Shown one piece after another: positions 1 through 64,000 of a stretch of DNA of 64,000 nucleotides. Position numbers and translations under genes: made by a program. The stretch is from Aliirhizobium smilacinae (GTDB taxonomy: Bacteria; Pseudomonadota; Alphaproteobacteria; Rhizobiales; Rhizobiaceae). The DNA lies in NCBI RefSeq assembly GCF_006335145.1, contig NZ_VDMN01000002.1:62001-126000 (forward strand). The letters are read 5' to 3'. Within the stretch, counting starts at the first letter, position 1, and each line of letters opens with the position of its first letter. Under the pieces are notes generated by a model. That model was not told the DNA's origin, did no database searches, and saw only the letters and a list, made by a program, of their open reading frames with translations.

Positions 1-545
1 CCCCGATCGATGTGCTGCTGTTCGGCGGTACAAGCGCCTCGTTCCTCCACGGCACGGCATACGACAAGGCACTTATTGATAAGATCCGACAGTGGGTGCC
101 GGGTCCCAAGGTAACGACGGCATCGACGGCAACCTTGGCAGCGCTCAATCAGGTAAAGGCCGGCAAGGTGGCGCTTGCTACCCCGTATCTGCCGGAGATC
201 CATGAGCGGGCCATCCGGTTTCTGGAGGAGAACGGGCACGCGGTCGTCAAAAGCGGATACCTGAGCATATCGGATGACCACGCACTGGCGGAGGTCTCGA
301 TCGAGGAAGTCTACGACCACGTGCTGTCCGTCGATCATCCAGATGCCAGCGCAATCTTCATATCATGCACCAACTTCCGGTCCGTCGGCGCCATCGAAGT
401 GCTTGAGGATCGTCTGGGCAAGCCTGTGATATCGGCAAACCAAGCATCCTTTTGGCACTGCCTCGAGCTTACCGGAGTCGCCGGGAGCCGTCCCGGCTAC
501 GGCCGCCTTTTCGACGGCTATACCGCAAAGGGAGACGAAGAATGA
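1..545 (+). CDS. Arylmalonate decarboxylase / maleate isomerase-like enzyme of the Asp/Glu racemase superfamily (5' truncated)
   Basis: The reading frame is open to the left edge, so the N-terminus lies outside the window; the GTG at 12 is only the first possible start inside it. About 180 residues are visible of a family that is usually about 240 long. The motif GGTSASF lies near the left edge, a Cys lies in SCTNF about 113 residues later, and the C-terminus reads RPGYGRLFD, which resembles the end of arylmalonate decarboxylase. Two-Cys racemases and maleate isomerases carry a Cys where this protein has Gly-Thr-Ser, so the visible arrangement is single-Cys. The stop overlaps the next start (ATGA), coupling it to a TRAP transporter that presumably imports its substrate. 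The exact reaction (decarboxylase, isomerase or EutA-like) cannot be fixed from sequence alone. Confidence 0.8.
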   Translation, partial: PIDVLLFGGTSASFLHGTAYDKALIDKIRQWVPGPKVTTASTATLAALNQVKAGKVALATPYLPEIHERAIRFLEENGHAVVKSGYLSISDDHALAEVSIEEVYDHVLSVDHPDASAIFISCTNFRSVGAIEVLEDRLGKPVISANQASFWHCLELTGVAGSRPGYGRLFDGYTAKGDEE

Positions 546-1060
546 ACGAAGTTGTCGCCCCGACGCCAAGCGAGATTCTGCGCGAGGACATCACCCGCCA
601 TTCGAAGCTGCGCAGCATGTTCACGTGGTTGGTCGAGACCGCCGCCATCATGCTGCTGATATTCCTGGTCGGCCTCGTGCTGGCCAATTCGCTTGGACGC
701 TATCTTTTCTCCATGCCGCTACCCTGGACCGAGGAGGTCGTGACGGCGCTGCTGATGTGGCTCGGTGCGCTCGGCATCACCATCGGCGCGCTCAAGAACG
801 AACTCATCAGCTGCGCCATCTGGACACGCCGCCTGACCGGCCTCTCCAGCTATGCGCTGGTGATATTCCAGTCGGTCTTTTCCATCGCTGTCGTGGTCGT
901 GATCGGAGTTCTGGCCTGGCGCTACCTGGGAATTTTCGGTTCCGACCGTACGCCGATCCTCGGCATATCCAAGGGCGTGGCGATTTCGGGGATCCTGGCA
1001 ACCTGCGTCGGCCTGGGCATCGCCTTCGCCTTCAACATCATCGAGGGGAGGAAGAACTGA
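542..1060 (+). CDS. TRAP transporter small membrane subunit (DctQ family)
   Basis: This 172-residue inner-membrane protein has four predicted helices at about residues 30-52, 65-84, 103-128 and 144-165. The PWTEE motif (61-65) before helix 2 is typical of DctQ subunits. With the large subunit it forms the membrane part of a sodium-driven TRAP importer for organic acids. The start at 542 is chosen because it overlaps the preceding stop (ATGA) and yields a normal family length; an upstream extension to 452 would run out of frame through the preceding enzyme gene. The periplasmic binding protein (DctP) is not in the window and probably lies just upstream. The substrate is likely that of the neighbouring racemase/decarboxylase-like enzyme, by context only. 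Confidence 0.92.
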   Translation: MNEVVAPTPSEILREDITRHSKLRSMFTWLVETAAIMLLIFLVGLVLANSLGRYLFSMPLPWTEEVVTALLMWLGALGITIGALKNELISCAIWTRRLTGLSSYALVIFQSVFSIAVVVVIGVLAWRYLGIFGSDRTPILGISKGVAISGILATCVGLGIAFAFNIIEGRKN

Positions 1061-2340
1061 TGCTCGGTCTTGCAGCCATTACACTCTTCGTTCTATGCGC
1101 TTTCGTGCTGATCGGCCTGCCGATCGTGATATCGCTCGCCGCATCGGTCCTGTTCTTCCTGGCTTTCAGCGGCGGCTGGGAGCTGGCATTGCCTCAGCAG
1201 ACGCTCGGCGGTGTCGGAGACTATATCCTCATCACACTACCGCTCTTCATCCTTGCCGGCGGCATCATGAATGCCACCGGGATCGCCGACAAGCTGTTCG
1301 ATTTCGGTGTCGCACTGGTGGGGTGGATGCGCGGTGGCCTGGCCCATGTCGATGTCGTCGCAAGCGTCATGTTCGGCGGCATGATCGGCACCTCGGTCGC
1401 CGACCTAGCCGGCAGCGGATCGATCACCATTCCCAAGCTCAAGGCACATGGCTATCCGGGACCGTTCGCGGCGGCAGTGACGGCGACATCCTCAGGCATC
1501 GGCGTTCTCATTCCGCCAAGTTCGCCGATGATCCTCTACTCTGCCGTTACCGGCACGTCGCTCGGGGCGCTTTTCCTGGCCGGCGTCGTCCCGGGGCTCC
1601 TGATGGCCGTGGTGATGATGATCACCATCTCCATCCTCGCACGCCGCAACGGATGGAAGGCCATGGGAACGTTCCAGTGGTCAGAGGTCATTCGTACGGG
1701 AAAGTACGCCATACTGCCGCTTGGCATGCCGGGGCTCATCCTCTTCGGCCTGATGTTCGGTGTCTTCACCGCTACAGAAGCGGGGGCGTTCGCTGTTGCC
1801 TATGCGCTAATCCTCGCTGCCGTCGTCTATCGGACATTGACATTCGCCAATCTGCGCCGCGCGATGGTCGATTCCTGCATTCTGACCGGCGAAGTGCTGA
1901 TGGTCGTAGGCTTCTCTACGGCGCTCGGCTGGGCGCTCTCGCAAGCCGGGGTGCCCGCAGCGCTGGCTAACGGGCTTGAAACGGTCTTCCCGTTCGAAAA
2001 CACGACGCTGAAGATCTTCGCGCTTCTCCTGATCGCGCTGATCGCAGGAATGGTGCTCGACCCGCTAATCCCGATGATCATGCCCGTTCTGCTCCCCTCG
2101 TTGATGGTCATGGACGTCGATCTCGTTCATTTCGGCGTGCTGATGGTTATGACGGTGGTAATCGGCCAGGTGACTCCGCCGGTTGCTATAGCGCTGCTGG
2201 TCGCCGCCAAGATCGGAAACGAGGATATCATCAAGGTGACGAAGGCGAACACGCCGTTCCTCATAGCGCTCTTCTTGTTCCTGATCCTGCTGACGCTGTT
2301 TCCGGCTCTTTCGACGGCTTTGCCAAACCTCCTGAAATGA
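1060..2340 (+). CDS. TRAP transporter large membrane subunit (DctM family)
   Basis: This 426-residue polytopic protein matches the usual DctM length of about 425, with a dozen or so hydrophobic helices. It carries DctM-type segments such as FGGMIGTSVADLAGSGSI and TSSGIGVLIPPSSPMILY, which are conserved around the substrate and sodium path. Its ATG at 1060 shares a base with the TGA of the small subunit, so the two are translationally coupled. An open frame extending up to 625 is an out-of-frame shadow of dctQ. It ends the first transcription unit; strong inverted repeats follow at 2387-2456. Confidence 0.94.
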   Translation: MLGLAAITLFVLCAFVLIGLPIVISLAASVLFFLAFSGGWELALPQQTLGGVGDYILITLPLFILAGGIMNATGIADKLFDFGVALVGWMRGGLAHVDVVASVMFGGMIGTSVADLAGSGSITIPKLKAHGYPGPFAAAVTATSSGIGVLIPPSSPMILYSAVTGTSLGALFLAGVVPGLLMAVVMMITISILARRNGWKAMGTFQWSEVIRTGKYAILPLGMPGLILFGLMFGVFTATEAGAFAVAYALILAAVVYRTLTFANLRRAMVDSCILTGEVLMVVGFSTALGWALSQAGVPAALANGLETVFPFENTTLKIFALLLIALIAGMVLDPLIPMIMPVLLPSLMVMDVDLVHFGVLMVMTVVIGQVTPPVAIALLVAAKIGNEDIIKVTKANTPFLIALFLFLILLTLFPALSTALPNLLK

Positions 2341-2386
2341 CCGGACGCCGATAGGCTGAATGAATGACCGCTATCAAACGCTTCTC

Positions 2387-2456
2387 CTGGCCCGTTTAAA
2401 AGATCGGCCGGGCCAGACAAGTGCGCCCGGGCCGGATGGTCAAATTTGCCCGGGCG
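2387..2456. repeat. Two tandem strong inverted repeats in the dctM-monooxygenase gap
   Basis: The first stem pairs CTGGCCCG (2387-2394) with CGGGCCAG (2409-2416). The second pairs CGCCCGGGC (2424-2432) with GCCCGGGCG (2448-2456). Neither is followed by a T-run, so they are not textbook intrinsic terminators. They could be a Rho-assisted end for the TRAP operon, an mRNA-stabilising element or a structured leader for the monooxygenase gene 137 bases downstream. The rest of the 2341-2592 gap shows no gene. Confidence 0.6.
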
Positions 2457-2592
2457 TGAACAGGAAGGATGCTTCCTTCCCATCACCTCGTCTTGCGCAG
2501 GTTTCTGCGCGCTACAACTTCGATCAGCCATTCACACGTCCCCGGAGTGGGCAACGATGGCCGATCGCATTGCCCAATTCTAGGAAGTGAAG

Positions 2593-3843
2593 ATGACAGC
2601 CGAAAAAATCGATACACTCGTTGTTGGTGCCGGTCAGTCGGGAATAGCGATGAGCGAGCACCTGCGGGACTGCGGAGTGCCGCACATCGTGCTCGAGCGC
2701 AGGCGGGTCGCCGAACAGTGGCGCTCGGGCCGCTGGGATTCGCTCGTGGCCAACGGACCGGCCTGGCATGACCGGTTCCCGAACCTCGAATTCGACGACG
2801 TCTCTCCAGACACCTTTCCGCCCAAGGAGAGAATGGCGCGCTACTTCGAGGACTACGCGAAGATGATCGCCGCTCCGGTCCGAACCGGCGTCGAGGTCAG
2901 GCGCGTTCAACGCAACGAGGGACGCCCGGGCTTCCTCGTCACCACGTCCGAGGGAGTGATCGAAGCGCAGCGGGTGGTGGCAGCAACCGGTCCCTTCCAG
3001 GTACCGAGTTATCCGAAGATCATTCCCGCAGATTGCGGGATCGATCAGCTCCACTCGTCGGCCTACAAGAACCCCGAGCAACTGGCCGAAGGCGCCGTTC
3101 TCGTGGTCGGCGGCGGCGCTTCGGGATCACAGATCGCCGAGGAATTGCAGCGTGCAGGCCGCAAGGTCTATCTGTCGATCGGCGAGCACTATCGTCCGCC
3201 TCGCTCCTACCGCCAGCGCGACTATGTCTGGTGGCTCGGCGTTCTGGGCAAGTGGGACGAAGTCAAGACGATTGCAAAGAAGAAACACGTGGCCTTCGCC
3301 GTCAGCGGTTATGATGGCGGCAAGACCATAGACTTCCGCAATCTCGCGCAAAACGGCGTCACGGTCCTCGGCCTCACCAAAGGCTATGAGAACGGTGTTC
3401 TCAGCTTCGCCGACGATCTTGCTGCCAACATCGCCGAGGGTGACCGCGCCTATCTCGAAGTGCTGCGCGAGGCAGATGCCTATATCGACCGCAACGGCAT
3501 CGACCTGCCTGCGGAGAACGAAGCCTGGGAGATAGCGGCAGACCCCACCTGCATTGCAAATCCCGTCCTTGAACTGGATCTGGCCAAGGCCGGGATCAAG
3601 AGCATCATCTGGGCGACCGGCTTCAAGTTCGATTTCAGCTGGCTCGACGTGGATGCCTTCCACCAGGACGGCACGCCGTTTCACAAGCGCGGTATCTCGT
3701 CAGAGACGGGCATATACTTCCTCGGTCTCCCTGAACTGACGAACCGTGCCTCCTCGTTCATCTACGGCTGCTGGTACGACGCCAAATACATCGCCACCCA
3801 TATCGTCGTGCAGCGCAATTATGTCGCCTACGAGAAGGACTAG
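2593..3843 (+). CDS. Flavin-containing monooxygenase (CzcO/FMO-like flavoprotein)
   Basis: This 416-residue flavoprotein has an N-terminal FAD site GAGQSG (residues 12-17), a second dinucleotide site GGGASG (173-178) for NAD(P)H, and a late ATGF motif typical of FMOs and Baeyer-Villiger relatives. The canonical FxGxxxH FMO fingerprint between the two sites is not recognisable, so the class is the CzcO-like putative flavoprotein group. I chose ATG 2593 over GTG 2587 because AGGAAG sits five bases upstream of it. It leads a run of plus-strand enzyme genes (oxidoreductase, GST, Rid, DUF1028, M20), which suggests an oxygenation step early in degradation of a small organic compound. The substrate is unknown. 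Confidence 0.85.
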   Translation: MTAEKIDTLVVGAGQSGIAMSEHLRDCGVPHIVLERRRVAEQWRSGRWDSLVANGPAWHDRFPNLEFDDVSPDTFPPKERMARYFEDYAKMIAAPVRTGVEVRRVQRNEGRPGFLVTTSEGVIEAQRVVAATGPFQVPSYPKIIPADCGIDQLHSSAYKNPEQLAEGAVLVVGGGASGSQIAEELQRAGRKVYLSIGEHYRPPRSYRQRDYVWWLGVLGKWDEVKTIAKKKHVAFAVSGYDGGKTIDFRNLAQNGVTVLGLTKGYENGVLSFADDLAANIAEGDRAYLEVLREADAYIDRNGIDLPAENEAWEIAADPTCIANPVLELDLAKAGIKSIIWATGFKFDFSWLDVDAFHQDGTPFHKRGISSETGIYFLGLPELTNRASSFIYGCWYDAKYIATHIVVQRNYVAYEKD

Positions 3844-3886
3844 GGGATTGCCTATAACCTCCGAAGCCGCCGCCATCCCCGGGACA

Positions 3887-4873
3887 ATGACGGCCGTCAT
3901 AGCCGAGGTAAGTGGTGAGCCAGACGTTCTGACATCGGTGCAGCGGGATACCCCCGTTCCGGCCGAGGGCGAGGTGCTGATCGCGGTGGCGGCGGCCGGC
4001 ATCAACCGGCCCGACATCATGCAGCGTTCCGGGGCATTGCCGGCGCCGGCAGGCGTGTCCGATATTCTCGGACTTGAGGTTTCAGGCCGTATCGTGGCCT
4101 GCGGCAAAGGCGTCGATCCTGCCCTTTCGGGATCGGCGGTCATGGCCCTCGTCAAGGCGGGTGGTTATGCGACCCATGTCTGCGCCCGCGCCGACCATTG
4201 CCTGCCGGTCCCGAAAGGGATTTCCCTGGTAGAGGCGGCTGCTCTTCCGGAAGGGCTCTTCACCATCTGGCACAACCTTTTCGACCGGGGCAGACTTCGG
4301 TCCGGCGAAGTGTTGCTGATCGAGGGCGGATCATCCGGCATCGGCACGCTGGCACTGCAGCTTGCAACGGCTGTCGGAGCAAGCGTCATCGCGACGGCTG
4401 GTGGGCCTGAAAAATGTGCTCGGCTGGCAGCGATGGGCGTCTGCGCAATCGACTATCGGGAGCCGGGTTGCGATGAGCGCATCCTGGCGGAGACCAAGGG
4501 GCGAGGTGTCGATGTCGTTCTCGACATTTTGGGCGGCGAGGCTGTCAACCGCCACTTGGCGGTCATGGCGCCGGGCGGGCGCCATGTCGGTCTTTCTTTC
4601 ATGACCGGAGCGACTGCCTCGATCGATCTCGGGCTGGTCATGCGCAAGGGGCTCTGGCTGACGTCCTCGACACTGCGGCCGAAGACCGATGCGGAAAAGG
4701 CCGGGATCGCGCGGGATATCGCAACACATCTCATGCCGCACCTGGGCAAGTCCAGCGTACGCCCCGTCATCTCCTCCGTCCTACCGCTGGACGAGGCGGC
4801 CGATGCGCATCGCCTGCTCGAGGGCGGCGAGAATTTCGGCAAGATCGTCCTGCTTATGCCGGATGTCGCATGA
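3887..4873 (+). CDS. NAD(P)H-dependent quinone oxidoreductase, zinc-free medium-chain (MDR) family
   Basis: The 328-residue protein has the two-domain MDR fold: a GroES-like N-terminal half, with GINRPD at 38-43 as in QOR/PIG3 proteins, and a Rossmann domain with GGSSGIG at 147-153. No zinc-ligand cysteines of alcohol dehydrogenases are present. Such enzymes reduce quinones or alpha,beta-unsaturated carbonyls. ATG 3887 gives the usual family length; a TTG at 3848 is in frame but badly placed for ribosome binding. The stop overlaps the GST start (ATGA). It probably acts with the upstream monooxygenase on the same unidentified substrate. Confidence 0.88.
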   Translation: MTAVIAEVSGEPDVLTSVQRDTPVPAEGEVLIAVAAAGINRPDIMQRSGALPAPAGVSDILGLEVSGRIVACGKGVDPALSGSAVMALVKAGGYATHVCARADHCLPVPKGISLVEAAALPEGLFTIWHNLFDRGRLRSGEVLLIEGGSSGIGTLALQLATAVGASVIATAGGPEKCARLAAMGVCAIDYREPGCDERILAETKGRGVDVVLDILGGEAVNRHLAVMAPGGRHVGLSFMTGATASIDLGLVMRKGLWLTSSTLRPKTDAEKAGIARDIATHLMPHLGKSSVRPVISSVLPLDEAADAHRLLEGGENFGKIVLLMPDVA

Positions 4874-5505
4874 TACGCCTGTCTCTCTATTGGGGCTCCG
4901 CCTCGCCTTTCGTGCGCAAGGTCATGGTCTGCGCGCATGAACTCGGCCTTGCCGGCCGGATCGACATTCGCGACAGCGCCGCAAACCCGATCCAGCGGGA
5001 CACCCGCATCCAGGCAGTCAATCCGCTGGCCAAGATACCCGCGGCAGAGACGTCCGACGGGACAGCGCTGTATGACAGCCGCGTCATCTGCGAATATCTG
5101 GATCATCTGGCGGCTGAGGAGCAGGAAACCGCCGTATCGCGGCTGTTCCCGCCTGCCGGACCGGCACGCTGGCTGGCCTTGCGCCGGCAGGCGCTGGCCG
5201 ACGGCCTACTCGATGCGGCATTGCTGATACGCTACGAAAAACTGCTGCGGCCGGACGAACTACGCTGGACGGAGTGGACCGACAAGCAGGGCGAGAAGGT
5301 ATCCGACGCGCTGGACGCGATGCTTGCCGACATCTCCGGCCCGGGCACCGTGGACATCGGCAGCATTTCCTCTGCCTGTGCGCTCGGCTGGCTCGATTTC
5401 CGCTTTCCCGATCTGGACTGGCGCAACGGACGGCAAGCGCTTGCGGACTGGCATGCCGCTTTTGAGGATCGCTCCTCCATGCTGGCGACACGGCCACGGG
5501 CATGA
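4870..5505 (+). CDS. Glutathione S-transferase family protein
   Basis: The 211-residue protein begins with a thioredoxin-like domain: LYWGSASPFVRKV carries the catalytic Ser region, NPLAKIPA has the cis-Pro, and DSRVICEYLD is the glutathione gamma-glutamyl site. A helical C-terminal domain follows. The length is normal. It overlaps the quinone oxidoreductase stop by four bases. GSTs in catabolic clusters conjugate, isomerise or dehalogenate reactive intermediates; which applies here cannot be told. Confidence 0.9.
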   Translation: MIRLSLYWGSASPFVRKVMVCAHELGLAGRIDIRDSAANPIQRDTRIQAVNPLAKIPAAETSDGTALYDSRVICEYLDHLAAEEQETAVSRLFPPAGPARWLALRRQALADGLLDAALLIRYEKLLRPDELRWTEWTDKQGEKVSDALDAMLADISGPGTVDIGSISSACALGWLDFRFPDLDWRNGRQALADWHAAFEDRSSMLATRPRA

Positions 5506-5549
5506 CGACAGACTTACAGCCGCCAATTTAAAAAAAGGAACAAAATCGC

Positions 5550-5963
5550 ATGGCCCATACCCGCATTCGCAAGTTCAACACCAAGGAAACCTATCCGGAG
5601 CAGAAGCTGGACAACGATCTTGCCCAGGCCGTCGTTGCCCGCGGCACGGTGATCTTCCTGCGTGGCCAGTGCCCTCAGGATCTCGATACGGCCAAAAACA
5701 TCGATAGCCATGATCCGGTCGAGCAGACCCACAAGGTGATGCAGAACATTCGCCAGTTGGTCGAAGAGTCCGGCGGCAAGATGGCGCATGTCACCAAGCT
5801 CGTCGTCTATCTCACCGACGTTCGCCATCGCGAAGCCGTCTACCGGACCATGGGCGAGTATATTCACGGCGTGCATCCCGTCTGCACCGGTTTGGTTGTC
5901 GTGGCGCTCGCTCGCCCCGAGTGGCTGGTGGAAATCGACGCGACAGCCGTGATCCCGGATTAA
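5550..5963 (+). CDS. Rid-family (YjgF/YER057c/UK114) protein lacking the deaminase arginine
   Basis: This 137-residue single-domain Rid-fold protein presumably forms trimers. A good AAGGAA ribosome site precedes ATG 5550. In true RidA imine deaminases the substrate-carboxylate arginine lies in a PxR stretch before the final strand. Here the corresponding sequence reads HPVCTGLVVVALARP, so that Arg appears to be Cys. That places it with the non-RidA subfamilies that lack proven 2-aminoacrylate deaminase activity, so I do not call it ridA. It sits 44 bases after the GST gene and 36 before the DUF1028 gene, in what looks like one operon. Confidence 0.88.
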   Translation: MAHTRIRKFNTKETYPEQKLDNDLAQAVVARGTVIFLRGQCPQDLDTAKNIDSHDPVEQTHKVMQNIRQLVEESGGKMAHVTKLVVYLTDVRHREAVYRTMGEYIHGVHPVCTGLVVVALARPEWLVEIDATAVIPD

Positions 5964-5999
5964 CGGGCTGCTGGCAAACTAACTTTATCGAGGATCACC

Positions 6000-6674
6000 A
6001 TGACATTTTCTATTGTCGGTCACTGCCCTGAAACGGGGATGTTCGGACTCGCGATCTCGTCCTCCTCCCCCGCAGTGGCTGCACGGTGCGCCTTTGCAAA
6101 AGCGGGAGTTGGAGCGGTCTCCACGCAGAATGTAACGGACCCTCGCCTTGGTGCGCGAGCGTTGGAACTGATGGAGCTGGGAGCCACTGCAAACGAGGCG
6201 TTGAGCATACTGGAGAGGACCGGTGAGCATATGGAGTGGCGCCAGGTCCTGGCAGTCGGGTGTAGCGGCGAAAGTGCAATCTATTCCGGTCCCCATGTTC
6301 TCGGATTATGGAGCGAGGCAAAGGATAAGGATGTGGCGTCGGCCGGCAATCTTCTTGCGAATGTCACTGTTCCAAAAGCAATGGTGGCCACGTTTCGGCA
6401 AAAGACCGGTGGCCTGGGACAGCGGCTCATGGCGGCTTTGGCCGCAGGACTGGATGCTGGCGGTGAGGCCGGTCCTGTGCATTCGGCAGGCCTGCTGCTT
6501 GTTGACCGGCAAAGCTGGCCTCTCGCGGAACTGCGCATCGACTGGACGACCGATTGCCCGATAAAGGCCTTGACGGAGGCATGGGATATCTATGAGCCGC
6601 AAATGGACGCTTATGTGACCCGGGCCCTAGACCCTCGCATTGCTCCCTCCTACGGAGTGCCTGGCGACGAGTGA
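6000..6674 (+). CDS. DUF1028 family protein (putative Ntn-type hydrolase)
   Basis: The 224-residue protein starts MTFSIVGHCPETG, the hallmark of DUF1028 proteins. These are predicted Ntn hydrolases in which Thr2 could become the N-terminal nucleophile once Met is removed. Further family-like features are the SSSSPAVAARC and STQNVTDPRLG segments. The start has GAGGAT at a normal distance. DUF1028 genes commonly neighbour Rid proteins and amidohydrolases in amino-acid or peptide breakdown clusters, as they do here, but no substrate is established for the family. Confidence 0.88.
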   Translation: MTFSIVGHCPETGMFGLAISSSSPAVAARCAFAKAGVGAVSTQNVTDPRLGARALELMELGATANEALSILERTGEHMEWRQVLAVGCSGESAIYSGPHVLGLWSEAKDKDVASAGNLLANVTVPKAMVATFRQKTGGLGQRLMAALAAGLDAGGEAGPVHSAGLLLVDRQSWPLAELRIDWTTDCPIKALTEAWDIYEPQMDAYVTRALDPRIAPSYGVPGDE

Positions 6675-6779
6675 CGTCAGTGCGAGCCTAACGCACCGCG
6701 CCAGAAACAGGGAGGTGGCCCGCGGAGCCAAGCCCAAAGCGCCTGCATTCCCTTCATGTGAAAATCGCGCGGCCAATTC

Positions 6780-7952
6780 ATGCAGAGACTGATGATGAAT
6801 ACGATTTCCGAGATACTGTCTCGACTGGTTGCGTTTCCCACCATATCGCTGCAGTCGAACCTTGCGCTTCTGGATTACGTAGAGAGCCTTCTTATACCGG
6901 CCGGGATTACCGTTCGCCGATTTGCTCATTCCGATGGCACGCGTGCAAATCTATGGGCAACGGTTGGACCGGAAGTGGATGGAGGCATCATTCTTTCCGG
7001 CCACAGCGATGTGGTGCCGGTAGCAGGCCAAGACTGGCAGTTCGATCCATTCGTCCTCCGGCCTGACAAGGGGCGCCTATATGGCCGTGGCGCCGTGGAC
7101 ATGAAGGGCTTCGTCGCCGTTGCCTTGCATACGATGCTGAAAGCTGCCGAACAGAATTTGCATAGGCCACTGCATCTCGCCTTGTCCTATGACGAGGAGG
7201 TGGGCTGTCTCGGCGTGCGCGGTATGATTGAGAGCCTAGCGCAAGAGCCACTACGTCCTGCCTTCTGCCTTATAGGTGAGCCTACGGGTATGCGTCTTGC
7301 CACAGGCCACAAGGGCAAGGCAGCCCTGAGGGCGTGTTGCCATGGTCAGGAAGGACATTCGGCACTGGCTCCGGAGGCATTAAACGCTCTTCATCTGGGG
7401 GCAGCCTTTCTGCAGCGTTTGCAGATACGGCAGAAGGAATTCGCCTCAGGTGGTGCGCGCGATTGCGACTACGCGATCCCTTATACCACTCTTCATGCGG
7501 GCCTCATGCGAGGAGGCGAAGCGCTCAACATAGTACCCGCATCCTGTGAGATCGTGTTCGAGATCCGCCATATCGCTGCGGACGACCCATCGGCGATCGT
7601 TTCGGATCTCCGCTTGGATGCGGAAGACATAGTTGCCCCGTATCGCGACCGATTCCCAGGAGCAGGGATCACCATTCAGCACTTGTCTGCTTACCCCGGG
7701 CTCGATACGGCAGCGGACAGCCCGATTGTGACCCTGATCCAGGGACTTCTCGGCAGTAATCTCTCCACCATAAAAGTTGCCTATGGAACAGAAGGGGGGC
7801 TTTTCTCTCAAGCTCTCGATATCCCCGTCCTGATATGTGGACCGGGCGATATGGCGCAGGGACATAAGCCCGATGAGTATATCGAGGTATCCCAGATAGA
7901 GAAATGCGAGCAGTTTCTTGCACGACTTGTCGCCGTGTTGGCAGAAGCATAA
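6780..7952 (+). CDS. M20 family metallo-amidohydrolase, acetylornithine deacetylase (ArgE)-like
   Basis: About 390 residues with all dinuclear zinc-peptidase marks: SGHSDVVPV (first metal His), GRGAVDMKG (bridging Asp), SYDEEVGCLG (general-base Glu-Glu), and a late His in CGPGDMAQGHKPDEYIE. The insert dimerisation domain lies in the middle. ArgE-like M20 enzymes release an acyl group from N-acyl amino acids. Starts at 6780, 6792 and 6795 are all possible; the later ones are better spaced from a weak purine-rich stretch. It sits 105 bases after the DUF1028 gene, in a catabolic rather than arginine-biosynthetic context, so its substrate is probably an N-acylated catabolic intermediate. Confidence 0.88.
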   Translation: MQRLMMNTISEILSRLVAFPTISLQSNLALLDYVESLLIPAGITVRRFAHSDGTRANLWATVGPEVDGGIILSGHSDVVPVAGQDWQFDPFVLRPDKGRLYGRGAVDMKGFVAVALHTMLKAAEQNLHRPLHLALSYDEEVGCLGVRGMIESLAQEPLRPAFCLIGEPTGMRLATGHKGKAALRACCHGQEGHSALAPEALNALHLGAAFLQRLQIRQKEFASGGARDCDYAIPYTTLHAGLMRGGEALNIVPASCEIVFEIRHIAADDPSAIVSDLRLDAEDIVAPYRDRFPGAGITIQHLSAYPGLDTAADSPIVTLIQGLLGSNLSTIKVAYGTEGGLFSQALDIPVLICGPGDMAQGHKPDEYIEVSQIEKCEQFLARLVAVLAEA

Positions 7953-8017
7953 TGCGCTTGTTCTGCGGTTGATGGGCACCATCAAATCCAGGTTTCGAAT
8001 AGAATTCAGGCTTGTTA

Positions 8018-8036
8018 TATCCTCTCCCGGAGGATA
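8018..8036. promoter_or_regulatory. Inverted-repeat operator, probably for the CsoR/RcnR-family repressor
   Basis: A perfect 7-base inverted repeat (TATCCTC, TCCCG, GAGGATA) lies 11-30 bases before the repressor ATG. CsoR/RcnR-family operators typically have AT-containing arms around a G/C tract, and this fits. The right arm also carries the GGAGGA ribosome-binding sequence, so repressor binding would cover both promoter-proximal DNA and the start region. Autoregulation is inferred. Confidence 0.55.
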
Positions 8037-8046
8037 GGTAGAACAC

Positions 8047-8322
8047 ATGATCGAACATAAGCACGATACACATCCCGACATCATCAAGCGGCTGAGGCGT
8101 GCCGACGGACACCTGAAGAGCGTCATCGCCATGATCGAGGCGGGCAAGCCCTGTCTCGACATAGCCCAGCAGCTCCACGCGGTCGAAAAGGCAATCACCA
8201 ATGCCAAGCGAACGCTGATCCAGGATCACCTCGATCACTGCCTGGAAGACTCCGCCGGATCGCTCGGCCGCGAGCAGCGCCAGACACTCGACGAGTTCAA
8301 GACAATTACGAAATATCTGTAG
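8047..8322 (+). CDS. Metal-sensing repressor of the CsoR/RcnR family, nickel (InrS-like) fingerprint
   Basis: This 91-residue all-helical repressor carries the W-X-Y-Z metal ligand set His4, Cys36, His61, Cys65. The C-H-C part is common to copper CsoR. His4, at the same relative offset, completes the His-Cys-His-Cys set reported for the nickel sensor InrS. Extra His residues (6, 9, 64) surround it. It would bind the palindrome just upstream and release DNA on metal binding. The next gene, 27 bases downstream, is an MFS exporter with a His-rich tail, which strengthens a nickel/cobalt role. Copper, or the rhizobial DmeR (Ni/Co) type, remain alternatives. Confidence 0.88.
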   Translation: MIEHKHDTHPDIIKRLRRADGHLKSVIAMIEAGKPCLDIAQQLHAVEKAITNAKRTLIQDHLDHCLEDSAGSLGREQRQTLDEFKTITKYL

Positions 8323-8349
8323 GCGCTGCGGCGTCAGGAGTATCGCGAA

Positions 8350-9651
8350 ATGCTGGGCGTTCTTAGAAACCGGACCTATCGCCACCTATTTTTCGCTCAG
8401 GTCATCGCTTTGCTGGGGACGGGGCTTGCCACTGTCGCCCTGGGCCTGCAGGCATTCGAACTTGCCGACGGCAACGCAGGCGCTGTCCTTGGCACGGCGC
8501 TGGCCATCAAGATGATCGCCTATGTCGTCGTTGCGCCGATCGCGACGGCCTTTACTGAACAGCTTCCCCGTCGCGCGATGCTGGTGACGCTCGATCTCGT
8601 CCGCGCCGCCGTCGCACTATGCCTGCCCTTCATCACCGATGTCTGGCAAGCATACTTCCTGATCTTCATACTCCAGGCGGCATCGGCGGCGTTCACGCCG
8701 ACCTTCCAGGCGACGATCCCCGACGTGCTACCAGACGAGGACGATTATACCAACGCCCTGTCGCTCTCTCGCCTTGCCTACGATCTGGAGAAGGTCGGAA
8801 GTCCGCTGCTTGCGGCAGCATTCCTGGCGCTGATGAGCTACCACAATCTCTATCTTGGCACGGTCGTCGGTTTCCTGGCATCGGCAAGCCTCGTGGTCTC
8901 GGTTCTGCTGCCCGACCCCAAACCGAGCGAGCCACGCAGCATTTACGATCGGACGACGCGGGGGATACGCCTTTATCTGACGGTTCCGCGCCTGCGTGGA
9001 CTGTTTGCCTTCAACATGGCGGTTGCGGCGGGCGGTTCCATGGTCTTCGTCAACACCGTCGTCCTCGTCCAGGGCACGATGGCGCTTGGTGAACGCTACA
9101 CCGCAACTGCGCTCGCAGCTTTTGGTCTGGGATCAATGGCGGCTGCTTTTATCCTACCGCGCCTCTTGAAGAACAATGCAGACCGACCTGTCATGCTTTC
9201 GGGCACAGTTGTGCTAGGTGTTGCGTTGCTGGTCGGTATGGTCGTGAGCTCGTATGTGGCTTTGCTTATAGTGTGGGCGGTGATCGGCGTCGGATATTCG
9301 CTTGTCCTCACGCCATCCGGCCGTATCCTGCGAAGCTCTGCCTCGCCCGAGGATCGCCCGGCGTTGTTCGCCGCGCAGTTTGCCTTGTCGCACGGTTGTT
9401 GGCTGATCACATATCCGCTGGCTGGATGGCTGGGAGCCACGGTCGGCCTCACCCCGACTTATTTCGTGCTCGCGAGTCTAACGGCGGCAGGAGCCATCGC
9501 GGCAGCTTTTCTGTGGCCTGCCGTCGAAAGCGACGAACGCCATATCCATACGGATATCGATGCCGACCACGCGCATATCGCAGGCGCGAAGGCAGTCCAA
9601 GGAGGGCACGAGCACTCCCATCCGATTCACAAAGACCGCTACCACGGGTGA
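8350..9651 (+). CDS. MFS efflux transporter with His-rich C-terminal tail (probable nickel/cobalt exporter)
   Basis: The 433-residue major facilitator has about twelve hydrophobic helices and a cytoplasmic tail of about 38 residues (from about 395) containing ten histidines, including HTDIDADHAH and HEHSHPIH. Nickel exporters NrsD and NreB share this design: an MFS core plus a His-rich C-terminus. ATG 8350 has AGGAG eight bases upstream. It is co-oriented with, and probably co-transcribed from, the CsoR-family repressor gene. The ion is inferred from tail, sensor and family analogy. Confidence 0.85.
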   Translation: MLGVLRNRTYRHLFFAQVIALLGTGLATVALGLQAFELADGNAGAVLGTALAIKMIAYVVVAPIATAFTEQLPRRAMLVTLDLVRAAVALCLPFITDVWQAYFLIFILQAASAAFTPTFQATIPDVLPDEDDYTNALSLSRLAYDLEKVGSPLLAAAFLALMSYHNLYLGTVVGFLASASLVVSVLLPDPKPSEPRSIYDRTTRGIRLYLTVPRLRGLFAFNMAVAAGGSMVFVNTVVLVQGTMALGERYTATALAAFGLGSMAAAFILPRLLKNNADRPVMLSGTVVLGVALLVGMVVSSYVALLIVWAVIGVGYSLVLTPSGRILRSSASPEDRPALFAAQFALSHGCWLITYPLAGWLGATVGLTPTYFVLASLTAAGAIAAAFLWPAVESDERHIHTDIDADHAHIAGAKAVQGGHEHSHPIHKDRYHG

Positions 9652-9731
9652 CAGACTATTCCTGCAGGCACATTCGGGGCCGTACGTGTGTTTATGCTGA
9701 TCGCTAACGGCGGCTCGGGGACTTAAGGAAA

Positions 9732-10307
9732 TCAGCCTACTGCGGCAGTAAGATGCTCGTAGAGAATGGACGAACCGAGGACGACAAGTGCGACACCTGC
9801 AGTACCCTCGGCCAGGCGACCGAACCTTGCACCAATCAGCCGCCCAACGAGCATGCCTCCGGACGACAGCAGGAACGTCGCAAGACCGATTGCACCTGCG
9901 ATGACCAGGATATTGACCTCGAGAAAGGCAAGCGAAACACCGACCGCCATTGCGTCGAGACTGGTACCGATCGCAGTTGCAATCAAAACCATGAAGGACA
10001 TACTGGCTCGCGAACTGTCCTGTTCCTCGTCGCCACCTTTGAAGGCAGCGTAGAGCATATTAAGACCGACGACCGCCAGCAAGCTGAACGCAATCCAATG
10101 GTCGACGGCGGAAATATATGCTGCCGCGGTTACGCCTGCAGCCCAGCCGATCAGCGGGGTGATGGCTTCAACTATGCCGAATACGACGCCGGTCCTGAGT
10201 GCTTCGCTGAACCGTGGCCGTCCCATGGCCGCGCCTCTGCCGACCGAAACGGCGAATGCGTCCATAGACATGCTGATGGCGAGCACGATGATTGCCATGA
10301 TTGACAT
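9732..10307 (-). CDS. mntP: Manganese efflux pump MntP
   Basis: The 191-residue protein has six helices arranged as two repeats, each with the acidic motif of MntP ([12 protein letters not shown] near the N-terminus; [12 protein letters not shown] mid-protein). It exports Mn2+ from the cytoplasm. The open frame extends upstream to 10376, but that part is untranslated leader. ATG 10307 is preceded by AAGGAAA and gives the standard family length. A manganese riboswitch of the yybP-ykoY class lies in the leader (10414-10482), so expression should rise with intracellular Mn2+. Confidence 0.95.
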
Positions 10308-10413
10308 GAGTTTTTCCTTGCGGACGTATCTAACCGGGTGTCCTCCGCTCTGTCCGAGCTGAACGGAATTCGCCACGGTCTTGTCTATCCGAACATGTCG
10401 GCTGAACGCGCCA

Positions 10414-10482
10414 CGTGCCTTTTGACACGAGTATGTTGACGCGCTCCCGCTGGGTCAGCGGTGACTACTCCCCGATGGCACG
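10414..10482 (-). ncRNA. yybP-ykoY manganese riboswitch aptamer in the mntP leader
   Basis: Read on the minus strand, P1 is closed by CGTGCC (10482-10477) with GGCACG (10419-10414). Inside are the two class-defining loops: GGGGAGTAG just after P1, and GTCAACATACTCG on the 3' side. Between them lies a short helix, CGCTG pairing with CAGCG around ACC. The order and sequence of these elements match yybP-ykoY aptamers found before mntP and alx genes. Downstream, GCGGA pairs with TCCGC (about 10346-10318), a hairpin ending just before the AAGGAAA ribosome site, a plausible expression platform. Confidence 0.9.
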
Positions 10483-10558
10483 CGAGGTACCCGACGCACC
10501 CGCAGCAGTCAAGGCGAACGCTGTGTATTTTTTTGCAAAAATCCTCTTAATAACAATG

Positions 10559-10574
10559 ATTTGCAAGTGCAAAT
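10559..10574. promoter_or_regulatory. 16-base palindrome upstream of the mntP riboswitch
   Basis: ATTTGCA-AG-TGCAAAT is a perfect inverted repeat about 77 bases upstream of the aptamer 5' edge, where the mntP promoter should lie. It could be the operator of a metal or other repressor. The half-site orientation is not that of the Fur/Mur consensus I recall, so no regulator is named. Confidence 0.35.
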
Positions 10575-10667
10575 TCATCGACTTACTGCACCTGCGAAGC
10601 AGTCGCAGAAGCTGGACATCGCTTGTCAGCATTTTGCTGGTTTGGGCCGCGTAAACAACGGCGTTTT

Positions 10668-10916
10668 TCAATTCGACCAAGCATTCCGCAAATTCGGCGG
10701 CCGACTGATGATCACAGCTATCACGATCTCCGTGCCGATAAAGGCATATGCCAAAGCCCTTGAGTTCCCGCAGCCGAAGTACGCACAATCAAATATGAGA
10801 TAGATCATTGCCGACTGCCGGCGCACGGTCGTGACGCTCATTCCGAATGAAGTCACAGCCCAGAACAAAACCGCCGCAAGAGATGCCTTCTTCGTGGACC
10901 CCACAAGATCGGACAT
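10668..10916 (-). CDS. Hypothetical small membrane protein
   Basis: An 82-residue open frame with three hydrophobic stretches (about 12-29, 37-52, 58-73) ending RPPNLRNAWSN. I recognise no family. ATG 10916 is preceded by in-frame GTG and TTG codons and has no clear ribosome site, so the start is uncertain. It lies upstream of the mntP leader on the same strand and might encode a membrane peptide or be a decayed remnant. Confidence 0.3.
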   Translation of the reverse strand: MSDLVGSTKKASLAAVLFWAVTSFGMSVTTVRRQSAMIYLIFDCAYFGCGNSRALAYAFIGTEIVIAVIISRPPNLRNAWSN

Positions 10917-10958
10917 CACCAAATGCCTGCGGACGTGACCTGCTAGAAATCCAACGGG

Positions 10959-11108
10959 TTAAATAACGATCCTGTGCATCAGGACTCCAACGACCAGAAT
11001 TGCCAGGATCGCGCATCGACAGAGAATGCTGATCGCGGTGACGGAAGGCCATTCGAGCGTCCAACCCGAAACTTGCCTGGCCGGAGTGGCATTTCGAAAA
11101 TGCATCAT
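10959..11108 (-). CDS. Possible 49-residue membrane peptide
   Basis: A short frame (ATG 11108 or 11105) with one hydrophobic helix near residues 25-47 (AISILCRCAILAILVVGVLM) and a basic end. It lies just upstream of, and co-oriented with, the other small membrane frame. There is no family match and no clear ribosome site, so its reality is doubtful. Confidence 0.2.
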   Translation of the reverse strand: MMHFRNATPARQVSGWTLEWPSVTAISILCRCAILAILVVGVLMHRIVI

Positions 11109-11195
11109 AGTCTCCAGCTACCGCATCGTTGAGGCGGCCTCGATGCTCAACTTGTCATTATTGCGAATGACTAGCAATAGCAAAACGACCGAAAC

Positions 11196-12560
11196 TCAGC
11201 CGAAACTGTTTGGCTGCAAGTTGGCGAGAGCTTTGTTTGGCAGGCACAGAGCGACTTCCAGGCCGCCGAGCCGCGACCGGTCAAGCTGGAGATCGCCACC
11301 ATAGGCGGTCGCGATGTCACGCGAGATCGCAAGACCAAGCCCGGCTCCCATCCCCTCTTCGCCGCCGCTTACACCCCGCTTGAGCATTGAGGCATATCGA
11401 TCAGGTGCCGCGCCCGGCCCGTCGTCGCCGATGCGCAGCACCGTCATTTCTCTGTCCTGCAAGGCGCTGATCTCGATCCGCCGTTCGGCGAAACGCACCG
11501 CGTTGTCTAGAATGTTGCCCATTGCCTCGGCGACATCTGCCGGATCAGCCTGGATGGTGATGTCAGGATCGATATCCAAAGTCCATTCGATACCGCGGCT
11601 TCTGGTGACGGGCGATAATACGCTGACAAGCTTGCCGGAAATACCGATCAGCGAGGTCGTCGCCATCTGCTCGACGCCCAGGCGCGCGGCCTGCAATTGA
11701 CGATCTGCACGCTGCCGCACCAGTTCGATCTGCTGCAGCGCCATTTCCCGGCGGTCCGCAGGCAGTGCTTCGGCCAGATGTGACAGCACGGTGAGCGGCG
11801 TCTTCAAGCCATGTGCCAGATCGCTGGCTCGTGCCCTTGCTCTTTCGACCGCTGTCTCGCGCTCGGACAGCAGCATGTTGATTTCGTTGACCAGCGGGGT
11901 GACCTCGGCTGGTCCCGATGCACCCATCTGGCTTGACCGTCCCGCCCTTATGTCGGCGATCTCGCGACGGAGATGCGACAAGGGTTTCAGCCCGATCAGA
12001 CCCTGTAGAAAGGAGGCCAGGAGCAAAAGCGCTCCGGTGACGATCAACATCAGCATCAGCGGCCAGTGATAGCTGGCAAGCGCGGCTTCCATGTCGTCCT
12101 TCGAAAACGCAGTATATACCGTGAAGGTCGTTTGGTGGTCGCCTTCGGTCAGCACCATATCCTTAATCGAAACCAGGATGACGCCGCCATCCGGCCCTTC
12201 AGCCTGGTGAAAACCGCAATACATGTCAGGCAGCAGGAGTGCCCTTGAAAGCTCCTGGTCCCAGAGCGAGCGCGAACGCAGCGGCGTTTCTCCTCCTTCG
12301 GCAGTAATCTGCCAGTAGCGACCGCCCGCCGGGATCTGGAACCGCGGATCCGAAGGCTCGCTTGCGAGCCGGAGGTTGCCGTCCTCTATGGCCAGCCGGG
12401 CACCGAGCGCATCGGACACGGCCGTCATTTCGTTGGCATACTGGTCGGCCAGATAATCCTCAAACAGATGGCCGAGCACATACCAGACGAGCGACAGGGC
12501 AACCGCGATCGAAATGAGAGCGCCGGCGGCAAGGCGGAAACGCAGCGAGCGGGTAATCAT
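11196..12560 (-). CDS. Two-component sensor histidine kinase (HAMP-HisKA-HATPase)
   Basis: The 454-residue kinase has a first membrane helix at about 8-32, a periplasmic sensor domain of about 130 residues, a second helix at about 165-188, HAMP, and then the H-box with phospho-accepting His250 (DLAHGLKTPL). The N-box has Asn353 (NILDNAVRF), followed by IGDDGPGA and GAGLGLAI ATP-lid motifs. The ATG overlaps the response regulator stop (ATGA), as usual for PhoPQ/OmpR-type pairs. The signal is unknown; the upstream secreted PepSY protein and small charged protein suggest envelope, cation or antimicrobial-peptide sensing. Confidence 0.93.
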   Translation of the reverse strand: MITRSLRFRLAAGALISIAVALSLVWYVLGHLFEDYLADQYANEMTAVSDALGARLAIEDGNLRLASEPSDPRFQIPAGGRYWQITAEGGETPLRSRSLWDQELSRALLLPDMYCGFHQAEGPDGGVILVSIKDMVLTEGDHQTTFTVYTAFSKDDMEAALASYHWPLMLMLIVTGALLLLASFLQGLIGLKPLSHLRREIADIRAGRSSQMGASGPAEVTPLVNEINMLLSERETAVERARARASDLAHGLKTPLTVLSHLAEALPADRREMALQQIELVRQRADRQLQAARLGVEQMATTSLIGISGKLVSVLSPVTRSRGIEWTLDIDPDITIQADPADVAEAMGNILDNAVRFAERRIEISALQDREMTVLRIGDDGPGAAPDRYASMLKRGVSGGEEGMGAGLGLAISRDIATAYGGDLQLDRSRLGGLEVALCLPNKALANLQPNSFG

Positions 12561-13222
12561 GGCCGCTTCTCGGGAAGAACATAACCGAAGCCGCGGCGCG
12601 TTTCGATCGCATCGCTGTCGGTTTTGCGTCGCAACCTGCCGATCATCGCCTCGACAGCATTCTTGGCTGCATCGTCATCTCGGCCCTGAACCTGGCTGGC
12701 GAGTTCCGCTGGCGTCAGCACCACGCCGGGTCGATCGATAAACAGCGTCATCATCCGGAATTCGAGCGGCGAAAGATCGAGTTCTCGGCCATCGAACGTA
12801 ACACGCCGCGCCTGTTCGTCGAGCGTGAACCGATCGGCCGCTTTTACGCGTGGAGCCGCTTTGCCGGTTCGCCGCAGAAGCGCGCGAAGACGAGCCACCA
12901 ACTCCTCGCTGCGGAACGGCTTCGGCAGGTAGTCGTCTGCTCCCGCATCGAAGCCATCGACCCGCTCCATCCACGATCCGCGAGCCGTCAGCACCAGAAC
13001 CGGCGTTTCGAGGCCGGCGCCCCGCCAGCGTTTGAGGATAGAGAGTCCGTCCATGCCCGGCAATCCGAGATCAAGGATGATGGCGGCATAATCCCCAGCC
13101 TCCCCCTGCTCCCATACATCCGGGCCGTTTGACAAAACCTCGACGCGATACCCCTCGCGCCCGAGCTTTTCCACCACATGGCCGGCGATGTTCGGATCGT
13201 CTTCGGCAAGCAAGATTTTCAT
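12557..13222 (-). CDS. OmpR/PhoB-family response regulator
   Basis: The 221-residue protein has a receiver domain with acidic pocket EDD (7-9), phospho-acceptor Asp51 (LDLGLPGMDG) and a conserved Lys in YLPKPF. A winged-helix DNA-binding domain follows (SPLEFRMMTLF, RRKTDSDAIETRRGFGYVL). ATG 13222 is preceded by GGAGGAA; the longer frame to 13249 lacks one. It pairs with the kinase immediately downstream and follows the PepSY gene by only four bases, so the PepSY protein is probably part of the same circuit. Confidence 0.94.
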   Translation of the reverse strand: MKILLAEDDPNIAGHVVEKLGREGYRVEVLSNGPDVWEQGEAGDYAAIILDLGLPGMDGLSILKRWRGAGLETPVLVLTARGSWMERVDGFDAGADDYLPKPFRSEELVARLRALLRRTGKAAPRVKAADRFTLDEQARRVTFDGRELDLSPLEFRMMTLFIDRPGVVLTPAELASQVQGRDDDAAKNAVEAMIGRLRRKTDSDAIETRRGFGYVLPEKRP

Positions 13223-13226
13223 CGGA

Positions 13227-13721
13227 TCAGTTCCTCCCCAGCACAGCACCTGTTCGCGCGTCTACTTTCAGGTTACGGATCACGCCTCCACCATCGCGCA
13301 ACTTCACCTGGTAGATATCCTGGGATTGAGACCGGCCGAGACGAATGTCGATGATGCGGCCGTAACGCTCGACATCGATCTTCTGCAGTATCGACTTCAG
13401 AGGCATGATCTGGCCGTCGCGCACCGCGTCCCGTGCCCGCTCGTAATCGGCTCGGCCTGGGCGGGTTCCCGACGAGCCGCCGGCTTCACCGCGATCGCCG
13501 TCACCGCTTCCCCGGGTACCGTGGTCGTTGTCACTACCGTCACGTCCGCCGTGATTGTCCCCTCCCCCATCATCGCCGCCACCATGACCTGACCCACCAC
13601 CGTCCGAGCCTCCCCCGGAGCCGTCACCATCCTTGGCATAAACGAACGACAGGGGCGTCGCCGCAACGGTCACGAAGGCGGAGAACATCAGGATGATAAG
13701 CATGCGGCGGTTCGAGCCCAT
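13227..13721 (-). CDS. Secreted PepSY-domain protein with Gly/Asp/His-rich linker
   Basis: The 164-residue protein has a signal peptide (about 1-29), a low-complexity stretch 31-88 made mainly of Gly, Asp, Ser, His and Arg, and a C-terminal PepSY-like domain (about 92-164, with GRIIDIRLG and VDARTGAVLG). PepSY proteins often modulate periplasmic signalling or protease activity. The acidic and His-rich linker could bind cations. ATG 13721 is chosen because the signal peptide starts there. It lies directly before the response regulator and kinase genes. Confidence 0.8.
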   Translation of the reverse strand: MGSNRRMLIILMFSAFVTVAATPLSFVYAKDGDGSGGGSDGGGSGHGGGDDGGGDNHGGRDGSDNDHGTRGSGDGDRGEAGGSSGTRPGRADYERARDAVRDGQIMPLKSILQKIDVERYGRIIDIRLGRSQSQDIYQVKLRDGGGVIRNLKVDARTGAVLGRN

Positions 13722-13789
13722 GGTTTCTCCGCAGGGGGCATATGGCCAAAATATTCTGGCATGAAGCAATGTAGGCAGCAAACGACAAG

Positions 13790-13814
13790 AACTCCGCCGG
13801 TTAACGGCGGAGTT
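13790..13814 (-). terminator. Strong stem-loop between the small secreted protein and PepSY genes
   Basis: A perfect 10-base stem (AACTCCGCCG with CGGCGGAGTT, five-base loop) lies 24 bases after the stop of the 82-residue gene. On the minus strand a modestly T-rich stretch (TTCTTGTCGTTT) follows. It probably terminates or attenuates transcription, so the upstream small protein is made in excess over the signalling genes. Confidence 0.7.
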
Positions 13815-13837
13815 CAGGAGGAAGTTGGCGGGATCGC

Positions 13838-14086
13838 TTATCGACGACCGCTGCGCTTGCCACCCTTGTCGTCTTTGGCGTGGTGGCCGCCCCTGTCATC
13901 GGCTCCGTGGCCGCCGCGACGCCCCCCCTTGTCGTCATTTGCATCGTGGCCGGCGCCGTCGTCGGCTCCCTGCCTTGCGAGGGCGGCAGACGAACCGGTG
14001 ATCGGCGCCACGGCTTGAAAAACCGGCATCGCGGCGGTGAAGGCGAAAGCTGCGGCAAGAGCGGCGAGAGAAAGCTTGGTCTTCAT
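13838..14086 (-). CDS. Small secreted charged protein (Asp/Lys/Gly/His-rich)
   Basis: This 82-residue protein has an Ala-rich signal peptide, with likely cleavage near ALA (about 35-37). The mature part of about 45 residues is built from DDKGG, GGHGADD and RRGGH-like units and ends in basic residues. I recognise no family beyond resemblance to periplasmic charged repeat peptides that accompany PepSY/two-component loci. AAAGGA precedes ATG 14086. A longer upstream frame to 14176 lacks support. It may be the main target or a feedback ligand of the adjacent system. Confidence 0.65.
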   Translation of the reverse strand: MKTKLSLAALAAAFAFTAAMPVFQAVAPITGSSAALARQGADDGAGHDANDDKGGRRGGHGADDRGGHHAKDDKGGKRSGRR

Positions 14087-14382
14087 GGTCAAAATCCTTT
14101 CCTGTTCATTCCGAGGAACCTCCTCGTTCGACAAGTTCAGAATTGCACGAGCGCGCTGACAGGCCGCTGATGGCAATTGTCAGCAATCTGTCAGCTGAAA
14201 TTTCATGCCCATCAGGCATTGGAGAGCGCCTTTGCTGGCGGGCTCGTTTGATGGTTGCGTGGCGCGCGTGATCGACTATCGGCCAAGCAAGGCCTTGACG
14301 GACATCTCAGTAGAAATGGACAAGGCACTCTTTTGATCATCTGCGCACTATTGGCAAAATCTTGGCGCAGTGCGAAAATGGA

Positions 14383-15027
14383 TCATGGCCATAGCTGATC
14401 GCAAAGCCAAGCGGTGCCATCCCGTTTGTACAACAACCTCTGATGACGTCTGTCTTCCGCGGCTTGCCAAAACTCGACCTCGCGGGGCGAGGCGATGAAG
14501 AGCGACCAGTTCGAGGCAATGCTGTCCGGCTTTTCGGAAACCTGGCGAGCGCCGTTCGCAATGGCGGTATCGAGTTCACTCCTTGACGTCAGCACCTGAC
14601 TTTGCCGCCCGACAAACACGTTTGCCTTTGCCACCGCAGAACGAGCCTGGAAATCGGCATTACTCTCATGATCATCGGCCTTTAAGGTTACCCCGCGAAT
14701 GCGGACCTGCCGACCGAGCGAAGACCAATAGAAGGTTAGCGACACATTGGGATTCGCAGCAATTTGGCAGCCTTTTAGTCCATTGCCTATCGTCGCGAAA
14801 TGCCATCCCCGTTGATCGAGATTCTTGAGAATGAGGACGCGAGCGTCCGGCTCGCCGAGTTCGTCAACTGTGGAGAGCACCATGGAGTGCGGCTCCCTAA
14901 TCCCGGCTTCGATGGCGTCGCTTAACCATGCGGCGAACATATCCTGCGGATTAGGTGATGTCGTATCGAGATCGAATGGCGGAAACGGGCCAGCGAGCGA
15001 TGGCAGTGCACGTAGTTTGCTTCTCAT
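14383..15027 (-). CDS. Pyridoxamine 5'-phosphate oxidase (PNPOx)-family FMN protein
   Basis: The 214-residue protein follows the PdxH layout: PSPNPQDMFAAWLSDA-like N-terminal region, DARVLILKNLDQRGWHFAT, LTFYWSSLGRQVRIRG, and a C-terminal WSLFIASPREVEFWQ segment. PdxH oxidises pyridoxine or pyridoxamine phosphate to PLP with FMN and oxygen. One oddity is that the usual terminal RL(A/x)P is here QLWP, so the substrate-binding Arg of classical enzymes appears replaced by Gln. It may be a divergent paralogue acting on another substrate. The methyltransferase stop overlaps its start by four bases. Confidence 0.8.
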   Translation of the reverse strand: MRSKLRALPSLAGPFPPFDLDTTSPNPQDMFAAWLSDAIEAGIREPHSMVLSTVDELGEPDARVLILKNLDQRGWHFATIGNGLKGCQIAANPNVSLTFYWSSLGRQVRIRGVTLKADDHESNADFQARSAVAKANVFVGRQSQVLTSRSELDTAIANGARQVSEKPDSIASNWSLFIASPREVEFWQAAEDRRHQRLLYKRDGTAWLCDQLWP

Positions 15028-15812
15028 GACGCATGCCCCGGCCTTGCGACGATAAGGCGGAGAGATCCTTCGAAAAACGGCTGCGTGCGAAGCACGCCAT
15101 AACGCGCATCCCAGATTCCGTCGGCGAGGTCCCGGGTGAGATTTGCAACGAAACGGTCGCCGATGCTGTCATCGACGAAACTCCATGCCGAATTAGCAAG
15201 CCGGGCGCCGGGCTCCAGGATTTGTTCAGGGCGGCCATAATAGGCTTCACTGAATCCATCGACGCAATTGAGCGGGATAGGGACGGCGAGAATATCGACA
15301 TTACCGCCCAAGCCCTCGCATATTGCGCTCATCCCCGGATACCGGTGAGCCTCGACAGCAATCATTTCCGGCGCATAGTCATTCAGCCAGCATCGAGTCA
15401 ATTCATCCGGATCGCAGGTGAGGATGACTACAGGCCCGCGTGTGACGCGGCGCATCTCGGCAAGTCCTCTTTTCAGATCCGGCCATTGATGGACGGTAAA
15501 CGTTGCCATGCTGGCGTCGAAGCTGGCATCGGAAAAGGGGAGCTTTTCCGCAACGGCATCGACGGCCACCGGAAGTCGATCCGGTCGCTGCACCCGCATC
15601 GATGCCGATGGCTCGACAGCCGTCACGGCTCGGTCCACAGGCTCATAGGAACCGGCTCCTGCTCCGACATTCAAAACTGTCTGTGCACCGCCAAGAGATT
15701 TTACGATGAACTCGGCGATGTAGGGCTCAGGCTGGCGATAGTTCGTATATCCTTTACCGATAACCCCATAGTTCGCATCACCTGCGCTGCCATCGTGATG
15801 TCTGTCACTCAT
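15024..15812 (-). CDS. Class I SAM-dependent methyltransferase
   Basis: The 262-residue enzyme has methyltransferase-11-type motifs: VLNVGAGAGSYEP (SAM site), TAVEPSASM, and FDASMATFTVHQWPD followed by GPVVILTCDPDE. Substrate not identifiable. ATG 15812 has AGGGAAG upstream, whereas the frame extension to 15947 does not look like protein. It is co-transcribed with the PNPOx-family gene (four-base overlap) and divergent from a LysR gene, which likely controls it. Confidence 0.85.
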   Translation of the reverse strand: MSDRHHDGSAGDANYGVIGKGYTNYRQPEPYIAEFIVKSLGGAQTVLNVGAGAGSYEPVDRAVTAVEPSASMRVQRPDRLPVAVDAVAEKLPFSDASFDASMATFTVHQWPDLKRGLAEMRRVTRGPVVILTCDPDELTRCWLNDYAPEMIAVEAHRYPGMSAICEGLGGNVDILAVPIPLNCVDGFSEAYYGRPEQILEPGARLANSAWSFVDDSIGDRFVANLTRDLADGIWDARYGVLRTQPFFEGSLRLIVARPGHAS

Positions 15813-15857
15813 TCTCGCGTCTTCCCTTTGTGAATACTCAATCGAGCCCGGCCAAAT

Positions 15858-15871
15858 TTCATGTTCATGAA
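15858..15871. promoter_or_regulatory. Inverted repeat in the methyltransferase/LysR divergent promoter
   Basis: TTCATG-TT-CATGAA lies midway in the 151-base gap between the divergent methyltransferase (start 15812) and LysR (start 15964) genes. It is a candidate regulator binding site, though it lacks the usual seven-base LysR spacer. Confidence 0.35.
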
Positions 15872-15963
15872 TGGCAAATAGATCGATTGCGACTTTGATA
15901 TGAGGCCATGCATCACACGATGAAAACCGATATGATCGAACACCCAATGTTCGGAAATCTCAC

Positions 15964-16866
15964 ATGGTCAGACGTATCCCCTCACTCAACGCCTTGCGCG
16001 CTTTCGAAGCTGCCGGCCGCCATGGCCGGATGACGCTGGCGGCAGACGAACTGAACGTCACCCACAGTGCGGTGAGCCGCCAGGTCCAGCACCTGGAGTC
16101 TCTTTTGGGTGTGCCCCTATTCGAAGGTCCGAAAAACCGATTGCGACTGACGGAAGCCGGCGTGACATTGCTCGCCGGTCTTGGCATGGCATTCGATCAA
16201 ATCGACGCCTCCGTACGTGCGGTGGCCGACACGGACGAAGGGCCTCTCGATGTTTCCTGCCCTGGCACATTTACAATGCGCTGGCTTATTCCTCGTCTCT
16301 ACCGTTTCCAGTCGGACTATCCGAAGATCGATGTGCGGTTATCGGCATCATCGGGGCCGGTCGATTTCGGGCGGGATGGCTTTGACGTTGCCATAAGAGT
16401 CGGTGATCCTCCTTGGCCCGATAGAGCCGACGTCATCTCGCTGTTTCCCGAGCAGATTGGACCAGTCTTGGCTGCCGGCCTCTCGGACGGTCGGACCGGA
16501 GACATCGACGGCCTTCCTGAACTCCACACGCGGACACGGCCGCACGCCTGGAGCGATTGGCTATCTCGTTCGGGAAAACAATTCGTCGCAGGCTCGCGGG
16601 TCGATTACGAGCATTTCTATTTCATGCTCGAAGCGGCTCGCGCCGGTCTGGGGGTTTGTGCCGCACCATGGCCTTATGTGGTCGATGACATCACGTCAGG
16701 CCGGCTAGTGGCACCTTTCGGGTTCATTGACAGTGGTCATCACTACGTGGCTTTGCGACGGGACAGGCGCAATCGCAAGGCCAGCCTGTTCTGCGACTGG
16801 CTGCATGCGGAGGCCGAACATTTTCAGACCGCAAACCCGGTGCCCCCCGCTCAAGATCACCGATAG
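15964..16866 (+). CDS. LysR-family transcriptional regulator (GcvA-like)
   Basis: A complete 300-residue LysR protein. The N-terminal helix-turn-helix reads MTLAADELNVTHSAVSRQVQHLE, followed by the dimerisation helix and a substrate-binding domain. The opening PSLNALRAFEAAGRHG and the PLFEGPKNRLRLTEAG wing are of the GcvA/AmpR type. It is divergently transcribed from the methyltransferase-PNPOx pair, the usual position for a LysR regulating its neighbours. The inducer is unknown. Confidence 0.93.
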   Translation: MVRRIPSLNALRAFEAAGRHGRMTLAADELNVTHSAVSRQVQHLESLLGVPLFEGPKNRLRLTEAGVTLLAGLGMAFDQIDASVRAVADTDEGPLDVSCPGTFTMRWLIPRLYRFQSDYPKIDVRLSASSGPVDFGRDGFDVAIRVGDPPWPDRADVISLFPEQIGPVLAAGLSDGRTGDIDGLPELHTRTRPHAWSDWLSRSGKQFVAGSRVDYEHFYFMLEAARAGLGVCAAPWPYVVDDITSGRLVAPFGFIDSGHHYVALRRDRRNRKASLFCDWLHAEAEHFQTANPVPPAQDHR

Positions 16867-17182
16867 GGAAATACCGCCTGTGGTCGCCAACGTAGAATGA
16901 ATTGCTGCATCGCCGGTGCTATGGCAGGCGAACACATACAAAATCTCAAACAGGATAGTTTTTTCGCTCGATAGCCGAGCCCGGAATACCCCGCCTTACG
17001 AGGATGCGGATACAGGCAGGTTTTCCCTGTAATGGATCAAGAACGAGCTGATCGCCTCTCAGAAGATAGACACCTGCCCAATGACAGCTCGCTATCTGTT
17101 CCTGCTTCAAAGGCTCCAAGCGAGGTAGGCTTACTACCCGTCAACGCCATCGCCATGGAGCCATCATGGATCCGCGATACGG
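16867..17182. other. Intergenic stretch without a recognisable gene
   Basis: These 316 bases lie between the convergent ends of the LysR gene and the DUF2177 gene. I see no frame that looks like protein, no strong terminator with a T-run, and no repeat. Confidence 0.5.
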
Positions 17183-17614
17183 TCAGGGCGTGGGCCGTCC
17201 CGAAGTCGAGCCGGCGAACAGACGCTCGGTCATCCAGTAACCGGCACCACTCGCGACGGCGGACAGGAAGGTGCCCCAGCAAAGATCCGCGATCGTCAAC
17301 ACCGTTGACCAGCGGATCAATGTCGCCTGATTGGTCAGGTCATAGGTGGAGTAGGCAACAAAACCTACCACAGCACCCGACAGGATTGCAGCCTTAAGAG
17401 CCCTCTCCCTGAGTGCGGGCCGAACTGCGAGAAAGACCAGTCCAGCGGGATAGATCAAATAAAAGATTATCGCCGGTAACAGCCGGAAATCGGTCGCAAG
17501 CATGTCCCCCATCACCGGGCGGTAAAGACGATCGGCCATAGTGCTCAACCATACGGCGTCGATCGAGACCATCACGACCAACGTCACGAAATAGGCGACA
17601 AGATACCTCTTCAT
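17183..17614 (-). CDS. DUF2177 family membrane protein
   Basis: This 143-residue protein has four or five helices. It carries the DUF2177-type opening (YFVTLVVMVSIDAVWLSTMADRLY) and the GAVVGFVAYSTYDLTNQATLI segment. The family has no known biochemical function but frequently neighbours cyclopropane-fatty-acid synthase genes, as here. ATG 17614 is favoured over 17620 because AAAGGAA abuts the latter. It is last in a three-gene unit, cfa then DUF2147 then DUF2177. Confidence 0.85.
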   Translation of the reverse strand: MKRYLVAYFVTLVVMVSIDAVWLSTMADRLYRPVMGDMLATDFRLLPAIIFYLIYPAGLVFLAVRPALRERALKAAILSGAVVGFVAYSTYDLTNQATLIRWSTVLTIADLCWGTFLSAVASGAGYWMTERLFAGSTSGRPTP

Positions 17615-17636
17615 CGGCATTTCCTTTCGACCACAC

Positions 17637-18008
17637 TCAATCGATGCGGGTCCACTCGATGCCCTTGCACAACAGACCGGCGACAATACAGCCCTTCGTC
17701 GTCATCCTGTCGCCCTTGACCGTCACCGTAAGCCGGTAGGTCAAGTCGCGCTGCGGATCAAAGGCACTCCCGGAATAGACACCATCCGCATCAGGCTTGA
17801 TGCTCATGACCAGCTTGTCGCCCTCTTTCTCCTTCGGCGTACCCGGTTTGATCCAGGTATTCGTCGCGCAGATGTCGGATCCGCATGGCGCGATCGTTAC
17901 CTTCGCGTTGCCATCGCCACGCGCCCATTGGCCACCGATGTCGGCGGCGCAAGCCACCGTTCCCCACGTCAGGCAAGTGACGATCATCACAACGCTTATC
18001 TTTTTCAC
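17637..18008 (-). CDS. Secreted DUF2147 family protein
   Basis: The 123-residue protein has a signal peptide (about 1-21, ending ACAAD) and a DUF2147 lipocalin-like beta domain (IGGQWARGDGNAKVTIAPCGSDIC; late GCIVAGLLCKGIEWTRI). It is probably periplasmic, with Cys residues available for disulfides. The start is GTG at 18008, overlapping the cfa stop, with GGAGG six bases upstream. Function unknown; the neighbours point to the cell envelope. Confidence 0.85.
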   Translation of the reverse strand: MKKISVVMIVTCLTWGTVACAADIGGQWARGDGNAKVTIAPCGSDICATNTWIKPGTPKEKEGDKLVMSIKPDADGVYSGSAFDPQRDLTYRLTVTVKGDRMTTKGCIVAGLLCKGIEWTRID

Positions 18009-19264
18009 GACAGGCCTCCTTCCTGCTGCTCTGATGCGTGCTCAATCGTGTAGAGCCCGACATTGATCGTCCCCTCCTCGAAACCCGCCTGGCAGTAGCA
18101 AAGGTAGTAGAGCCACAAACGCCGAAATCGCTCGTCGAAACCGAGCGCGGCAATCTGTGGCCAAGACTCCTCGAAACGAATTCGCCATTCCGCCAATGTC
18201 CGCGCGTATGATGTGCCGAAATGCTCTATCTCACGCACCCTCAATCCCGCCGCCGCAACCGATTCCGACAAGGCATTGTCCGATGGCAGGAAGCCGCCCG
18301 GAAACACGTATTTCTGGATGAAGTCGGTGCCGCCGCGATAGGTCTTGAACCGCTCTTCCTCTATCGAAATGATCTGCAGAACCGCACTGCCTCCGGGCTT
18401 CAGGCAACGCTTCAATGTATTGAAATAGCTTAGCCAATAGGCCTCGCCGACGGCCTCGAACATTTCGATAGAGACAATGCGATCAAACTGACCATCGGTA
18501 TCGCGATAGTCCTGAAGCCGAAGCGTCACGTCCCCCGATAATCCGGATTGCTCAGTGGCACCCTTGGCCCAGGAAAGCTGCGAAGGCGACAAGGTGATCC
18601 CGGTCACCTTTACACCTTTTACCTTCGCCAGATGTGTGGCAAGCGCTCCCCAGCCGCAGCCGATCTCAAGAACGGATTCCCCGCCTGTAAGCTTAAGCTT
18701 CTCGCCGATCCGGCACAGCTTTTTCTTTTGCGCTTCCTCCAATGTTCGTGTCGTCTCGTCGAAGATTGCAGAGGAGTAAAGCATGGAGGCATCAAGCCAA
18801 AGCGCATAGAAGTCATTACCGAGGTCATAATGCGCCTCGATGTTCTTGCGGCTGCCACGCTTCGTGTTGGCGCGAAACAGATGCTTTATGCGGTTGAGAA
18901 CACGCATAGGCAGGCTGCCTTCAATGGCTGGCGCTAGCGCCTTGCTATTTCCGGCTGCAAACCGAATGACTGAAGTCAGATCGGGAGTGGTCCAGTCACC
19001 TTCGATGAAACCTTCGGCAAATCCGATATCGCCTGCTGCGATCATCCGGCGCAACATCCGCCAATTTCGGATCAGGATGATCGCCTCGGGGCCTGGGCAG
19101 GAACCTTGTTTGTTGATGACCTGGCCGGATGGAAGCACAATCTTGATATGGCCGTGGCTTATATCCGCCAGAAACCGCGCAAGCATGGTGCCTGCCCAAC
19201 CAAATTCTGCGGGTGCCTGAGAAAGTTCAAGCTGCGTTCCGGTGACCTCATCTGGCCAGCTCAT
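18005..19264 (-). CDS. cfa: Cyclopropane-fatty-acyl-phospholipid synthase
   Basis: The 419-residue enzyme has an N-terminal lipid-binding domain and a C-terminal SAM methyltransferase domain. Family marks are HYDLGNDFYALWLDASMLYS, LEIGCGWGALA (SAM), the GITLSPSQ segment, and YCQAGFEEG near the C-terminus. It transfers a methylene from SAM to unsaturated acyl chains of membrane phospholipids. ATG 19264 has GGAGGGAGAAGG before it. It heads the left arm of a divergent lipid-modification locus, opposite the DUF1295 gene. Confidence 0.93.
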   Translation of the reverse strand: MSWPDEVTGTQLELSQAPAEFGWAGTMLARFLADISHGHIKIVLPSGQVINKQGSCPGPEAIILIRNWRMLRRMIAAGDIGFAEGFIEGDWTTPDLTSVIRFAAGNSKALAPAIEGSLPMRVLNRIKHLFRANTKRGSRKNIEAHYDLGNDFYALWLDASMLYSSAIFDETTRTLEEAQKKKLCRIGEKLKLTGGESVLEIGCGWGALATHLAKVKGVKVTGITLSPSQLSWAKGATEQSGLSGDVTLRLQDYRDTDGQFDRIVSIEMFEAVGEAYWLSYFNTLKRCLKPGGSAVLQIISIEEERFKTYRGGTDFIQKYVFPGGFLPSDNALSESVAAAGLRVREIEHFGTSYARTLAEWRIRFEESWPQIAALGFDERFRRLWLYYLCYCQAGFEEGTINVGLYTIEHASEQQEGGLS

Positions 19265-19449
19265 GCCTTCTCCCTCCATCTGTTGCGAAGATTGCGTCGA
19301 TGCATCTGCAAGAGGCTACGAGCGTTTCCGGCTTTTAGTTTCGCGGAAGAACACAAATTTCTGATTTTTTATGATCGGGATGAAACTGGATGCGCGTTTT
19401 CTTCGTAGATCTCACGAAAGACGTCGAGACTTTGCTTTGCGAGGAGCCT

Positions 19450-20256
19450 ATGGACATGCTTCTGCTGATCGTCATTGCATTCTGGCTGTCGCTGGCCATG
19501 GCCGGTGCATGGGCGGTCCAGCGAACAACAGGTCTGAGTGGTTGGATCGATACGATCTGGTCATTCGCAGTCGGTGTCGGCGGAAGCATCGCCGCTGTCT
19601 TCGCGCATGGAGATCCTGATCGGCGCATCGCGGTTCTGATGATCGTCGCTGCCTGGGGCCTCAGGTTGGGTGGCCATATAGGGTCGCGAACCAGAGCTTC
19701 CGGCGAAGATCCACGTTATGCGAAGTTCATCGAAGAGTGGGGTGACGGCGCCTCGTGGCGGTTGTTCGTTTTTCTGCAGATCCAGGCGATCGCCGCGTTT
19801 ATCCTTGTCTTGGCTGTCTATTCGGCAGCCACGAACGAAGCTAGCTTCCCGCGCGTCATTGACGTTCTCGCCATTATTATCGCTGTCCTTGCGCTCACAG
19901 GCGAAGCAATCTCTGACCTGCAGTTGCGTCACTTTCGAAAGACGCCCCAAGCGAAGACCGAGGTCTGCGAAACAGGCTTTTGGCGATATTCGCGCCACCC
20001 GAACTACTTCTTCGAATGGATGTTCTGGTGCTGCTGGGTATTGTTTGCGGCGTCAGCATCCATCGTAGGCTGGCTGTCGCTGTTGGCTCCTCTCCTCATG
20101 TACTGGCTGCTAGTGCATGTGTCCGGCATTCCGCCTCTTGAAGAACATATGCTGCGCTCGCGTGGCAAGAAATTCCACGCCCTGCAGCAACGCGTCAATG
20201 CCTTTTTCCCCGGCCCCAGAAAGCAAGATATCCACCCGGAAGGAGAGTTGAAATGA
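19450..20256 (+). CDS. DUF1295 membrane protein (steroid 5-alpha-reductase-like fold)
   Basis: The 268-residue polytopic protein has six to seven helices. Its C-terminal region (GFWRYSRHPNYFFEWMFW) is typical of DUF1295 and isoprenylcysteine-methyltransferase/5-alpha-reductase relatives, which reduce or methylate lipid substrates. AGGAG precedes ATG 19450; a start at 19390 is possible but unsupported. It is the first gene of the right arm and overlaps the next methyltransferase by four bases. It likely modifies fatty acids together with the two cyclopropane-synthase-type enzymes. Confidence 0.87.
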   Translation: MDMLLLIVIAFWLSLAMAGAWAVQRTTGLSGWIDTIWSFAVGVGGSIAAVFAHGDPDRRIAVLMIVAAWGLRLGGHIGSRTRASGEDPRYAKFIEEWGDGASWRLFVFLQIQAIAAFILVLAVYSAATNEASFPRVIDVLAIIIAVLALTGEAISDLQLRHFRKTPQAKTEVCETGFWRYSRHPNYFFEWMFWCCWVLFAASASIVGWLSLLAPLLMYWLLVHVSGIPPLEEHMLRSRGKKFHALQQRVNAFFPGPRKQDIHPEGELK

Positions 20257-21284
20257 ACATGCTGGCCTTTGCTATAAACACTGCCGAACGGGCACCACTG
20301 ACTGACGGCATGACGCTCGCGGGTATCGACTTTCTCTGTACTCGTACGAAGCGCCGCCTGGCAGCTACGCCTGCCGACCAGGAAAGTCTGTTTGTTGATG
20401 CGATGAACCAATATCCTGTTGCGATCCATTCGGATGAAGCCAACCGCCAGCATTATGAGGTACCCGCAGTTTTCTTTTCTCGGGTTCTGGGACCAAGCCG
20501 AAAATACTCCTGCTGCCTCTATCCGGCCGAGCATACGACACTGAAGGAGGCAGAGGTTTATGCACTGGCCGAAACCGTCAAGCATGCAGCAATTGAAGAC
20601 GGAATGACGATCCTGGAACTCGGCTGCGGCTGGGGCTCGCTTTCGCTTTATCTGGCATCGCAATTCCCGAACTCGCGCATCGTTTCCGTTTCCAACTCCG
20701 CGTCTCAGCGCGCCTTCATCCTAGCGACGGCCAATCAACGCGGGCTGACGAATCTTTCGGTGATGACGGCCGACATGAACGACTTTGCAATCGATCAACG
20801 CTTCGATTGTGTGGTCTCGATCGAGATGTTCGAGCACATGTCGAACTGGCGGAAGCTTTTTGAACGTGCCCACGATTGGGTGAAGCCGGAGGGACGGCTC
20901 TTTCTGCATGTCTTCACTCACAGGGACCGCTCTTACCGCTTCGATCGCGATGACCCGTCTGACTGGATCGCGCATCATTTCTTCACTGGCGGTATCATGC
21001 CGGCACACGATCTGCCTCATCGCTTTCCGGATCTGTTCACGGTCGATGAGGAATGGCGGTGGTCTGGAACCCACTATCGTCGGACAGCGCTAGACTGGCT
21101 CGCCAATTTCGACCGCGAAATTGATCGAGTCCGGCCGATCTTCGCGGAGGTCTATGATAAGGATGCCCACCTCTGGCTACGCCGTTGGCGGCTTTTCTTC
21201 CTCGCAACTGCCGGGCTTTTCGGTCACGAGAACGGCGACATCTGGGGCGTCGGCCATTATCTGCTGAAACCGAGAAGGTCATGA
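20253..21284 (+). CDS. Second cyclopropane-synthase-type SAM methyltransferase
   Basis: The 343-residue protein has a SAM-binding LELGCGWGSLSLY, the EMFEHMSNW motif, and YEVPAVFFSRVLG replacing the YDLGNDFY element of classical Cfa. It is shorter and divergent, so it may methylate or methylenate a different position or lipid than the Cfa at 18005-19264. Homologues occur beside DUF1295 and lipocalin genes in oxidative-stress lipid clusters. It overlaps both neighbours (start and stop each by four bases), indicating one operon. Confidence 0.87.
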   Translation: MNMLAFAINTAERAPLTDGMTLAGIDFLCTRTKRRLAATPADQESLFVDAMNQYPVAIHSDEANRQHYEVPAVFFSRVLGPSRKYSCCLYPAEHTTLKEAEVYALAETVKHAAIEDGMTILELGCGWGSLSLYLASQFPNSRIVSVSNSASQRAFILATANQRGLTNLSVMTADMNDFAIDQRFDCVVSIEMFEHMSNWRKLFERAHDWVKPEGRLFLHVFTHRDRSYRFDRDDPSDWIAHHFFTGGIMPAHDLPHRFPDLFTVDEEWRWSGTHYRRTALDWLANFDREIDRVRPIFAEVYDKDAHLWLRRWRLFFLATAGLFGHENGDIWGVGHYLLKPRRS

Positions 21285-21826
21285 GTGCGCAGCGGTCGCC
21301 TCTCGATCCTTTGACCCAGGCGACTGTCACTGTCGCCTGGGTCATCTTTCTGAACAAACCCTTCTATCCGCTCTATGTCTGGTATCTCGTCGGTCACGGT
21401 TTCGTCGCATCGCTTGGCTCGCTGCTTGCCGCTCCGATCTTTCTGGCAATCCCGTTCCTTGCCAGACGGTCTCCAATGATGGCACGGGCCGCGCTTCCCA
21501 TTGTCGGGACGTTTGACACCGTATTCGAGACGCACTTGTTCGGCCAAGGCTCTGGGACAGAATTGTTCTTCGGCGCTTGCGTCATGCTCGTCGCGGTTTC
21601 CTTTCGAACGGAGGAGAAGTGGATCCAGCGCGGCTTGGCAGCATTCGTCTTCGCCGTCTTCCTTCTATCAAACCATACCGGCGGATCGTCGTTCCATGGC
21701 TGGAGTGATGCCGATCTTGCCGTGCTTATCGATCTCAACATTTTCGCGGTTGCATGCCTGATGGCTTTCATCGCCATGAGATACGCAGGCGTGAGAGCAG
21801 AACCCACGAGCAGCAAGAATTGTTAG
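21281..21826 (+). CDS. Hypothetical polytopic membrane protein
   Basis: The 181-residue protein has about five to six hydrophobic helices. I recognise no family with certainty. ATG 21281 overlaps the preceding stop (ATGA), which fixes the start; the longer frame is shadow. Its position inside the lipid-modification operon suggests a role in membrane lipid handling. Confidence 0.75.
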   Translation: MSAQRSPLDPLTQATVTVAWVIFLNKPFYPLYVWYLVGHGFVASLGSLLAAPIFLAIPFLARRSPMMARAALPIVGTFDTVFETHLFGQGSGTELFFGACVMLVAVSFRTEEKWIQRGLAAFVFAVFLLSNHTGGSSFHGWSDADLAVLIDLNIFAVACLMAFIAMRYAGVRAEPTSSKNC

Positions 21827-21847
21827 GCAAAGAAACGGGAGGATGAC

Positions 21848-22375
21848 ATGCGGGACTTCTGGAAATGCTTCATCGGCTTTTTCTGGCTCGCCGGAACACT
21901 TGCTCCTTACACTACCGCGGCAGCCGAGCCTAAAGTGGTTGAGGTCGGCACCGACCATTATCGCGGGAGATGGCTGGAAATCGGCCGACGGCCCATGTGG
22001 CTAACCGATGGCTGTGTCGCCGGTTATTCGTCCTATCGCCGCGGAAAATCACCAGATGAGGTGCTCGTCGAGGACGGATGCCGTGTCGGCAATCCGGAAG
22101 GCAGATTGAAGACAGTGCATGGGACAGGGCGCATACTCGATTTTGATAAAGACAAGGCAAGGATGCGTGTTCGCTATCCGCTTTTGATTACATTCAACTA
22201 CTGGGTTCTTTATAAATCGCCGGACAAGACCTGGTTCATCAGTGCCGATCCTGACCTGACCAATCTTTGGATTTATGCCCGCACCGTGCCGTCCAAAGCC
22301 AAACTCAAGAAAATGGTCCGAAAGGCAAGCCAGCTTGGTTATGACGTTCGCAAACTGGAGTTTCCCGAACCGTAA
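21848..22375 (+). CDS. Bacterial lipocalin family protein
   Basis: The 175-residue protein has a signal peptide (about 1-26, ending TAAAEP) and the lipocalin opening motif YRGRWLEIGRRP. It contains a mid segment with two Cys and ends with strand and helix elements of the Blc type. Such proteins bind lysophospholipids or fatty acids at the outer membrane. No lipobox Cys is evident, so it may be soluble in the periplasm. It closes the operon of DUF1295, methyltransferase and membrane protein, fitting lipid transport or salvage. Confidence 0.85.
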   Translation: MRDFWKCFIGFFWLAGTLAPYTTAAAEPKVVEVGTDHYRGRWLEIGRRPMWLTDGCVAGYSSYRRGKSPDEVLVEDGCRVGNPEGRLKTVHGTGRILDFDKDKARMRVRYPLLITFNYWVLYKSPDKTWFISADPDLTNLWIYARTVPSKAKLKKMVRKASQLGYDVRKLEFPEP

Positions 22376-22652
22376 ATGCCTGCCCAGGTTCGGCCTGACA
22401 GGATGACCGATACATTCTGTTGGTTGCCCTGGTGCGCATCTCGACATGACAAGTGGGTATAAAGCCGGCTACGAGTTCCCCCAATACAGAAGCCGTATTC
22501 ACGTCAACCTCGATTACTGTTTCGAGGAAGGGTCGGAAGTAGTGTAAACGCCGTACCGCCCATGAGTATCGGCAGGATTGCGGCCATGCCGAAAGCCATT
22601 GCGGGTTGTCCCGGCAAGCCGGAAAGCAGCTTTTCGCGAGTTCGCAGCTTGG

Positions 22653-23615
22653 CTATCCGCACGATTTTGCAGCTTCCAAATCTGCCGATAAGCCAGCCGT
22701 TTTAAGCGCCGCCACGAGTTCAAGCACCTCAGCGGGATTAAGCTCCAAGATTGGCGTACGGGATTTTACGGTAGGAATGCGGCCCAGAAGCTTTAGGCAT
22801 GTCTTCAGTCGCAACGTAGCGAGATGGCCTGGCGCACCGTAAACTGCTCGAGCAAGAACATAAAGCTTTTCATGGATCTCTCGTCCCACAGCAAGATCGC
22901 CACGGAGAATGGCCCGGTCGAGCGCAACGATCAGTTCCGGCACGACGGCGGCGAGGCTGACAAGACTGCCGTCGCTGCCGATCGCAAAACAGGTGAACAG
23001 ATGCTCGTCGCCCGATGCCATGACCGCGACATCCGGGCGCAGCTTCCTGGAAAGCCTCCGCGTCAAATCATAGGCCGCGGTTTCCCAGCTGCCTTCCTTG
23101 ATGCCGACGACACTTTCGATTTCCAGGAGTTTTGTCAAAATGCTTGTCGAAAATGCTGTCTTTCCGGAACCGACGGAGCCCTGGAACAAGAACAACGGCA
23201 GACCGGAAGCGGCCGCAACGGCCCGATGATGCTCAACGATCAACCGCTCGTCTGCGCCGAGGGCCCAGGAAAAGGGCGGAAAGACCATGACGGCATTCGC
23301 ACCATACCGCGCAGCGTCCTCGGCGAGAGCTGCGGCGATATCCGTGCGTTCGGAATTGATCCCTGCGACGATCAGGCTTTTGCCGCATGCGGCTCTGGCG
23401 GTCCTCACGACTTCCGCACTTTCAGCTCGGTCCAGCGCAAAATTCTCGCCGGCATGGCCGTTGATCAGCAAGCCGCTCATGCCGTCGATACCCGCAACCG
23501 ACGACAGATGCGCAGCAAGATTGTCGATGTCAATCTGGCCGGTCTCTGTCATCGGGCATATGGTTGAAGCGAAGATTCCGGCGAACGTGTGATCCCGGCC
23601 TGCTGTCTGCACCAT
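22653..23615 (-). CDS. DHDPS/N-acetylneuraminate lyase-family aldolase or dehydratase
   Basis: The 320-residue TIM-barrel protein has Schiff-base Lys in VVGIKEGSWE and a GxxGE-type loop (LLINGHAGENFAL). The usual catalytic Tyr of the YNxP motif reads FQ here (LFLFQGSVGSG), a feature shared with the other family member in this operon. ATG 23615 follows GAAGGAAG; the codon at 23636 is less well placed. It is the last gene of the 14-gene catabolic region, 39 bases after the hydantoinase. A retro-aldol release of pyruvate, or a dehydration, is possible. Confidence 0.87.
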   Translation of the reverse strand: MVQTAGRDHTFAGIFASTICPMTETGQIDIDNLAAHLSSVAGIDGMSGLLINGHAGENFALDRAESAEVVRTARAACGKSLIVAGINSERTDIAAALAEDAARYGANAVMVFPPFSWALGADERLIVEHHRAVAAASGLPLFLFQGSVGSGKTAFSTSILTKLLEIESVVGIKEGSWETAAYDLTRRLSRKLRPDVAVMASGDEHLFTCFAIGSDGSLVSLAAVVPELIVALDRAILRGDLAVGREIHEKLYVLARAVYGAPGHLATLRLKTCLKLLGRIPTVKSRTPILELNPAEVLELVAALKTAGLSADLEAAKSCG

Positions 23616-23654
23616 TATACTTCCTTCGATTTTCAATGTTTGCGTTTTGACCCG

Positions 23655-25064
23655 TCAGGCGCCGACATATTCGCTGATGCCGCGCGCCAGGATCTGCCCG
23701 TGCCCACGATCGCCGAGTACCTCGCCGTCGCGATAGACGATCTTGCCACGGACGAAGGTGGCGACAGGCCAGCCGGTGACCTCAAAACCTTCCCAAGGCG
23801 TATAGTCCGAGCCGTGATGCAGGATTTCCTGACGCAATGTCTCCTTGCGCTTTGGATCCCAGAGACAGATATCGGCATCGAAACCTATGCCGATCGAACC
23901 CTTTTTCGGATAAAGCCCGTACATCCGCGCGTGGTTGGTCGCCGAAAGTGCGACAAAGGTCTGCGGTGTGATCCGCCCCTTGGACACACCTTCGGAAAAT
24001 AGAATGGGCAACCGCGTCTCGACACCCGGAATGCCGTTCGGTACCCAGCGGAACGAGGAGCGTGCCTTGGGATTGAGCTTGCCCTGCGGCGAGTCATAGC
24101 GGAATGGGCAATGGTCCGAGGAGAAAGTCTGGAATACGCCTTGGGAAAGGCCTTCCCAAATCGCCTTCTGGCTCTCGGCGTCCCGCGGTGGCGGCGAACA
24201 AACGTATTTGGCGCCCTCCATGCCCAGGCCATCGAGATCCTCGGCCGTCAGCGTGATATATTGCGGGCAGGTCTCGGCATAGACCTTGAGGCCGCGCCGC
24301 TGTGCCCAGCGTACCTGTTCCATCGCCTCTGCTCCTGAGACGTGGACGATCATGATGGGCACATCGACCAGCTGCGCGTGACTGATTGCCCGATGCGCCG
24401 CCTCCCGTTCGACCACTTCTGGGCGTGATACGGCATGATAATAGGGCGCGACCTTGCCTTCCTGTTCGAGCCGTTCAGCGAGGAAGCGGATGGTGTCGTA
24501 GCCTTCGCAATGCACCATGACGAGCGCTTTTTCCCGTCGCGCGACGTCGAAGACGGCAAGCAGCTCTCGATCGTTCAAAACGAGATCGTCGTAGGTCATG
24601 AAGACCTTGAATGAGGTATAACCGTCCTTCACCAAAGCCGGCAATTCCTGGCCGAGCACGGCCGGCGTCGGATCGGAAATGATCAGGTGGAAGCTCGTAT
24701 CGACAAAACACTCGCCCTCGGCCAGCTTGCGGTAATCCTCGACCGACTGTCTCAGCGACTGGCCGCGCTTTTGCAGCGCAAAGGACATGACGGTCGAATT
24801 GCCGCCCGCCGCGGCAGAAGCCGTGGCAGAAGCAAAATCGTCCGCCATCACGATGCCCGGCCCGGAATCCTGCGCGATATGCACATGGCTGTCGATGCCA
24901 CCGGGCATGACCCAAAGGCCGGACGCATCGACTTCCTGCCGCGCGCCGGTGATCTCGTCCGAGATTGCCACGATCCGGCCGTCGAAAATACCGATGTCGC
25001 CCTTGTACATGTCGCTTGCGGTGACAATCGTTCCGCCGCGGATCGCAAGATCCAATTCGCTCAT
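23655..25064 (-). CDS. Dihydropyrimidinase/hydantoinase-family cyclic amidohydrolase
   Basis: The 469-residue amidohydrolase has a complete binuclear metal site: His60 and His62 (GGIDSHVHI), carboxylatable Lys153 (YTSFKVFMTY), His185 (VHCEGYD), His241 (IVHVSGAEA) and Asp317 (SSDHCPF). These enzymes open cyclic amides such as hydantoins, dihydropyrimidines or imides. No carbamoylase or beta-ureidopropionase gene is nearby, so the substrate may not be a pyrimidine. It is closely packed between DUF3830 and a DHDPS-family lyase. Confidence 0.92.
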   Translation of the reverse strand: MSELDLAIRGGTIVTASDMYKGDIGIFDGRIVAISDEITGARQEVDASGLWVMPGGIDSHVHIAQDSGPGIVMADDFASATASAAAGGNSTVMSFALQKRGQSLRQSVEDYRKLAEGECFVDTSFHLIISDPTPAVLGQELPALVKDGYTSFKVFMTYDDLVLNDRELLAVFDVARREKALVMVHCEGYDTIRFLAERLEQEGKVAPYYHAVSRPEVVEREAAHRAISHAQLVDVPIMIVHVSGAEAMEQVRWAQRRGLKVYAETCPQYITLTAEDLDGLGMEGAKYVCSPPPRDAESQKAIWEGLSQGVFQTFSSDHCPFRYDSPQGKLNPKARSSFRWVPNGIPGVETRLPILFSEGVSKGRITPQTFVALSATNHARMYGLYPKKGSIGIGFDADICLWDPKRKETLRQEILHHGSDYTPWEGFEVTGWPVATFVRGKIVYRDGEVLGDRGHGQILARGISEYVGA

Positions 25065-25094
25065 GACAGACTCCCTTTTGCCGGTCTCTTGAAA

Positions 25095-25502
25095 TCAGAC
25101 CCGCTCGAAGGCGATGGACTGGGCACCTTCCCACAGAACCTTCTTGCCGATCGTGGCCAGACGGTCATGGCCTTCGGTAATCGTCAGGAAATGATTGCCG
25201 GCAAGCTGCCCCGCCATGCTGGCGAAATTGACGCGGCCATAAGCGATGAGGATTTCCGTCTCGCTGACGCCACCCGGATAAAGGATGATCTCGCCCGGCG
25301 CGGGATAACTCGTCGCGTTCTCATAAGGAACGTCGAATTTCATGTCGCCCAGGGGCATCCAGACGCCCTGCCCACTCCAACGCACGTGAATGACCTGTTC
25401 CATGAAGGGCAGCCGCGCCAGAAAGCTCGCGCATGTGGCAGGCGCCTTTTCCATTTCCAGCCGCGCGGGAAAGGTTTCCCCGGCAATGGTAATCTTCAAC
25501 AT
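25095..25502 (-). CDS. DUF3830 family protein (cyclophilin-like fold)
   Basis: The 135-residue protein starts MLKITIAGETFPARLE and contains the VIHVRWSGQGVWMPLG and PGEIILYPGG segments of DUF3830 proteins. Function unknown; genes of this family often accompany hydantoinases or Asp/Glu racemases. The start at 25502 lies two bases after the aldolase stop, and the extension to 25553 runs into that gene. Likely co-translated with the hydantoinase. Confidence 0.85.
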   Translation of the reverse strand: MLKITIAGETFPARLEMEKAPATCASFLARLPFMEQVIHVRWSGQGVWMPLGDMKFDVPYENATSYPAPGEIILYPGGVSETEILIAYGRVNFASMAGQLAGNHFLTITEGHDRLATIGKKVLWEGAQSIAFERV

Positions 25503-25504
25503 GC

Positions 25505-26263
25505 TCAACGGGTTTTTCCTCCTTCGATATATTGTCTTGTCCTTGTCGCGCACTCCATTGCTGCTTCCGCGAGAAGGTTGATCTCGTTGGTCACGACGAT
25601 CAATCGGGCGCCAAGTGACAGGGCATGGGATTCAAGCAGCGCCGGCGGCACGCCCATCACGCCAAACACCTTGCCGTTTTCCCGTGCCGCAGTTGCAATG
25701 CGGGAAAAGGCGGCGGTGACTTTAGGATGGGTGAGATTGCCAGTATGGCCGAGCGACTGGGCAAGGTCCTGTGAGCCGATAAGCACGCCATCAAGACCAT
25801 CGACGGCAGCGATGTTCTCGACCGCCGCAAGCGCCTCCGCGCTTTCGATCATCGCGAAGATACGGAACCCTTCCTCGGACGCCGAGATCAGGTCCGCCGC
25901 CGGGACCGGCCAAAACGAGGCGGCAGCGATAGGGCTCGGCAGCGAGCGGTTTCCTTTCGGCGGGAAACGCAGCTTGTCGACGATGCCACGCGCCTCGGCA
26001 AGGCCGTCGACATGCGGCACGATGATCGCACGCGCGCCACAATCGGCGGCTCGTGTCAGATGGTCGGACGATGCTTTGGGCACCCGCACATAGACCGGGA
26101 AACCTGCCATGCGTCCGGCCACACACAGTGTCGCCGCCTCGCCAAGCGACATGGCGCTGTGCTCCATATCGGCCACCAGGAAATCGAAACCTGCATGTCG
26201 AGCAACCGGCAGGATTTCGACACTTCTGAACACACAGGCAGCCATGCCGAGTTCAACACTCAT
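25505..26263 (-). CDS. HpcH/HpaI-family class II pyruvate aldolase
   Basis: This protein of about 252 residues has HpaI marks: VADMEHSAMSL (catalytic His after the acidic pair), AMIESAEAL (metal Glu) and GVLIGSQDLAQSLG (metal Asp). These enzymes cleave 4-hydroxy-2-oxo acids or malyl-CoA-type substrates. ATG 26263 has AGGAA six bases upstream, while the ATG at 26269 abuts it. It sits between the ABC ATPase and DUF3830 genes and may perform the final C-C cleavage of the pathway. Confidence 0.9.
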   Translation of the reverse strand: MSVELGMAACVFRSVEILPVARHAGFDFLVADMEHSAMSLGEAATLCVAGRMAGFPVYVRVPKASSDHLTRAADCGARAIIVPHVDGLAEARGIVDKLRFPPKGNRSLPSPIAAASFWPVPAADLISASEEGFRIFAMIESAEALAAVENIAAVDGLDGVLIGSQDLAQSLGHTGNLTHPKVTAAFSRIATAARENGKVFGVMGVPPALLESHALSLGARLIVVTNEINLLAEAAMECATRTRQYIEGGKTR

Positions 26264-26329
26264 TCTCATTTCCTCATCAAGCTATTTCCGACGCGCGGAC
26301 AATCCTCGGGCGCCTCGTTCGATACCCGT

Positions 26330-27100
26330 TTAGTGAATGATCTGATCGAGGAAATAACGAGCCCGTTCGGTCTGTGGCGCGGTAAAGAACTGGTCCGGCG
26401 GCGCCTGTTCGACGATCCGGCCCCGGTCCATAAACACGACCCGGTCGGCGACCTCGCGCGCGAAGCCCATTTCGTGGGTCACGCAGATCATTGTCATGCC
26501 GTCGCCGACGAGGCTCTTCATCGTTTCCAACACTTCCTTGACCATTTCCGGATCGAGCGCCGAGGTCGGCTCGTCGAACAGCATCACTTTCGGCTGCATG
26601 CACAGCGCGCGGGCGATCGCCACACGCTGCTGCTGACCACCGGAGAGCTGAGCCGGAAATTTCTGGGCCTGGTCGGCAATATGGACACGCTCCAGAAGCG
26701 CCCTGGCGCGATCCTCGGCATCCTTGCGCGACAGGCGATGCGCCGACATCGGTGCAAGCACGCAGTTTTCTAGAATAGTCATATGGGGAAAAAGGTTGAA
26801 GTTCTGGAAGACCATTCCCGTCTCGCGCCTGACCCGGTCGATCGACTTCGGATTATGTTGCAATTCGATGCCGTTGACGAAGATCAGGCCTTCGTCATGT
26901 TTCTCGATATGGTTGATGCAGCGGATCAGCGTAGACTTGCCGGAACCGGACGGACCACAGATGACAATACGTTCGCCTTTTCCGACCTTCAGGTCGATCT
27001 CGGTCAAAGCCGTGAAATCGCCATAGCGTTTGTAGACCGCTTCCATGCGGACTGCATATTGGTCCTTCTCGCCCAGACCGTGATGTGTATCGTTCGTCAT
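26330..27100 (-). CDS. Amino-acid-type ABC transporter ATP-binding protein
   Basis: The 256-residue ATPase has Walker [10 protein letters not shown], signature LSGGQQQR and Walker [13 protein letters not shown], with the HisP/GlnQ-type ending. It powers import through the permease encoded 21 bases upstream. Only one permease gene is present, so the channel is probably a homodimer. The polar-amino-acid subfamily also imports other small charged molecules, so the cargo may be the cyclic amide or acid degraded by the operon. Confidence 0.94.
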
Positions 27101-27121
27101 TGGAACCTGCCTTTCTGGAAA

Positions 27122-27850
27122 TCAGCGCCGTTTGGCAGGGGTTGATTTGGCATTGCGGTCGAGGGATCGGCCGAAATGGCTTTCGAGGCGCTGTTGTATC
27201 AGGTCCCAGACCGAGACGAGCAGCAGGTAATAGACGGCTGCGGCGGCATAAACTTCAAGGATCTGGAAATGCTCCTGCATCAGCATGTCGCTACGCCGCA
27301 TGATTTCCTCGACCGAAATGACCGAGGCAAGCGAGGTCGCCTTGAGCAGTGAATTCACCGAATTGCCGAAAGGCGGGATCATCAGACGGAAAGCCTGCGG
27401 CAGCGTCACGCGCCAGAAGATCGTGCGCCTGGGGACGCTGAGCGCCCATGCGGCTTCGCGCTGTCCCTGTGGCACGGACATGAAGCCGCTACGGATGATC
27501 TCGGCCAGATAGGAGGCCTCGTGCAGGATCAGGCCGATCAATGCCGAATTGATGACGCCGAGTTTGATACCGAGCTGCGGCAAGCCGGTATAGATGACCA
27601 CGAGCTGGATCAGGAGCGGCGTGCCGCGGAAGAACCAGATATAGGTTCGCGCAAAACCGTACAGAGCGAGATTCTGCGACATTCTCATCAGCGCGATGAT
27701 CATGCCGAGAACGAGGCCGCCGGCGACACTCGCCAAGGTCAGTCCGATGGTGACGAGAACGCCCCCCATCAGGAAATGATTGAAAAGATAGTCGACGAAT
27801 GCTGCCGGATCGAAAAAACGCACGTTCATCTCCTGTTGGGCGTGCGGCAC
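27122..27850 (-). CDS. Amino-acid-type ABC transporter permease
   Basis: The 242-residue protein has five helices and the inner-membrane coupling motif region EAAWALSVPRRTIFWRVTLPQA. It belongs to the His/Glu/Gln permease family. A GTG at 27850 is taken as start; ATG 27829 is in frame but its GGAG directly abuts it. A large stem-loop separates it from the binding-protein gene upstream. Confidence 0.92.
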   Translation of the reverse strand: MPHAQQEMNVRFFDPAAFVDYLFNHFLMGGVLVTIGLTLASVAGGLVLGMIIALMRMSQNLALYGFARTYIWFFRGTPLLIQLVVIYTGLPQLGIKLGVINSALIGLILHEASYLAEIIRSGFMSVPQGQREAAWALSVPRRTIFWRVTLPQAFRLMIPPFGNSVNSLLKATSLASVISVEEIMRRSDMLMQEHFQILEVYAAAAVYYLLLVSVWDLIQQRLESHFGRSLDRNAKSTPAKRR

Positions 27851-27882
27851 GGGATCTCGGTGCCATCGTTAGGATCATCGAG

Positions 27883-27924
27883 CTCGCGCGCCTGAAATCG
27901 CATGATGATGATCAGGCGCGCGAG
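27883..27924 (-). promoter_or_regulatory. Large stem-loop between binding-protein and permease genes
   Basis: A perfect 13-base stem (CTCGCGCGCCTGA at 27883-27895 with TCAGGCGCGCGAG at 27912-27924) encloses a 16-base loop. It lies between the stop of the binding-protein gene and the permease start, with no T-run. Such structures protect or uncouple the upstream message, allowing more binding protein than permease. Confidence 0.7.
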
Positions 27925-27951
27925 AGCTGTTTGCAATCAGGCCGGCTCTAA

Positions 27952-28791
27952 TCAGGCAGGACCGGGACCAGCGATTTCGACCGGTTCGTCATCCTTGAGA
28001 GGAGTCAGGCCAAACTTGTCGAACAGTGCCTTGTAGGAGCCGTCGGCGCGCATTTCTGTCGTTGCCTTGACGATCGCCTCTGCAACCGCCTTGTTACGGA
28101 AGGACATGGCGGTGCGCGCCGCGCCGAGGCCGGAGAGAACTTCCTTGACCCTGCCCTTGCTGACGAGATCGCGTGCCACGCTGTCGACCAGAAGCGCATT
28201 ATCCGTCTGTCCGGCAAGAAGCGCAGCAACCACGTTGGTGGCGGTCGGGAAGGTGCGCATCTCGACGGGCTTGGCACCCTTGGCAGCGCTGTCGTCGCTG
28301 AACTTCTTCAGCCAGTTCATCTGGTAGGTGCTAACTTCGACCGCCGAGGTTTTGCCGAGCAGTTCCTCCGGCTTGGAATAGGCTTCCTTGCTGTCCGGTG
28401 CCACGACGACGGAGACCGACTGGCGACCGTTCGGCACCAGATACATCAGCTTGGAGCGTTCTTCGGTCCAGAACATGCCGGTATTCATGCCGTCGATGCG
28501 GCCGGCCGTCATCGCCGGGATCATCGCCGGAAAGTCCATGCGGACGAGTTCGACCGGTAGGCACAGGCGTTTCGACAATTCGGCAGCCATCTCGACATTC
28601 AGGCCCTGCAGCTTGCCGTCCTTGTCGATGAATTGCTGCGGCGGGTTGGTCGGGTTGATGGAAAGCTGAAGCTTGCCTTTTTCAACCAGGTTCTCATCGC
28701 TGATCACCGGTGCGGTGCAGGCAGCGAAGGCGGCGGCAGGCGAAAGTACGAGGGTCGCGACGGCGCTCGCTTTCATAAGAAATTTCATCAT
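27952..28791 (-). CDS. Polar amino acid-type ABC transporter substrate-binding protein
   Basis: The 279-residue protein has a signal peptide (about 1-26, AAAFAACTAP) and an SBP_bac_3 fold: GKLQGLNVEMAAELSKRL, AGRIDGMNTGMFWTEER and a C-terminal DGSYKALFDKFGL. Starts at 28791 and 28788 are adjacent; GGAGAG suits the former. The 115-base gap upstream may hold its own promoter, splitting the region into two transcription units. Ligand not predictable. Confidence 0.92.
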   Translation of the reverse strand: MMKFLMKASAVATLVLSPAAAFAACTAPVISDENLVEKGKLQLSINPTNPPQQFIDKDGKLQGLNVEMAAELSKRLCLPVELVRMDFPAMIPAMTAGRIDGMNTGMFWTEERSKLMYLVPNGRQSVSVVVAPDSKEAYSKPEELLGKTSAVEVSTYQMNWLKKFSDDSAAKGAKPVEMRTFPTATNVVAALLAGQTDNALLVDSVARDLVSKGRVKEVLSGLGAARTAMSFRNKAVAEAIVKATTEMRADGSYKALFDKFGLTPLKDDEPVEIAGPGPA

Positions 28792-28906
28792 GTTGTTCTC
28801 TCCGGAGTGGTGAAATTTTGAATTCACGTCTTGTCTTTTTCTTATCCTTGTTCCGCCGCCACAGCTTGGAAAATGGCGACGGCCTAAGCGCATGACACCC
28901 GACTGC

Positions 28907-29200
28907 TCAGCCGATTGGACGAAGCTGGATCCGGGTGAAATTCCTGACATAAGGCTCGAAGGGACCGAAGCCCTTTACCTTGGAAAACTCGGGTGTCTCG
29001 AAAGCCCAGCGGCCGGCCACCTCATACATCGCGGCATAACGCGGACCGTCTCCGACAGAGACGAAGCGCTTGGCGGAAAGCCACCCCGGGCAGGCAAGAA
29101 GGTCCGGAAAATGCGTTTCGACATACCATCTGTTGAACGCATCCTCATGTTCCGGGTCGATATCGACACGCACGATATGGGTGAAAGCCTCGTCCTGCAT
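28907..29200 (-). CDS. Small dimeric alpha-beta-barrel protein (DUF4286-like)
   Basis: The 97-residue protein with THIVRVDIDPEHEDAFNRWY and HFPDLLACPGWLSAKRF has the ferredoxin-like pattern seen in DUF4286/EthD-type proteins. ATG 29200 follows AAGGAG; the longer frame to 29263 lies inside the next gene. Ten bases separate it from the DHDPS-family gene upstream. Role unknown, possibly isomerase, stabiliser or monooxygenase-like. Confidence 0.7.
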   Translation of the reverse strand: MQDEAFTHIVRVDIDPEHEDAFNRWYVETHFPDLLACPGWLSAKRFVSVGDGPRYAAMYEVAGRWAFETPEFSKVKGFGPFEPYVRNFTRIQLRPIG

Positions 29201-29210
29201 CGCGATCTCC

Positions 29211-30152
29211 TTAAGCCAGCCGGATGTCGCCGGCCGTGCGGGCAGCTTCGACAACCATTGCAATATTGGCGGAAATCCCTTCTTCGGTCGGCATCATCGG
29301 CGCACGCGGCGATGCGTTACGGATCACCCCGAGCGCCTTGAGGCCAGTCTTCATGCGCGTGTGCATGTCGATCAGCGGCGACGGTCCGTAGATCGCGCGA
29401 ACGATCGGGTAAAGACGGTCGTTGACAGCGCGCATGGCAGAGAGATCGCCGGCAGCGCTTGCCTGCCAAAGCTCTGCAAACAGATGTGGCGCAAGACTGC
29501 CCAGACCCGAAAGGATGCCATCGGCACCAACCGCCATCTGTGGCAGGAACCAGTTATAGTTAGAGGCAAGGATCGACACATGCGGGCTCGCTTTCTTCAC
29601 GGCGCGCCAGTTCTCGTCATAGGCCAGCATCGTATCGCTGCCTTCCTTGACGGCGATGACGCCCTTGATCGAAGCAAGTTCGCACAGAGTCTCGGTCGAA
29701 TAGCCGTAACCGGAGGTGACCGGATACTGGAAAAGCGAGACCGGGATATTGATCGCTTCGGAAACAGCACGCACATAGGCAACCGGTGCACGCGATGTCG
29801 CCGAGGCCCCGCCGCCAAGCGGGCCCGGCGGAAAGAGAACGGCACAATCGGCACCAGCCGCCTCGGCCATCTTCGCCTCCGCAATTGCTTCGGCGGTGGA
29901 GGCCGTAATTATCCCCGCAAGAACCGGCTTGTTCGGGATATGGGCGCGGGTACGCTCGATCACTTCGCGGCGCTCGGCCGCGGTCAGCAGTCCGCCTTCG
30001 CCGGCATGGCCGTTGACGAGGGCGGCGGTGACACCGTCCGGCGCGACACAATAATCGAGCACGCGGGCATAATCGTTCCAATCGATCGAGAAATCGTCGC
30101 GATAGGGGAGAAGCGTTGCGACCGTCAGGCCTTTCAGATCCGGTGTCTTCAT
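29211..30152 (-). CDS. DHDPS-family aldolase or dehydratase
   Basis: The 313-residue TIM-barrel protein has Schiff-base Lys in GVIAVKEGSD and VNGHAGEGGLLT for substrate carboxylate binding. As in its paralogue at 22653-23615, the catalytic Tyr position of the YNxP motif is Phe (LFQYPVTSG), although a Tyr follows two residues later. ATG 30152 has GAGG six bases upstream. It lies 21 bases after the MaoC gene, suggesting it acts after hydration. Confidence 0.87.
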   Translation of the reverse strand: MKTPDLKGLTVATLLPYRDDFSIDWNDYARVLDYCVAPDGVTAALVNGHAGEGGLLTAAERREVIERTRAHIPNKPVLAGIITASTAEAIAEAKMAEAAGADCAVLFPPGPLGGGASATSRAPVAYVRAVSEAINIPVSLFQYPVTSGYGYSTETLCELASIKGVIAVKEGSDTMLAYDENWRAVKKASPHVSILASNYNWFLPQMAVGADGILSGLGSLAPHLFAELWQASAAGDLSAMRAVNDRLYPIVRAIYGPSPLIDMHTRMKTGLKALGVIRNASPRAPMMPTEEGISANIAMVVEAARTAGDIRLA

Positions 30153-30173
30153 CGTCGTCCTCATGTCGCTTTC

Positions 30174-30608
30174 TCAGGCCGCCGGCTTTTTGCGGGGAAA
30201 TTTCAGTGTCGCCTCGGCCTTCAGCACTTCCAGGCCGTCTTCATTGCGGGCGCTCGCCTGCCAGATGATCGTGCGGTTTTCCTCACGTTTCTCGGCAATC
30301 CAGACTTCGAACGTAATGGTGTCGCCGTAGACGACCGGGCCGGTGAACCAGAAGCGATCCTCGATAGATATGCCGACAACGCCGACGAGTTCGCTGGTCA
30401 GGATGCTGGTGCACAGCCCCGCGACCATGATGCCGGGCGCCAACCTTTTGCCGAAGCGAGTGGCGCCGGCATAAACCTCATCCACGTGAACAGGCCCGAA
30501 ATCGCCCGTCGCCGCGATGTAGAGCGCGCCGTCGGCCTCGGTTATTGTCTTGGAGATCGCAACCTTGTCTCCGACATTCAGGTCATCGAAGGATTTGAAG
30601 TCGTACAT
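30174..30608 (-). CDS. MaoC-like hydratase, active-site-containing subunit
   Basis: This 144-residue hot-dog-fold protein carries a hydratase-2 motif with both catalytic residues, Asp and His, in ATGDFGPVHVDEVYA. It would hydrate an enoyl-CoA made by the adjacent acyl-CoA dehydrogenase. ATG 30608 starts four bases after the second MaoC gene; a frame extension to 30911 is a shadow inside that gene. The two MaoC proteins probably form a heteromer. Confidence 0.9.
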   Translation of the reverse strand: MYDFKSFDDLNVGDKVAISKTITEADGALYIAATGDFGPVHVDEVYAGATRFGKRLAPGIMVAGLCTSILTSELVGVVGISIEDRFWFTGPVVYGDTITFEVWIAEKREENRTIIWQASARNEDGLEVLKAEATLKFPRKKPAA

Positions 30609-30612
30609 CGCA

Positions 30613-31038
30613 TCACCCCTTCGCCGCGAAGGGAACGAGGCGGGCCGTGCCTGCGATGATTTCCTCACCGGTACCACTGTTGATGCAGGAGATCTTGCAG
30701 ACGGCGTCATCTCCTTCGATCGCGGTGATCTCGGCGCTCGCCTGCACGGACTCGCCGACGATGACGGGAGCCATGAAGGTGAGTGCGATCGCGCCGATAC
30801 GTCGGTCAGGGCCACCGAGACGGTTGAGACAGGTGGTGGAAAGAGCGCTGACGGCAAGTTCGAAGGAAACCATTCCGGCAGCACCGGCCTTCGCGGCGGC
30901 ACGCGCATCAACGTAGAGCGGGCCGAGATTGCCGCTGATGCCGGTGAACATAGCCTGTTCTGCGACCGTCATCGTCTTGCGGAAGGAAAAGGTCGCGCCG
31001 ACCGCCAAGGGAGCCATCAGGGGAGATTGCGTCGTCAT
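30613..31038 (-). CDS. MaoC-like protein with degenerate active site
   Basis: A 141-residue hot-dog-fold protein paralogous in layout to the following gene. In the hydratase motif it reads ISGNLGPLYVDARAA, so the catalytic Asp is Asn and the His is Tyr. Loss of both residues argues against independent activity. Pairs of intact and degenerate MaoC subunits are known in actinobacterial steroid degradation (ChsH1-ChsH2), where they form one enzyme. It lies 13 bases after the acyl-CoA dehydrogenase gene. Confidence 0.88.
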   Translation of the reverse strand: MTTQSPLMAPLAVGATFSFRKTMTVAEQAMFTGISGNLGPLYVDARAAAKAGAAGMVSFELAVSALSTTCLNRLGGPDRRIGAIALTFMAPVIVGESVQASAEITAIEGDDAVCKISCINSGTGEEIIAGTARLVPFAAKG

Positions 31039-31051
31039 TGAGAAGTCTTCC

Positions 31052-32215
31052 TTAGAGATTGAGGCCGTTCTTGATCATGCTGCGGGCGATCAGCATGCGG
31101 TGGATTTCAGACGTGCCGTCATAGATGCGAGTAACGCGTGCATCGCGATACATCCGCTCCAGCGGAACTTCCTTGGTGAAGCCCATGCCGCCAAAAACCT
31201 GGATGGCGCGGTCGACGACACGGCCCTGCATTTCGGAGGCTGCGACCTTGATCATCGAGACCTTGTCGCGTGGTTCCATGCCTTGATCGATTTCCCATGC
31301 GGCATTCAAGACCATCATCTTGACGCCAAAGATCTCGATTGCGCTGTCTGCAATCAGCTTCTGCACCATCTGGAAATCGCCGATCGCCTGGCCGAACTGC
31401 TTGCGCTCACCGGCATAGGTGCGCATCATTTCGAGCGCACGGCTCGCCATGCCGACGGCACGGGCACCGATATGGGCCAGGCGAATTTCAAGAACGCTCT
31501 TCATGATCAGCTTGAAGCCATTGCCGACCTCGCCGAGCACGGCAGATGCCGGGATGCGGCAATTGTCGAACACCAGCTCGGCGTGACCGTAGCCACGATG
31601 CCCCATCATCGGCTGATTGCGAGCAACCTTGAAGCCGGCCGTACCCTTGTCGACAAGGAAGAGAGTGATGCCGCCGCGAGCGCGCTTTTCCTTGTCGGTC
31701 AGCGCCATGACGATCACGTAGTCGGCAATGTCGCCATCGCTGATGAAATGCTTGGTACCGTTCAGCACCCACTCGTCGCCATCGAGATGCGCCGTCGTGG
31801 TGATGGAAGCAGCATCCGATCCGGCGCCCGGCTCGGTAATGGCCATGGCACAGATCTTGTCACCGCGAACGGTTGGCAGCAGATATTGGTCGCGCTGGTC
31901 GCCTTCGCAGGCGAGAAGCATCGGATAGACCTGGCCGAATACGCGGCGGATCAGTGCATCGGAGGTCTTGCCGAGTTCTTCCTCGACCAGGCAATGGTCG
32001 ACGCAGGAGAGACCGCCGCCACCGACATCTTCCGGCATGTTCATCGCATAAAGGCCGAGTGCCTGCGCCTTCGCCTTGACGCGTTTCAGCTCTTCGGGGG
32101 GAATACGGGCGTCGTGCTCGGTCGCTTCTTCCAACGGCTGAACCTCGGTCTCCACGAATTTTCGGACAGTTTCGACCAGCAGCCGGCTGTCATCCGTCAG
32201 TGAAAAGTCTATCAT
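31052..32215 (-). CDS. Acyl-CoA dehydrogenase family flavoprotein
   Basis: The 387-residue protein has the standard ACAD layout: AITEPGAGSDAASI (FAD/substrate loop), GTKHFISDGDIADY, ERKQFGQAIGDFQ, QVFGGMGFTKEVPLERMYRDAR, and RIYDGTSEIHRM near the C-terminus. In that last motif the usual catalytic Glu of YEGT is Asp366. ATG 32215 is preceded by GGAAG; four residues upstream are in frame but unsupported. It would oxidise the CoA ester formed by the two CaiB-type transferases encoded upstream. Confidence 0.92.
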   Translation of the reverse strand: MIDFSLTDDSRLLVETVRKFVETEVQPLEEATEHDARIPPEELKRVKAKAQALGLYAMNMPEDVGGGGLSCVDHCLVEEELGKTSDALIRRVFGQVYPMLLACEGDQRDQYLLPTVRGDKICAMAITEPGAGSDAASITTTAHLDGDEWVLNGTKHFISDGDIADYVIVMALTDKEKRARGGITLFLVDKGTAGFKVARNQPMMGHRGYGHAELVFDNCRIPASAVLGEVGNGFKLIMKSVLEIRLAHIGARAVGMASRALEMMRTYAGERKQFGQAIGDFQMVQKLIADSAIEIFGVKMMVLNAAWEIDQGMEPRDKVSMIKVAASEMQGRVVDRAIQVFGGMGFTKEVPLERMYRDARVTRIYDGTSEIHRMLIARSMIKNGLNL

Positions 32216-32241
32216 CTTGTCTTCCAATCGGCCCGAAGGCG

Positions 32242-33462
32242 TTATCCATGATGCAACTCGGCCGGCTCTGCCTGCCCGATCACACCCATTCTGATCAGCG
32301 CGTCCTGCCTTTCGGCCGACATGCCCAGTTCCGTCATGATGTCCCGGCTGTCCGTGCCGGGATAAAGCGGCATGCGTCGCATCGCAGGCGTCTCCCCGTC
32401 ATAGCGCAGCGGATGATTGATCAGCGTGGCCGTCTTGCCATTGATGTCGATCTCACCGAACACGCCCATATGTTTCGCCTGCGGATCCTCCAGCAGGTCC
32501 TCATAGGACTGGACACGCTCGAACCAGACTCCATGTTCGTTGAAGACGCTTTCGACCTGGAAAAAACTGCGTTTCGCAAGAATGTCTGCCATGACGGCGG
32601 CATAACGATCACGCTCGGCATAACGGTCGATCGAGCGCAGCGCGCGCAAGTCGTCGCTGTCCAGCGCTTCGGCAAGTTTTCCGGCGTCGTTCATCGAAAG
32701 CACGATGCGGGCGTCGGTCAGCGTATAGAGCCCGTAAGGCGCATCGTGATACCAGCTACCGCAATTGCGGCCGCGCTTCACCCGGTTCGCCCGGTCCGGA
32801 GCCGCGTAATATTTCGTCAATGCCTCGACCTGCAGATCTATTGCAGCAGCAAACAGGCTCGATTCCACCCTTGCGCCCTCGCCTGTCTGCAGGCGGCGGA
32901 CATACGCGCCGAGAATGCCCATGGCGAGCAGTGAGCCGCCATGTTGATCGACCACTGCAGCGCCGACGACCGAGGGACCATCCTCTCCACCGCCGGTGGC
33001 GGCAATCAGGCCAGAGCGCGCCTGCATAAGCAGATCCTGGCCGGGCCGTTTGGCGGCAGGCCCGGTGGCACCGAGGCCGGAGGCGGACGCATAGATGATC
33101 GCCGGGTTGATTTCGCGGACAGCTTCATAACCGAGGCCGAGCCTGTCAAGCACGCCTGGGCGATAATTCTCCACCAGCACATCCGCGTCGGCGATCAAAT
33201 CGCGGGCGATCGCAAGGCCCTCTTCGGATTTCACGTCGATGGCGATCGAACGCTTGTTGCGGTTGACCGCCAGCGAAAAGGCGCTGACATCTGTCACCCA
33301 TGAATTGCCGCCCGACCAGTGGCGCTCGAAGGCACCCTTGAGTGGCTCGATCTTGATGACGTCGGCTCCCATATCGGCCAGATACTGGCAGCAGGCCGGG
33401 CCCTGCAGATAATGACAGAAGCTGATGACCTTCATGCCGATTTCCATGGAACCCGCCATCAT
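32242..33462 (-). CDS. CaiB/BaiF family type III CoA-transferase
   Basis: The 406-residue enzyme has the catalytic Asp in GQDLLMQA, and CoA-binding regions including DVLVENYRPGVLDRLGLGYE and NRNKRSIAIDV. It transfers CoA between carboxylic acids. It overlaps the preceding CoA-transferase gene by four bases (ATGA). The tandem pair may form a heteromeric enzyme or act on two substrates. Confidence 0.93.
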   Translation of the reverse strand: MMAGSMEIGMKVISFCHYLQGPACCQYLADMGADVIKIEPLKGAFERHWSGGNSWVTDVSAFSLAVNRNKRSIAIDVKSEEGLAIARDLIADADVLVENYRPGVLDRLGLGYEAVREINPAIIYASASGLGATGPAAKRPGQDLLMQARSGLIAATGGGEDGPSVVGAAVVDQHGGSLLAMGILGAYVRRLQTGEGARVESSLFAAAIDLQVEALTKYYAAPDRANRVKRGRNCGSWYHDAPYGLYTLTDARIVLSMNDAGKLAEALDSDDLRALRSIDRYAERDRYAAVMADILAKRSFFQVESVFNEHGVWFERVQSYEDLLEDPQAKHMGVFGEIDINGKTATLINHPLRYDGETPAMRRMPLYPGTDSRDIMTELGMSAERQDALIRMGVIGQAEPAELHHG

Positions 33463-34646
33463 TTCGCTCCAACCGCCGAGGCGGCAAGGAGCGCATCGAT
33501 CTCGGCAGCGCCGTAACCGATTTCGCCGAGAACTTCGCGGGTCTGGGCGCCGAGCCGCTGCGGCACCAGTCGCACTTCGGGCGACTGGCCGTTATAACGG
33601 GCCGGATGCATTACCATCGTCACATCCTTGCCATAGGCGCCCTCGACCGTCTTGAAGGCTCCCATATGTGAGAGCTGCGGATCGGCCTGCAGGTCCTCAT
33701 AATCCTGGACCGGCGCATGCCAGATCTTGCCGGCCTCGAGTAGAGGCAGCCATTCGGCGGTCGTTTTCTCCGTCAGCTTTCCGGCGACAAGCCGGGTAAT
33801 TTCCTCGCGGCGGGCAAAACTGTCCGTGTCGGTAAAATTTTCCAGAGCGGCAATACCGAGCACGCTGGCCAGCGCCTTCGGTGCCGCCATCGAGACGGCG
33901 AGATGACCATCGGCCGTCGCATGGATGCCGTAAGGACCGGGCGAGAACCAGGAGGCTATGCCGGCCGGGCCACGCGAGGTCGGCGATTGCGCTCCGTTCA
34001 GCCATGCCGTCAGCGGCTCGACCTGCAGGTCGATTGCGGCCTGGTAAAGATTGACCTCGACAAGACGCCCTTCGCCGGTCTTCGCCTTGGCGAAAAGCGC
34101 TGCAAGGATAGCCATGGCATAAAGCGAAGCCGCGTGCTGGTCGACGATGACGGCGCCGACCGGTGTCGGTGCGCCTTCGGCAGTGCCGGTCCTGGCGGCA
34201 AGGCCAGACATTGCCTGCAAAAGCAGATCCTGGCCCGGCCGATCACGATAGGGGCCATCGCCGCCGAAACCCGTGGCAACCGCATAGATCAGGCTTGGAT
34301 TGATAGCCTTTAGCTGTTCGTAACCAAGGCCGAGTTTCGCCATCGTGCCGGGCCGGAAATTCTCCATCACGACATCCGCCGTTTCGACCAGTTTCTTGAC
34401 GGCTGCGACACCCTGCGGGTTCTTCAGGTCGACCGCGATGCTGCGCTTATTGCGGCCGGTCGCAAGATGATTGACGCTGTCACTCTCGACGAAACGATTG
34501 GCGACAGCCCAGTTACGCTGGAAGGCCCCTTCGATCGGTTCGACCGCGATAACATCCGCGCCAAGATCAGCCAAAGTCTGTGCGGCAAGCGGGCCGGCCA
34601 GAAAGTGATTGAAGCTGAGGATCTTAACGCCGCTCAAAAGGCCCAT
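33459..34646 (-). CDS. CaiB/BaiF family type III CoA-transferase
   Basis: The 395-residue paralogue of the next gene has the same landmarks: GRNKRSIAVDLK, DVVMENFRPGTMAKLGLGYE, and catalytic Asp in PGQDLLLQAMSG. It is the first gene of the minus-strand region and lies opposite a LysR gene. The family includes formyl-, carnitine-, succinyl- and mesaconyl-CoA transferases; the acceptor acid is not predictable. Confidence 0.93.
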   Translation of the reverse strand: MGLLSGVKILSFNHFLAGPLAAQTLADLGADVIAVEPIEGAFQRNWAVANRFVESDSVNHLATGRNKRSIAVDLKNPQGVAAVKKLVETADVVMENFRPGTMAKLGLGYEQLKAINPSLIYAVATGFGGDGPYRDRPGQDLLLQAMSGLAARTGTAEGAPTPVGAVIVDQHAASLYAMAILAALFAKAKTGEGRLVEVNLYQAAIDLQVEPLTAWLNGAQSPTSRGPAGIASWFSPGPYGIHATADGHLAVSMAAPKALASVLGIAALENFTDTDSFARREEITRLVAGKLTEKTTAEWLPLLEAGKIWHAPVQDYEDLQADPQLSHMGAFKTVEGAYGKDVTMVMHPARYNGQSPEVRLVPQRLGAQTREVLGEIGYGAAEIDALLAASAVGAK

Positions 34647-34724
34647 TGACGAATGTCACTTTCCGGATCTGGTGATTTTTTACTCAAGGGCGAATGTTGC
34701 CTTCGAATGAGGCAATGATAGGTC

Positions 34725-34820
34725 TGCGAATTCGCAAATGGCAATATGCCCTTCAATTATTTTAACTGTTGATTTCATATCCTTCTTGAATAGTTTCTAT
34801 TGAAAATCCTAAATTTTCAA
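34725..34820. promoter_or_regulatory. Divergent promoter region with two candidate LysR sites
   Basis: The AT-rich gap between the CoA-transferase gene (start 34646) and LysR (start 34837) contains a perfect 12-base palindrome TGCGAATTCGCA (34725-34736). It also contains a 7-7-7 inverted repeat, TTGAAAA (34800-34806) and TTTTCAA (34814-34820). The seven-base spacer is that expected of LysR operators (T-N11-A). The second site would overlap the regulator's own start region, consistent with autoregulation. Confidence 0.55.
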
Positions 34821-34836
34821 AGGGTGGGCAGCGGGC

Positions 34837-35727
34837 ATGAATCTACGACAGTTGGAAATTCTGGCAGCGGTGATCAGGACCCATTCAACGATTGCGGCAG
34901 CACAGGATCTGGGAATGTCGCAGCCTGCTGTGTCCAATTCGATCAAGAGCGCGGAGGCCTCGTTGGGGTTTCTCCTATTCGAGAGAGTGAACAACCGCCT
35001 CATTCCAACGCCGGAAGCGCAGGTTCTTCTCGGTGAAGCGGAACCGCTGTTCCTGATGCGTGATACGGTCATGCAGACGGCTGCCTATCTGAAGGCTGGA
35101 CGCAAGGGACGGATCCGGGTGGCTGCAACAGCGGAGCTTTCGGAATCGCTGATGCCGCAAGTAATTTCCCGCTTCCTGACGAACCATCTGGGTGTCGAAG
35201 TCGCGCTGGAAACGCACCGGCTGGATACTGTACTGAACTATGTGGAGACTGGCGTCTCTGATATTGGCTTTGCCATGGAGCCTTATCCTCGACCGTCGCT
35301 TGAACAAACACCGCTCGCCGCGCTCGATATGGTTTGCGCATTCTCCCCGGACAGCGAATTAGGTAAACTGCAGTTCGTCACCCCCGTGGATCTCGACGGC
35401 ATGCCGGTGATAAAGGCCGGCTCGGGCAGCCGTATCAATAAACTGATCGAGGAAGCGTTTCAAAAGAGCCGAGTAGTCTTTAATCCAACCGTTGACGTCC
35501 GCTTCATGAACGTGGCCGGCTATTGTGTCGAGCAGGGTGTTGGGGTGGCCATCATCGACGAGTTGACAGCGTCCTGCCGACAGCACGGCACAATGCGGGT
35601 ACTACCCTTCAGGCCACGCGTACAGATTAGTCTTGCAGCGGTAAGCGCAGCATCGCGTCCACAGCAGCGTCTCGTTAAATCCTTGGTGAAATACGCTCGC
35701 GACGAAGTTGCCAAGAGGCTTCGATAA
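34837..35727 (+). CDS. LysR-family transcriptional regulator
   Basis: The complete 296-residue protein has an N-terminal helix-turn-helix (TIAAAQDLGMSQPAVSNSIKSAE) and an effector domain (AGSGSRINKLIEEAF, GYCVEQGVGVAIIDELTA). It is divergent from the CoA-transferase operon and is its likely activator. The effector is probably a pathway substrate or CoA-free acid. The ATG has only a weak GGG-rich ribosome site. Confidence 0.93.
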   Translation: MNLRQLEILAAVIRTHSTIAAAQDLGMSQPAVSNSIKSAEASLGFLLFERVNNRLIPTPEAQVLLGEAEPLFLMRDTVMQTAAYLKAGRKGRIRVAATAELSESLMPQVISRFLTNHLGVEVALETHRLDTVLNYVETGVSDIGFAMEPYPRPSLEQTPLAALDMVCAFSPDSELGKLQFVTPVDLDGMPVIKAGSGSRINKLIEEAFQKSRVVFNPTVDVRFMNVAGYCVEQGVGVAIIDELTASCRQHGTMRVLPFRPRVQISLAAVSAASRPQQRLVKSLVKYARDEVAKRLR

Positions 35728-35829
35728 ACCGGAATGCCAGCTTCCTCAGGTCCTGAAGGCACTTGAACTGTCGGCCCCTCCAGAACTTGATTCTGATGAC
35801 GACAGGGGAATTGCCTCAGGATCAAACAT

Positions 35830-36333
35830 CTAAGGATGTCCACTCTTGAAGACGCTGACCAGCTCCTGCAGGATAGTGCGCTCGGCGTCTGACAGGGATC
35901 GGTCGGCGGAGAAGATGATCGAAAGAGCACCGGGCACCTCGTCGCGACTGATCGGAACGGTCACTAGCAACCCGGCATCGACATCCTTGCTCACCGACGA
36001 AGCCGGCAATATGGTACTGAGCGGGGCATTGCGCACCATTGCGATTGCCAGCGTGAGCGATCCGACCTCAATGATCGGCGCCAGAAAAATGGCCCTGGCT
36101 CTCGCCGCCAGAGCAAAGTTCTGATGGATGCTCAGCTGGCCGACACCAAGCACCAAAGGCAGGCTGCAGGCCTGCTCGATGCTCATTTCCGTCAGGTTGG
36201 GCAGCCGCAGCCGCGGATTGGCGACCACAGACAAAGGCTCGCTCGGCCCAAGCGGGATGCGGGCGACCTGCGACTGGGCGGCGCCGACGCCGGCAAGGTT
36301 AAGCTCGCCTTTCCTGATCTTGTCGTGCAGCAT
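35830..36333 (-). pseudogene. LysR effector-domain remnant lacking the DNA-binding region
   Basis: About 167 codons read as the C-terminal half of a LysR protein: LHDKIRKGELNLAGVG, PLSVVANPRLRLP, QACSLPLVLGVGQ, and VRNAPLSTILPASSV ending in VFKSGHP. No helix-turn-helix or dimerisation helix precedes it; the homology-like sequence begins abruptly near 36333. The open frame to 36417 upstream is not LysR-like. It faces, head to head, another N-terminally truncated gene, so both probably lost their starts in one deletion. Confidence 0.75.
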
Positions 36334-36370
36334 CGTATTCGAGCTTTCACTGCTCGCGGTCAACGAACTG

Positions 36371-36607
36371 GTTGCAGGAACCGTCGCCGGACAGCCGATC
36401 CAGATGGACGAGATCAAGGGTATTCAGTTCAGTGGCAAGGCGCTGTTGCTGGAAGGACAGGCCGAAGACGAGGCGCTATCCGTCTATCGGAAACGTTTCC
36501 CTTTCGCGCAGGCTTTCAGCTCGCCAGTCTGGGCGGTTGAAATCGATTACGTCAAGCTGACCGACAATTCGCATGGTTTCGGCCATAAGCTCTCCTGGAG
36601 CGCTTGA
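36371..36607 (+). pseudogene. C-terminal remnant of a YhbP/UPF0306-type PNPOx-fold protein
   Basis: This 78-residue stretch from VAGTVAGQPI through IKGIQFSGKALLLEG, VYRKRFPFAQAF and SSPVWAVEIDYVKLTDN to FGHKLSW matches the second half of E. coli YhbP almost motif by motif. The first about 65 residues of the family are missing. Upstream codons in the same frame belong to the antisense of the LysR remnant. It is therefore a broken gene. Confidence 0.75.
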
Positions 36608-36898
36608 GATTGCGATCGGCTGGCCTGTGGCGCTTCAGCTTCTCGGCAATGGCATTCAAAATCCTCGGCATGCTCCGTAACATCGAGAGCCGAAATGTCG
36701 ATAGCGATCGTCAATACGCAGTTGGCCATGAAAACTCGCGACATGCCCCATGACAACGTCCCAAGCAATTTATCCGAAGAGTATTCCCGCAGGTGGGGAA
36801 ATGCCGCTTTGGGAAATTTGAGACTTCATTTAGGCTACGAACGTTGCTTGCCCCAAAGTGACAAGCCCCGCCACTCTCAACGGCTCCGACACATCCAT
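36608..36898. other. Intergenic remnant region, no recognisable gene
   Basis: These 291 bases between the YhbP-like remnant and the SDR gene hold no convincing frame on either strand. They lie next to two broken genes and may be decayed coding DNA. Confidence 0.4.
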
Positions 36899-37663
36899 TC
36901 AGTAACCGCCCGTCAGGAAAATACTCTCACCGGTCATGAAGCTGCAGGCCTGGGATGAGAGCAAGATCGCCGCGCCGACCATTTCTTCTGGCTGGCCGGC
37001 TCGTCCCATCCAATTCAGCGTGCGGGCATATTCTGCCCAACCCTCTGGATCTTCGTCACGTCTGTGGGCATTTCGATCGGTATCGATCAAGCCGGGGGCA
37101 AGTGTATTGAGCAGGACATTGTCCTTTGCATAATCACGCGCCTGGCTCTGGATGAGATTGTGTTGCGCTGCCTTCGTTGCGGCATAGGCGGTGACTATAC
37201 CTTTCGGGCGAAGCTGGTTGATCGAGCCGATGGAGACCACCCTGCCCCATTTGCGCGCGGCCATGTGCGGCAGGACTGTCTGCAGCATATCGACGGTCGA
37301 ACCGAAGTTGACGGCCACCTGAAAAGCGAAATCTTCGGGCATCAGATCCGCAAGGGTGGCGTTGATCTGGGCGCTGGCGTTGATGACCAGGATATCCACC
37401 GGGCCTATGGCTTCGGCCTGCTCAATCAGATTGCGGCCGGCATGGGGTGCGGACAGGTCGCAAGCTAGTTCCTGTGCCGTGCCGCCGTTTTTGACAATCC
37501 GCTCTTGCACGGCCGCGGCGGCATCGGTTTTGGTGCCATGCAGAATGACATGTGCTCCTGCTCCCGCCAGCCCCTCAGCGATAGCCGCGCCAATACCGCG
37601 GCTGGAACCGGTGACGAGCGCCCTGCGCCCCTTCAAACCAAAGATGGCTTCAAGATTCATCAT
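36899..37663 (-). CDS. Short-chain dehydrogenase/reductase (SDR)
   Basis: The 254-residue SDR has cofactor motif TGSSRGIG, NAS at the usual NAG position, catalytic Ser in SIGSIN and YAATK (Tyr-x-x-x-Lys). It oxidises or reduces a sugar acid or polyol. ATG 37663 shares a base with the TAA of the upstream IclR-SMP-30 gene. It is the last gene of the sugar-acid operon. Confidence 0.92.
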   Translation of the reverse strand: MMNLEAIFGLKGRRALVTGSSRGIGAAIAEGLAGAGAHVILHGTKTDAAAAVQERIVKNGGTAQELACDLSAPHAGRNLIEQAEAIGPVDILVINASAQINATLADLMPEDFAFQVAVNFGSTVDMLQTVLPHMAARKWGRVVSIGSINQLRPKGIVTAYAATKAAQHNLIQSQARDYAKDNVLLNTLAPGLIDTDRNAHRRDEDPEGWAEYARTLNWMGRAGQPEEMVGAAILLSSQACSFMTGESIFLTGGY

Positions 37664-39345
37664 TATCCCCCAAACGATGAGATGCGCGCACCGGCAACAC
37701 CCGGGCGGCAGGAAAACAGGCCACCGGACAATGGCGCATCGGCCAAAGTCGAGGCTGGCAGGCGTGTGCGCGCGCTGGTGATGAAAAGCGTGGAAAGGTC
37801 CGGTCCACCGAAGGCAATGCTCGAAGGCCGCGGCACCGGCATTTCGATTACTTGATCGAGCTTGCCGTCGGGGAGGTAGCGACGCACGCACCAGCCATCC
37901 CAGATCGCGCACCAGACACCGCCTTGCGCATCGACGGCAAGACCATCAGGCCGCCCGTCAGAGACCGGGATACGGGCAAATTCCCGGCGAGCAGAAAGCG
38001 CGCCGGTCATTGCATCGCAATCATAGGCATGGATCAGGCCGGGCACCGTGTCGACGAAATAGAAGGTACCGCCATCCGGGCTCCAGCCGAGGCCATTCGA
38101 GACGATGATGCCTTCTTCCTTGCGTTCAAACGCACCGGTCTTATCGATGCGATAAAGCGCACCCGTCGGCTTGGACGCATCGATGCGCATCGATCCGACC
38201 CAGATTGCACCATCCGGCCCGCATTTGGCGTCGTTGAGACGGTTGTCTGCGATTCCAGCCTCTGGACTAACGAATGGGGTCAAACGGCCGGAGGCAAAAT
38301 CCAACCATTCGACGCCGTCCTGCGATGCGACCAGAAGACGGTCTTCAGTCACCGGAATGACGGCGCTGACAAGCTTGCCCGTTTCGCACGTTTCGTTACG
38401 ACCGGTTGCGGGGGAAAAGCGATGAACTGCCGGGTGGAGGATATCAACCCAATAAAGAGCATTTTCCGCCTCATGCCATACAGGGCTTTCGCCCAGCTGC
38501 GCCCCCCAGGGTAGAATGCAACTCAGTTCCGCCATCGGCTTTCCGGTTGCTGAGCGCGGTCGGGGGCGAGAGCTGATGGCAACGGCGCCCGCAGCACCGG
38601 TAATGCGCCGGGCGGCGGCAATCAGTTCACGCCCCACCGGGTGGATATTGGATGCTTCAAGGCGTGATGAGGGGCCAAGCGCCACCAGCACGCCGATCGG
38701 CGTGTTGTCGCGTCCCATCACCGGGGCTGCGACCGAATTGACGCTTAGCAGATGCTCTTCATAGGAGATCGAATAACCACGTGCCCGCGTCAGTGTCAGA
38801 TCGGTCTGCAATGCCTCGAGAGAGGTTATGGTCTGCGGCGTCTGGCGATCAAGCGTCAGACGATCCATAAGCGACCGCCCCACCGCCGGATCCTGGAACG
38901 CGAGAAGCGCCTTTCCCGGGGCGGTACAGTGCAGCGGTACGCGGCGACCGACCTCGACCCTCACGGAAAGACCATTGGGCGATCGTTCGGCCAGATATTG
39001 CGTCATGACACCATCGAGGCGGCACAGGGCAACTGTCTCGCCGAGTTCGGCCGCCAGTCGCTCCAGTTCCGGTGTGGCTGCCGAGACGAGATCAAAGCTC
39101 TCCCAGACCTTATGAGACATCTCGAGAAAACGCTGACCCAGAACATAGGTGCCGCGTGCTTCATCTTGCCGGACAAGACCATAGGCGATCAGCGTCCGCA
39201 GGATGCGGGCGAAGGTTGGTTTCGGCAAGCCGGAGGCTCGCAGCAGTTCTGCGAACCGCAGCGGTTCGGGCGCGTCTGCGACCATGTCGAGGAGGGTTAG
39301 GCCCTTGGCGAGTGCCGCCGTGCCGCCCGGTGTCTCTGGCTTCAT
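37663..39345 (-). CDS. IclR-type regulator fused to an SMP-30/gluconolactonase domain
   Basis: One uninterrupted 560-residue frame joins two normally separate proteins. Residues about 1-255 are a full IclR regulator: winged helix with LRFAELLRASGLPKPTFARI, then the effector domain with LHCTAPGKALLA. After a Pro/Arg-rich linker, residues 271-560 are a complete SMP-30 lactonase with metal ligands Glu286 (LGESPVWH), Asn371, Asn417 (NGLGWSPDG) and Asp467 (RPDGLAVDA). ATG 39345 has AGAGGG upstream and overlaps the epimerase stop. An internal ATG at 38535, preceded by GGAAAG, could also yield free lactonase. It probably senses and hydrolyses a sugar-acid lactone of this operon. Confidence 0.88.
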   Translation of the reverse strand: MKPETPGGTAALAKGLTLLDMVADAPEPLRFAELLRASGLPKPTFARILRTLIAYGLVRQDEARGTYVLGQRFLEMSHKVWESFDLVSAATPELERLAAELGETVALCRLDGVMTQYLAERSPNGLSVRVEVGRRVPLHCTAPGKALLAFQDPAVGRSLMDRLTLDRQTPQTITSLEALQTDLTLTRARGYSISYEEHLLSVNSVAAPVMGRDNTPIGVLVALGPSSRLEASNIHPVGRELIAAARRITGAAGAVAISSRPRPRSATGKPMAELSCILPWGAQLGESPVWHEAENALYWVDILHPAVHRFSPATGRNETCETGKLVSAVIPVTEDRLLVASQDGVEWLDFASGRLTPFVSPEAGIADNRLNDAKCGPDGAIWVGSMRIDASKPTGALYRIDKTGAFERKEEGIIVSNGLGWSPDGGTFYFVDTVPGLIHAYDCDAMTGALSARREFARIPVSDGRPDGLAVDAQGGVWCAIWDGWCVRRYLPDGKLDQVIEMPVPRPSSIAFGGPDLSTLFITSARTRLPASTLADAPLSGGLFSCRPGVAGARISSFGG

Positions 39346-40325
39346 TGCGCCCTCTTTCCGGCCATGCGCCGCCGCCTTGCGGCGTCCGCCTCGTCCAGCA
39401 TCCGGTCCATCGTCCATTCCACTTCAAACCCCAAGGCGTTTCTGATCCGCGCGTTCGACGTGTGGTAATAAACGCCGGCGCCGGGAAAATCGACTGGGAC
39501 AATGGGCAGACCGGTCAGTGCCGCGATGCGTGGCAGCAGTTCGGCAAAATCGATTGGTTCATCCGCTCCGAGGTTGAAGATGCTGCCTGCCGCATTGGGG
39601 TGATCTAGAGCGAGAAGAATGCCCGCCACCATGTCACGGGTTTCCGTGATGTGCATGCGAAACGGTCGGCCGTTCTCGTTGCGTGCCAGCACATGAGCCG
39701 GCGTGCCGATATCCTTCGACCGGAGGAGCTCGGCAATGGCTGTATTTCCGAAACCTTCCTGTTGCCGGATGCGTGGCCGCAGGAAAAAGCGCGGGCCTGA
39801 AAAGAAACTGTCTTCGTCCAGCAATTCCGAAGCGTCCTGTGTATGCGAAAAGCGCAGGATCACCGTTTCCATCGCTCCGGCTCGCTGCTGAAAACGCACC
39901 AGCTCCTCGCCAAGCAGCTTGGTCAGCCCGTAAGGTGAGTTTGGCTTGAGAGGGTGATCCTCCGTTACCGGCAGGAATTCCGGGCGATTTTCCGGATACA
40001 CTTCACCCGATGAGGCAAACACGAACCGCCGCACGCCTGCGGCAGAGGCTGCCTCCAGAAGGCGACGCGTGCCCTCGACATTGACCGCAAACATGCGGTC
40101 ACGATCCGCCGGTGCCCAGGACATGAAGGCCCCGAGATGCAGAACGCTCACAACGCCTTCGACTGCCTGGGCCAGCTTGGCTGCGTCTTCGAGCGATCCG
40201 ACGATGTCATCCCCATCTGTCCCCGACGAGCGAAGATCGAAGCCGCGCACAGCCCGGCCTTTTGCTCGCAACGCTGCGACGACGGCGCGGCCGACGCGCC
40301 CTGCCGATCCGGTAACGAGAATCAT
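39342..40325 (-). CDS. NAD-dependent epimerase/dehydratase family protein
   Basis: The 327-residue extended-SDR protein has an N-terminal GSAGRVG nucleotide motif, VFASSGEVY with the catalytic Ser region, and the Tyr-x-x-x-Lys motif in SPYGLTKLLGEEL. It could be a sugar epimerase or a uronate/aldose dehydrogenase; it is longer than typical uronate dehydrogenases (about 265). It overlaps both neighbours by four bases (ABC ATPase stop and IclR-SMP-30 start), so it is co-translated within the sugar-acid operon. Confidence 0.9.
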   Translation of the reverse strand: MILVTGSAGRVGRAVVAALRAKGRAVRGFDLRSSGTDGDDIVGSLEDAAKLAQAVEGVVSVLHLGAFMSWAPADRDRMFAVNVEGTRRLLEAASAAGVRRFVFASSGEVYPENRPEFLPVTEDHPLKPNSPYGLTKLLGEELVRFQQRAGAMETVILRFSHTQDASELLDEDSFFSGPRFFLRPRIRQQEGFGNTAIAELLRSKDIGTPAHVLARNENGRPFRMHITETRDMVAGILLALDHPNAAGSIFNLGADEPIDFAELLPRIAALTGLPIVPVDFPGAGVYYHTSNARIRNALGFEVEWTMDRMLDEADAARRRRMAGKRAQ

Positions 40326-41404
40326 AGCCGTTCACCCGTCTTGGCGTCGAAGAGATAAAGCTGACCCGGGTCGAAACCGAGCCTGAGTTCCTGATCCCGT
40401 GGCAGATTGCCGCTATGCGAGACGCGCGCGATCAGTCCCTTCGACTTGCCCTCTTCGCCATCTGCAATTCGAGCCTCTTCGGCACCGAAATAGACGTATT
40501 TTTCCGAGCCGAGACTTTCCACCAGTGTCGGGCGAACGCCGAAGGTAACACTCCCTTCCCCGAGCGTCAGATGCTCGGGCCTCAGGCCGACCACGACCGG
40601 CCCCTGATGAGATGTGGCGCGTGGTAAAGTCAGCTGTTGCCCGAAAGCCGTCAGCCTGCCGTCACGCAGGTCCGCATTGAGAAAATTCATGCCCGGCGAA
40701 CCTATGAAACCGGCGACGAAGAGGTTGGCAGGGTTGTTGAACAGCTCGTCAGGTGCAGCAATCTGCTGGATGATGCCGCCCTGCATGATAACGACGCGAT
40801 CCGCCATCGTCATCGCCTCGACCTGGTCATGCGTCACGTAGACTGTGGTCACGCCGATGCGCTTGTGCAGGGCACCGATTTCGGCACGCATATGGACACG
40901 CAGCTTGGCGTCGAGATTGGACAGCGGTTCGTCCATCAGAAACGCTTGCGGCTGGCGCACGATCGCACGGCCGAGCGCAACACGCTGGCGCTGTCCGCCG
41001 GACAGGTCCTTCGGCTTGCGGTCCAGATAGGGCGTCACTTCGAGAATGCGGGCTGCATCGTCGACACGCCGGTCGATCTCGGTCTTGTCGGTGCCGCGCA
41101 TCTTCAGGCCAAAGCCGATATTCTGGCGCACGGTCAGGTGCGGGTAAAGCGCGTAGTTCTGGAACACCATGGCGATGTCACGATCGCCGGGTGCAAGATC
41201 CGTCACCTCGCGATCGCCGATGATGATCTGGCCTTCGCTTGCGGGCTCAAGGCCGGCGAGAATCTTCAGCATTGTCGACTTGCCGCAACCCGATGGCCCG
41301 ACCAATACCACGAACTCGCCATTTTCGATTTCGAGCGAGAAGGGCCTGAGCACATTGAGAGCCCCATAGGACTTGCTGACATTGCGAATGGAAATATTGG
41401 CCAT
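40322..41404 (-). CDS. Carbohydrate ABC transporter ATP-binding protein (MalK/UgpC type)
   Basis: The 360-residue ATPase has GPSGCGKST, LSGGQRQRVALGRA and FLMDEPLSNLDAKLR, plus the C-terminal TOBE/MalK regulatory domain (VVGLRPEHL). It energises the MalF/MalG-type permeases encoded immediately upstream. The stop overlaps the epimerase start by four bases. Confidence 0.95.
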   Translation of the reverse strand: MANISIRNVSKSYGALNVLRPFSLEIENGEFVVLVGPSGCGKSTMLKILAGLEPASEGQIIIGDREVTDLAPGDRDIAMVFQNYALYPHLTVRQNIGFGLKMRGTDKTEIDRRVDDAARILEVTPYLDRKPKDLSGGQRQRVALGRAIVRQPQAFLMDEPLSNLDAKLRVHMRAEIGALHKRIGVTTVYVTHDQVEAMTMADRVVIMQGGIIQQIAAPDELFNNPANLFVAGFIGSPGMNFLNADLRDGRLTAFGQQLTLPRATSHQGPVVVGLRPEHLTLGEGSVTFGVRPTLVESLGSEKYVYFGAEEARIADGEEGKSKGLIARVSHSGNLPRDQELRLGFDPGQLYLFDAKTGERL

Positions 41405-41406
41405 GC

Positions 41407-42237
41407 TTATTTCTCCGCGCCAGCGGTTAGGCCGCCGACCAAATAACGTTCAAGGAAAAGGTAGATTGCGATGATCGGCAGGGCGATGAACACCGAGGCG
41501 GCGGAAATGTCGTTCCAGTAGGTGACATATTCGCCCTGCATCGTGGTGATGCCGAGATTGGCCGTCCAGTTGTCGGGCGAATTGACCAGAAAGGTCCGCG
41601 CATAGGCATAGTCGGACCAGCTGAGCACGAAGGCGTAAAGTGCGGTCGCAGCCAGACCGGGTGTAGCGATCGGTAGAACCACGCGCACCATGGCGCCAAC
41701 CGGTGAGCAGCCATCTACCATGGCGGCCTGTTCGAGTTCTTTCGGGATCGTGTCGAAATATCCCTTCAGCATCCAGGTTGCGAACGGGATGATCATCGTT
41801 GAATGCGCAAGCACGAGCGTCCACAGGCTGCCGATCAGGCCGAAGCTGGAAAAGATCGAAAACAGAGGAATAACCAGCAGCGTCGCCGGCAGCATCTTGG
41901 CTGTCAGGACGAACATCCCCATCGTGGCGCCCCCCCGCATCGAATACCGCGACAGCGCATAACCGGCACTGACCGAAACCAGCATGGACAGTGCCACGGA
42001 GCCGATAGCTGCCAGCATCGAGTTCCACAGCCACAGCAGGATCGGTTTTGCCGCCCAGACACGTGCAAAGATGTCCCATTGCGGATCTGTCGGCCAGAAT
42101 GTCGGCGGCAGGCGGTAAAGTTCGTCGGTGGTGGAAAGCGCGGTGACCAGCAGCCAGTAGACCGGAAACAGGATCATCGCCAGTGTAAAGACCACCGTGG
42201 CATAAAGCGCGAGGCTCTGTACGAATGTGCGTCTCAT
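41407..42237 (-). CDS. Carbohydrate ABC transporter permease (MalG type)
   Basis: The 276-residue protein has six helices and the EAA loop ELEQAAMVDGCSPVGAMVRVVLPIATPGL, characteristic of MalG-type subunits. It pairs with the MalF-type protein encoded ten bases upstream to form the sugar channel. Confidence 0.94.
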   Translation of the reverse strand: MRRTFVQSLALYATVVFTLAMILFPVYWLLVTALSTTDELYRLPPTFWPTDPQWDIFARVWAAKPILLWLWNSMLAAIGSVALSMLVSVSAGYALSRYSMRGGATMGMFVLTAKMLPATLLVIPLFSIFSSFGLIGSLWTLVLAHSTMIIPFATWMLKGYFDTIPKELEQAAMVDGCSPVGAMVRVVLPIATPGLAATALYAFVLSWSDYAYARTFLVNSPDNWTANLGITTMQGEYVTYWNDISAASVFIALPIIAIYLFLERYLVGGLTAGAEK

Positions 42238-42247
42238 CGGAGCCTCC

Positions 42248-43174
42248 TCAATAGATCGATTTCGAACGCCGGCCGAGCATCAGCAGGCTGGCGACGATGC
42301 AGATCACTAGCGTCAGCACGCCGACTGCCGCGGCGCGACCGAAGTTGTGATACTGGAAAGCCTGATCGTAGGTCATGATCGATAGGGTTTGCGTCGAGCG
42401 CAGCGGACCGCCACCGGTGAGTACCTTGATGATCGAAAAGTCGCGGAACACCCACAGCAGGGTCAGGACCAGCGTGACGCCCAGAACCGGCATAAGAAGC
42501 GGCATGGTAATCCAGCGGAAACGTTGCCAGACGTTCGCCCCATCCACCTTGGCGGCCGCGTAATAATCGGACGGTATCGACTGCAGGCCGGCAAGGCACA
42601 TGATCGAGACGAACGGAAAGCCCTTCCACACCATGGTGATCGCCACCGCCCAGAAGGCGGCTGTAGAACTGCTCACCCACGGGATCATCTGGCCGGTAAA
42701 ACCGAGCTGGATTGCCAGCCAGCCGAACAGGCCGAAGGACGTGTCGAACATCCAGGCAAAGATGACGACGGCGATGATTTCCGGCACGGCCCAGGGCAGC
42801 GCCATGCCGAGGCGGGCGATGGTACGGCCCTTGAAACGGTTGTTGGCAAGAAGCGCCGTGCTCAGACCCACGGCCACACTGCCGGCGGTGACGACCACCA
42901 CCAGTTTGAGTGTTACCCAGCAGGCCAGCCAGAATTCTTCCGACGAAAACAGCCAGGTGTAGTTGCTTACCGAAAATGGCCGGCTGGCGCCTCCGAGCCG
43001 AGGGATCTTGACCTGCTGGAAGGACAGGTCGATCGCCAGGACCAGCGGCCAGATGATGATGGCGGCAACCATCAGCACCGCCGGAGCGATCAGAATGTAG
43101 CCGAGAAGATGTTGCCGGCTGGGGCGCGCAAGATCAAAGAACTTGCGCCGCCCCGCCTGAACGGTGTCGGTCAT
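42248..43174 (-). CDS. Carbohydrate ABC transporter permease (MalF type)
   Basis: The 308-residue protein has six helices and the MalF-type coupling loop DYYAAAKVDGANVWQRFRWITMPLL. ATG 43174 follows GGAGGA; twelve extra in-frame codons upstream lack a ribosome site. A stem-loop separates it from the binding-protein gene. Confidence 0.94.
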   Translation of the reverse strand: MTDTVQAGRRKFFDLARPSRQHLLGYILIAPAVLMVAAIIIWPLVLAIDLSFQQVKIPRLGGASRPFSVSNYTWLFSSEEFWLACWVTLKLVVVVTAGSVAVGLSTALLANNRFKGRTIARLGMALPWAVPEIIAVVIFAWMFDTSFGLFGWLAIQLGFTGQMIPWVSSSTAAFWAVAITMVWKGFPFVSIMCLAGLQSIPSDYYAAAKVDGANVWQRFRWITMPLLMPVLGVTLVLTLLWVFRDFSIIKVLTGGGPLRSTQTLSIMTYDQAFQYHNFGRAAAVGVLTLVICIVASLLMLGRRSKSIY

Positions 43175-43207
43175 GGATGGTCCTCCTGCCGGATACTGTG
43201 AGTTGCC

Positions 43208-43231
43208 CATGGCCCGCCGATGCGGGCCATG
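43208..43231 (-). promoter_or_regulatory. Stem-loop between sugar-binding protein and permease genes
   Basis: A perfect nine-base stem (CATGGCCCG with CGGGCCATG, six-base loop) lies in the 70-base gap after the binding-protein stop. Like the REP/stem-loops in mal-type operons, it probably lets the binding protein be made in excess of the membrane subunits. Confidence 0.65.
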
Positions 43232-43244
43232 CCCTTATGATGGG

Positions 43245-44516
43245 TCAGCCCTTGATGGACTCGGCCTTGGCTTGCATGGTCTTGGCAACGTCAGCAGGAT
43301 CGAGATCCTGGATGATCATCCGCTGCGTTTCTTCCATCACCATCTTGCTGAACTCGTTGTAAAAGAGCTCGAGCCCGGTGGGTACACGGTCGATGCCGGC
43401 TGCAGCGGCTTCTTTCATCGTCTGAATCAGGATCGGGAAATGCGGAATAGTCTTTTCGACGCCGGAGACATCGGCCTTCGGACTTGGCGGCGTATTACCG
43501 CCCATCGTTGCATAGCTGCGCTGGAATTCCGGCGTCATCGTCAGCTTGATGAAGTCCCAGACAAGCTGCTTCTGGTCGTCCGGAATATCTGACGGCATCG
43601 CCAGCACGTTCGATGAGCCACCAAGCGGCGGCGTGAGAGGCGGGGCTGCATAAACGATATCGCTCTTGGCTGATCCTTTTTCGGTTGTGCCATAAAGCCA
43701 CGGACCGTCTAGACGCATGGCCATCTTGCCGTCGGCAAACAGTTTTCGCACGTCGCTGGCGCTCATATCGACGGGGCTGACACCGCTTTTCATCACGGTC
43801 TTCCAGCGCGTCAGACCTTCGACCATTTCGGGCGTGTCGATGGTGATATTGCCGTCCTTATCGGTCCAGTAGGCTTTGGCGTCGATGATGTAGTTTAACA
43901 TCTCGGTCAGATACTGGCCCGGCCCGCCCTTGGTTTCGTGGCCGGTGCCGAACTGGTCGATGATACCGTCGCCGTTGAGATCCTTGGTGGTCGCCTTTGC
44001 GGCAGCCAGAAACTCCTCGTAGGTCTTCGGCACGGCAACGCCGGCCGCATCCAGGATCTTCTTGTTGTATGCCATGACGAACCCAAAATAGTTTGTCATG
44101 ATGCAGACGGTTTCACCATTCCATTCGCATTTCTGCTGGCCGGCCCAGCCGGTCATGTCGATGCCGTCCTTCTTCAGCCACGGATCGAGCGGCTCCAGCC
44201 AGCCGCTATCAGCAAACATCTGGAACTCGAAGGATGCCAGATGAACGATTTGCGGCGGCTGGTTGGCGGCAAACAGCGTGGTCATCGTATCCGCATAGGA
44301 GCTGCGCTCTGCCTTGGTGAACTCGATTTTCACCCCAGGATGCTGTTTTTCGAATTCGGCGATGGCCGAACGCCACCACTCGCCGGTACCGGCATCGTCC
44401 GTCTGCCAGGAAATGAATTTCAGGACGGTATCGGCCATGGCCGGGGCAAAGCTGCCCATTGTCATCAAAGCGGCAGTCGCGGCGCCGAGCGCCAGTCTTT
44501 TCATTCTCTTGTTCAT
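43245..44516 (-). CDS. Sugar ABC transporter periplasmic substrate-binding protein
   Basis: The 423-residue type I solute-binding protein has a signal peptide (about 1-28, FAPAMADT). Landmarks include DADGWYKY-like regions replaced by SGWLEPLDPWLKKDG, WNGETVCIMTNYFGFVMAYNKKILDAAG, and KMAMRLDGPWLYG. ATG 44516 follows GGAGGAGGAAA. The cargo is likely a sugar or sugar acid degraded by the adjacent dehydratase-aldolase pathway. Confidence 0.93.
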   Translation of the reverse strand: MNKRMKRLALGAATAALMTMGSFAPAMADTVLKFISWQTDDAGTGEWWRSAIAEFEKQHPGVKIEFTKAERSSYADTMTTLFAANQPPQIVHLASFEFQMFADSGWLEPLDPWLKKDGIDMTGWAGQQKCEWNGETVCIMTNYFGFVMAYNKKILDAAGVAVPKTYEEFLAAAKATTKDLNGDGIIDQFGTGHETKGGPGQYLTEMLNYIIDAKAYWTDKDGNITIDTPEMVEGLTRWKTVMKSGVSPVDMSASDVRKLFADGKMAMRLDGPWLYGTTEKGSAKSDIVYAAPPLTPPLGGSSNVLAMPSDIPDDQKQLVWDFIKLTMTPEFQRSYATMGGNTPPSPKADVSGVEKTIPHFPILIQTMKEAAAAGIDRVPTGLELFYNEFSKMVMEETQRMIIQDLDPADVAKTMQAKAESIKG

Positions 44517-44540
44517 GGTTTCCTCCTCCAAAGAACCAAT

Positions 44541-45707
44541 TCAGATACGTTCAAGCAGACCGATCGCCGCCTCCGACGGCTTCACTCCGAGCCCAGGCCC
44601 GGATGGCAGGTGATAGCGACCTTCGCTGCAATCCATGTCACCTGACAGAAGGCGGCGGTTTGGCTCGAAGATCGAATGCTGGAATTCATGGCCCTTGAGC
44701 GTCGGCAGTGTCGAAGACGCCTGCAGACTGGCGGCCAGAAAGATGCCGGCCCCGACCGTGGCATGCGGTATCACGTCGATATCGTGTTCGTTCGCCAGCG
44801 CGCCGATACGGATGAAATTGGTGATGCCCTTGTGGCCCATTTCCGGCTGGACGATGGCAATTCGGCACCGCTCGACGCGGGCGCGCATGTCCCAATGGGT
44901 GCGCCATTCCTCGCCGACCGCGATCGGGATGTCGGTGCCCTTGGAGACTTTTTCCAGCCCGGCAATATCCTCGGTCCAGACCGGTGCCTCGGCAAACCAC
45001 GGATCGAACGGCGCCATTTCGGCGATCAGATCCAATGCCCTTTCCGGTGTCTGGTTCCAGTGCATATCGGCTGCAATCTTCGCATCCGGCCCGAGAACCT
45101 TGCGCAGGTTTTCCATTTCCGCCGCAGGCCCGTCATCGGCCACCGGCGTTGCAAACTTGAAGGCATCGAAACCGCGATCCTGCCAGTATTTCGCCAGTTC
45201 GCCGCGGGCCTCAAGGGTCTTTTCCGGCAGGCCCGAGACATAGGCCGGGAAATCATCGACGCCACCGCCGAGCATCTCGCGGACGGACTTGCCGGCTTCC
45301 TGTCCGGCTATATCCCACAGCGCGATATCGAGAGCCGCCAGCGCATCCACATAAAAGCCGCCGGTATAACCCCGCACCCGCATCATGTCGTAGAGATCGT
45401 CATAGATTGCCGACGGATCGGATGCATCGCGGCCGATGACGAAACCGGCGAGCAGGTCGTTGATCAGAGCGGCCACCGCGCCAGGCGCGACGATGCCATA
45501 GGTTTCGCCCCATCCAACCGTATCTGCTTCGGTCGTCATCCGGACAAGCACGCTGCGATCGAAGGTCGGATAGACCGTGCGATTTCCCTTTCGCACGATA
45601 TAGCCGTTCGGATTAACCACTTCGCCTTCGCGCAGGGCACCGAGATAGGGCACCTTGCGCGGTTGAGTCAGTGTGAAGACTTCAATGGTCGCAATGGGAC
45701 TGTTCAT
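44541..45707 (-). CDS. Enolase-superfamily sugar-acid dehydratase (mandelate racemase type)
   Basis: The 388-residue protein has a capping domain and a beta-barrel with metal ligands Asp (ADMHWN), Glu (WFAEAPV) and Glu (VGEEWRTH), and a general-base His in VIPHATVGAG. The Lys position reads AFKFATP. These mark the mandelate racemase subgroup, which dehydrates aldonic/aldaric acids to 2-keto-3-deoxy acids. It overlaps the aldolase gene upstream by four bases, supporting dehydration followed by cleavage or phosphorylation. Exact sugar acid unknown. Confidence 0.9.
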   Translation of the reverse strand: MNSPIATIEVFTLTQPRKVPYLGALREGEVVNPNGYIVRKGNRTVYPTFDRSVLVRMTTEADTVGWGETYGIVAPGAVAALINDLLAGFVIGRDASDPSAIYDDLYDMMRVRGYTGGFYVDALAALDIALWDIAGQEAGKSVREMLGGGVDDFPAYVSGLPEKTLEARGELAKYWQDRGFDAFKFATPVADDGPAAEMENLRKVLGPDAKIAADMHWNQTPERALDLIAEMAPFDPWFAEAPVWTEDIAGLEKVSKGTDIPIAVGEEWRTHWDMRARVERCRIAIVQPEMGHKGITNFIRIGALANEHDIDVIPHATVGAGIFLAASLQASSTLPTLKGHEFQHSIFEPNRRLLSGDMDCSEGRYHLPSGPGLGVKPSEAAIGLLERI

Positions 45708-46612
45708 GCGGCCTCCGAAACAAGAAGACCGAGCTCGACAAGATTGGCATCGATATCTGCAATCGCCGCTGCATCGAGATTTGGGGTTGCGGCGCGTACG
45801 CCGACACCGTCGATCACGCCGCGGCGCGCCAGGACATGTTTGGTCAGCCGCATGCGGTAGACCGCCTGAAGAACCAGAAGCGGAAGGGTGCGGACGTAAA
45901 TGCTGCGGGCTTCATCGCGCCTGCCGGCGGCGAGTGCCCGGTCGATCGCCACGTGTTCCCCGGCAATTTCCAACGCAGGCATGGCAGCGGTCGCACCACG
46001 GGCATATTCGTCGAGAATGTAGCGTGCTCCGCCGCCGCCGATCACACCCTTCAACGTCTCCGGCGCGTGGGCGATGATATGGCTGATCGCAGGACCAGCC
46101 GGTAGCGTCTCTTCTTTCACGTAAGCGACCCGCGGCAGCGCATGGAGGATTTCGACGATCGCCTGTGGCGACAGGTCGGAGCCGCGCGGCGCCGGTGCAT
46201 TCTGCAGGATGATTTCGACGTCCGGCAGCGCTTCGAGAATATTGCCGAGGAATTCGATCAAAGCCGGCGCATCGATGCCGACCGATTTCGGCGGCTGCAC
46301 CATCAGATGCCGGATACCAAGACCTGTTGCAACCCGGCCGTGATCGACCACCTCGCGCCAATCAGCAGCACTGGCGCCTGCCACGACCGGCACCCGACCT
46401 GCCGCAGCGGCGACGACAATCCTTAGAAGCAGTGCACGTTCATCGGCATCAAGGTTTTCTACCTCGCTGGCAAAACCGGGAAACACGACGCCATCCACAC
46501 CCTGATCGAGAGCGAACTGCACCAGCCGCGACATTCCTGCCTCATCAACACTGCCATCCGCCAAAAAGGGCGTCGGCATGACAGGCAAAATGCCCTTTAA
46601 ACCAGCTGCCAT
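45704..46612 (-). CDS. DHDPS-family 2-keto-3-deoxy-acid aldolase
   Basis: The 302-residue TIM-barrel protein has Schiff-base Lys in VAYVKEETL and PGFASEVENL for substrate binding. The YNxP Tyr position is Gln (IILQNAPAP), unlike classical DHDPS. ATG 46612 follows GGGAGGTGAAGAA. It is the first gene of the minus-strand sugar-acid operon; a pyruvate-releasing cleavage of a 2-keto-3-deoxy acid fits the context of dehydratase and dgoK. Confidence 0.88.
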   Translation of the reverse strand: MAAGLKGILPVMPTPFLADGSVDEAGMSRLVQFALDQGVDGVVFPGFASEVENLDADERALLLRIVVAAAAGRVPVVAGASAADWREVVDHGRVATGLGIRHLMVQPPKSVGIDAPALIEFLGNILEALPDVEIILQNAPAPRGSDLSPQAIVEILHALPRVAYVKEETLPAGPAISHIIAHAPETLKGVIGGGGARYILDEYARGATAAMPALEIAGEHVAIDRALAAGRRDEARSIYVRTLPLLVLQAVYRMRLTKHVLARRGVIDGVGVRAATPNLDAAAIADIDANLVELGLLVSEAA

Positions 46613-46630
46613 TTCTTCACCTCCCAATGA

Positions 46631-46692
46631 AGTATCATATAGTGGTACTCTGAATTCACTAATTGACACTACATATGCTTGCCCCCTATGAC
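46631..46692. promoter_or_regulatory. Divergent promoter region of the sugar-acid operon and dgoK
   Basis: An imperfect inverted repeat AGTATCA-TATAG-TGGTACT (46631-46649, one mismatch) is a candidate operator, possibly for the IclR fusion protein. On the plus strand TTGACA (46663-46668) is followed after 18 bases by TATGAC (46687-46692), a plausible sigma-70 promoter about 38 bases before the dgoK ATG. Confidence 0.45.
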
Positions 46693-46729
46693 AAGCCCCC
46701 AGATGAAATGAGCAGAGGAGGCTCACGAC

Positions 46730-47641
46730 ATGGCAGGAGAAACAGCGGCGATCGTTGTCGATTGGGGAACCACTTCATTGAGGGCAACGCTGGTCGATGC
46801 CCGCGGCAACGAACTGGAGAATATTGAGACGTCGCAAGGTATCTCGAGCCTCAACAAAGGCGACCATGAAGAGGTGCTGACCGCGGTTCTTGCGCCTTGG
46901 TTCTCCGCCCACGGAGCGTTGCCCGTTGCCGCACTTGGGATGGTCACCAGCCGCAATGGCTGGATTGAAGTCCCCTATGTGCCTTGCCCTGCAGGTCCAG
47001 CCGAGCTTGCTGCAGGAGCCATACGCAGATCATTGCCGAATGGGTCGGATCTTGTTTTCCTGCCAGGCCTGACGGATCCGTTGCGCAAACCCTTTCCGGA
47101 CGTAATGCGCGGAGAAGAAACGCAGGTCGCAGGACATGGGCTTGCCGATGACGCGACGATCATCATACCCGGGACCCACAGCAAGTGGGCGAAGGTGAAA
47201 AATAGACGGATCGACAGTTTTCAAACCTTCGTGACCGGTGAGGTTTTTGCACTGCTCTTGAACAACTCCTTCATCGCCCGAGGCGCGGCGCAGCCGCCGG
47301 TGGATGATCCGGAAGCCTATCGCTGGGGTCTTGAGGAAGCGAAGAACTCCGGAGCTATGCTGTCTTTGCTGTTTTCGGCAAGGACTGGTGGATTGGCCGG
47401 CAAGCTCTCGGCAGAGCAGTTGCGGTCTTATGTCCACGGTATGGTAATCGGCCAGGAATTCAGGCAGGCGCGCGAAGATGGCTGGTATTCGGAAGGCGGT
47501 GAAGCAATCATCATCGGGAATGACGGCTTAAACGACCTTTACGTGGCTGCCGCGAACGTGTTCGACCTTGAAGTCACCATGGGCAAAGACGACGTCCTGA
47601 TCCGCGGGGCGCTGAATGTAATACGTCACACGCTATCGTAA
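46730..47641 (+). CDS. dgoK: 2-dehydro-3-deoxygalactonokinase (DgoK)
   Basis: The 303-residue sugar kinase of the ASKHA type has VVDWGTTSLRATLVD as the phosphate loop, GMVTSRNGWIEVPYV, and PGTHSKWAKVK with FQTFVTGEVFALLL, all diagnostic of DgoK. It phosphorylates 2-keto-3-deoxy-galactonate before DgoA cleavage. No dgoA-type gene is visible in the window; the opposite operon has a DHDPS-type aldolase instead. AGAGGAGG precedes the ATG. It is transcribed divergently from the sugar-acid operon. Confidence 0.93.
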   Translation: MAGETAAIVVDWGTTSLRATLVDARGNELENIETSQGISSLNKGDHEEVLTAVLAPWFSAHGALPVAALGMVTSRNGWIEVPYVPCPAGPAELAAGAIRRSLPNGSDLVFLPGLTDPLRKPFPDVMRGEETQVAGHGLADDATIIIPGTHSKWAKVKNRRIDSFQTFVTGEVFALLLNNSFIARGAAQPPVDDPEAYRWGLEEAKNSGAMLSLLFSARTGGLAGKLSAEQLRSYVHGMVIGQEFRQAREDGWYSEGGEAIIIGNDGLNDLYVAAANVFDLEVTMGKDDVLIRGALNVIRHTLS

Positions 47642-47705
47642 ACCTTGGCCAGTAAGCCGGGGAACATCCGGCAAAACACTCCCGAGCATTTGTTTGAGGA
47701 AAGAT

Positions 47706-48368
47706 ATGTACGATTTCCCGGCCGGTATCGGCACAAGCCGTCACGAGGACGATATCATCACGATACTGGCGCGACTTGAGCGCGTCGGCCTTCCCTCCGA
47801 TCCGATCGCCTTTTATGGCTCCTCTTCCTTTCGGATCTGGAATTCCATCACCGAGGATCTAGGTTCGCTGGATGTCGTCAACCTTGGTTTCGGCGGAGGC
47901 ACATTTCTTTCAGGCATTCACTATCTTGATCAGCTTCTGAAGCCTCTCAAAACGAGAAGAATAGCGCTCTATTTCGGTGAAAATGACATCGCCAGCGACG
48001 GCCTTACCGCCCATACGACGTTTCGCCATCTAAAGGATCTGCGGAACCGGATTTCACAGGCGCTGCCGCAGTCCGAAGTGTTCATCCTGTCGATCAAGCA
48101 CAGTCCCGCACGGTGGATCTATCACCATGAATTCGAGCTTTTCAACCAGCTGGCACGCGACTGGTGCGAAGGCCGCGATGACACATCGTGGATTGAGGCA
48201 GGCAACGGCCTCATCGGCGAGAACGGTTTGCCGATGTTCCGATACTACTTGCCCGATTTGGTCCACATGAATGCAGCGGGTTATGCCGTTTGGTCGACGG
48301 CGCTCAAAAAAGCTCCGCAACTGTTAAATCCGTTCTCCGGCAAGTCGAATGAGAGTCCATTTATTTAA
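47706..48368 (+). CDS. SGNH/GDSL-type hydrolase
   Basis: The 220-residue protein has an SGNH-like order: YGSSSFRIW (Ser block), NLGFGGGTFLSG (Gly block), YFGENDIASDG (Asn block) and DLVHMNAAGY (Asp/His block). It is predicted to be an esterase or acetylhydrolase. ATG 47706 is preceded by GAGGAAA, so the TTG at 47694 is less likely. It lies 64 bases after dgoK with a small inverted repeat (47658-47673) between. There is no signal peptide; it could deacylate an imported sugar. Confidence 0.85.
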   Translation: MYDFPAGIGTSRHEDDIITILARLERVGLPSDPIAFYGSSSFRIWNSITEDLGSLDVVNLGFGGGTFLSGIHYLDQLLKPLKTRRIALYFGENDIASDGLTAHTTFRHLKDLRNRISQALPQSEVFILSIKHSPARWIYHHEFELFNQLARDWCEGRDDTSWIEAGNGLIGENGLPMFRYYLPDLVHMNAAGYAVWSTALKKAPQLLNPFSGKSNESPFI

Positions 48369-48625
48369 GACGGCTCATTGTACGTCATGGCGAAAGAGCG
48401 GATTATGAACATCGCATCGTGAGCCCTTGATCTTGAAAGGGTTATGAACTTGCGACCCTGTTTTACCTACACTCGACACCGGATGGGGTGGAAACTTTAG
48501 CTGGCGGGACGATGCCCTTCGTAAGAGCACTTCATAGCGTGTGTGCAGCCCTAGAAGCTTCATCCGAATGCCGCCAGCTCGCTTTGAATTGCAAAAAACG
48601 TGTTAGAAATGCTTCAGCAGACCAT
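48369..48625. other. Intergenic region between convergent genes
   Basis: These 257 bases separate the SGNH hydrolase and the AapP-like ATPase, which converge. I see no credible gene. A short imperfect repeat of TTATGAAC occurs twice (near 48404 and 48442), with no assignable role. Confidence 0.4.
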
Positions 48626-49396
48626 TCAATGCAGGATCTGGCTGAGGAACAGCTTTGTGCGCTCGTGCTGCGGATTGTCGAAGAACTCGGCAGGTGAGTT
48701 CTGCTCGACGATCTGGCCCTGGTCCATGAAGATGACGCGGTTGGCGACCTGACGGGCAAAGCCCATTTCATGGGTGACGCACAGCATGGTCATGCCTTCC
48801 TCGGCAAGGCTCACCATCGTGTCGAGCACTTCCTTGACCATTTCCGGATCGAGCGCCGAGGTCGGCTCATCGAACAGCATGATCTTCGGTTTCATGCAGA
48901 GCGAGCGGGCGATCGCCACGCGCTGCTGCTGGCCACCGGAGAGCTGGCCCGGATATTTGTTCGCCTGTTCCGGGATCTTGACGCGCTTGAGGTAGTGCAT
49001 CGCCACTTCCTCGGCTTCCTTCTTCGGCATCTTGCGAACCCAGATCGGCGCCAGCGTGCAGTTTTCCAGGATCGTTAAATGCGGGAAGAGGTTGAAGTGC
49101 TGGAACACCATGCCGACTTCGCGGCGCACTTCGTCGATCTTCTTCAGATCGTTGGTGAGCTCGATATTGTCAACGAGGATATTGCCGGACTGGTGCTCTT
49201 CGAGACGATTGATACAGCGGATCATCGTCGACTTGCCGGAGCCCGAAGGCCCGGCAATGACGATACGCTCGCCCTTCATCACCTTCAGATTGATGTCGCG
49301 CAGCACGTGGAAATCACCGTACCACTTGTTCATCGCGATGATTTCGACAGCAACCTCGGTCGAGGAAACGGTCAGGTTCTTCAGTGCTGCGCTCAT
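48626..49396 (-). CDS. aapP: AapP-like general amino acid ABC transporter ATP-binding protein
   Basis: The 256-residue ATPase closely resembles rhizobial AapP throughout: [70 protein letters not shown], and the ending [12 protein letters not shown]. AapP normally works with AapJQM, which are absent here. It is the last gene of an importer operon that already encodes its own ATPase (50123-50854), so it is a second, surplus ATPase. It may be an extra copy of aapP captured here. Confidence 0.88.
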
Positions 49397-49430
49397 GTCA
49401 GGTCCAGATGATGTTATGTCTTGTCCGTGA

Positions 49431-50105
49431 TCAGGCCTCTACGACGAGACCTTTGGCTTTCAGGACATGCTCGAGGTTGCTGACCTCGACCACGGACTTG
49501 CCGGCCTTGTAAGCAGCAATGTAACCGGCCTCGGCATCTTCACGCGCCTGGGACAGCTTTGCCACTTCGGCAACCTCGTGGCGACGAACCACAACGAGAC
49601 CATCGGCATCGCCGACGATCACGTCGCCCGGATTGATGATCTCGCCGCCGACGATGATGCTGTCGTTGGTCGTCCCGATCGTTTCCTTCACGGTACCCTT
49701 GATGCAGGTGCTGAGCGAAAAAACCGGAAAGCCCAGGTCGCGCAACTGCAGCGTATCGCGAACGCCGGTGTCGGTGACAAGACCGCCGATACCCTTGGCA
49801 AGGCAGGCATTCGCCAGCACATCGCCGAACGAGCCGGCTTCCTCGTATTCGCCGGCGGAAACCACGATGATGTCTCCGGGCTTGGCATAATTGATCGCCA
49901 GCTGCAGCATGATATTGTCGCGTGGCGAGGATTTTACCGTAAAGGCCGGGCCGCAGAGCTTCATCCGGTAGTCGACCGGCTTCAGACGCGACGACAATGC
50001 GCCACGACGGCCCTGTGCCTCGTGAATGGTGGCCGGCGAAAATTTCGACAGCGCCTCCAAGTCCTGTTTACTCGGACGGGCGGGAATATCCTTGATATGG
50101 ACCAT
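49431..50105 (-). CDS. RraA-type class II pyruvate aldolase (HMG/CHA aldolase family), copy 1
   Basis: The 224-residue protein has the RraA fold and the Asp-X20-Arg-Asp motif (Asp95, Arg116-Asp117) associated with 4-hydroxy-4-methyl-2-oxoglutarate / 4-carboxy-4-hydroxy-2-oxoadipate aldolases. GDADGLVVV supplies a further conserved loop. It would cleave a branched 4-hydroxy-2-oxo acid to pyruvate. It lies between the importer ATPase and the AapP-like ATPase genes. A second copy about 90% identical in protein sequence occurs at 58744-59418. Confidence 0.92.
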
Positions 50106-50122
50106 GTTGTCCTCCTGTTATC

Positions 50123-50854
50123 TCAATGATTTTTACGAACTGCGGATAGGAAGTTGCGAACATCCTGATGCGCTTCATCCGAGAAGAATTGCGCCGGTTC
50201 GGCATCGAAAGTCAGTGTGCCGTTGCGTAGGAACCAGATGCGATCCGCTACTTCGCGTGCAAATCCCATTTCGTGGGTGACGCACATCATGGTAATGCCG
50301 TCAGCCGATAGTTCGCGCAGCAGCTTCAGCACTTCCCCGACCATTTCCGGGTCGAGAGCGCTGGTCGGTTCGTCAAGAACAAGCACTTCCGGCTTCAGGA
50401 TCAGCGAACGCGCGATCGCGACACGTTGCGACTGGCCACCGGAAATATCGGCGGGAAGAGAATTCGCCTTGTCGGCAAGCCCTACCCGTTCCAGCATCTG
50501 CATCGCCACTGGCCGTGCCTGAGCACGCGACCGCTCGCGGATACGCAGCAGCGGCAACATCACGTTTTCCACCACCGAGAGATGCGGAAAAAGATTGAAC
50601 TGCTGGAAGACAAAACCGATGCCGCTGCGCAGCACGTTGACATCGACATCCTTCGCATAGATGTCGCGCCCGGCAAGGGTAATCTGCCCCTTCTGGATCG
50701 GCTCAAGCCGGTTGACCGTCCGGATCAGCGTCGATTTTCCGGAACCGGAGGGACCGCAGAGCACGGTCGTGGTCCCCTTGGCTACCGTCGCATTGACGTC
50801 ACGCAGCACTTGCAGGGCGCCGAACCACTTGGAAACGTTCTGAAATTCGATCAT
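50123..50854 (-). CDS. Polar amino-acid-type ABC transporter ATP-binding protein
   Basis: The 243-residue ATPase has [22 protein letters not shown] (a slightly unusual ISGG signature) and [14 protein letters not shown] 50854 overlaps the permease stop by four bases; a much longer frame extending upstream to 51439 is out-of-frame antisense reading of the permease. It serves the two permeases encoded upstream. Confidence 0.93.
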   Translation of the reverse strand: MIEFQNVSKWFGALQVLRDVNATVAKGTTTVLCGPSGSGKSTLIRTVNRLEPIQKGQITLAGRDIYAKDVDVNVLRSGIGFVFQQFNLFPHLSVVENVMLPLLRIRERSRAQARPVAMQMLERVGLADKANSLPADISGGQSQRVAIARSLILKPEVLVLDEPTSALDPEMVGEVLKLLRELSADGITMMCVTHEMGFAREVADRIWFLRNGTLTFDAEPAQFFSDEAHQDVRNFLSAVRKNH

Positions 50855-51561
50855 GCCACAGCCTCCACAATAACCTGCCCGGTTCGGCGTGCCGAAATCC
50901 TGCGTTCCAGCCAGTTCGTGGCCTGGCTGAGGCTGAAGCAAAGGACGAAGTAGACCGCAGCGAGAATACCGAAGATCTGCAGCGGCTTGGTTACTTCGTT
51001 GGAGTTGACCTGTAGCATCACGTAGGAGAGTTCCGAGACGGCGATGATCGAGCCGAGCGAGGACTCCTTGATGATCGTCGTCAGCTGATTGACGATGCCT
51101 GGGATGACGTTGAAGATCGCTTGCGGAAGGATGACCTTGAACGTGGTCGGGATGTAGCCGAGGCCGAGTGCGGCCGCGGCCTCCCTCTGCCCCTTGGGCA
51201 GTCCGACGATGCCGGCGGCGATGATTTCGCCGAGATAGGCCGTCTGGTAAATGACGATGGCGACGATCAGCGTGAACACCGCATCGATCGGAAAGCCGAT
51301 GATCATCGGCAAAGCGAAATACGCCCAGAAGATCAGCATCAGCAGCGGAATGGCGCGGACACTGTGGACGAAGCCGTTGGCAATCGTCTGGATGATGCCG
51401 GGTTTGCCGGTTCTGGCAAGCGCGATCAGTACGGCGCAAGGGAATGTCACGATGAGGCTGACGAAGGAGATGATCAGCGTCATCGCCAGTCCGCCCAGCT
51501 TGCCATGCGGATATTCGCCGATCAGCAGCAGAAGCCAGTATTCCTGAATGATTTCCAGCAT
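50851..51561 (-). CDS. Polar amino-acid-type ABC transporter permease
   Basis: The 236-residue permease has about five helices and the coupling loop GQREAAAALGLGYIPTTFKVILPQA. It is paired with the permease gene upstream, whose stop shares base 51561 with its start. The two form the heterodimeric channel of the first RraA-associated importer. Confidence 0.92.
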   Translation of the reverse strand: MLEIIQEYWLLLLIGEYPHGKLGGLAMTLIISFVSLIVTFPCAVLIALARTGKPGIIQTIANGFVHSVRAIPLLMLIFWAYFALPMIIGFPIDAVFTLIVAIVIYQTAYLGEIIAAGIVGLPKGQREAAAALGLGYIPTTFKVILPQAIFNVIPGIVNQLTTIIKESSLGSIIAVSELSYVMLQVNSNEVTKPLQIFGILAAVYFVLCFSLSQATNWLERRISARRTGQVIVEAVA

Positions 51562-52259
51562 TACTTCACCCTCAGCTCATATCGCTTGGAGAGGATCGAC
51601 GAGAGCCACATGATCGCAAACGAGATGATCATGTAGATCGCCGTGGCGATGCCGTAAGCTTCGAAGATACGGAAGGATTGTTCCTCGATATAGCGGGCCT
51701 GATAGCTGAGTTCGGCAACCCCGATGGCGGCCGCAAGGCTCGTACCCTTGAAGAGAATGAGGGTCTGGCCGAGCAAAGCGGGCAGTGCCAATCGCCACGC
51801 TTGCGGCAGGATCACCCAGCACATGGCGCCGAGATAGGTGAGACCGATCGAGCGCGCCGCCTCCATCTGCGCCGGGTGGATGGACCGCAGGCCGCTGCGG
51901 AAATCTTCCGACATATAGGCCGCCTTGTTGAGGGCCAGTGCGACGATGGCGTATCCGATCTCTGCCCCGACGTCGTTCAGGTAGTCGTTGACCGAATCCG
52001 GCAGGATGACGGCGAAACCGAAATACCAGACGAACAGCTGGATCAGCATCGGCACGTTGCGATGATATTCAACGAAGGCCGCGACAAGGAACTGCGTCGG
52101 CTTGAACTCGATCGCTCGAACAACGGTCAGAGCGACCGCCAGAACCAGACCGATGATCCAGGAAAAAACGAAAACCACCATCGTGGCCTGGAGCCCCTCC
52201 AGGATGAGTTGAAGATACTCACCCTGAAGGACCCTACCAAAGTCGAATTGGTAACCCAT
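51561..52259 (-). CDS. Polar amino-acid-type ABC transporter permease
   Basis: The 232-residue permease has the coupling loop QMEAARSIGLTYLGAMCWVILPQAWR. It is first of the two permease genes, 33 bases after the binding-protein stop. Confidence 0.92.
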   Translation of the reverse strand: MGYQFDFGRVLQGEYLQLILEGLQATMVVFVFSWIIGLVLAVALTVVRAIEFKPTQFLVAAFVEYHRNVPMLIQLFVWYFGFAVILPDSVNDYLNDVGAEIGYAIVALALNKAAYMSEDFRSGLRSIHPAQMEAARSIGLTYLGAMCWVILPQAWRLALPALLGQTLILFKGTSLAAAIGVAELSYQARYIEEQSFRIFEAYGIATAIYMIISFAIMWLSSILSKRYELRVK

Positions 52260-52292
52260 GAAAGTTGACCTGTATTCCGTATGCGAAGGAGA

Positions 52293-53129
52293 TCAGTTCG
52301 TGAACCAGGTTTCCTGGGGTTTGCCGAACTCGAACTTGCGCGTTGCCTTCAGCTCGGAATCCTTGCCCAGCCACTTGTCGTAGAGCTTCTGCCCTTCGCC
52401 ATTGGTTTCCAGTTCGGCGAGGAATGCGTTCGACTGCTTGACCAGCTCGGGAGATCCCTTGCGGAAACCGAAACCGGACGGCATGGAGAGAAGCGGCTCG
52501 TCCAGGAACCGGAGCCCCTTGATCTCGGCGCCAGCATTGCGCTGTACGGCTTTGCCTTCGGAGAAGCGATAGACGGTCGCCTTTACCTTGCCCTGCTGCA
52601 GGGCGAGGAAGGATGCCGCGCTCGTTTCGAACGACAGGATGCGGGCGTCTGGCAGGCGCTTCTCCGTGAGCGGGATCAATACGGAGCCCTTCACCAGTCC
52701 AATGCGCTGGCTGGAAAGATCTGCAACGGTCTTGATGTCGGATTGATCGAGCACGACGAAATTGAAGTCCTCGGCAATGTAGGCACCGCTGAAGTCCACC
52801 TGCTCTGCGCGTTCCTTGCTGTAGCTCAGGAGCGAGGACAGGATATCGACGCGGCCCTGCGTCAACTCAGCCATACGCGTCTGCGGCGAAACTGCGGTCA
52901 TCTTGGCGCTGACGCCGAGATATTTTGCGAACATGCCGCAAATCTCGATCTCATAACCGTTGGGTTCGCGGGTCTTGGGGTCCTGGAAACCGAGTGGGGG
53001 CGAATTGGTGAGAACACCGCAGTTCAGGACACCGGCTTTCTTGATGTCGTCCAGCTGCTCTGCGGCGGCGACATTCGATAATAACGCGGCGCCGATCGCG
53101 GCCAGCGTCATAAGGCGTACAAGCTTCAT
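52293..53129 (-). CDS. Polar amino-acid-type ABC transporter substrate-binding protein
   Basis: The 278-residue protein has a signal peptide (about 1-23, NVAAAEQ) and an SBP_bac_3 fold (VLNCGVLTNSPPLGFQDPKT, TQGRVDILSSLLSYSKERAEQVDFSG). Only moderate similarity to the second cassette's binding protein is apparent, so the ligands may differ. It is the first gene of the operon and faces a divergent LysR gene. Confidence 0.92.
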   Translation of the reverse strand: MKLVRLMTLAAIGAALLSNVAAAEQLDDIKKAGVLNCGVLTNSPPLGFQDPKTREPNGYEIEICGMFAKYLGVSAKMTAVSPQTRMAELTQGRVDILSSLLSYSKERAEQVDFSGAYIAEDFNFVVLDQSDIKTVADLSSQRIGLVKGSVLIPLTEKRLPDARILSFETSAASFLALQQGKVKATVYRFSEGKAVQRNAGAEIKGLRFLDEPLLSMPSGFGFRKGSPELVKQSNAFLAELETNGEGQKLYDKWLGKDSELKATRKFEFGKPQETWFTN

Positions 53130-53208
53130 ATTTTCCTCCTTGGCAGCGCTTCCTCTCGCTGTCAGGAGAAACTAGGCCAGCCTGGCTATTCGAACAAATA
53201 TATATTGC

Positions 53209-53225
53209 AGATACGTCCTATATCT
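53209..53225. promoter_or_regulatory. Candidate LysR operator before the first RraA-importer operon
   Basis: AGATA-N7-TATCT forms a 17-base inverted repeat in the AT-rich gap between the divergent binding-protein and LysR genes. Spacer and arm lengths match those of the site before the second cassette (63460-63476), although the arm sequences differ. Confidence 0.45.
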
Positions 53226-53250
53226 TTACGGTATGGCGACGGAGGCGGAA

Positions 53251-54171
53251 ATGACCCTTGATCTTTTGAAGATTCGCTACTTTGCCAAAATTGCGGAATC
53301 GGGCTCATTTACGAGGGCATCACGAGAACTGGGCGTCGCCCAGCCGCCGCTCAGCCTTCATATGCGTTCGCTTGAGGAATATCTTGGCGTACAGCTGCTC
53401 AACCGTACCTCGCGCGGCGTCGTGCTGACGGAAGCCGGCCAGACGCTGCTTTCACATGCGCAAGCGATCCTGCGCGCGGTCGAGCAGGCGGAAGCCGCAA
53501 CCCGCGAAAGAGCACAAAATCCGACGGGAGAGGTCTCGCTTGGCATCCTGAGTTCATTGTCGCCCATTCTGTCCGTACCGATGCTCGAAACCTGCGAAAG
53601 AATGTTTCCACAGATTCGCCTGACGATCAGTGAAGGCGATAGTCAGACGCTCAGGGCTGCAATAGATACCCGCCTTTACGATCTTGCCGTCAATCTTGTG
53701 GACGTAGCGAAGTCGGCATCGGTGCCGCTGTTCGACGAGCGGCTTTATGCGGTCGGCCCGATCGGCGCTTTTGGTGCGGGCCGAAAGCAGATCACCGTTG
53801 AAAAGGCCCTTGCCCTTCCGCTGATCATGCCGACCCGTCGTCATGGTATTCGGGTTCTGCTGGAACGCCAAGCACTGATGCTTGGCCGCGAACTGAACAT
53901 AGTGCGCGAGATCGAAGGGCTGGCGAGTACCAAAGCCGCGATACGCGCGGGGCTTGGCTTCACCATTCTCGGCAGAGGCGCCGTTTATTCGGATATGCGG
54001 CAGGAACGGCTGGCAGCCGTGCCTGTTTCCGGTCCGGATCTTTCGCGCCGCCTGATACTCGACATGCCGGTTGACCATCCCCCTACCCGCGCAATGATCG
54101 AGGTGCGGAATATCCTGACAACGGTCGTAAAGGCGCTGGGCGAAGAGGGTCATTGGACATGTCTACCTTGA
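53251..54171 (+). CDS. LysR-family transcriptional regulator
   Basis: The 306-residue LysR protein has helix-turn-helix SFTRASRELGVAQPPLSLHMRSLEE and an effector domain containing RAAIDTRLYDLAVNLVD. It resembles Nac/CysB-group regulators that control catabolic operons. ATG 53251 has GGAGG five bases upstream; the ATG at 53233 lacks one. It is divergent from the first RraA-importer operon and is its likely regulator. Confidence 0.92.
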   Translation: MTLDLLKIRYFAKIAESGSFTRASRELGVAQPPLSLHMRSLEEYLGVQLLNRTSRGVVLTEAGQTLLSHAQAILRAVEQAEAATRERAQNPTGEVSLGILSSLSPILSVPMLETCERMFPQIRLTISEGDSQTLRAAIDTRLYDLAVNLVDVAKSASVPLFDERLYAVGPIGAFGAGRKQITVEKALALPLIMPTRRHGIRVLLERQALMLGRELNIVREIEGLASTKAAIRAGLGFTILGRGAVYSDMRQERLAAVPVSGPDLSRRLILDMPVDHPPTRAMIEVRNILTTVVKALGEEGHWTCLP

Positions 54172-54223
54172 CGCGCACCGATAAGCACGGTTTCAGTCGG
54201 ATCATCCCGTGACAGGAGAAGAG

Positions 54224-55261
54224 ATGCCGACCGAGCAGGAGCAAAGGCCGACCGACGCCAATAGCGGTCCTCCAACCATGGCGGATGTCGGACGGATTGC
54301 CGGCGTTTCGGCCATGACGGTATCGCGTGCGCTGAAGGGCAAATCCTACATCGCCAAGGATACGCTGGAGCGCATTCTGGCAGCGGTCGATCAACTCGGA
54401 TATGTCCTCGACCAGTCGGCCGGCAGTCTTTCGTCTCGCCGCAGCGGCTTCATCGCCGCCATCGTGCCTTCGATCGACAACTCGAACTTCGCCGATACCG
54501 CCCGCGGCATCACCGACACGCTGGCGCAGACCAGCATGCAGCTGCTGCTCGGTTATACGAACTATTCGGTCGAGCGTGAGGAAGAACTGATCGAGTCCAT
54601 GCTGCGGCGACGGCCGGAAGGCATCATCCTGACCGGTGGCAAACATACGTCGAAGGCAAGGGTGCTGCTTGCCAATGCCGGCATCCCGGTGATCGAGACC
54701 TGGGATGTGCCGGAAAATCCTGTCGATGCCGTTGTCGGCTTTTCCAACACGGATGCGATGGAAGCATTGGTCGACAGCCTCGTTGCTCAGGGATACTCGC
54801 GCTTCGGCTTCATAACCGGATCAGAGGCTTCGGATACCCGTGGCCATCAGCGCCATATCGGTTTCGACCGGGCATTGTCGCGGCACGGCCTGACCAGTAA
54901 CCGCGTGGTGGCCATCGAAGCCGTGCCGATCCGCATGTCACATGGCGGAGAGGCAATCCGCGCGTTGCTCGAACGTTATCCGGATACCGATGTCGCAATC
55001 TGCGTTTCCGACCTTCCGGCCTTCGGCGCGATCATGGAATGCAAGAGAATGGGACTGGTCGTGCCGCGTGACATCGCCATCGCCGGCTTCGGCGATTACG
55101 AGATCGCCTCGATATCGGAGCCCGGCATCACCACCGTCAATGTCGACAGCTACGGGATCGGCGCGCAGGCAGCCGGGCAGATGATTGCCATGCTGGAAAA
55201 CCGCGGCACTGCCGCGACCATCACAACGAGCTATCATATGCTGCATCGGGGCAGCACATGA
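54224..55261 (+). CDS. LacI-family regulator of the idonate/gluconate module (IdnR/GntR type)
   Basis: The 345-residue protein has the LacI helix-turn-helix MADVGRIAGVSAMTVSRALKGKSYI and a periplasmic-binding-like effector domain with GPFFSNTD-type VVGFSNTDAMEAL and GFGDYEIASISEPGITTVN. GntR/IdnR-type LacI proteins respond to gluconate or 5-ketogluconate. ATG 54224 has AGGAGAAGAG upstream. It should bind the perfect palindrome at 57295-57310. It is followed convergently by idnD. Confidence 0.9.
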   Translation: MPTEQEQRPTDANSGPPTMADVGRIAGVSAMTVSRALKGKSYIAKDTLERILAAVDQLGYVLDQSAGSLSSRRSGFIAAIVPSIDNSNFADTARGITDTLAQTSMQLLLGYTNYSVEREEELIESMLRRRPEGIILTGGKHTSKARVLLANAGIPVIETWDVPENPVDAVVGFSNTDAMEALVDSLVAQGYSRFGFITGSEASDTRGHQRHIGFDRALSRHGLTSNRVVAIEAVPIRMSHGGEAIRALLERYPDTDVAICVSDLPAFGAIMECKRMGLVVPRDIAIAGFGDYEIASISEPGITTVNVDSYGIGAQAAGQMIAMLENRGTAATITTSYHMLHRGST

Positions 55262-55276
55262 TAGCTCCTAACCGGC

Positions 55277-56308
55277 TCAGAAGCTGAGCTGAACCTTCAT
55301 CGAGCGACTGCGGTCGCCCGCAACCTCGAAGGCCTTCACCGCATCGGCAACCGGATAGATTTCCGACAGGAGCGGAGAGAAATCGACGCGCTTCTGGTTG
55401 ATGAGATCGACGGCCTGCCCGAATTCCTCGTGGAACCGGAACGTGCCCTTCATCTCGATTTCCTTGGCAACGATCGTGTTCTGCGGCAACGATATATCGC
55501 CACCCAGACCAAGCTGCACCAGAATGCCACGCGGCTTGAGCACTTCGAGACCCGAGCGCACCGCACGCTCATTACCCGACGCCTCGAAATGCACGTCGAA
55601 ATAGCCCTTGTTGGGCGTGTAGGCGTTGAGAGCATCCGGCTCCGAAGCGACGTTGATGGTACGATCGGCGCCGATCAGCCTGGCTTTTGCAAGAACCGCA
55701 TCCATGACGTCGGTCGCTACCACTTCGCGGGCGCCATGCAAACGTGCAGCGATGATCGACAGAACACCAATCGGACCGCAGCCGGTCACCAGCACCCGCT
55801 TGCCCTGCAGCGAACCGGCACGGGAAACAGCATGCAGCGTCACCGCAAAGGGCTCTGCGAAGGCCGCCTCGTTGATGGAAATGCCTTCGTTCACCTTGTG
55901 GCACTGCCAGGCTTCCGCAACCAGACGCTGACGGAACGCGCCCTGGATATGCGGCATCGGCATTGCACTTCCATAGAAGCGCATGTTGAGGCAATGGTTC
56001 TGCTGGCCCTTGAGGCAGTAATCGCACGAATTACACGGACGGCTTGGCGAGACTGCGACACGATCACCGACAGCGAGATGCGAGACACCGCTTCCAAGCG
56101 AGACCACACGACCGGCAACCTCGTGACCGAGGATCATCGGTTCGCGAACGCGCACGGTGCCGAAACCGCCGTGATTGTAATAATGCAGGTCCGACCCGCA
56201 AATGCCGCCGGCCTCGATGGCGATATCCACCTGGCCCGGACCGGCGGTTTCAATATCCCGGTCCTCGACGCGCAGGTCCTTGGCGGAGTGAATGACGACA
56301 GCTTTCAT
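55277..56308 (-). CDS. idnD: L-idonate 5-dehydrogenase (zinc MDR family)
   Basis: The 343-residue zinc alcohol dehydrogenase has catalytic zinc ligands Cys (GGICGSDLHYYNHG), His-Glu (LGHEVAG) and a four-Cys structural zinc loop (PCNSCDYCLKGQQNHC). The Rossmann motif is GCGPIGVL. GICGSDLHYY and the matching length fit IdnD, which oxidises L-idonate to 5-ketogluconate with NAD(P). Its neighbours idnO and gntK complete the E. coli-type pathway. It is co-transcribed with, and ten bases after, the 2-hydroxyacid dehydrogenase. Confidence 0.9.
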   Translation of the reverse strand: MKAVVIHSAKDLRVEDRDIETAGPGQVDIAIEAGGICGSDLHYYNHGGFGTVRVREPMILGHEVAGRVVSLGSGVSHLAVGDRVAVSPSRPCNSCDYCLKGQQNHCLNMRFYGSAMPMPHIQGAFRQRLVAEAWQCHKVNEGISINEAAFAEPFAVTLHAVSRAGSLQGKRVLVTGCGPIGVLSIIAARLHGAREVVATDVMDAVLAKARLIGADRTINVASEPDALNAYTPNKGYFDVHFEASGNERAVRSGLEVLKPRGILVQLGLGGDISLPQNTIVAKEIEMKGTFRFHEEFGQAVDLINQKRVDFSPLLSEIYPVADAVKAFEVAGDRSRSMKVQLSF

Positions 56309-56317
56309 GACACGACC

Positions 56318-57262
56318 TCAGATGACGGGGGTGGGAAGGGGCTGGCCGGCGAAGTGAGCCGCCAGATTATCACGCACAAGCTTGCCCATCGCCTTGCGCG
56401 TCTCGATCGTGCCCGAAGCGTGATGCGGCTGAAGCAGGACGTTGTCGAGCTTGAGGAAGCGCGGATCGAGTTTTGGCTCGCCTTCGAACACATCGAGCGC
56501 AGCGGAGCCGAGCTTGCCATTTTCGAGCGCGTCCAGAAGCGCCGTTTCATCGATGTTGGAGGCACGCGAAATGTTGATCAGCATGCCTTCCGGACCAAGC
56601 GCTTCGATCACATCCTTCGAGACGATGTGACGGGTGGCGGCAGATGCTGCGAGTGTCACGAACAGGAAATCGGAATGTGCGGCAAGCGCCACCGGATCGG
56701 CGGTGTAGGTCATGCCTTCAGCATAGGACTTTTCCGAAACGTCGCTATAGGCGATGTCCATATCGAAGCCGCGCAGACGCTTGGCAACCTCGAAGCCTAT
56801 ACGGCCAAGGCCGAGAACGCCGGCCTTACGACCCCAGACCTTGCGCTTCAGGGGGTACAGCCCCTTGGCGGCCCAGCTTCCGTCCTTCACCCACTGTTCG
56901 GCACCGATCATGCCGCGCGACTGGCAGAGCATCATGGCCGCGCCCAGATCTGCGACATCGTTAGTAAGAACATCCGGCGTGTTGGTAACGCGGATGCCGC
57001 GCTCGCGGCAGGCATCCAGATTGACCGCGTCATAACCGACGCCATAGACCGAAACAATCTTCAGGTTGGGCAGCTTGGCGATCAGTTCCGCAGAAGCGCC
57101 GAGTTCGCCACGGGTGGCGATTGCCGTGACCTGCTTCGCTTCGCCTTCGATGAACGCGTCGCGGTCGCTGGCCTCATAAAGCTTCTTCACGTCGTAGCTC
57201 TTTTCGAGCTCCAACATATCCCATTCCGGATAAGGACCGATGACAAGAATCTGCGGCTTCAT
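56318..57262 (-). CDS. D-isomer-specific 2-hydroxyacid dehydrogenase (2-ketogluconate/glyoxylate reductase-like)
   Basis: The 314-residue protein has an NAD(P) motif GLGRIG and the catalytic triad Arg (NISRASNID), Glu (DVFEGEPKLD) and His (QPHHASGT). It resembles GhrB-type reductases acting on 2-ketogluconate, hydroxypyruvate or glyoxylate. ATG 57262 follows GGGAGTGAG. It is controlled from the divergent promoter holding the GntR/IdnR-type palindrome, so reduction of 2-ketogluconate to gluconate is a reasonable role. Confidence 0.9.
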   Translation of the reverse strand: MKPQILVIGPYPEWDMLELEKSYDVKKLYEASDRDAFIEGEAKQVTAIATRGELGASAELIAKLPNLKIVSVYGVGYDAVNLDACRERGIRVTNTPDVLTNDVADLGAAMMLCQSRGMIGAEQWVKDGSWAAKGLYPLKRKVWGRKAGVLGLGRIGFEVAKRLRGFDMDIAYSDVSEKSYAEGMTYTADPVALAAHSDFLFVTLAASAATRHIVSKDVIEALGPEGMLINISRASNIDETALLDALENGKLGSAALDVFEGEPKLDPRFLKLDNVLLQPHHASGTIETRKAMGKLVRDNLAAHFAGQPLPTPVI

Positions 57263-57294
57263 TTCTCACTCCCGAGGTTGGTTTTTGATTGCAT

Positions 57295-57310
57295 ATGTTA
57301 TCGATAACAT
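57295..57310. promoter_or_regulatory. GntR/IdnR-type operator in the idn divergent promoter
   Basis: ATGTTATCGATAACAT is a perfect 16-base palindrome closely resembling the E. coli GntR/IdnR operator (ATGTTA-N4-TAACAT). It sits between the divergent 2-hydroxyacid dehydrogenase and idnO genes, 33 and 45 bases from their starts, well placed to repress both. The LacI-family protein at 54224-55261 is the presumed ligand-controlled binder. Confidence 0.85.
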
Positions 57311-57354
57311 CCATGTCAACGTCAAAGAACCTTATGAACCGGGAGGAATTTTCG

Positions 57355-58122
57355 ATGTCGTTTCCGCTGTTCGATCTCACGGGTAAGACCGCGCTGATCA
57401 CCGGCTCCAGCCAGGGCATCGGCCTGGCGCTCGCCCGTGGTCTTGCCGAACATGGCGCAACCGTCATTCTCAACGGCCGCGATGAGACCAAGCTGAATGC
57501 CGCGCGGGAACAACTGACCGCCGACGGCTTCACCGCACATCCCATTGCCTTCGATGCCACTGACCACACATCCGTCGCGGCAGGCATCGACAAGATCGAG
57601 GCCGAGATCGGTCCGATCGATATCCTCATCAACAATGCCGGCATGCAGCATCGCTCGCCGCTCGAGGATTTTCCGATCGACAAGTGGCAACAGCTTCTAA
57701 CCACCAACATCTCCAGCGTCTTTTATGTCGGTCAGGCCGTTGCCCGCCACATGATCGCCCGCGGTCATGGCAAGATCATCAACATCGCCTCGGTGCAGAG
57801 CGAACTCGCCCGTCCGAGCATCGCGCCCTATACCGCCACCAAGGGCGCCGTCAAAAACCTCACTAAGGGCATGTCCACCGACTGGGCCAAACATGGCCTG
57901 CAGGTCAACGCCATTGCACCCGGCTATTTCAAGACGCCGCTCAACCAGGCGCTGGTCGACAATCCGGAATTTTCCGCGTGGCTGGAAAAGCGTACGCCGG
58001 CTGCCCGCTGGGGCAATGTCGATGAACTGGTCGGCGCGGCCGTCTTCCTGTCCGGCAAGGGCTCCTCTTTCGTGAATGGACACACGCTTTATGTCGACGG
58101 CGGCATCACCATCAGCCTTTGA
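57355..58122 (+). CDS. idnO: Gluconate 5-dehydrogenase (SDR family)
   Basis: The 255-residue SDR has TGSSQGIG, NNAGMQHR and YTATKGAVKNLTK catalytic motifs and begins FDLTGKTALIT like IdnO/Gno. It interconverts 5-keto-D-gluconate and D-gluconate. ATG 57355 follows GGGAGGAA; upstream in-frame codons overlap the operator. The gluconokinase gene overlaps its end, giving the route L-idonate, 5-ketogluconate, gluconate, 6-phosphogluconate. Confidence 0.92.
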   Translation: MSFPLFDLTGKTALITGSSQGIGLALARGLAEHGATVILNGRDETKLNAAREQLTADGFTAHPIAFDATDHTSVAAGIDKIEAEIGPIDILINNAGMQHRSPLEDFPIDKWQQLLTTNISSVFYVGQAVARHMIARGHGKIINIASVQSELARPSIAPYTATKGAVKNLTKGMSTDWAKHGLQVNAIAPGYFKTPLNQALVDNPEFSAWLEKRTPAARWGNVDELVGAAVFLSGKGSSFVNGHTLYVDGGITISL

Positions 58123-58642
58123 GGCACACACCGTCCGGCGTCCCATCATCGTGATGGGCGTTGCTGGATGCGGCAAGAGTTCGGTCGGCACACGCCTCGC
58201 CGAGGCGCTTGGCCTGCCCTATCAGGAGGGCGACGACCTCCACCCGCAAGCCAATATCGCCAAGATGTCGAAGGGCACACCGCTTACCGACGAAGATCGC
58301 GGGCCCTGGCTTGACCGGATCGGTGAGATTCTTGCCGATCACGCGGAAAGCGGCATCGTCCTGACCTGCTCGTCGCTGAAGACGGTCTACCGTGACCGGC
58401 TGCGCGCGGCCGCCGGCGAAAAGCTTGCCTTTGTGTTTCTGGATGGTAGCAAAGCTCTGCTGACCCGGCGCATGGGCAATCGCGAAGGCCATTTCATGCC
58501 GACCAGCCTTCTGGAAAGCCAGCTTGCGACACTGGAGCGGCCGGATCAGGAAGCAGACGTCGTGGTCGTCGATATCGACAACACGCCGGAGACGATTACC
58601 GATCTGGCGATCGACGGATTGCGCAGGCTCGTGGCCGGATAA
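58076..58642 (+). CDS. gntK: Gluconokinase (GntK/IdnK type)
   Basis: The protein of about 185 residues has P-loop MGVAGCGKSS, YQEGDDLHPQANIAKMSKG (gluconate binding), LTCSSLKTVYRDRLR and the lid with GHFMPTSLL. It phosphorylates gluconate for the Entner-Doudoroff or pentose phosphate route. The start is uncertain: ATG 58076 and ATG 58091 both lie inside the idnO end and neither has a strong ribosome site, implying translational coupling. A terminator follows. Confidence 0.92.
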   Translation: MDTRFMSTAASPSAFEAHTVRRPIIVMGVAGCGKSSVGTRLAEALGLPYQEGDDLHPQANIAKMSKGTPLTDEDRGPWLDRIGEILADHAESGIVLTCSSLKTVYRDRLRAAAGEKLAFVFLDGSKALLTRRMGNREGHFMPTSLLESQLATLERPDQEADVVVVDIDNTPETITDLAIDGLRRLVAG

Positions 58643-58648
58643 GCCATG

Positions 58649-58672
58649 AAGGCGGCCGCAAGGGCGCCTTTT
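58649..58672 (+). terminator. Intrinsic terminator after gntK
   Basis: AAGGCG (58649-58654) pairs with CGCCTT (58665-58670), followed by TT and an A/T-containing stretch, seven bases after the gntK stop. Confidence 0.65.
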
Positions 58673-58710
58673 AGTGCGCCATCAAAGCTGCGGACCTCTA
58701 TCGCGTTGAA

Positions 58711-58733
58711 GGGGAAGCAACCGATACTTCCCC
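58711..58733. terminator. Stem-loop between convergent gntK and the second RraA gene
   Basis: GGGGAAG (58711-58717) pairs with CTTCCCC (58727-58733) around a nine-base loop. The plus-strand side continues GTTTCTGTTTTC. It lies 10 bases beyond the RraA stop and may terminate transcription from both directions. Confidence 0.6.
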
Positions 58734-58743
58734 GTTTCTGTTT

Positions 58744-59418
58744 TCAGATATCGACGATCAGGCCCTTTGCTTTCAGTACCGGCTCAAGCTTGCTGACATC
58801 GATGACAGAAGTCCCAGCCTTGTAGGCTTCGATAAAGCCGGCCTCGGCATCTTCACGCGCCTGCGATAGCTTCGCCACTTCGGCAACTTCATTGCGACGA
58901 ACGACAACGAGACCGTCCGCATCACCGACGATGACATCGCCTGGATTGATGATTTCGCCGCCGACGATGATCGAGTCGTTGGTCGTGCCGAGCGTTTCCT
59001 TGACGGTACCCTTGATGCAGGTGCTGAGCGAGAAGACGGGGAAACCGAGTTCGCGGAGCTGTAGCGTATCGCGTACGCCCGTATCGGTGACAAGGCCGCC
59101 GATACCCTTGGCAAGGCAGGCATTGGCAAGAACGTCGCCGAACGAGCCTGCCTCTTCATATTCGCCTGCCGACACGACGATGATGTCGCCCGGCTTGGCA
59201 TAGTTGATTGCCAACTGCAGCATGATGTTGTCGCGCGGCGAGGATTTGACAGTGTAAGCCGGACCACAGAGTTTCATGCGGTAATCGACCGGCTTAAGGC
59301 GAGACGAAAGAGCACCGCGACGGCCTTGAGCCTCGTGAATGGTGGCGGGCGAAAACTTTGCAATCGCCGCCAGATCCTCCTTGGAGGGACGTTCGGGGAT
59401 ATCTTTGATATGGGTCAT
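58744..59418 (-). CDS. RraA-type class II pyruvate aldolase (HMG/CHA aldolase family), copy 2
   Basis: The 224-residue paralogue of the protein at 49431-50105 differs at about 20 positions by eye, mostly conservative and at the termini. The Asp-X20-Arg-Asp motif (Asp95, Arg116-Asp117) and GDADGLVVV are intact, so aldolase activity is expected. ATG 59418 follows GAGGAGGG. It is the last gene of the second importer operon, after the binding-protein gene, from which a stem-loop separates it. The DNA copies differ at many synonymous sites, so the duplication is not recent. Confidence 0.92.
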   Translation of the reverse strand: MTHIKDIPERPSKEDLAAIAKFSPATIHEAQGRRGALSSRLKPVDYRMKLCGPAYTVKSSPRDNIMLQLAINYAKPGDIIVVSAGEYEEAGSFGDVLANACLAKGIGGLVTDTGVRDTLQLRELGFPVFSLSTCIKGTVKETLGTTNDSIIVGGEIINPGDVIVGDADGLVVVRRNEVAEVAKLSQAREDAEAGFIEAYKAGTSVIDVSKLEPVLKAKGLIVDI

Positions 59419-59450
59419 TGAGCCCTCCTCGAGGCCATAGATAAACCGCA

Positions 59451-59470
59451 CGGCGGCAAGACTGCCGCCG
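59451..59470 (-). promoter_or_regulatory. Stem-loop between binding-protein and RraA genes
   Basis: CGGCGGCA (59451-59458) pairs with TGCCGCCG (59463-59470) around a four-base loop. A smaller hairpin GGCGC-TAT-GCGCC (59509-59521) lies close to the binding-protein stop. Without a minus-strand T-run, message stabilisation or partial attenuation is likelier than full termination. Confidence 0.55.
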
Positions 59471-59526
59471 TCGGCATTTTTTGATTGTGTTTAGATTGAA
59501 ATCGGAAGGCGCTATGCGCCGTCAGA

Positions 59527-60363
59527 TCACGGGATCGGGTCGAACTTCAATTCGGAAAGCGGTACGACCTTGTCGGTGCGGGTCATCTTGTATTCGGTAT
59601 CCGGCCCGAGCCACTTGTCCCAGATCTTGTTGATCTCGCCATCGGCATCTAGCTTGCGCAGGATCTCGTTGACCTTTGTTGTCAGCGCAGGCTGGTCCTT
59701 CTGCATGCCGATGCCGATCGGCTGGTAGAGCATCGGATCCATGATCATCCGCATCTCCTTGCCGCGGGTCTTCGACTCGTTGACGAGCTTTGTCGTCGTC
59801 ATCGTGTTGGCGACCATGCCGCGCGCCTTGCCCTGCTGAACAGCGAGGTAGGCCGAACCGGTGTCCTGGAATGTCAACGGCTCGGACTTGTTGAGCTTGA
59901 TCGACATTTCGGAAGTCGATCCTTTGGTGGAAGCGATGCGCTGGCCGACGAAATCAGCCTTCGCCTTGCCTTCGTCCGTTGCCGGAACGATCAGCATTTC
60001 CTTGGCGAGATAGTAGGGGTCGCTGAACTGAATCTGTTCGGCGCGGCTCTGGGTATAGGCAAGGTTGGCGACGGTGATGTCGACGCGGCCAAGCTTGACT
60101 TCCGGCACGCGAGCTTCGACAGAGACCGGCTTGACCTCTGCCTTGACACCCATTTCCTTGGCGATTGCGTTGCACAGATCGACGTCGAAGCCGACCATTT
60201 CGCGGGTCTTCGGGTCGGGAGCCGCAAACGGCGTCACGTCGGCGAATGTGGCACAACGCAGCGTTTTGGCCGACAGGATGTCTGCGAGCTGGTCAGCTTT
60301 GGCGGGAGCTGCGACAGCGGTGCCGGCGGCAAGCGCTGCGAGAGTTGCGAATTTCCAGTTCAT
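59527..60363 (-). CDS. Polar amino-acid-type ABC transporter substrate-binding protein
   Basis: The 278-residue protein has a signal peptide (about 1-23, APAKADQ) and an SBP_bac_3 fold (RCATFADVTPFAAPDPKTREMVGFDVDLC, LGRVDITVANLAYTQSRAEQIQFSDPYYL). Here the binding-protein gene follows the ATPase gene, unlike the first cassette where it leads the operon. The ligand is presumably the precursor of the RraA substrate, by context only. Confidence 0.92.
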   Translation of the reverse strand: MNWKFATLAALAAGTAVAAPAKADQLADILSAKTLRCATFADVTPFAAPDPKTREMVGFDVDLCNAIAKEMGVKAEVKPVSVEARVPEVKLGRVDITVANLAYTQSRAEQIQFSDPYYLAKEMLIVPATDEGKAKADFVGQRIASTKGSTSEMSIKLNKSEPLTFQDTGSAYLAVQQGKARGMVANTMTTTKLVNESKTRGKEMRMIMDPMLYQPIGIGMQKDQPALTTKVNEILRKLDADGEINKIWDKWLGPDTEYKMTRTDKVVPLSELKFDPIP

Positions 60364-60399
60364 TTGCTGTTCTCCATTGTTATTTTATGTGGAAGGCAG

Positions 60400-61167
60400 T
60401 CAGTGCCGCAGATCAGCGAGGAAGCGCTGGGCACGCGGATGTCGAGGATTCTTGAAGAAGTCTTCGGGAGGAGCGGTTTCGAGAATTTCGCCTGCATCGA
60501 TGAACCAGATCCGGTCCGCGACGTCGCGGGCGAAGCCCATTTCGTGTGTGACGCACAGCATGGTCATGCCTTCGGCCGCCAGGCTTTTCATCACGCTCAG
60601 CACTTCGCCCACCATTTCCGGATCGAGCGCGCTGGTCGGTTCGTCGAACAGCATGACCGGCGGCTCCATGGCGAGCGCGCGAGCGATCGCCACGCGCTGC
60701 TGCTGACCACCGGAAAGCTGACCGGGGTAGGAATTCGCCTTGTCGGCCAGACCGACACGATCGAGCAACTTCAGCGCCTTGTCGTGGGCAACATCGGCCG
60801 ACACGCCCTTGACCCGGATCGGCGACATCGAGACGTTATCGACGACAGAAAGGTGCGGAAAGAGGTTGAAGCTCTGAAACACAAAGCCTATGCGGCTGCG
60901 CAATTTGTTGAGTTCGCTGCCGCGCATCGGCGCGTGGATATTCTGCCCCTCGAAGCTTATTCCACCGCTATTGATCTCTTCGAGCCGGTTGACGGTGCGG
61001 ATCAATGTCGACTTGCCGGAGCCGGACGGGCCACAGATGACGACGACTTCGCCGCGTGCCACTTCAGCGTTGATGTTCTTCAGGACCTGATAGTCACCGT
61101 AGTTCTTGCAAACGTCGGCGATACGGATCGCCGTGGCGGCCTTCGGTTCGGACACTGAGGTGCTCAT
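60400..61167 (-). CDS. Polar amino-acid-type ABC transporter ATP-binding protein
   Basis: The 255-residue ATPase has [23 protein letters not shown] and [12 protein letters not shown]. It overlaps the upstream permease by four bases and belongs to the second RraA-associated importer. Confidence 0.94.
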
Positions 61168-61922
61168 AGCTGCTCCGTGATGGTTTTGAGGGGCGCTGCC
61201 TCGGCCGGCAGGCGGGCGTTGCGCGGCCCGGCTCGCCGGCGGGTGATGCGTCGCTCGATGCTATTGGCGACATAGGTCAGGCTCCAGCAGAGTATGTAGT
61301 AGACGACTGCGAGAATGAGGAAGACCTGGAAAGGCTGGGTCAGAAGCTGGTTGTTCACCTGGCTTGCTGCAAATGTCAGGTCGGGCACGTTGATGACATA
61401 ACCGAGTGTGGTGTCCTTGATCGTCGAAACAAAAGTCGAGATCATGCTCGGGATCATGTTGTAGAGTGCCTGCGGCAGGATGACGAAACGCATGGCGCTC
61501 ATGTGGCCATGGCCGAGTGCCTTGGCGGCATCCATCTGCCCCTGCCCCAGCGAAACGATACCGGCACGGACAACTTCACTCAAGAACGCACCCTGATAGA
61601 TGACCAGCGTTACCAGCATGATCAGGAAGCTCGGCACGTCGGCGCCCGTCCATAGCGGGATAACGAAATAGCACCACAGGATGAGCATCAGCAGCGGCAC
61701 GCCGCGGGTTACATAAACGAGGCCTGTCACGGGCCAGCGCAACAGGCGCCATTTCGAAAGCCGCGCCAGCGCCATCAGGATGCTGACCGGGAAGGCAAGC
61801 GCTATCGCCAACGCTGACAGAATGAGGGTGTTGGCAAGACCGCCCAGCGGGCCGTTCGGATATTGGCCGATCAGCAGGAGCAGCCAGTAATCATTGATTA
61901 TGTTGATAAAATCCTGGATCAC
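61164..61922 (-). CDS. Polar amino-acid-type ABC transporter permease
   Basis: The 252-residue permease has the coupling loop [25 protein letters not shown] and a basic, Arg-rich C-terminal tail ([15 protein letters not shown]). It overlaps the second permease gene (four bases) and the ATPase start. Confidence 0.92.
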
Positions 61923-62626
61923 GCGCGTGCCCTCCGAGCCGGGTCTGCACGCATCGAAAGATATGCCCCTATCCCCATTATGATCAGCGAGAAAAACAGA
62001 TAGGTGACAGTTCCGATCGTATAGATCTCGAATGTTCGGAAGCTGAGGTTTTCCACTTCCTTGACCGCATGCGTCAACTCAGGTGCACCGATGACAATGG
62101 CGATGCTGCTGTTCTTGAACAGGGATACGCTGTGATTGATCAGCGGCGGCAGCGCGTTACGCACGCCTTGCGGCATGATCACGAAACGCATGGCAGAAGT
62201 ATAACCGTGACCCAGAGCCTGGGCAGCTTCCATCTGGCCGCTGCTTACCGAACGCAGACCAGAACGCAGATCTTCGCTGAAATAGGCCGCCTGGCAGAGA
62301 CCGAGGCCGATAACTGCGAAAATCGCCTCTGCATTGTGGGTCGCCAGCCAGTCCGAAAACCCTTGAGGCATCAGCGTGAATATGCCGAAATACCAAAGCA
62401 TCAGCTGGACGAGAGTAGGCACGTTGCGGTGGTAGGAGACATAGGCAGCCACGATCGGCTCACCGATGCGAAGCGGAGAGACACGCAGCGCAAGGAGAAG
62501 AATGGCCAGCGTCATCGCCAAGAGCCATGAGCCGAAGAAGATGACAAAGGTCATCTGCATGCCGTGCATCAGCATCGACATGTATTCAGGATTGGAGAGG
62601 ATCGCAGAAAGATCGAACCCGCTCAC
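61919..62626 (-). CDS. Polar amino-acid-type ABC transporter permease
   Basis: The 235-residue permease has the coupling loop QMEAAQALGHGYTSAMRFVIMPQG. It overlaps the SDR stop upstream by four bases and the other permease downstream, forming a tightly coupled block. Confidence 0.92.
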   Translation of the reverse strand: MSGFDLSAILSNPEYMSMLMHGMQMTFVIFFGSWLLAMTLAILLLALRVSPLRIGEPIVAAYVSYHRNVPTLVQLMLWYFGIFTLMPQGFSDWLATHNAEAIFAVIGLGLCQAAYFSEDLRSGLRSVSSGQMEAAQALGHGYTSAMRFVIMPQGVRNALPPLINHSVSLFKNSSIAIVIGAPELTHAVKEVENLSFRTFEIYTIGTVTYLFFSLIIMGIGAYLSMRADPARRARA

Positions 62627-63402
62627 CGCTTCGCCCCTTCCGAACTACCGCTGGTAACTGGCGTTTGCGGCTTTGCCGTTTGCAGACCACCCATGACCTG
62701 AAGGGTCGGCGTGATTTCCATGTGGCCGATATTGACCGCAACGGGTGCTGCGATCGCGAAGGCGATGGCATCGGCGATATCGGAAGCCTGCGGCAATTCG
62801 AAACCGTCGATGAACCGCTCACGGATCGAAGGATCATCGCCGTGGACATGGTTGAATATATCGGTTGCCACACGACCGGGGCAGATTTCAGTGACCCGAA
62901 CCCGCTTCCCGAACGTATCGATGCGCAGCTGGTTTGACAGCATGGCGACGCCGGCCTTGACGGCATGGTAGGTCGAGTTGCCACCGAAATTGTAATTGCC
63001 GGCAATCGAGGAAATGTTGATCACGTGGCCACGGTCGCGTTCAGCCATGCCCGGCACAACCATACGGCAGAGGTGCAGCACGGCGCGAAGGTTGACGTCG
63101 ATCAGAAGATCGATGTCGCCGTCTTCAGCCTCCAGGAATTTCTTCGGCCGATCGACACCGGCATTGTTGATGAGGACGTCAAATGCAACTCGGCCGGTCA
63201 ACTCGGCCAGCGACTCGCGATTGGTCACGTCGATTGCATGCGCGATACAGCCGGTTCGTTCGGAAAGCTCGCGCAACGGCTCGGCGCTGCGAGCAACCGC
63301 ATGGACCTCCAGGCCTTCGCGGCAAAGTCTCTCTACGACGGCGGCGCCAATTCCCGACGAGGCACCAGTCACCAGAGCAGTCTTGTAGTCGGAAAACGGC
63401 AT
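62623..63402 (-). CDS. Short-chain dehydrogenase/reductase (SDR)
   Basis: The 259-residue SDR has TGASSGIG, NNAGVDRP, Ser in NISSIAGN and YHAVKAG; it resembles YdfG/serine 3-dehydrogenase-like SDRs acting on hydroxy acids. It is the first gene of the second RraA-importer operon and has no counterpart in the first cassette. It may oxidise a hydroxy acid to the 2-oxo acid cleaved by the aldolase. Confidence 0.92.
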   Translation of the reverse strand: MPFSDYKTALVTGASSGIGAAVVERLCREGLEVHAVARSAEPLRELSERTGCIAHAIDVTNRESLAELTGRVAFDVLINNAGVDRPKKFLEAEDGDIDLLIDVNLRAVLHLCRMVVPGMAERDRGHVINISSIAGNYNFGGNSTYHAVKAGVAMLSNQLRIDTFGKRVRVTEICPGRVATDIFNHVHGDDPSIRERFIDGFELPQASDIADAIAFAIAAPVAVNIGHMEITPTLQVMGGLQTAKPQTPVTSGSSEGAKR

Positions 63403-63459
63403 TGAATTCCCCTTTGTTGAGATGAGACTAGCGAAGCTTTTTTGACTTGCCTAAGACCG

Positions 63460-63476
63460 ATTAGTTTTGGGCTAAT
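63460..63476. promoter_or_regulatory. Candidate LysR operator before the second RraA-importer operon
   Basis: ATTAG-N7-CTAAT is a 17-base inverted repeat 58 bases upstream of the SDR start and 158 bases before the divergent LysR gene. It has the classical LysR spacing. Confidence 0.5.
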
Positions 63477-63633
63477 AAGGAAGCGTTATGGAGTGTCGCG
63501 CTTATTGCTTGAGGCGTGATTTGCGCGTTACAAATCAATCGGCTAGGTTTTCTCTTCATCCGCTAAAAGACAGGTCGTGACCGTATGACGACCTTCCGGA
63601 CGGGTGATATCAACACAGGCAGCATCGACCAAA

Positions 63634-64000
63634 ATGGATATCCGGCGCCTCAAGTCCTTCATTGTCATCGTCGACAGCGGCAGCATCACGCGCGCTGCAG
63701 ACATCCTTCATTTGGCGCAACCGGCACTCAGCCAGCAACTTGCCGCCCTTGAAGACCACTTCGGGCAGAAGCTTCTGATCCGCAGTCAGCAAGGAGTGAC
63801 GATGACCGATGCCGGCCAGGCGGTTTATCGCCACGCGCAGATCATCCTGCGGCAGATGGAACAGGCACAGTCCGATGTCGCCACCGCCGGCCGGTCGCTG
63901 GCCGGTCGCGTATCGGTCGGTCTTGTCCCTTTCAGCAGCGCGGCAACATTGTCGGTCGAACTCCTGGCCGAAACGCGGAAGCGCCATCCGGGTATATTGC
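63634..64000 (+). CDS. LysR-family transcriptional regulator (3' end beyond window)
   Basis: A frame starting MDIRRLKSFIVIVDSGSITRA and running off the right edge contains a full LysR helix-turn-helix (ADILHLAQPALSQQLAALEDHF) and the start of the effector domain (GRVSVGLVPFSSAATL). About 122 codons are visible of about 300. It is divergent from the second RraA-importer operon, mirroring the LysR-importer arrangement at 52293-54171. Complementary-strand frames here are shadows. Confidence 0.92.
   Translation, partial: MDIRRLKSFIVIVDSGSITRAADILHLAQPALSQQLAALEDHFGQKLLIRSQQGVTMTDAGQAVYRHAQIILRQMEQAQSDVATAGRSLAGRVSVGLVPFSSAATLSVELLAETRKRHPGIL

Follow-up and report, generated by a model that had tools for sequence, protein, structure and literature searches.

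Between positions 22,653 and 34,646 of the window (the whole stretch of 64,000 nucleotides analysed, from Aliirhizobium smilacinae), the minus strand carries 14 co-oriented genes, and the gene of one LysR-type regulator lies divergent beside them (34837..35727, plus strand; Pfam LysR_substrate and HTH_1). We read these genes, with moderate confidence, as a LysR-linked accessory catabolic operon made of a CoA-dependent core and a hydantoinase/DUF3830 feeder that is not obligatory. In the core, an ABC system would take up a carboxylate, probably one that is dicarboxylic or derived from an amino acid. CaiB would attach CoA to it, and the acyl-CoA dehydrogenase would then introduce a double bond between C2 and C3. 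Hydration would fall to a heteromer of MaoC1 and MaoC2, with MaoC2 as its one catalytic subunit, and the product would be split by a Schiff-base lyase (DHDPS1/2), an HpaI-type aldolase, or both. The feeder, in some lineages, would have the hydantoinase, with DUF3830, open a cyclic amide, imide or hydantoin form whose product enters the core. We infer the order of these steps, the class of substrate, and any roles of DUF3830 and of a small barrel protein.

Intergenic distances within the block run from overlap up to about 118 nt (with start codons refined by eye). Terminator-like sites number 7, against 12.7 expected from shuffles, and promoter-like sites (5, one of them in the gap between LysR and CaiB1) equal the 4.4 seen in shuffles. 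With spacing this tight and neither kind of site in excess, the 14 genes likely form one operon. The layout described by the first-pass annotation is confirmed, as are, by Pfam, the families it had named: two CaiB proteins, a dehydrogenase, a MaoC pair, two DHDPS proteins, HpcH, hydantoinase, DUF3830 and an importer.

The fetched loci, 54 in number, come mostly from rhizobia and Rhodobacterales (Alphaproteobacteria). In two of them, L001 and L002, the same 15 genes follow one another as in the window, with proteins 74-97% identical (88% and 84%, respectively, for the LysR), so the arrangement is not a matter of chance. At the chosen identity thresholds, 47 of the 54 have a complete six-gene CoA core (CaiB, acyl-CoA dehydrogenase, the MaoC pair, a DHDPS-like lyase and the small dimeric barrel). 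A hydantoinase of at least 60% identity lies inside the fetched flanks of 11 of the 54, including 1 of 36 Bradyrhizobium loci (35 are without it). The Allorhizobium borbori locus (L003) and nearly all 36 from Bradyrhizobium have core and importer without adjoining HpcH, DUF3830 or hydantoinase genes. The hydantoinase/DUF3830 part is optional, and separable from the CoA core. Judging by these loci, what the core and importer handle may be something other than a cyclic amide, and the substrates of the two parts may be unrelated. The first-pass scheme had begun with the opening of a ring by the hydantoinase; as an obligatory first step this is not supported, because most clusters have no adjoining hydantoinase. 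The CoA half of that scheme (transfer, dehydrogenation, hydration, lyase) is plausible, its genes and the importer being conserved together. Ring opening could still be provided by a hydantoinase encoded at another site in the genome: a homologue (E <= 1e-100) occurs in 27 of the 31 genomes searched.

Residue patterns in the core enzymes were counted over orthologues with at least 70% query coverage and at least 38% identity from 56 loci, the identity threshold excluding four dehydrogenase and two DHDPS2 rows. CaiB1 (33459..34646) and CaiB2 (32242..33462) belong to the family III CoA-transferases by family model and by aspartate. They score 320.4 and 300.6 bits against Pfam CoA_transf_3, and the VDQH-type Asp, which we take to be the active-site residue, is kept in 50 of 50 CaiB1 rows and its counterpart in 4 of 4 CaiB2 rows. 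CaiB1 scores highest with dicarboxylate CoA-transferases, its top NCBIfam model being succinate-glutarate CoA-transferase, at a score under that model's cut-off. CaiB2 is 43% identical to CaiB1; 4 of the 54 loci have it with an identity of at least 60%. In the dehydrogenase (31052..32215; Pfam Acyl-CoA_dh), YDG replaces YEG at the catalytic-base motif in all 50 aligned sequences, a pattern that suggests an Asp-based enzyme. Its arginines R90, R245 and R252 are kept in 50 of 50 and R91 in 49. Their resemblance to N88 and R249, said in excerpts of PMC11659651 to bind the carboxylate in ThnO, is only suggestive.

The two adjacent MaoC proteins (both Pfam MaoC) differ at the expected Asp/His dyad. 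MaoC2 (30174..30608), of the MaoC hydratase family, has the GDxxPxH dyad intact in 50 of 50, and its MaoC-fold partner MaoC1 (30613..31038) has Asn and Tyr there and is probably non-catalytic; the motifs suggest an active MaoC2 and an inactive MaoC1. HadAB and HadBC are heterodimeric MaoC hydratases, which this pair resembles in its predicted division into one active and one inactive subunit, although the context here is catabolic and the Had models match weakly, far under cut-off.

DHDPS1 (29211..30164) and DHDPS2 (22653..23615), both of the class I (Schiff-base) lyase family by Pfam DHDPS, keep the Schiff-base lysine in 55/55 and 47/47 rows. The catalytic Tyr (of YN) and the Thr pair (of GTTGE) are residues that we take to have roles in DapA and standard pyruvate aldolases. 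Both window proteins have the lysine and lack the Tyr and the Thr pair, with Phe-Gln (FQ) for YN and GHAGE for GTTGE. GHAGE occurs in every row of both; Phe takes the Tyr position in 54 of 55 DHDPS1 rows and in 12 of the 47 DHDPS2 rows, the other 35 keeping Tyr. This suggests a DHDPS lyase with its lysine retained and its standard Tyr and Thr residues gone, and identity with dapA was rejected on NCBIfam cut-offs and motifs. That the window's DHDPS1 and DHDPS2 are without residues used by known aldolases counts against the proposed pathway. The HpaI-like member of the HpcH/HpaI class II aldolases (25505..26269; Pfam HpcH_HpaI, below the equivalog cut-off) keeps the motif residues that we take to be catalytic.

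Neither Pfam nor NCBIfam gives a match at E 0.001 for the protein encoded at 28907..29200. Its AlphaFold model (pLDDT 95.3) resembles ABM/EthD/Dabb/methylmuconolactone-isomerase barrels in structure comparison, so the earlier label of small dimeric (alpha/beta) barrel was right; His30, Cys37 and Arg45 are invariant over 24 sequences. The amino-acid-type ABC importer consists of a family 3 periplasmic binding protein (27952..28788; Pfam SBP_bac_3), a permease (27122..27850; Pfam BPD_transp_1) and an ATPase that is GlnQ-like below cut-off (26330..27100; Pfam ABC_tran). There is a single permease gene, whose product passes the generic domain model HEQRo_perm_3TM (97.7 vs a cut-off of 42.2 bits). 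A PDB sequence search with the binding protein matches generic amino-acid binders.

In the feeder, the product of 23655..25064 (Pfam Amidohydro_1) is a predicted D-hydantoinase/dihydropyrimidinase by curated score and by motif: it passes TIGR02033 (512.8 vs 393.25 bits) and PRK13404 (741.2 vs 647). The His, Lys and Asp residues of DxHVH, SFKVFM, VHxE, HVS and SSDH, which we take to be metal ligands and the carbamylated lysine, are intact in 12-13 of 13 rows, one row being gapped at the first motif. The protein was aligned to 1nfg; aligning its pocket to D-hydantoinases does not let the ring substituent be inferred. The block has no carbamoylase or half-amidase gene. The DUF3830 protein (25095..25502; Pfam DUF3830), a cyclophilin-like barrel, is the sole copy in the genome at E 0.001, and no paper on the family was found among open-licence PMC papers. 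Its structure model (pLDDT 81, based on 6 sequences) gives VIA Z scores of 18.5 with 3kop, 17.4 with KslB (127 residues, 1.9 A), 15.9 with McbB (126 residues, 2.0 A), 13.2 with TM1367 and 11.8-12.6 with the cyclophilins listed. The model is thus closer to the Pictet-Spenglerases KslB and McbB than to cyclophilins, and the kinship it points to is at the level of the fold. DUF3830 is present in 30 of the 31 genomes behind the loci (drawn from 34 of the 54), and in 47 of 199 genomes of the order, of which only 3 have the dehydrogenase at E <= 1e-150. The co-occurrence is therefore partly phylogenetic, and is not strong evidence. When the lists are crossed, 196 genomes of the order lack the dehydrogenase at that threshold and 44 of them have DUF3830; of five family-f35 genomes on the DUF3830 list, four are among the 44.

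It is possible, if short of likely, that the block is two unrelated modules in head-to-tail order, one a carboxylate operon that depends on CoA and the other a set for hydantoin salvage (hydantoinase, DUF3830, DHDPS2), with only a neighbourhood and perhaps the importer in common. Most clusters have no adjoining hydantoinase, as such a reading would have it. Moreover, Paraburkholderia pBN1 has a hydantoinase, DUF3830, a GHAGE-type DHDPS (52% identical to DHDPS2) and a family 3 importer together without CoA genes, and plasmids of Agrobacterium, Azospirillum and Aureimonas carry hydantoinase, DUF3830, a DHDPS-family gene and a family 3 importer together. Against it, the link between hydantoinase and CoA genes recurs in differing gene orders and on separate hydantoinase branches. 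A hydantoinase or DUF3830 gene lies in the fetched flanks of 14 of the 18 non-Bradyrhizobium loci, 13 of which also have genes labelled CoA-transferase, dehydrogenase or MaoC (the other, L054, has AMP-ligase only). The feeder is inside the operon in the window, L001 and L002, lies downstream with HpcH in opposite orientation in eight loci (L041-L043, L045, L047-L049, L051), and in L015, which is without the core from CaiB to MaoC2, adjoins a second CoA module. In L044, L046 and L050, DUF3830 occurs with DctM, AMP-ligase and DHDPS genes close to CoA genes, which also argues against unrelated modules. TRAP carboxylate transporters are found in L042, L046, L050, L054, L074 and L084, and AMP-ligase in all of these except L042's own stretch.

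The linked copies do not form a single clade in the hydantoinase tree (which has no printed support values). Those of the window, L001 and L002 cluster with Bradyrhizobium copies, 3/4 of which adjoin a racemase-like gene, and that of L015 groups with Agrobacterium, Aureimonas and Jiella copies. The window and marine branches could also be explained by one ancestral link and later losses. Beyond L001 and L002, the nearest hydantoinase to the window's is a Bradyrhizobium copy; it belongs to a different gene group and, in two genomes, lies about 36 and 46 kb away from DHDPS1.

A more specific proposal, which we think improbable, is a new route from the cyclic amide of a six-carbon amino acid (e.g. 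2-aminoadipate lactam or hydantoin) to pyruvate and malonyl-semialdehyde-CoA. Hydantoinase and DUF3830 would open the ring, DUF3830 acting on a cyclic imine or amide as the Pictet-Spenglerases related to it in fold act on iminium ions. CaiB would then activate the derived 2-oxoadipate at its far carboxyl, and desaturation and hydration would give 4-hydroxy-2-oxoadipyl-CoA, to be split by a DHDPS/HpaI-type lyase. Only in a six-carbon chain would the 3-hydroxyl from the hydratase coincide with the 4-hydroxyl that a pyruvate aldolase requires.

The first-pass annotation knew no pathway using this set, and our searches agree. No NCBIfam equivalog except D-hydantoinase passes among the matches listed (the best 25 of 189 for the importer ATPase, 25 of 52 for the hydantoinase, 25 of 47 for the LysR). 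Targeted searches of open-licence PMC papers found none pairing hydantoinase/dihydropyrimidinase or DHDPS with CoA genes, and none joining hydantoinase, DHDPS, TRAP transporter and hydroxyproline; a positive control on hydantoinase alone gave 179 papers. Hydantoin utilisation clusters combine a D-hydantoinase with racemase and carbamoylase; the block's hydantoinase passes the D-hydantoinase cut-off and some of its relatives adjoin Asp/Glu-racemase-like and DUF3830 genes, but the block has CoA genes instead of racemase and carbamoylase. To our knowledge the thn route has no hydantoinase, and the iaa operon no DHDPS or HpaI lyase and no DUF3830. The thn route for 2-(carboxymethyl)cyclohexane-1-carboxyl-CoA likewise has a CoA-transferase followed by a dicarboxyl-CoA dehydrogenase, but excerpts of PMC11659651 give its CoA-transferase as of another family (Cat1-like) and its substrate as alicyclic. 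A lactam-opening, auxin-type pathway of ring opening, CoA transfer and dehydrogenation would follow the logic of indoleacetate breakdown by the iaa operon of Aromatoleum aromaticum (predicted gamma-lactamase, CoA-transferase, acyl-CoA dehydrogenase; excerpts of PMC8360864 and PMC5214803). It is very improbable, however, since those excerpts describe a predicted ATP-dependent hydantoinase-family opener, a mutase and, in the IaaF-type dehydrogenase, GGG (PMC8360864) in place of YDG, the motif on which iaa membership was rejected, and the 14 proteins include neither a mutase nor an ATP-dependent HyuAB-type lactamase. A known short-acid pathway with extra genes is hardly credible: the dihydropyrimidinase match passes, but the CoA-gene and aldolase models fall far under curated cut-offs for itaconate (Ict-Ich-Ccl; RipB/Ich 25.3 vs 340, RipC/Ccl 26.9 vs 375 bits) and carnitine (CaiA 197.5 vs 540, CaiB 102.8 vs 413 bits), and reductive pyrimidine breakdown, rejected on NCBIfam cut-offs and motifs, would lack its carbamoylase.

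The reading of a CoA core with a non-obligatory feeder leaves a conserved gene set, and a recurrent attachment of ring opening, in Alphaproteobacteria, for which no model or open-licence paper searched names a substrate. It looks like an undescribed system for the import and breakdown of a carboxylic acid, to which an enzyme for opening a nitrogen-containing ring is added in some species. Solving the operon would name a nutrient used by these bacteria, give DUF3830 its first role, and account for the changed catalytic residues of a DHDPS subfamily.

The 14 genes running from 34646 down to 22653, all on the minus strand, bear out the gene list of the first-pass annotation (two CaiB family III CoA-transferases, an acyl-CoA dehydrogenase, a MaoC pair, two DHDPS-family proteins, an HpcH aldolase, a hydantoinase, DUF3830, a small dimeric barrel protein and an amino-acid-type importer). 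A LysR gene (34837-35727) is divergent from the block. Start codons improved by eye are at 32215 (dehydrogenase), 30608 (MaoC2), 29200 (barrel protein), 28788 (binding protein), 25502 (DUF3830) and 23615 (DHDPS2). Promoter-like and terminator-like sites in the block, including a promoter-like site at 34744-34715 in the LysR-CaiB1 gap, show no excess over shuffled sequence. The source genome, G000, is a 6.0 Mb draft of 29 contigs, with the window at G000:C2:62001-126000.

Scanning GTDB species genomes with DHDPS1 yields 54 loci, 36 of them from Bradyrhizobium. A six-gene core (CaiB, dehydrogenase, MaoC1, MaoC2, DHDPS1, barrel) exceeds the identity thresholds in 47 of the 54; the other seven are L015, L025, L039, L044, L050, L053 and L054, and the fetched locus starts within the cluster in L025, L039 and L044. 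The entire block, in the same order, recurs in L001 (Phyllobacterium) and L002 (Pararhizobium polonicum), and L003 (Allorhizobium borbori) keeps it only as far as the ABC ATPase. Most Bradyrhizobium loci read one CaiB, dehydrogenase, MaoC1, MaoC2, DHDPS1, barrel, importer, DHDPS2, and the fetched stretch of most contains no HpcH or DUF3830, nor, L015 excepted, a hydantoinase. CaiB2 orthologues are seen only in L001-L003, L039 and L088; another CaiB adjoins CaiB2 in L001-L003 and L088, L039 starts at CaiB2 so that a preceding CaiB would be out of view, and the Bradyrhizobium loci show one CaiB. Because the dehydrogenase is found at E <= 1e-150 in just 1 of 57 genomes of the genus (the window's own) and 3 of 199 of the order, the operon is accessory.

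The core suggests a pathway in which an imported substrate would receive CoA by transfer, be dehydrogenated as the acyl-CoA, be hydrated by a MaoC heteromer and undergo C-C cleavage. A dicarboxylate or amino-acid-derived acid is the favoured substrate, since the best-scoring named relatives of CaiB1 among the matches listed (all under equivalog cut-offs) use glutarate, hydroxymethylglutarate or mesaconate, and TRAP carboxylate transporter genes accompany relatives of the cluster. Were the lyases pyruvate aldolases that take the product of the hydratase with no step in between, arithmetic, as distinct from evidence, would give a six-carbon chain with a 2-oxo acid end.

MaoC2 keeps GDFGPVH in 50/50 sequences, while in MaoC1 the Asp position is Asn in 48 of 50 (Asp in 2) and the His position Tyr in 45 (His in 5). 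The dehydrogenase motif is YDG in 50/50; according to excerpts of PMC8360864 this motif is usually YEG, and cyclohexanecarboxyl-CoA dehydrogenase has GDG. DHDPS1 retains the Schiff-base lysine (55/55), with GHAGE (55/55) replacing the GTTGE of DapA and Phe-Gln its Tyr-Asn (Phe 54, Tyr 1; Gln 55). DHDPS2 has GHAGE in all 47 rows, Tyr in 35 and Phe, the window's form, in 12. The HpaI-type aldolase motif residues, which we take to have catalytic roles, are kept in 13/13 rows. These residue states are statements about sequence, and the activities of the MaoC, dehydrogenase, DHDPS and HpaI-type proteins are predicted.

The hydantoinase (23655-25064, minus strand) and DUF3830 (25095-25502, minus strand) may be an optional part that feeds in a cyclic form of the substrate. 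Within fetched flanks, a hydantoinase of at least 60% identity occurs in 11/54 loci (10 of the 18 outside Bradyrhizobium) and DUF3830 of at least 55% identity in six of 54, none Bradyrhizobium; one or both occur in 14 of the 18. The hydantoinase lies within the operon in the window, L001 and L002. In L041-L043, L045, L047-L049 and L051 it lies ~7-8 kb downstream of DHDPS1, past an oppositely oriented HpcH gene. In L042 (extended as L068/L069) and L051 (extended as L074) a second CoA module, made up of MaoC, a dehydrogenase and a protein of 121 residues, comes after the hydantoinase, with DHDPS, TRAP and AMP-ligase genes beyond it; DUF3830, labelled in L069, is on the same contig in both genomes. 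In L079 (Bradyrhizobium sp. cir1) the hydantoinase is ~7.5 kb from CaiB; in a further two Bradyrhizobium genomes the most similar copy (75%) shares a contig with DHDPS1 at ~36 and ~46 kb. Weaker cases are L015, where the hydantoinase sits within a divergent second CoA module and the core from CaiB to MaoC2 is absent, and L054, with DUF3830, TRAP, AMP-ligase and DHDPS genes and no labelled CaiB or dehydrogenase.

Genome-wide, a hydantoinase homologue at E <= 1e-100 is present in 27 of 31 genomes searched. CoA-linked hydantoinases fall on three branches, intermixed with unlinked copies, in a midpoint-rooted FastTree of 30 sequences (no support values printed), and three Bradyrhizobium copies adjoin a racemase-like gene. 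The link appears to have arisen more than once, or to have arisen and been lost repeatedly, and shared function is its simplest reading. The proposal that ring opening and CoA chemistry belong to one pathway gains from this recurrence across loci, but the core often occurs without an adjoining hydantoinase. G000 encodes two more hydantoinase paralogues (C5:151353-152738, 50% identical; C3:359365-360711, 40%).

The second CoA module is seen in L010 (987-5897), L050/L085, L056, L069, L074, L079 and L084. It comprises an acyl-CoA dehydrogenase (unlabelled in L084), MaoC, a ~122-142-residue protein and, in most cases, GntR or LacI. L010, L056, L079, L084 and L085 also have a class I CoA-transferase (none is labelled in L069 or L074), and the module often adjoins DHDPS, DctPQM, DUF3830 and AMP-ligase genes.

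Ten DUF3830 neighbourhoods were examined among 38 plasmid records with a match. Nine show varying sets of hydantoinases or other amidohydrolases, Asp/Glu-racemase-like genes, Zn-dependent hydrolases, formamidases, DHDPS-family genes, FAD oxidoreductases and importers; the tenth, from Thalassospira, shows no neighbour of these kinds. Hydantoinases and FAD oxidoreductases accompany DUF3830 in several. Paraburkholderia pBN1 has a DHDPS with 52% identity to the window's DHDPS2 in a group with hydantoinase, DUF3830 and a family 3 importer, and CoA genes are absent there. The DUF3830 structure model (6 sequences) has a pLDDT of 81, the other four models 43-64. Its best match is 3kop, an uncharacterised protein of cyclophilin-like fold (VIA Z 18.5), followed by the Pictet-Spenglerases KslB (17.4) and McbB (15.9), TM1367 (13.2) and cyclophilins (11.8-12.6). 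The modelled fold is closer to KslB and McbB than to cyclophilins, a likeness that assigns no function. The paper that a literature search on KslB turned up names the enzyme only in passing. Numbered from the codon at 25505, W43, E62, E84 and N104 are kept in 24-25 of 25 sequences and H105 in all 25. Entries for this fold and neighbourhood are the window gene (25095-25502), L058-L067, L069 and L083-L085.

Elsewhere in the window, 37663-39417 apparently encodes an in-frame fusion of an IclR-type regulator with an SMP-30/gluconolactonase domain (584 aa; IclR_C 103-272, SGL 308-550). At 3-7952, ~15 kb from the operon, lie genes for an arylmalonate-decarboxylase-type protein, DctM, RidA, DUF1028 and an M20 peptidase. 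The segment 43245-46726 (solute-binding protein, enolase-superfamily protein, third DHDPS-family gene at 45704-46726) is perhaps a sugar-acid cluster, and two RraA-like/aldolase genes (49431-50105 and 58744-59451) each have amino-acid-type ABC importer genes close by.

Among the matches listed for block proteins, no NCBIfam equivalog passes except D-hydantoinase. The closest described set found that joins lactam opening, a CoA-transferase and an acyl-CoA dehydrogenase, as far as excerpts of the published account extend, is the iaa operon for indoleacetate breakdown in Aromatoleum aromaticum; its enzyme families, as described there, differ from those of the block. The block is best rated as a probable catabolic operon of CoA chemistry, to which the ring-opening part is an unusual attachment that recurs across loci.
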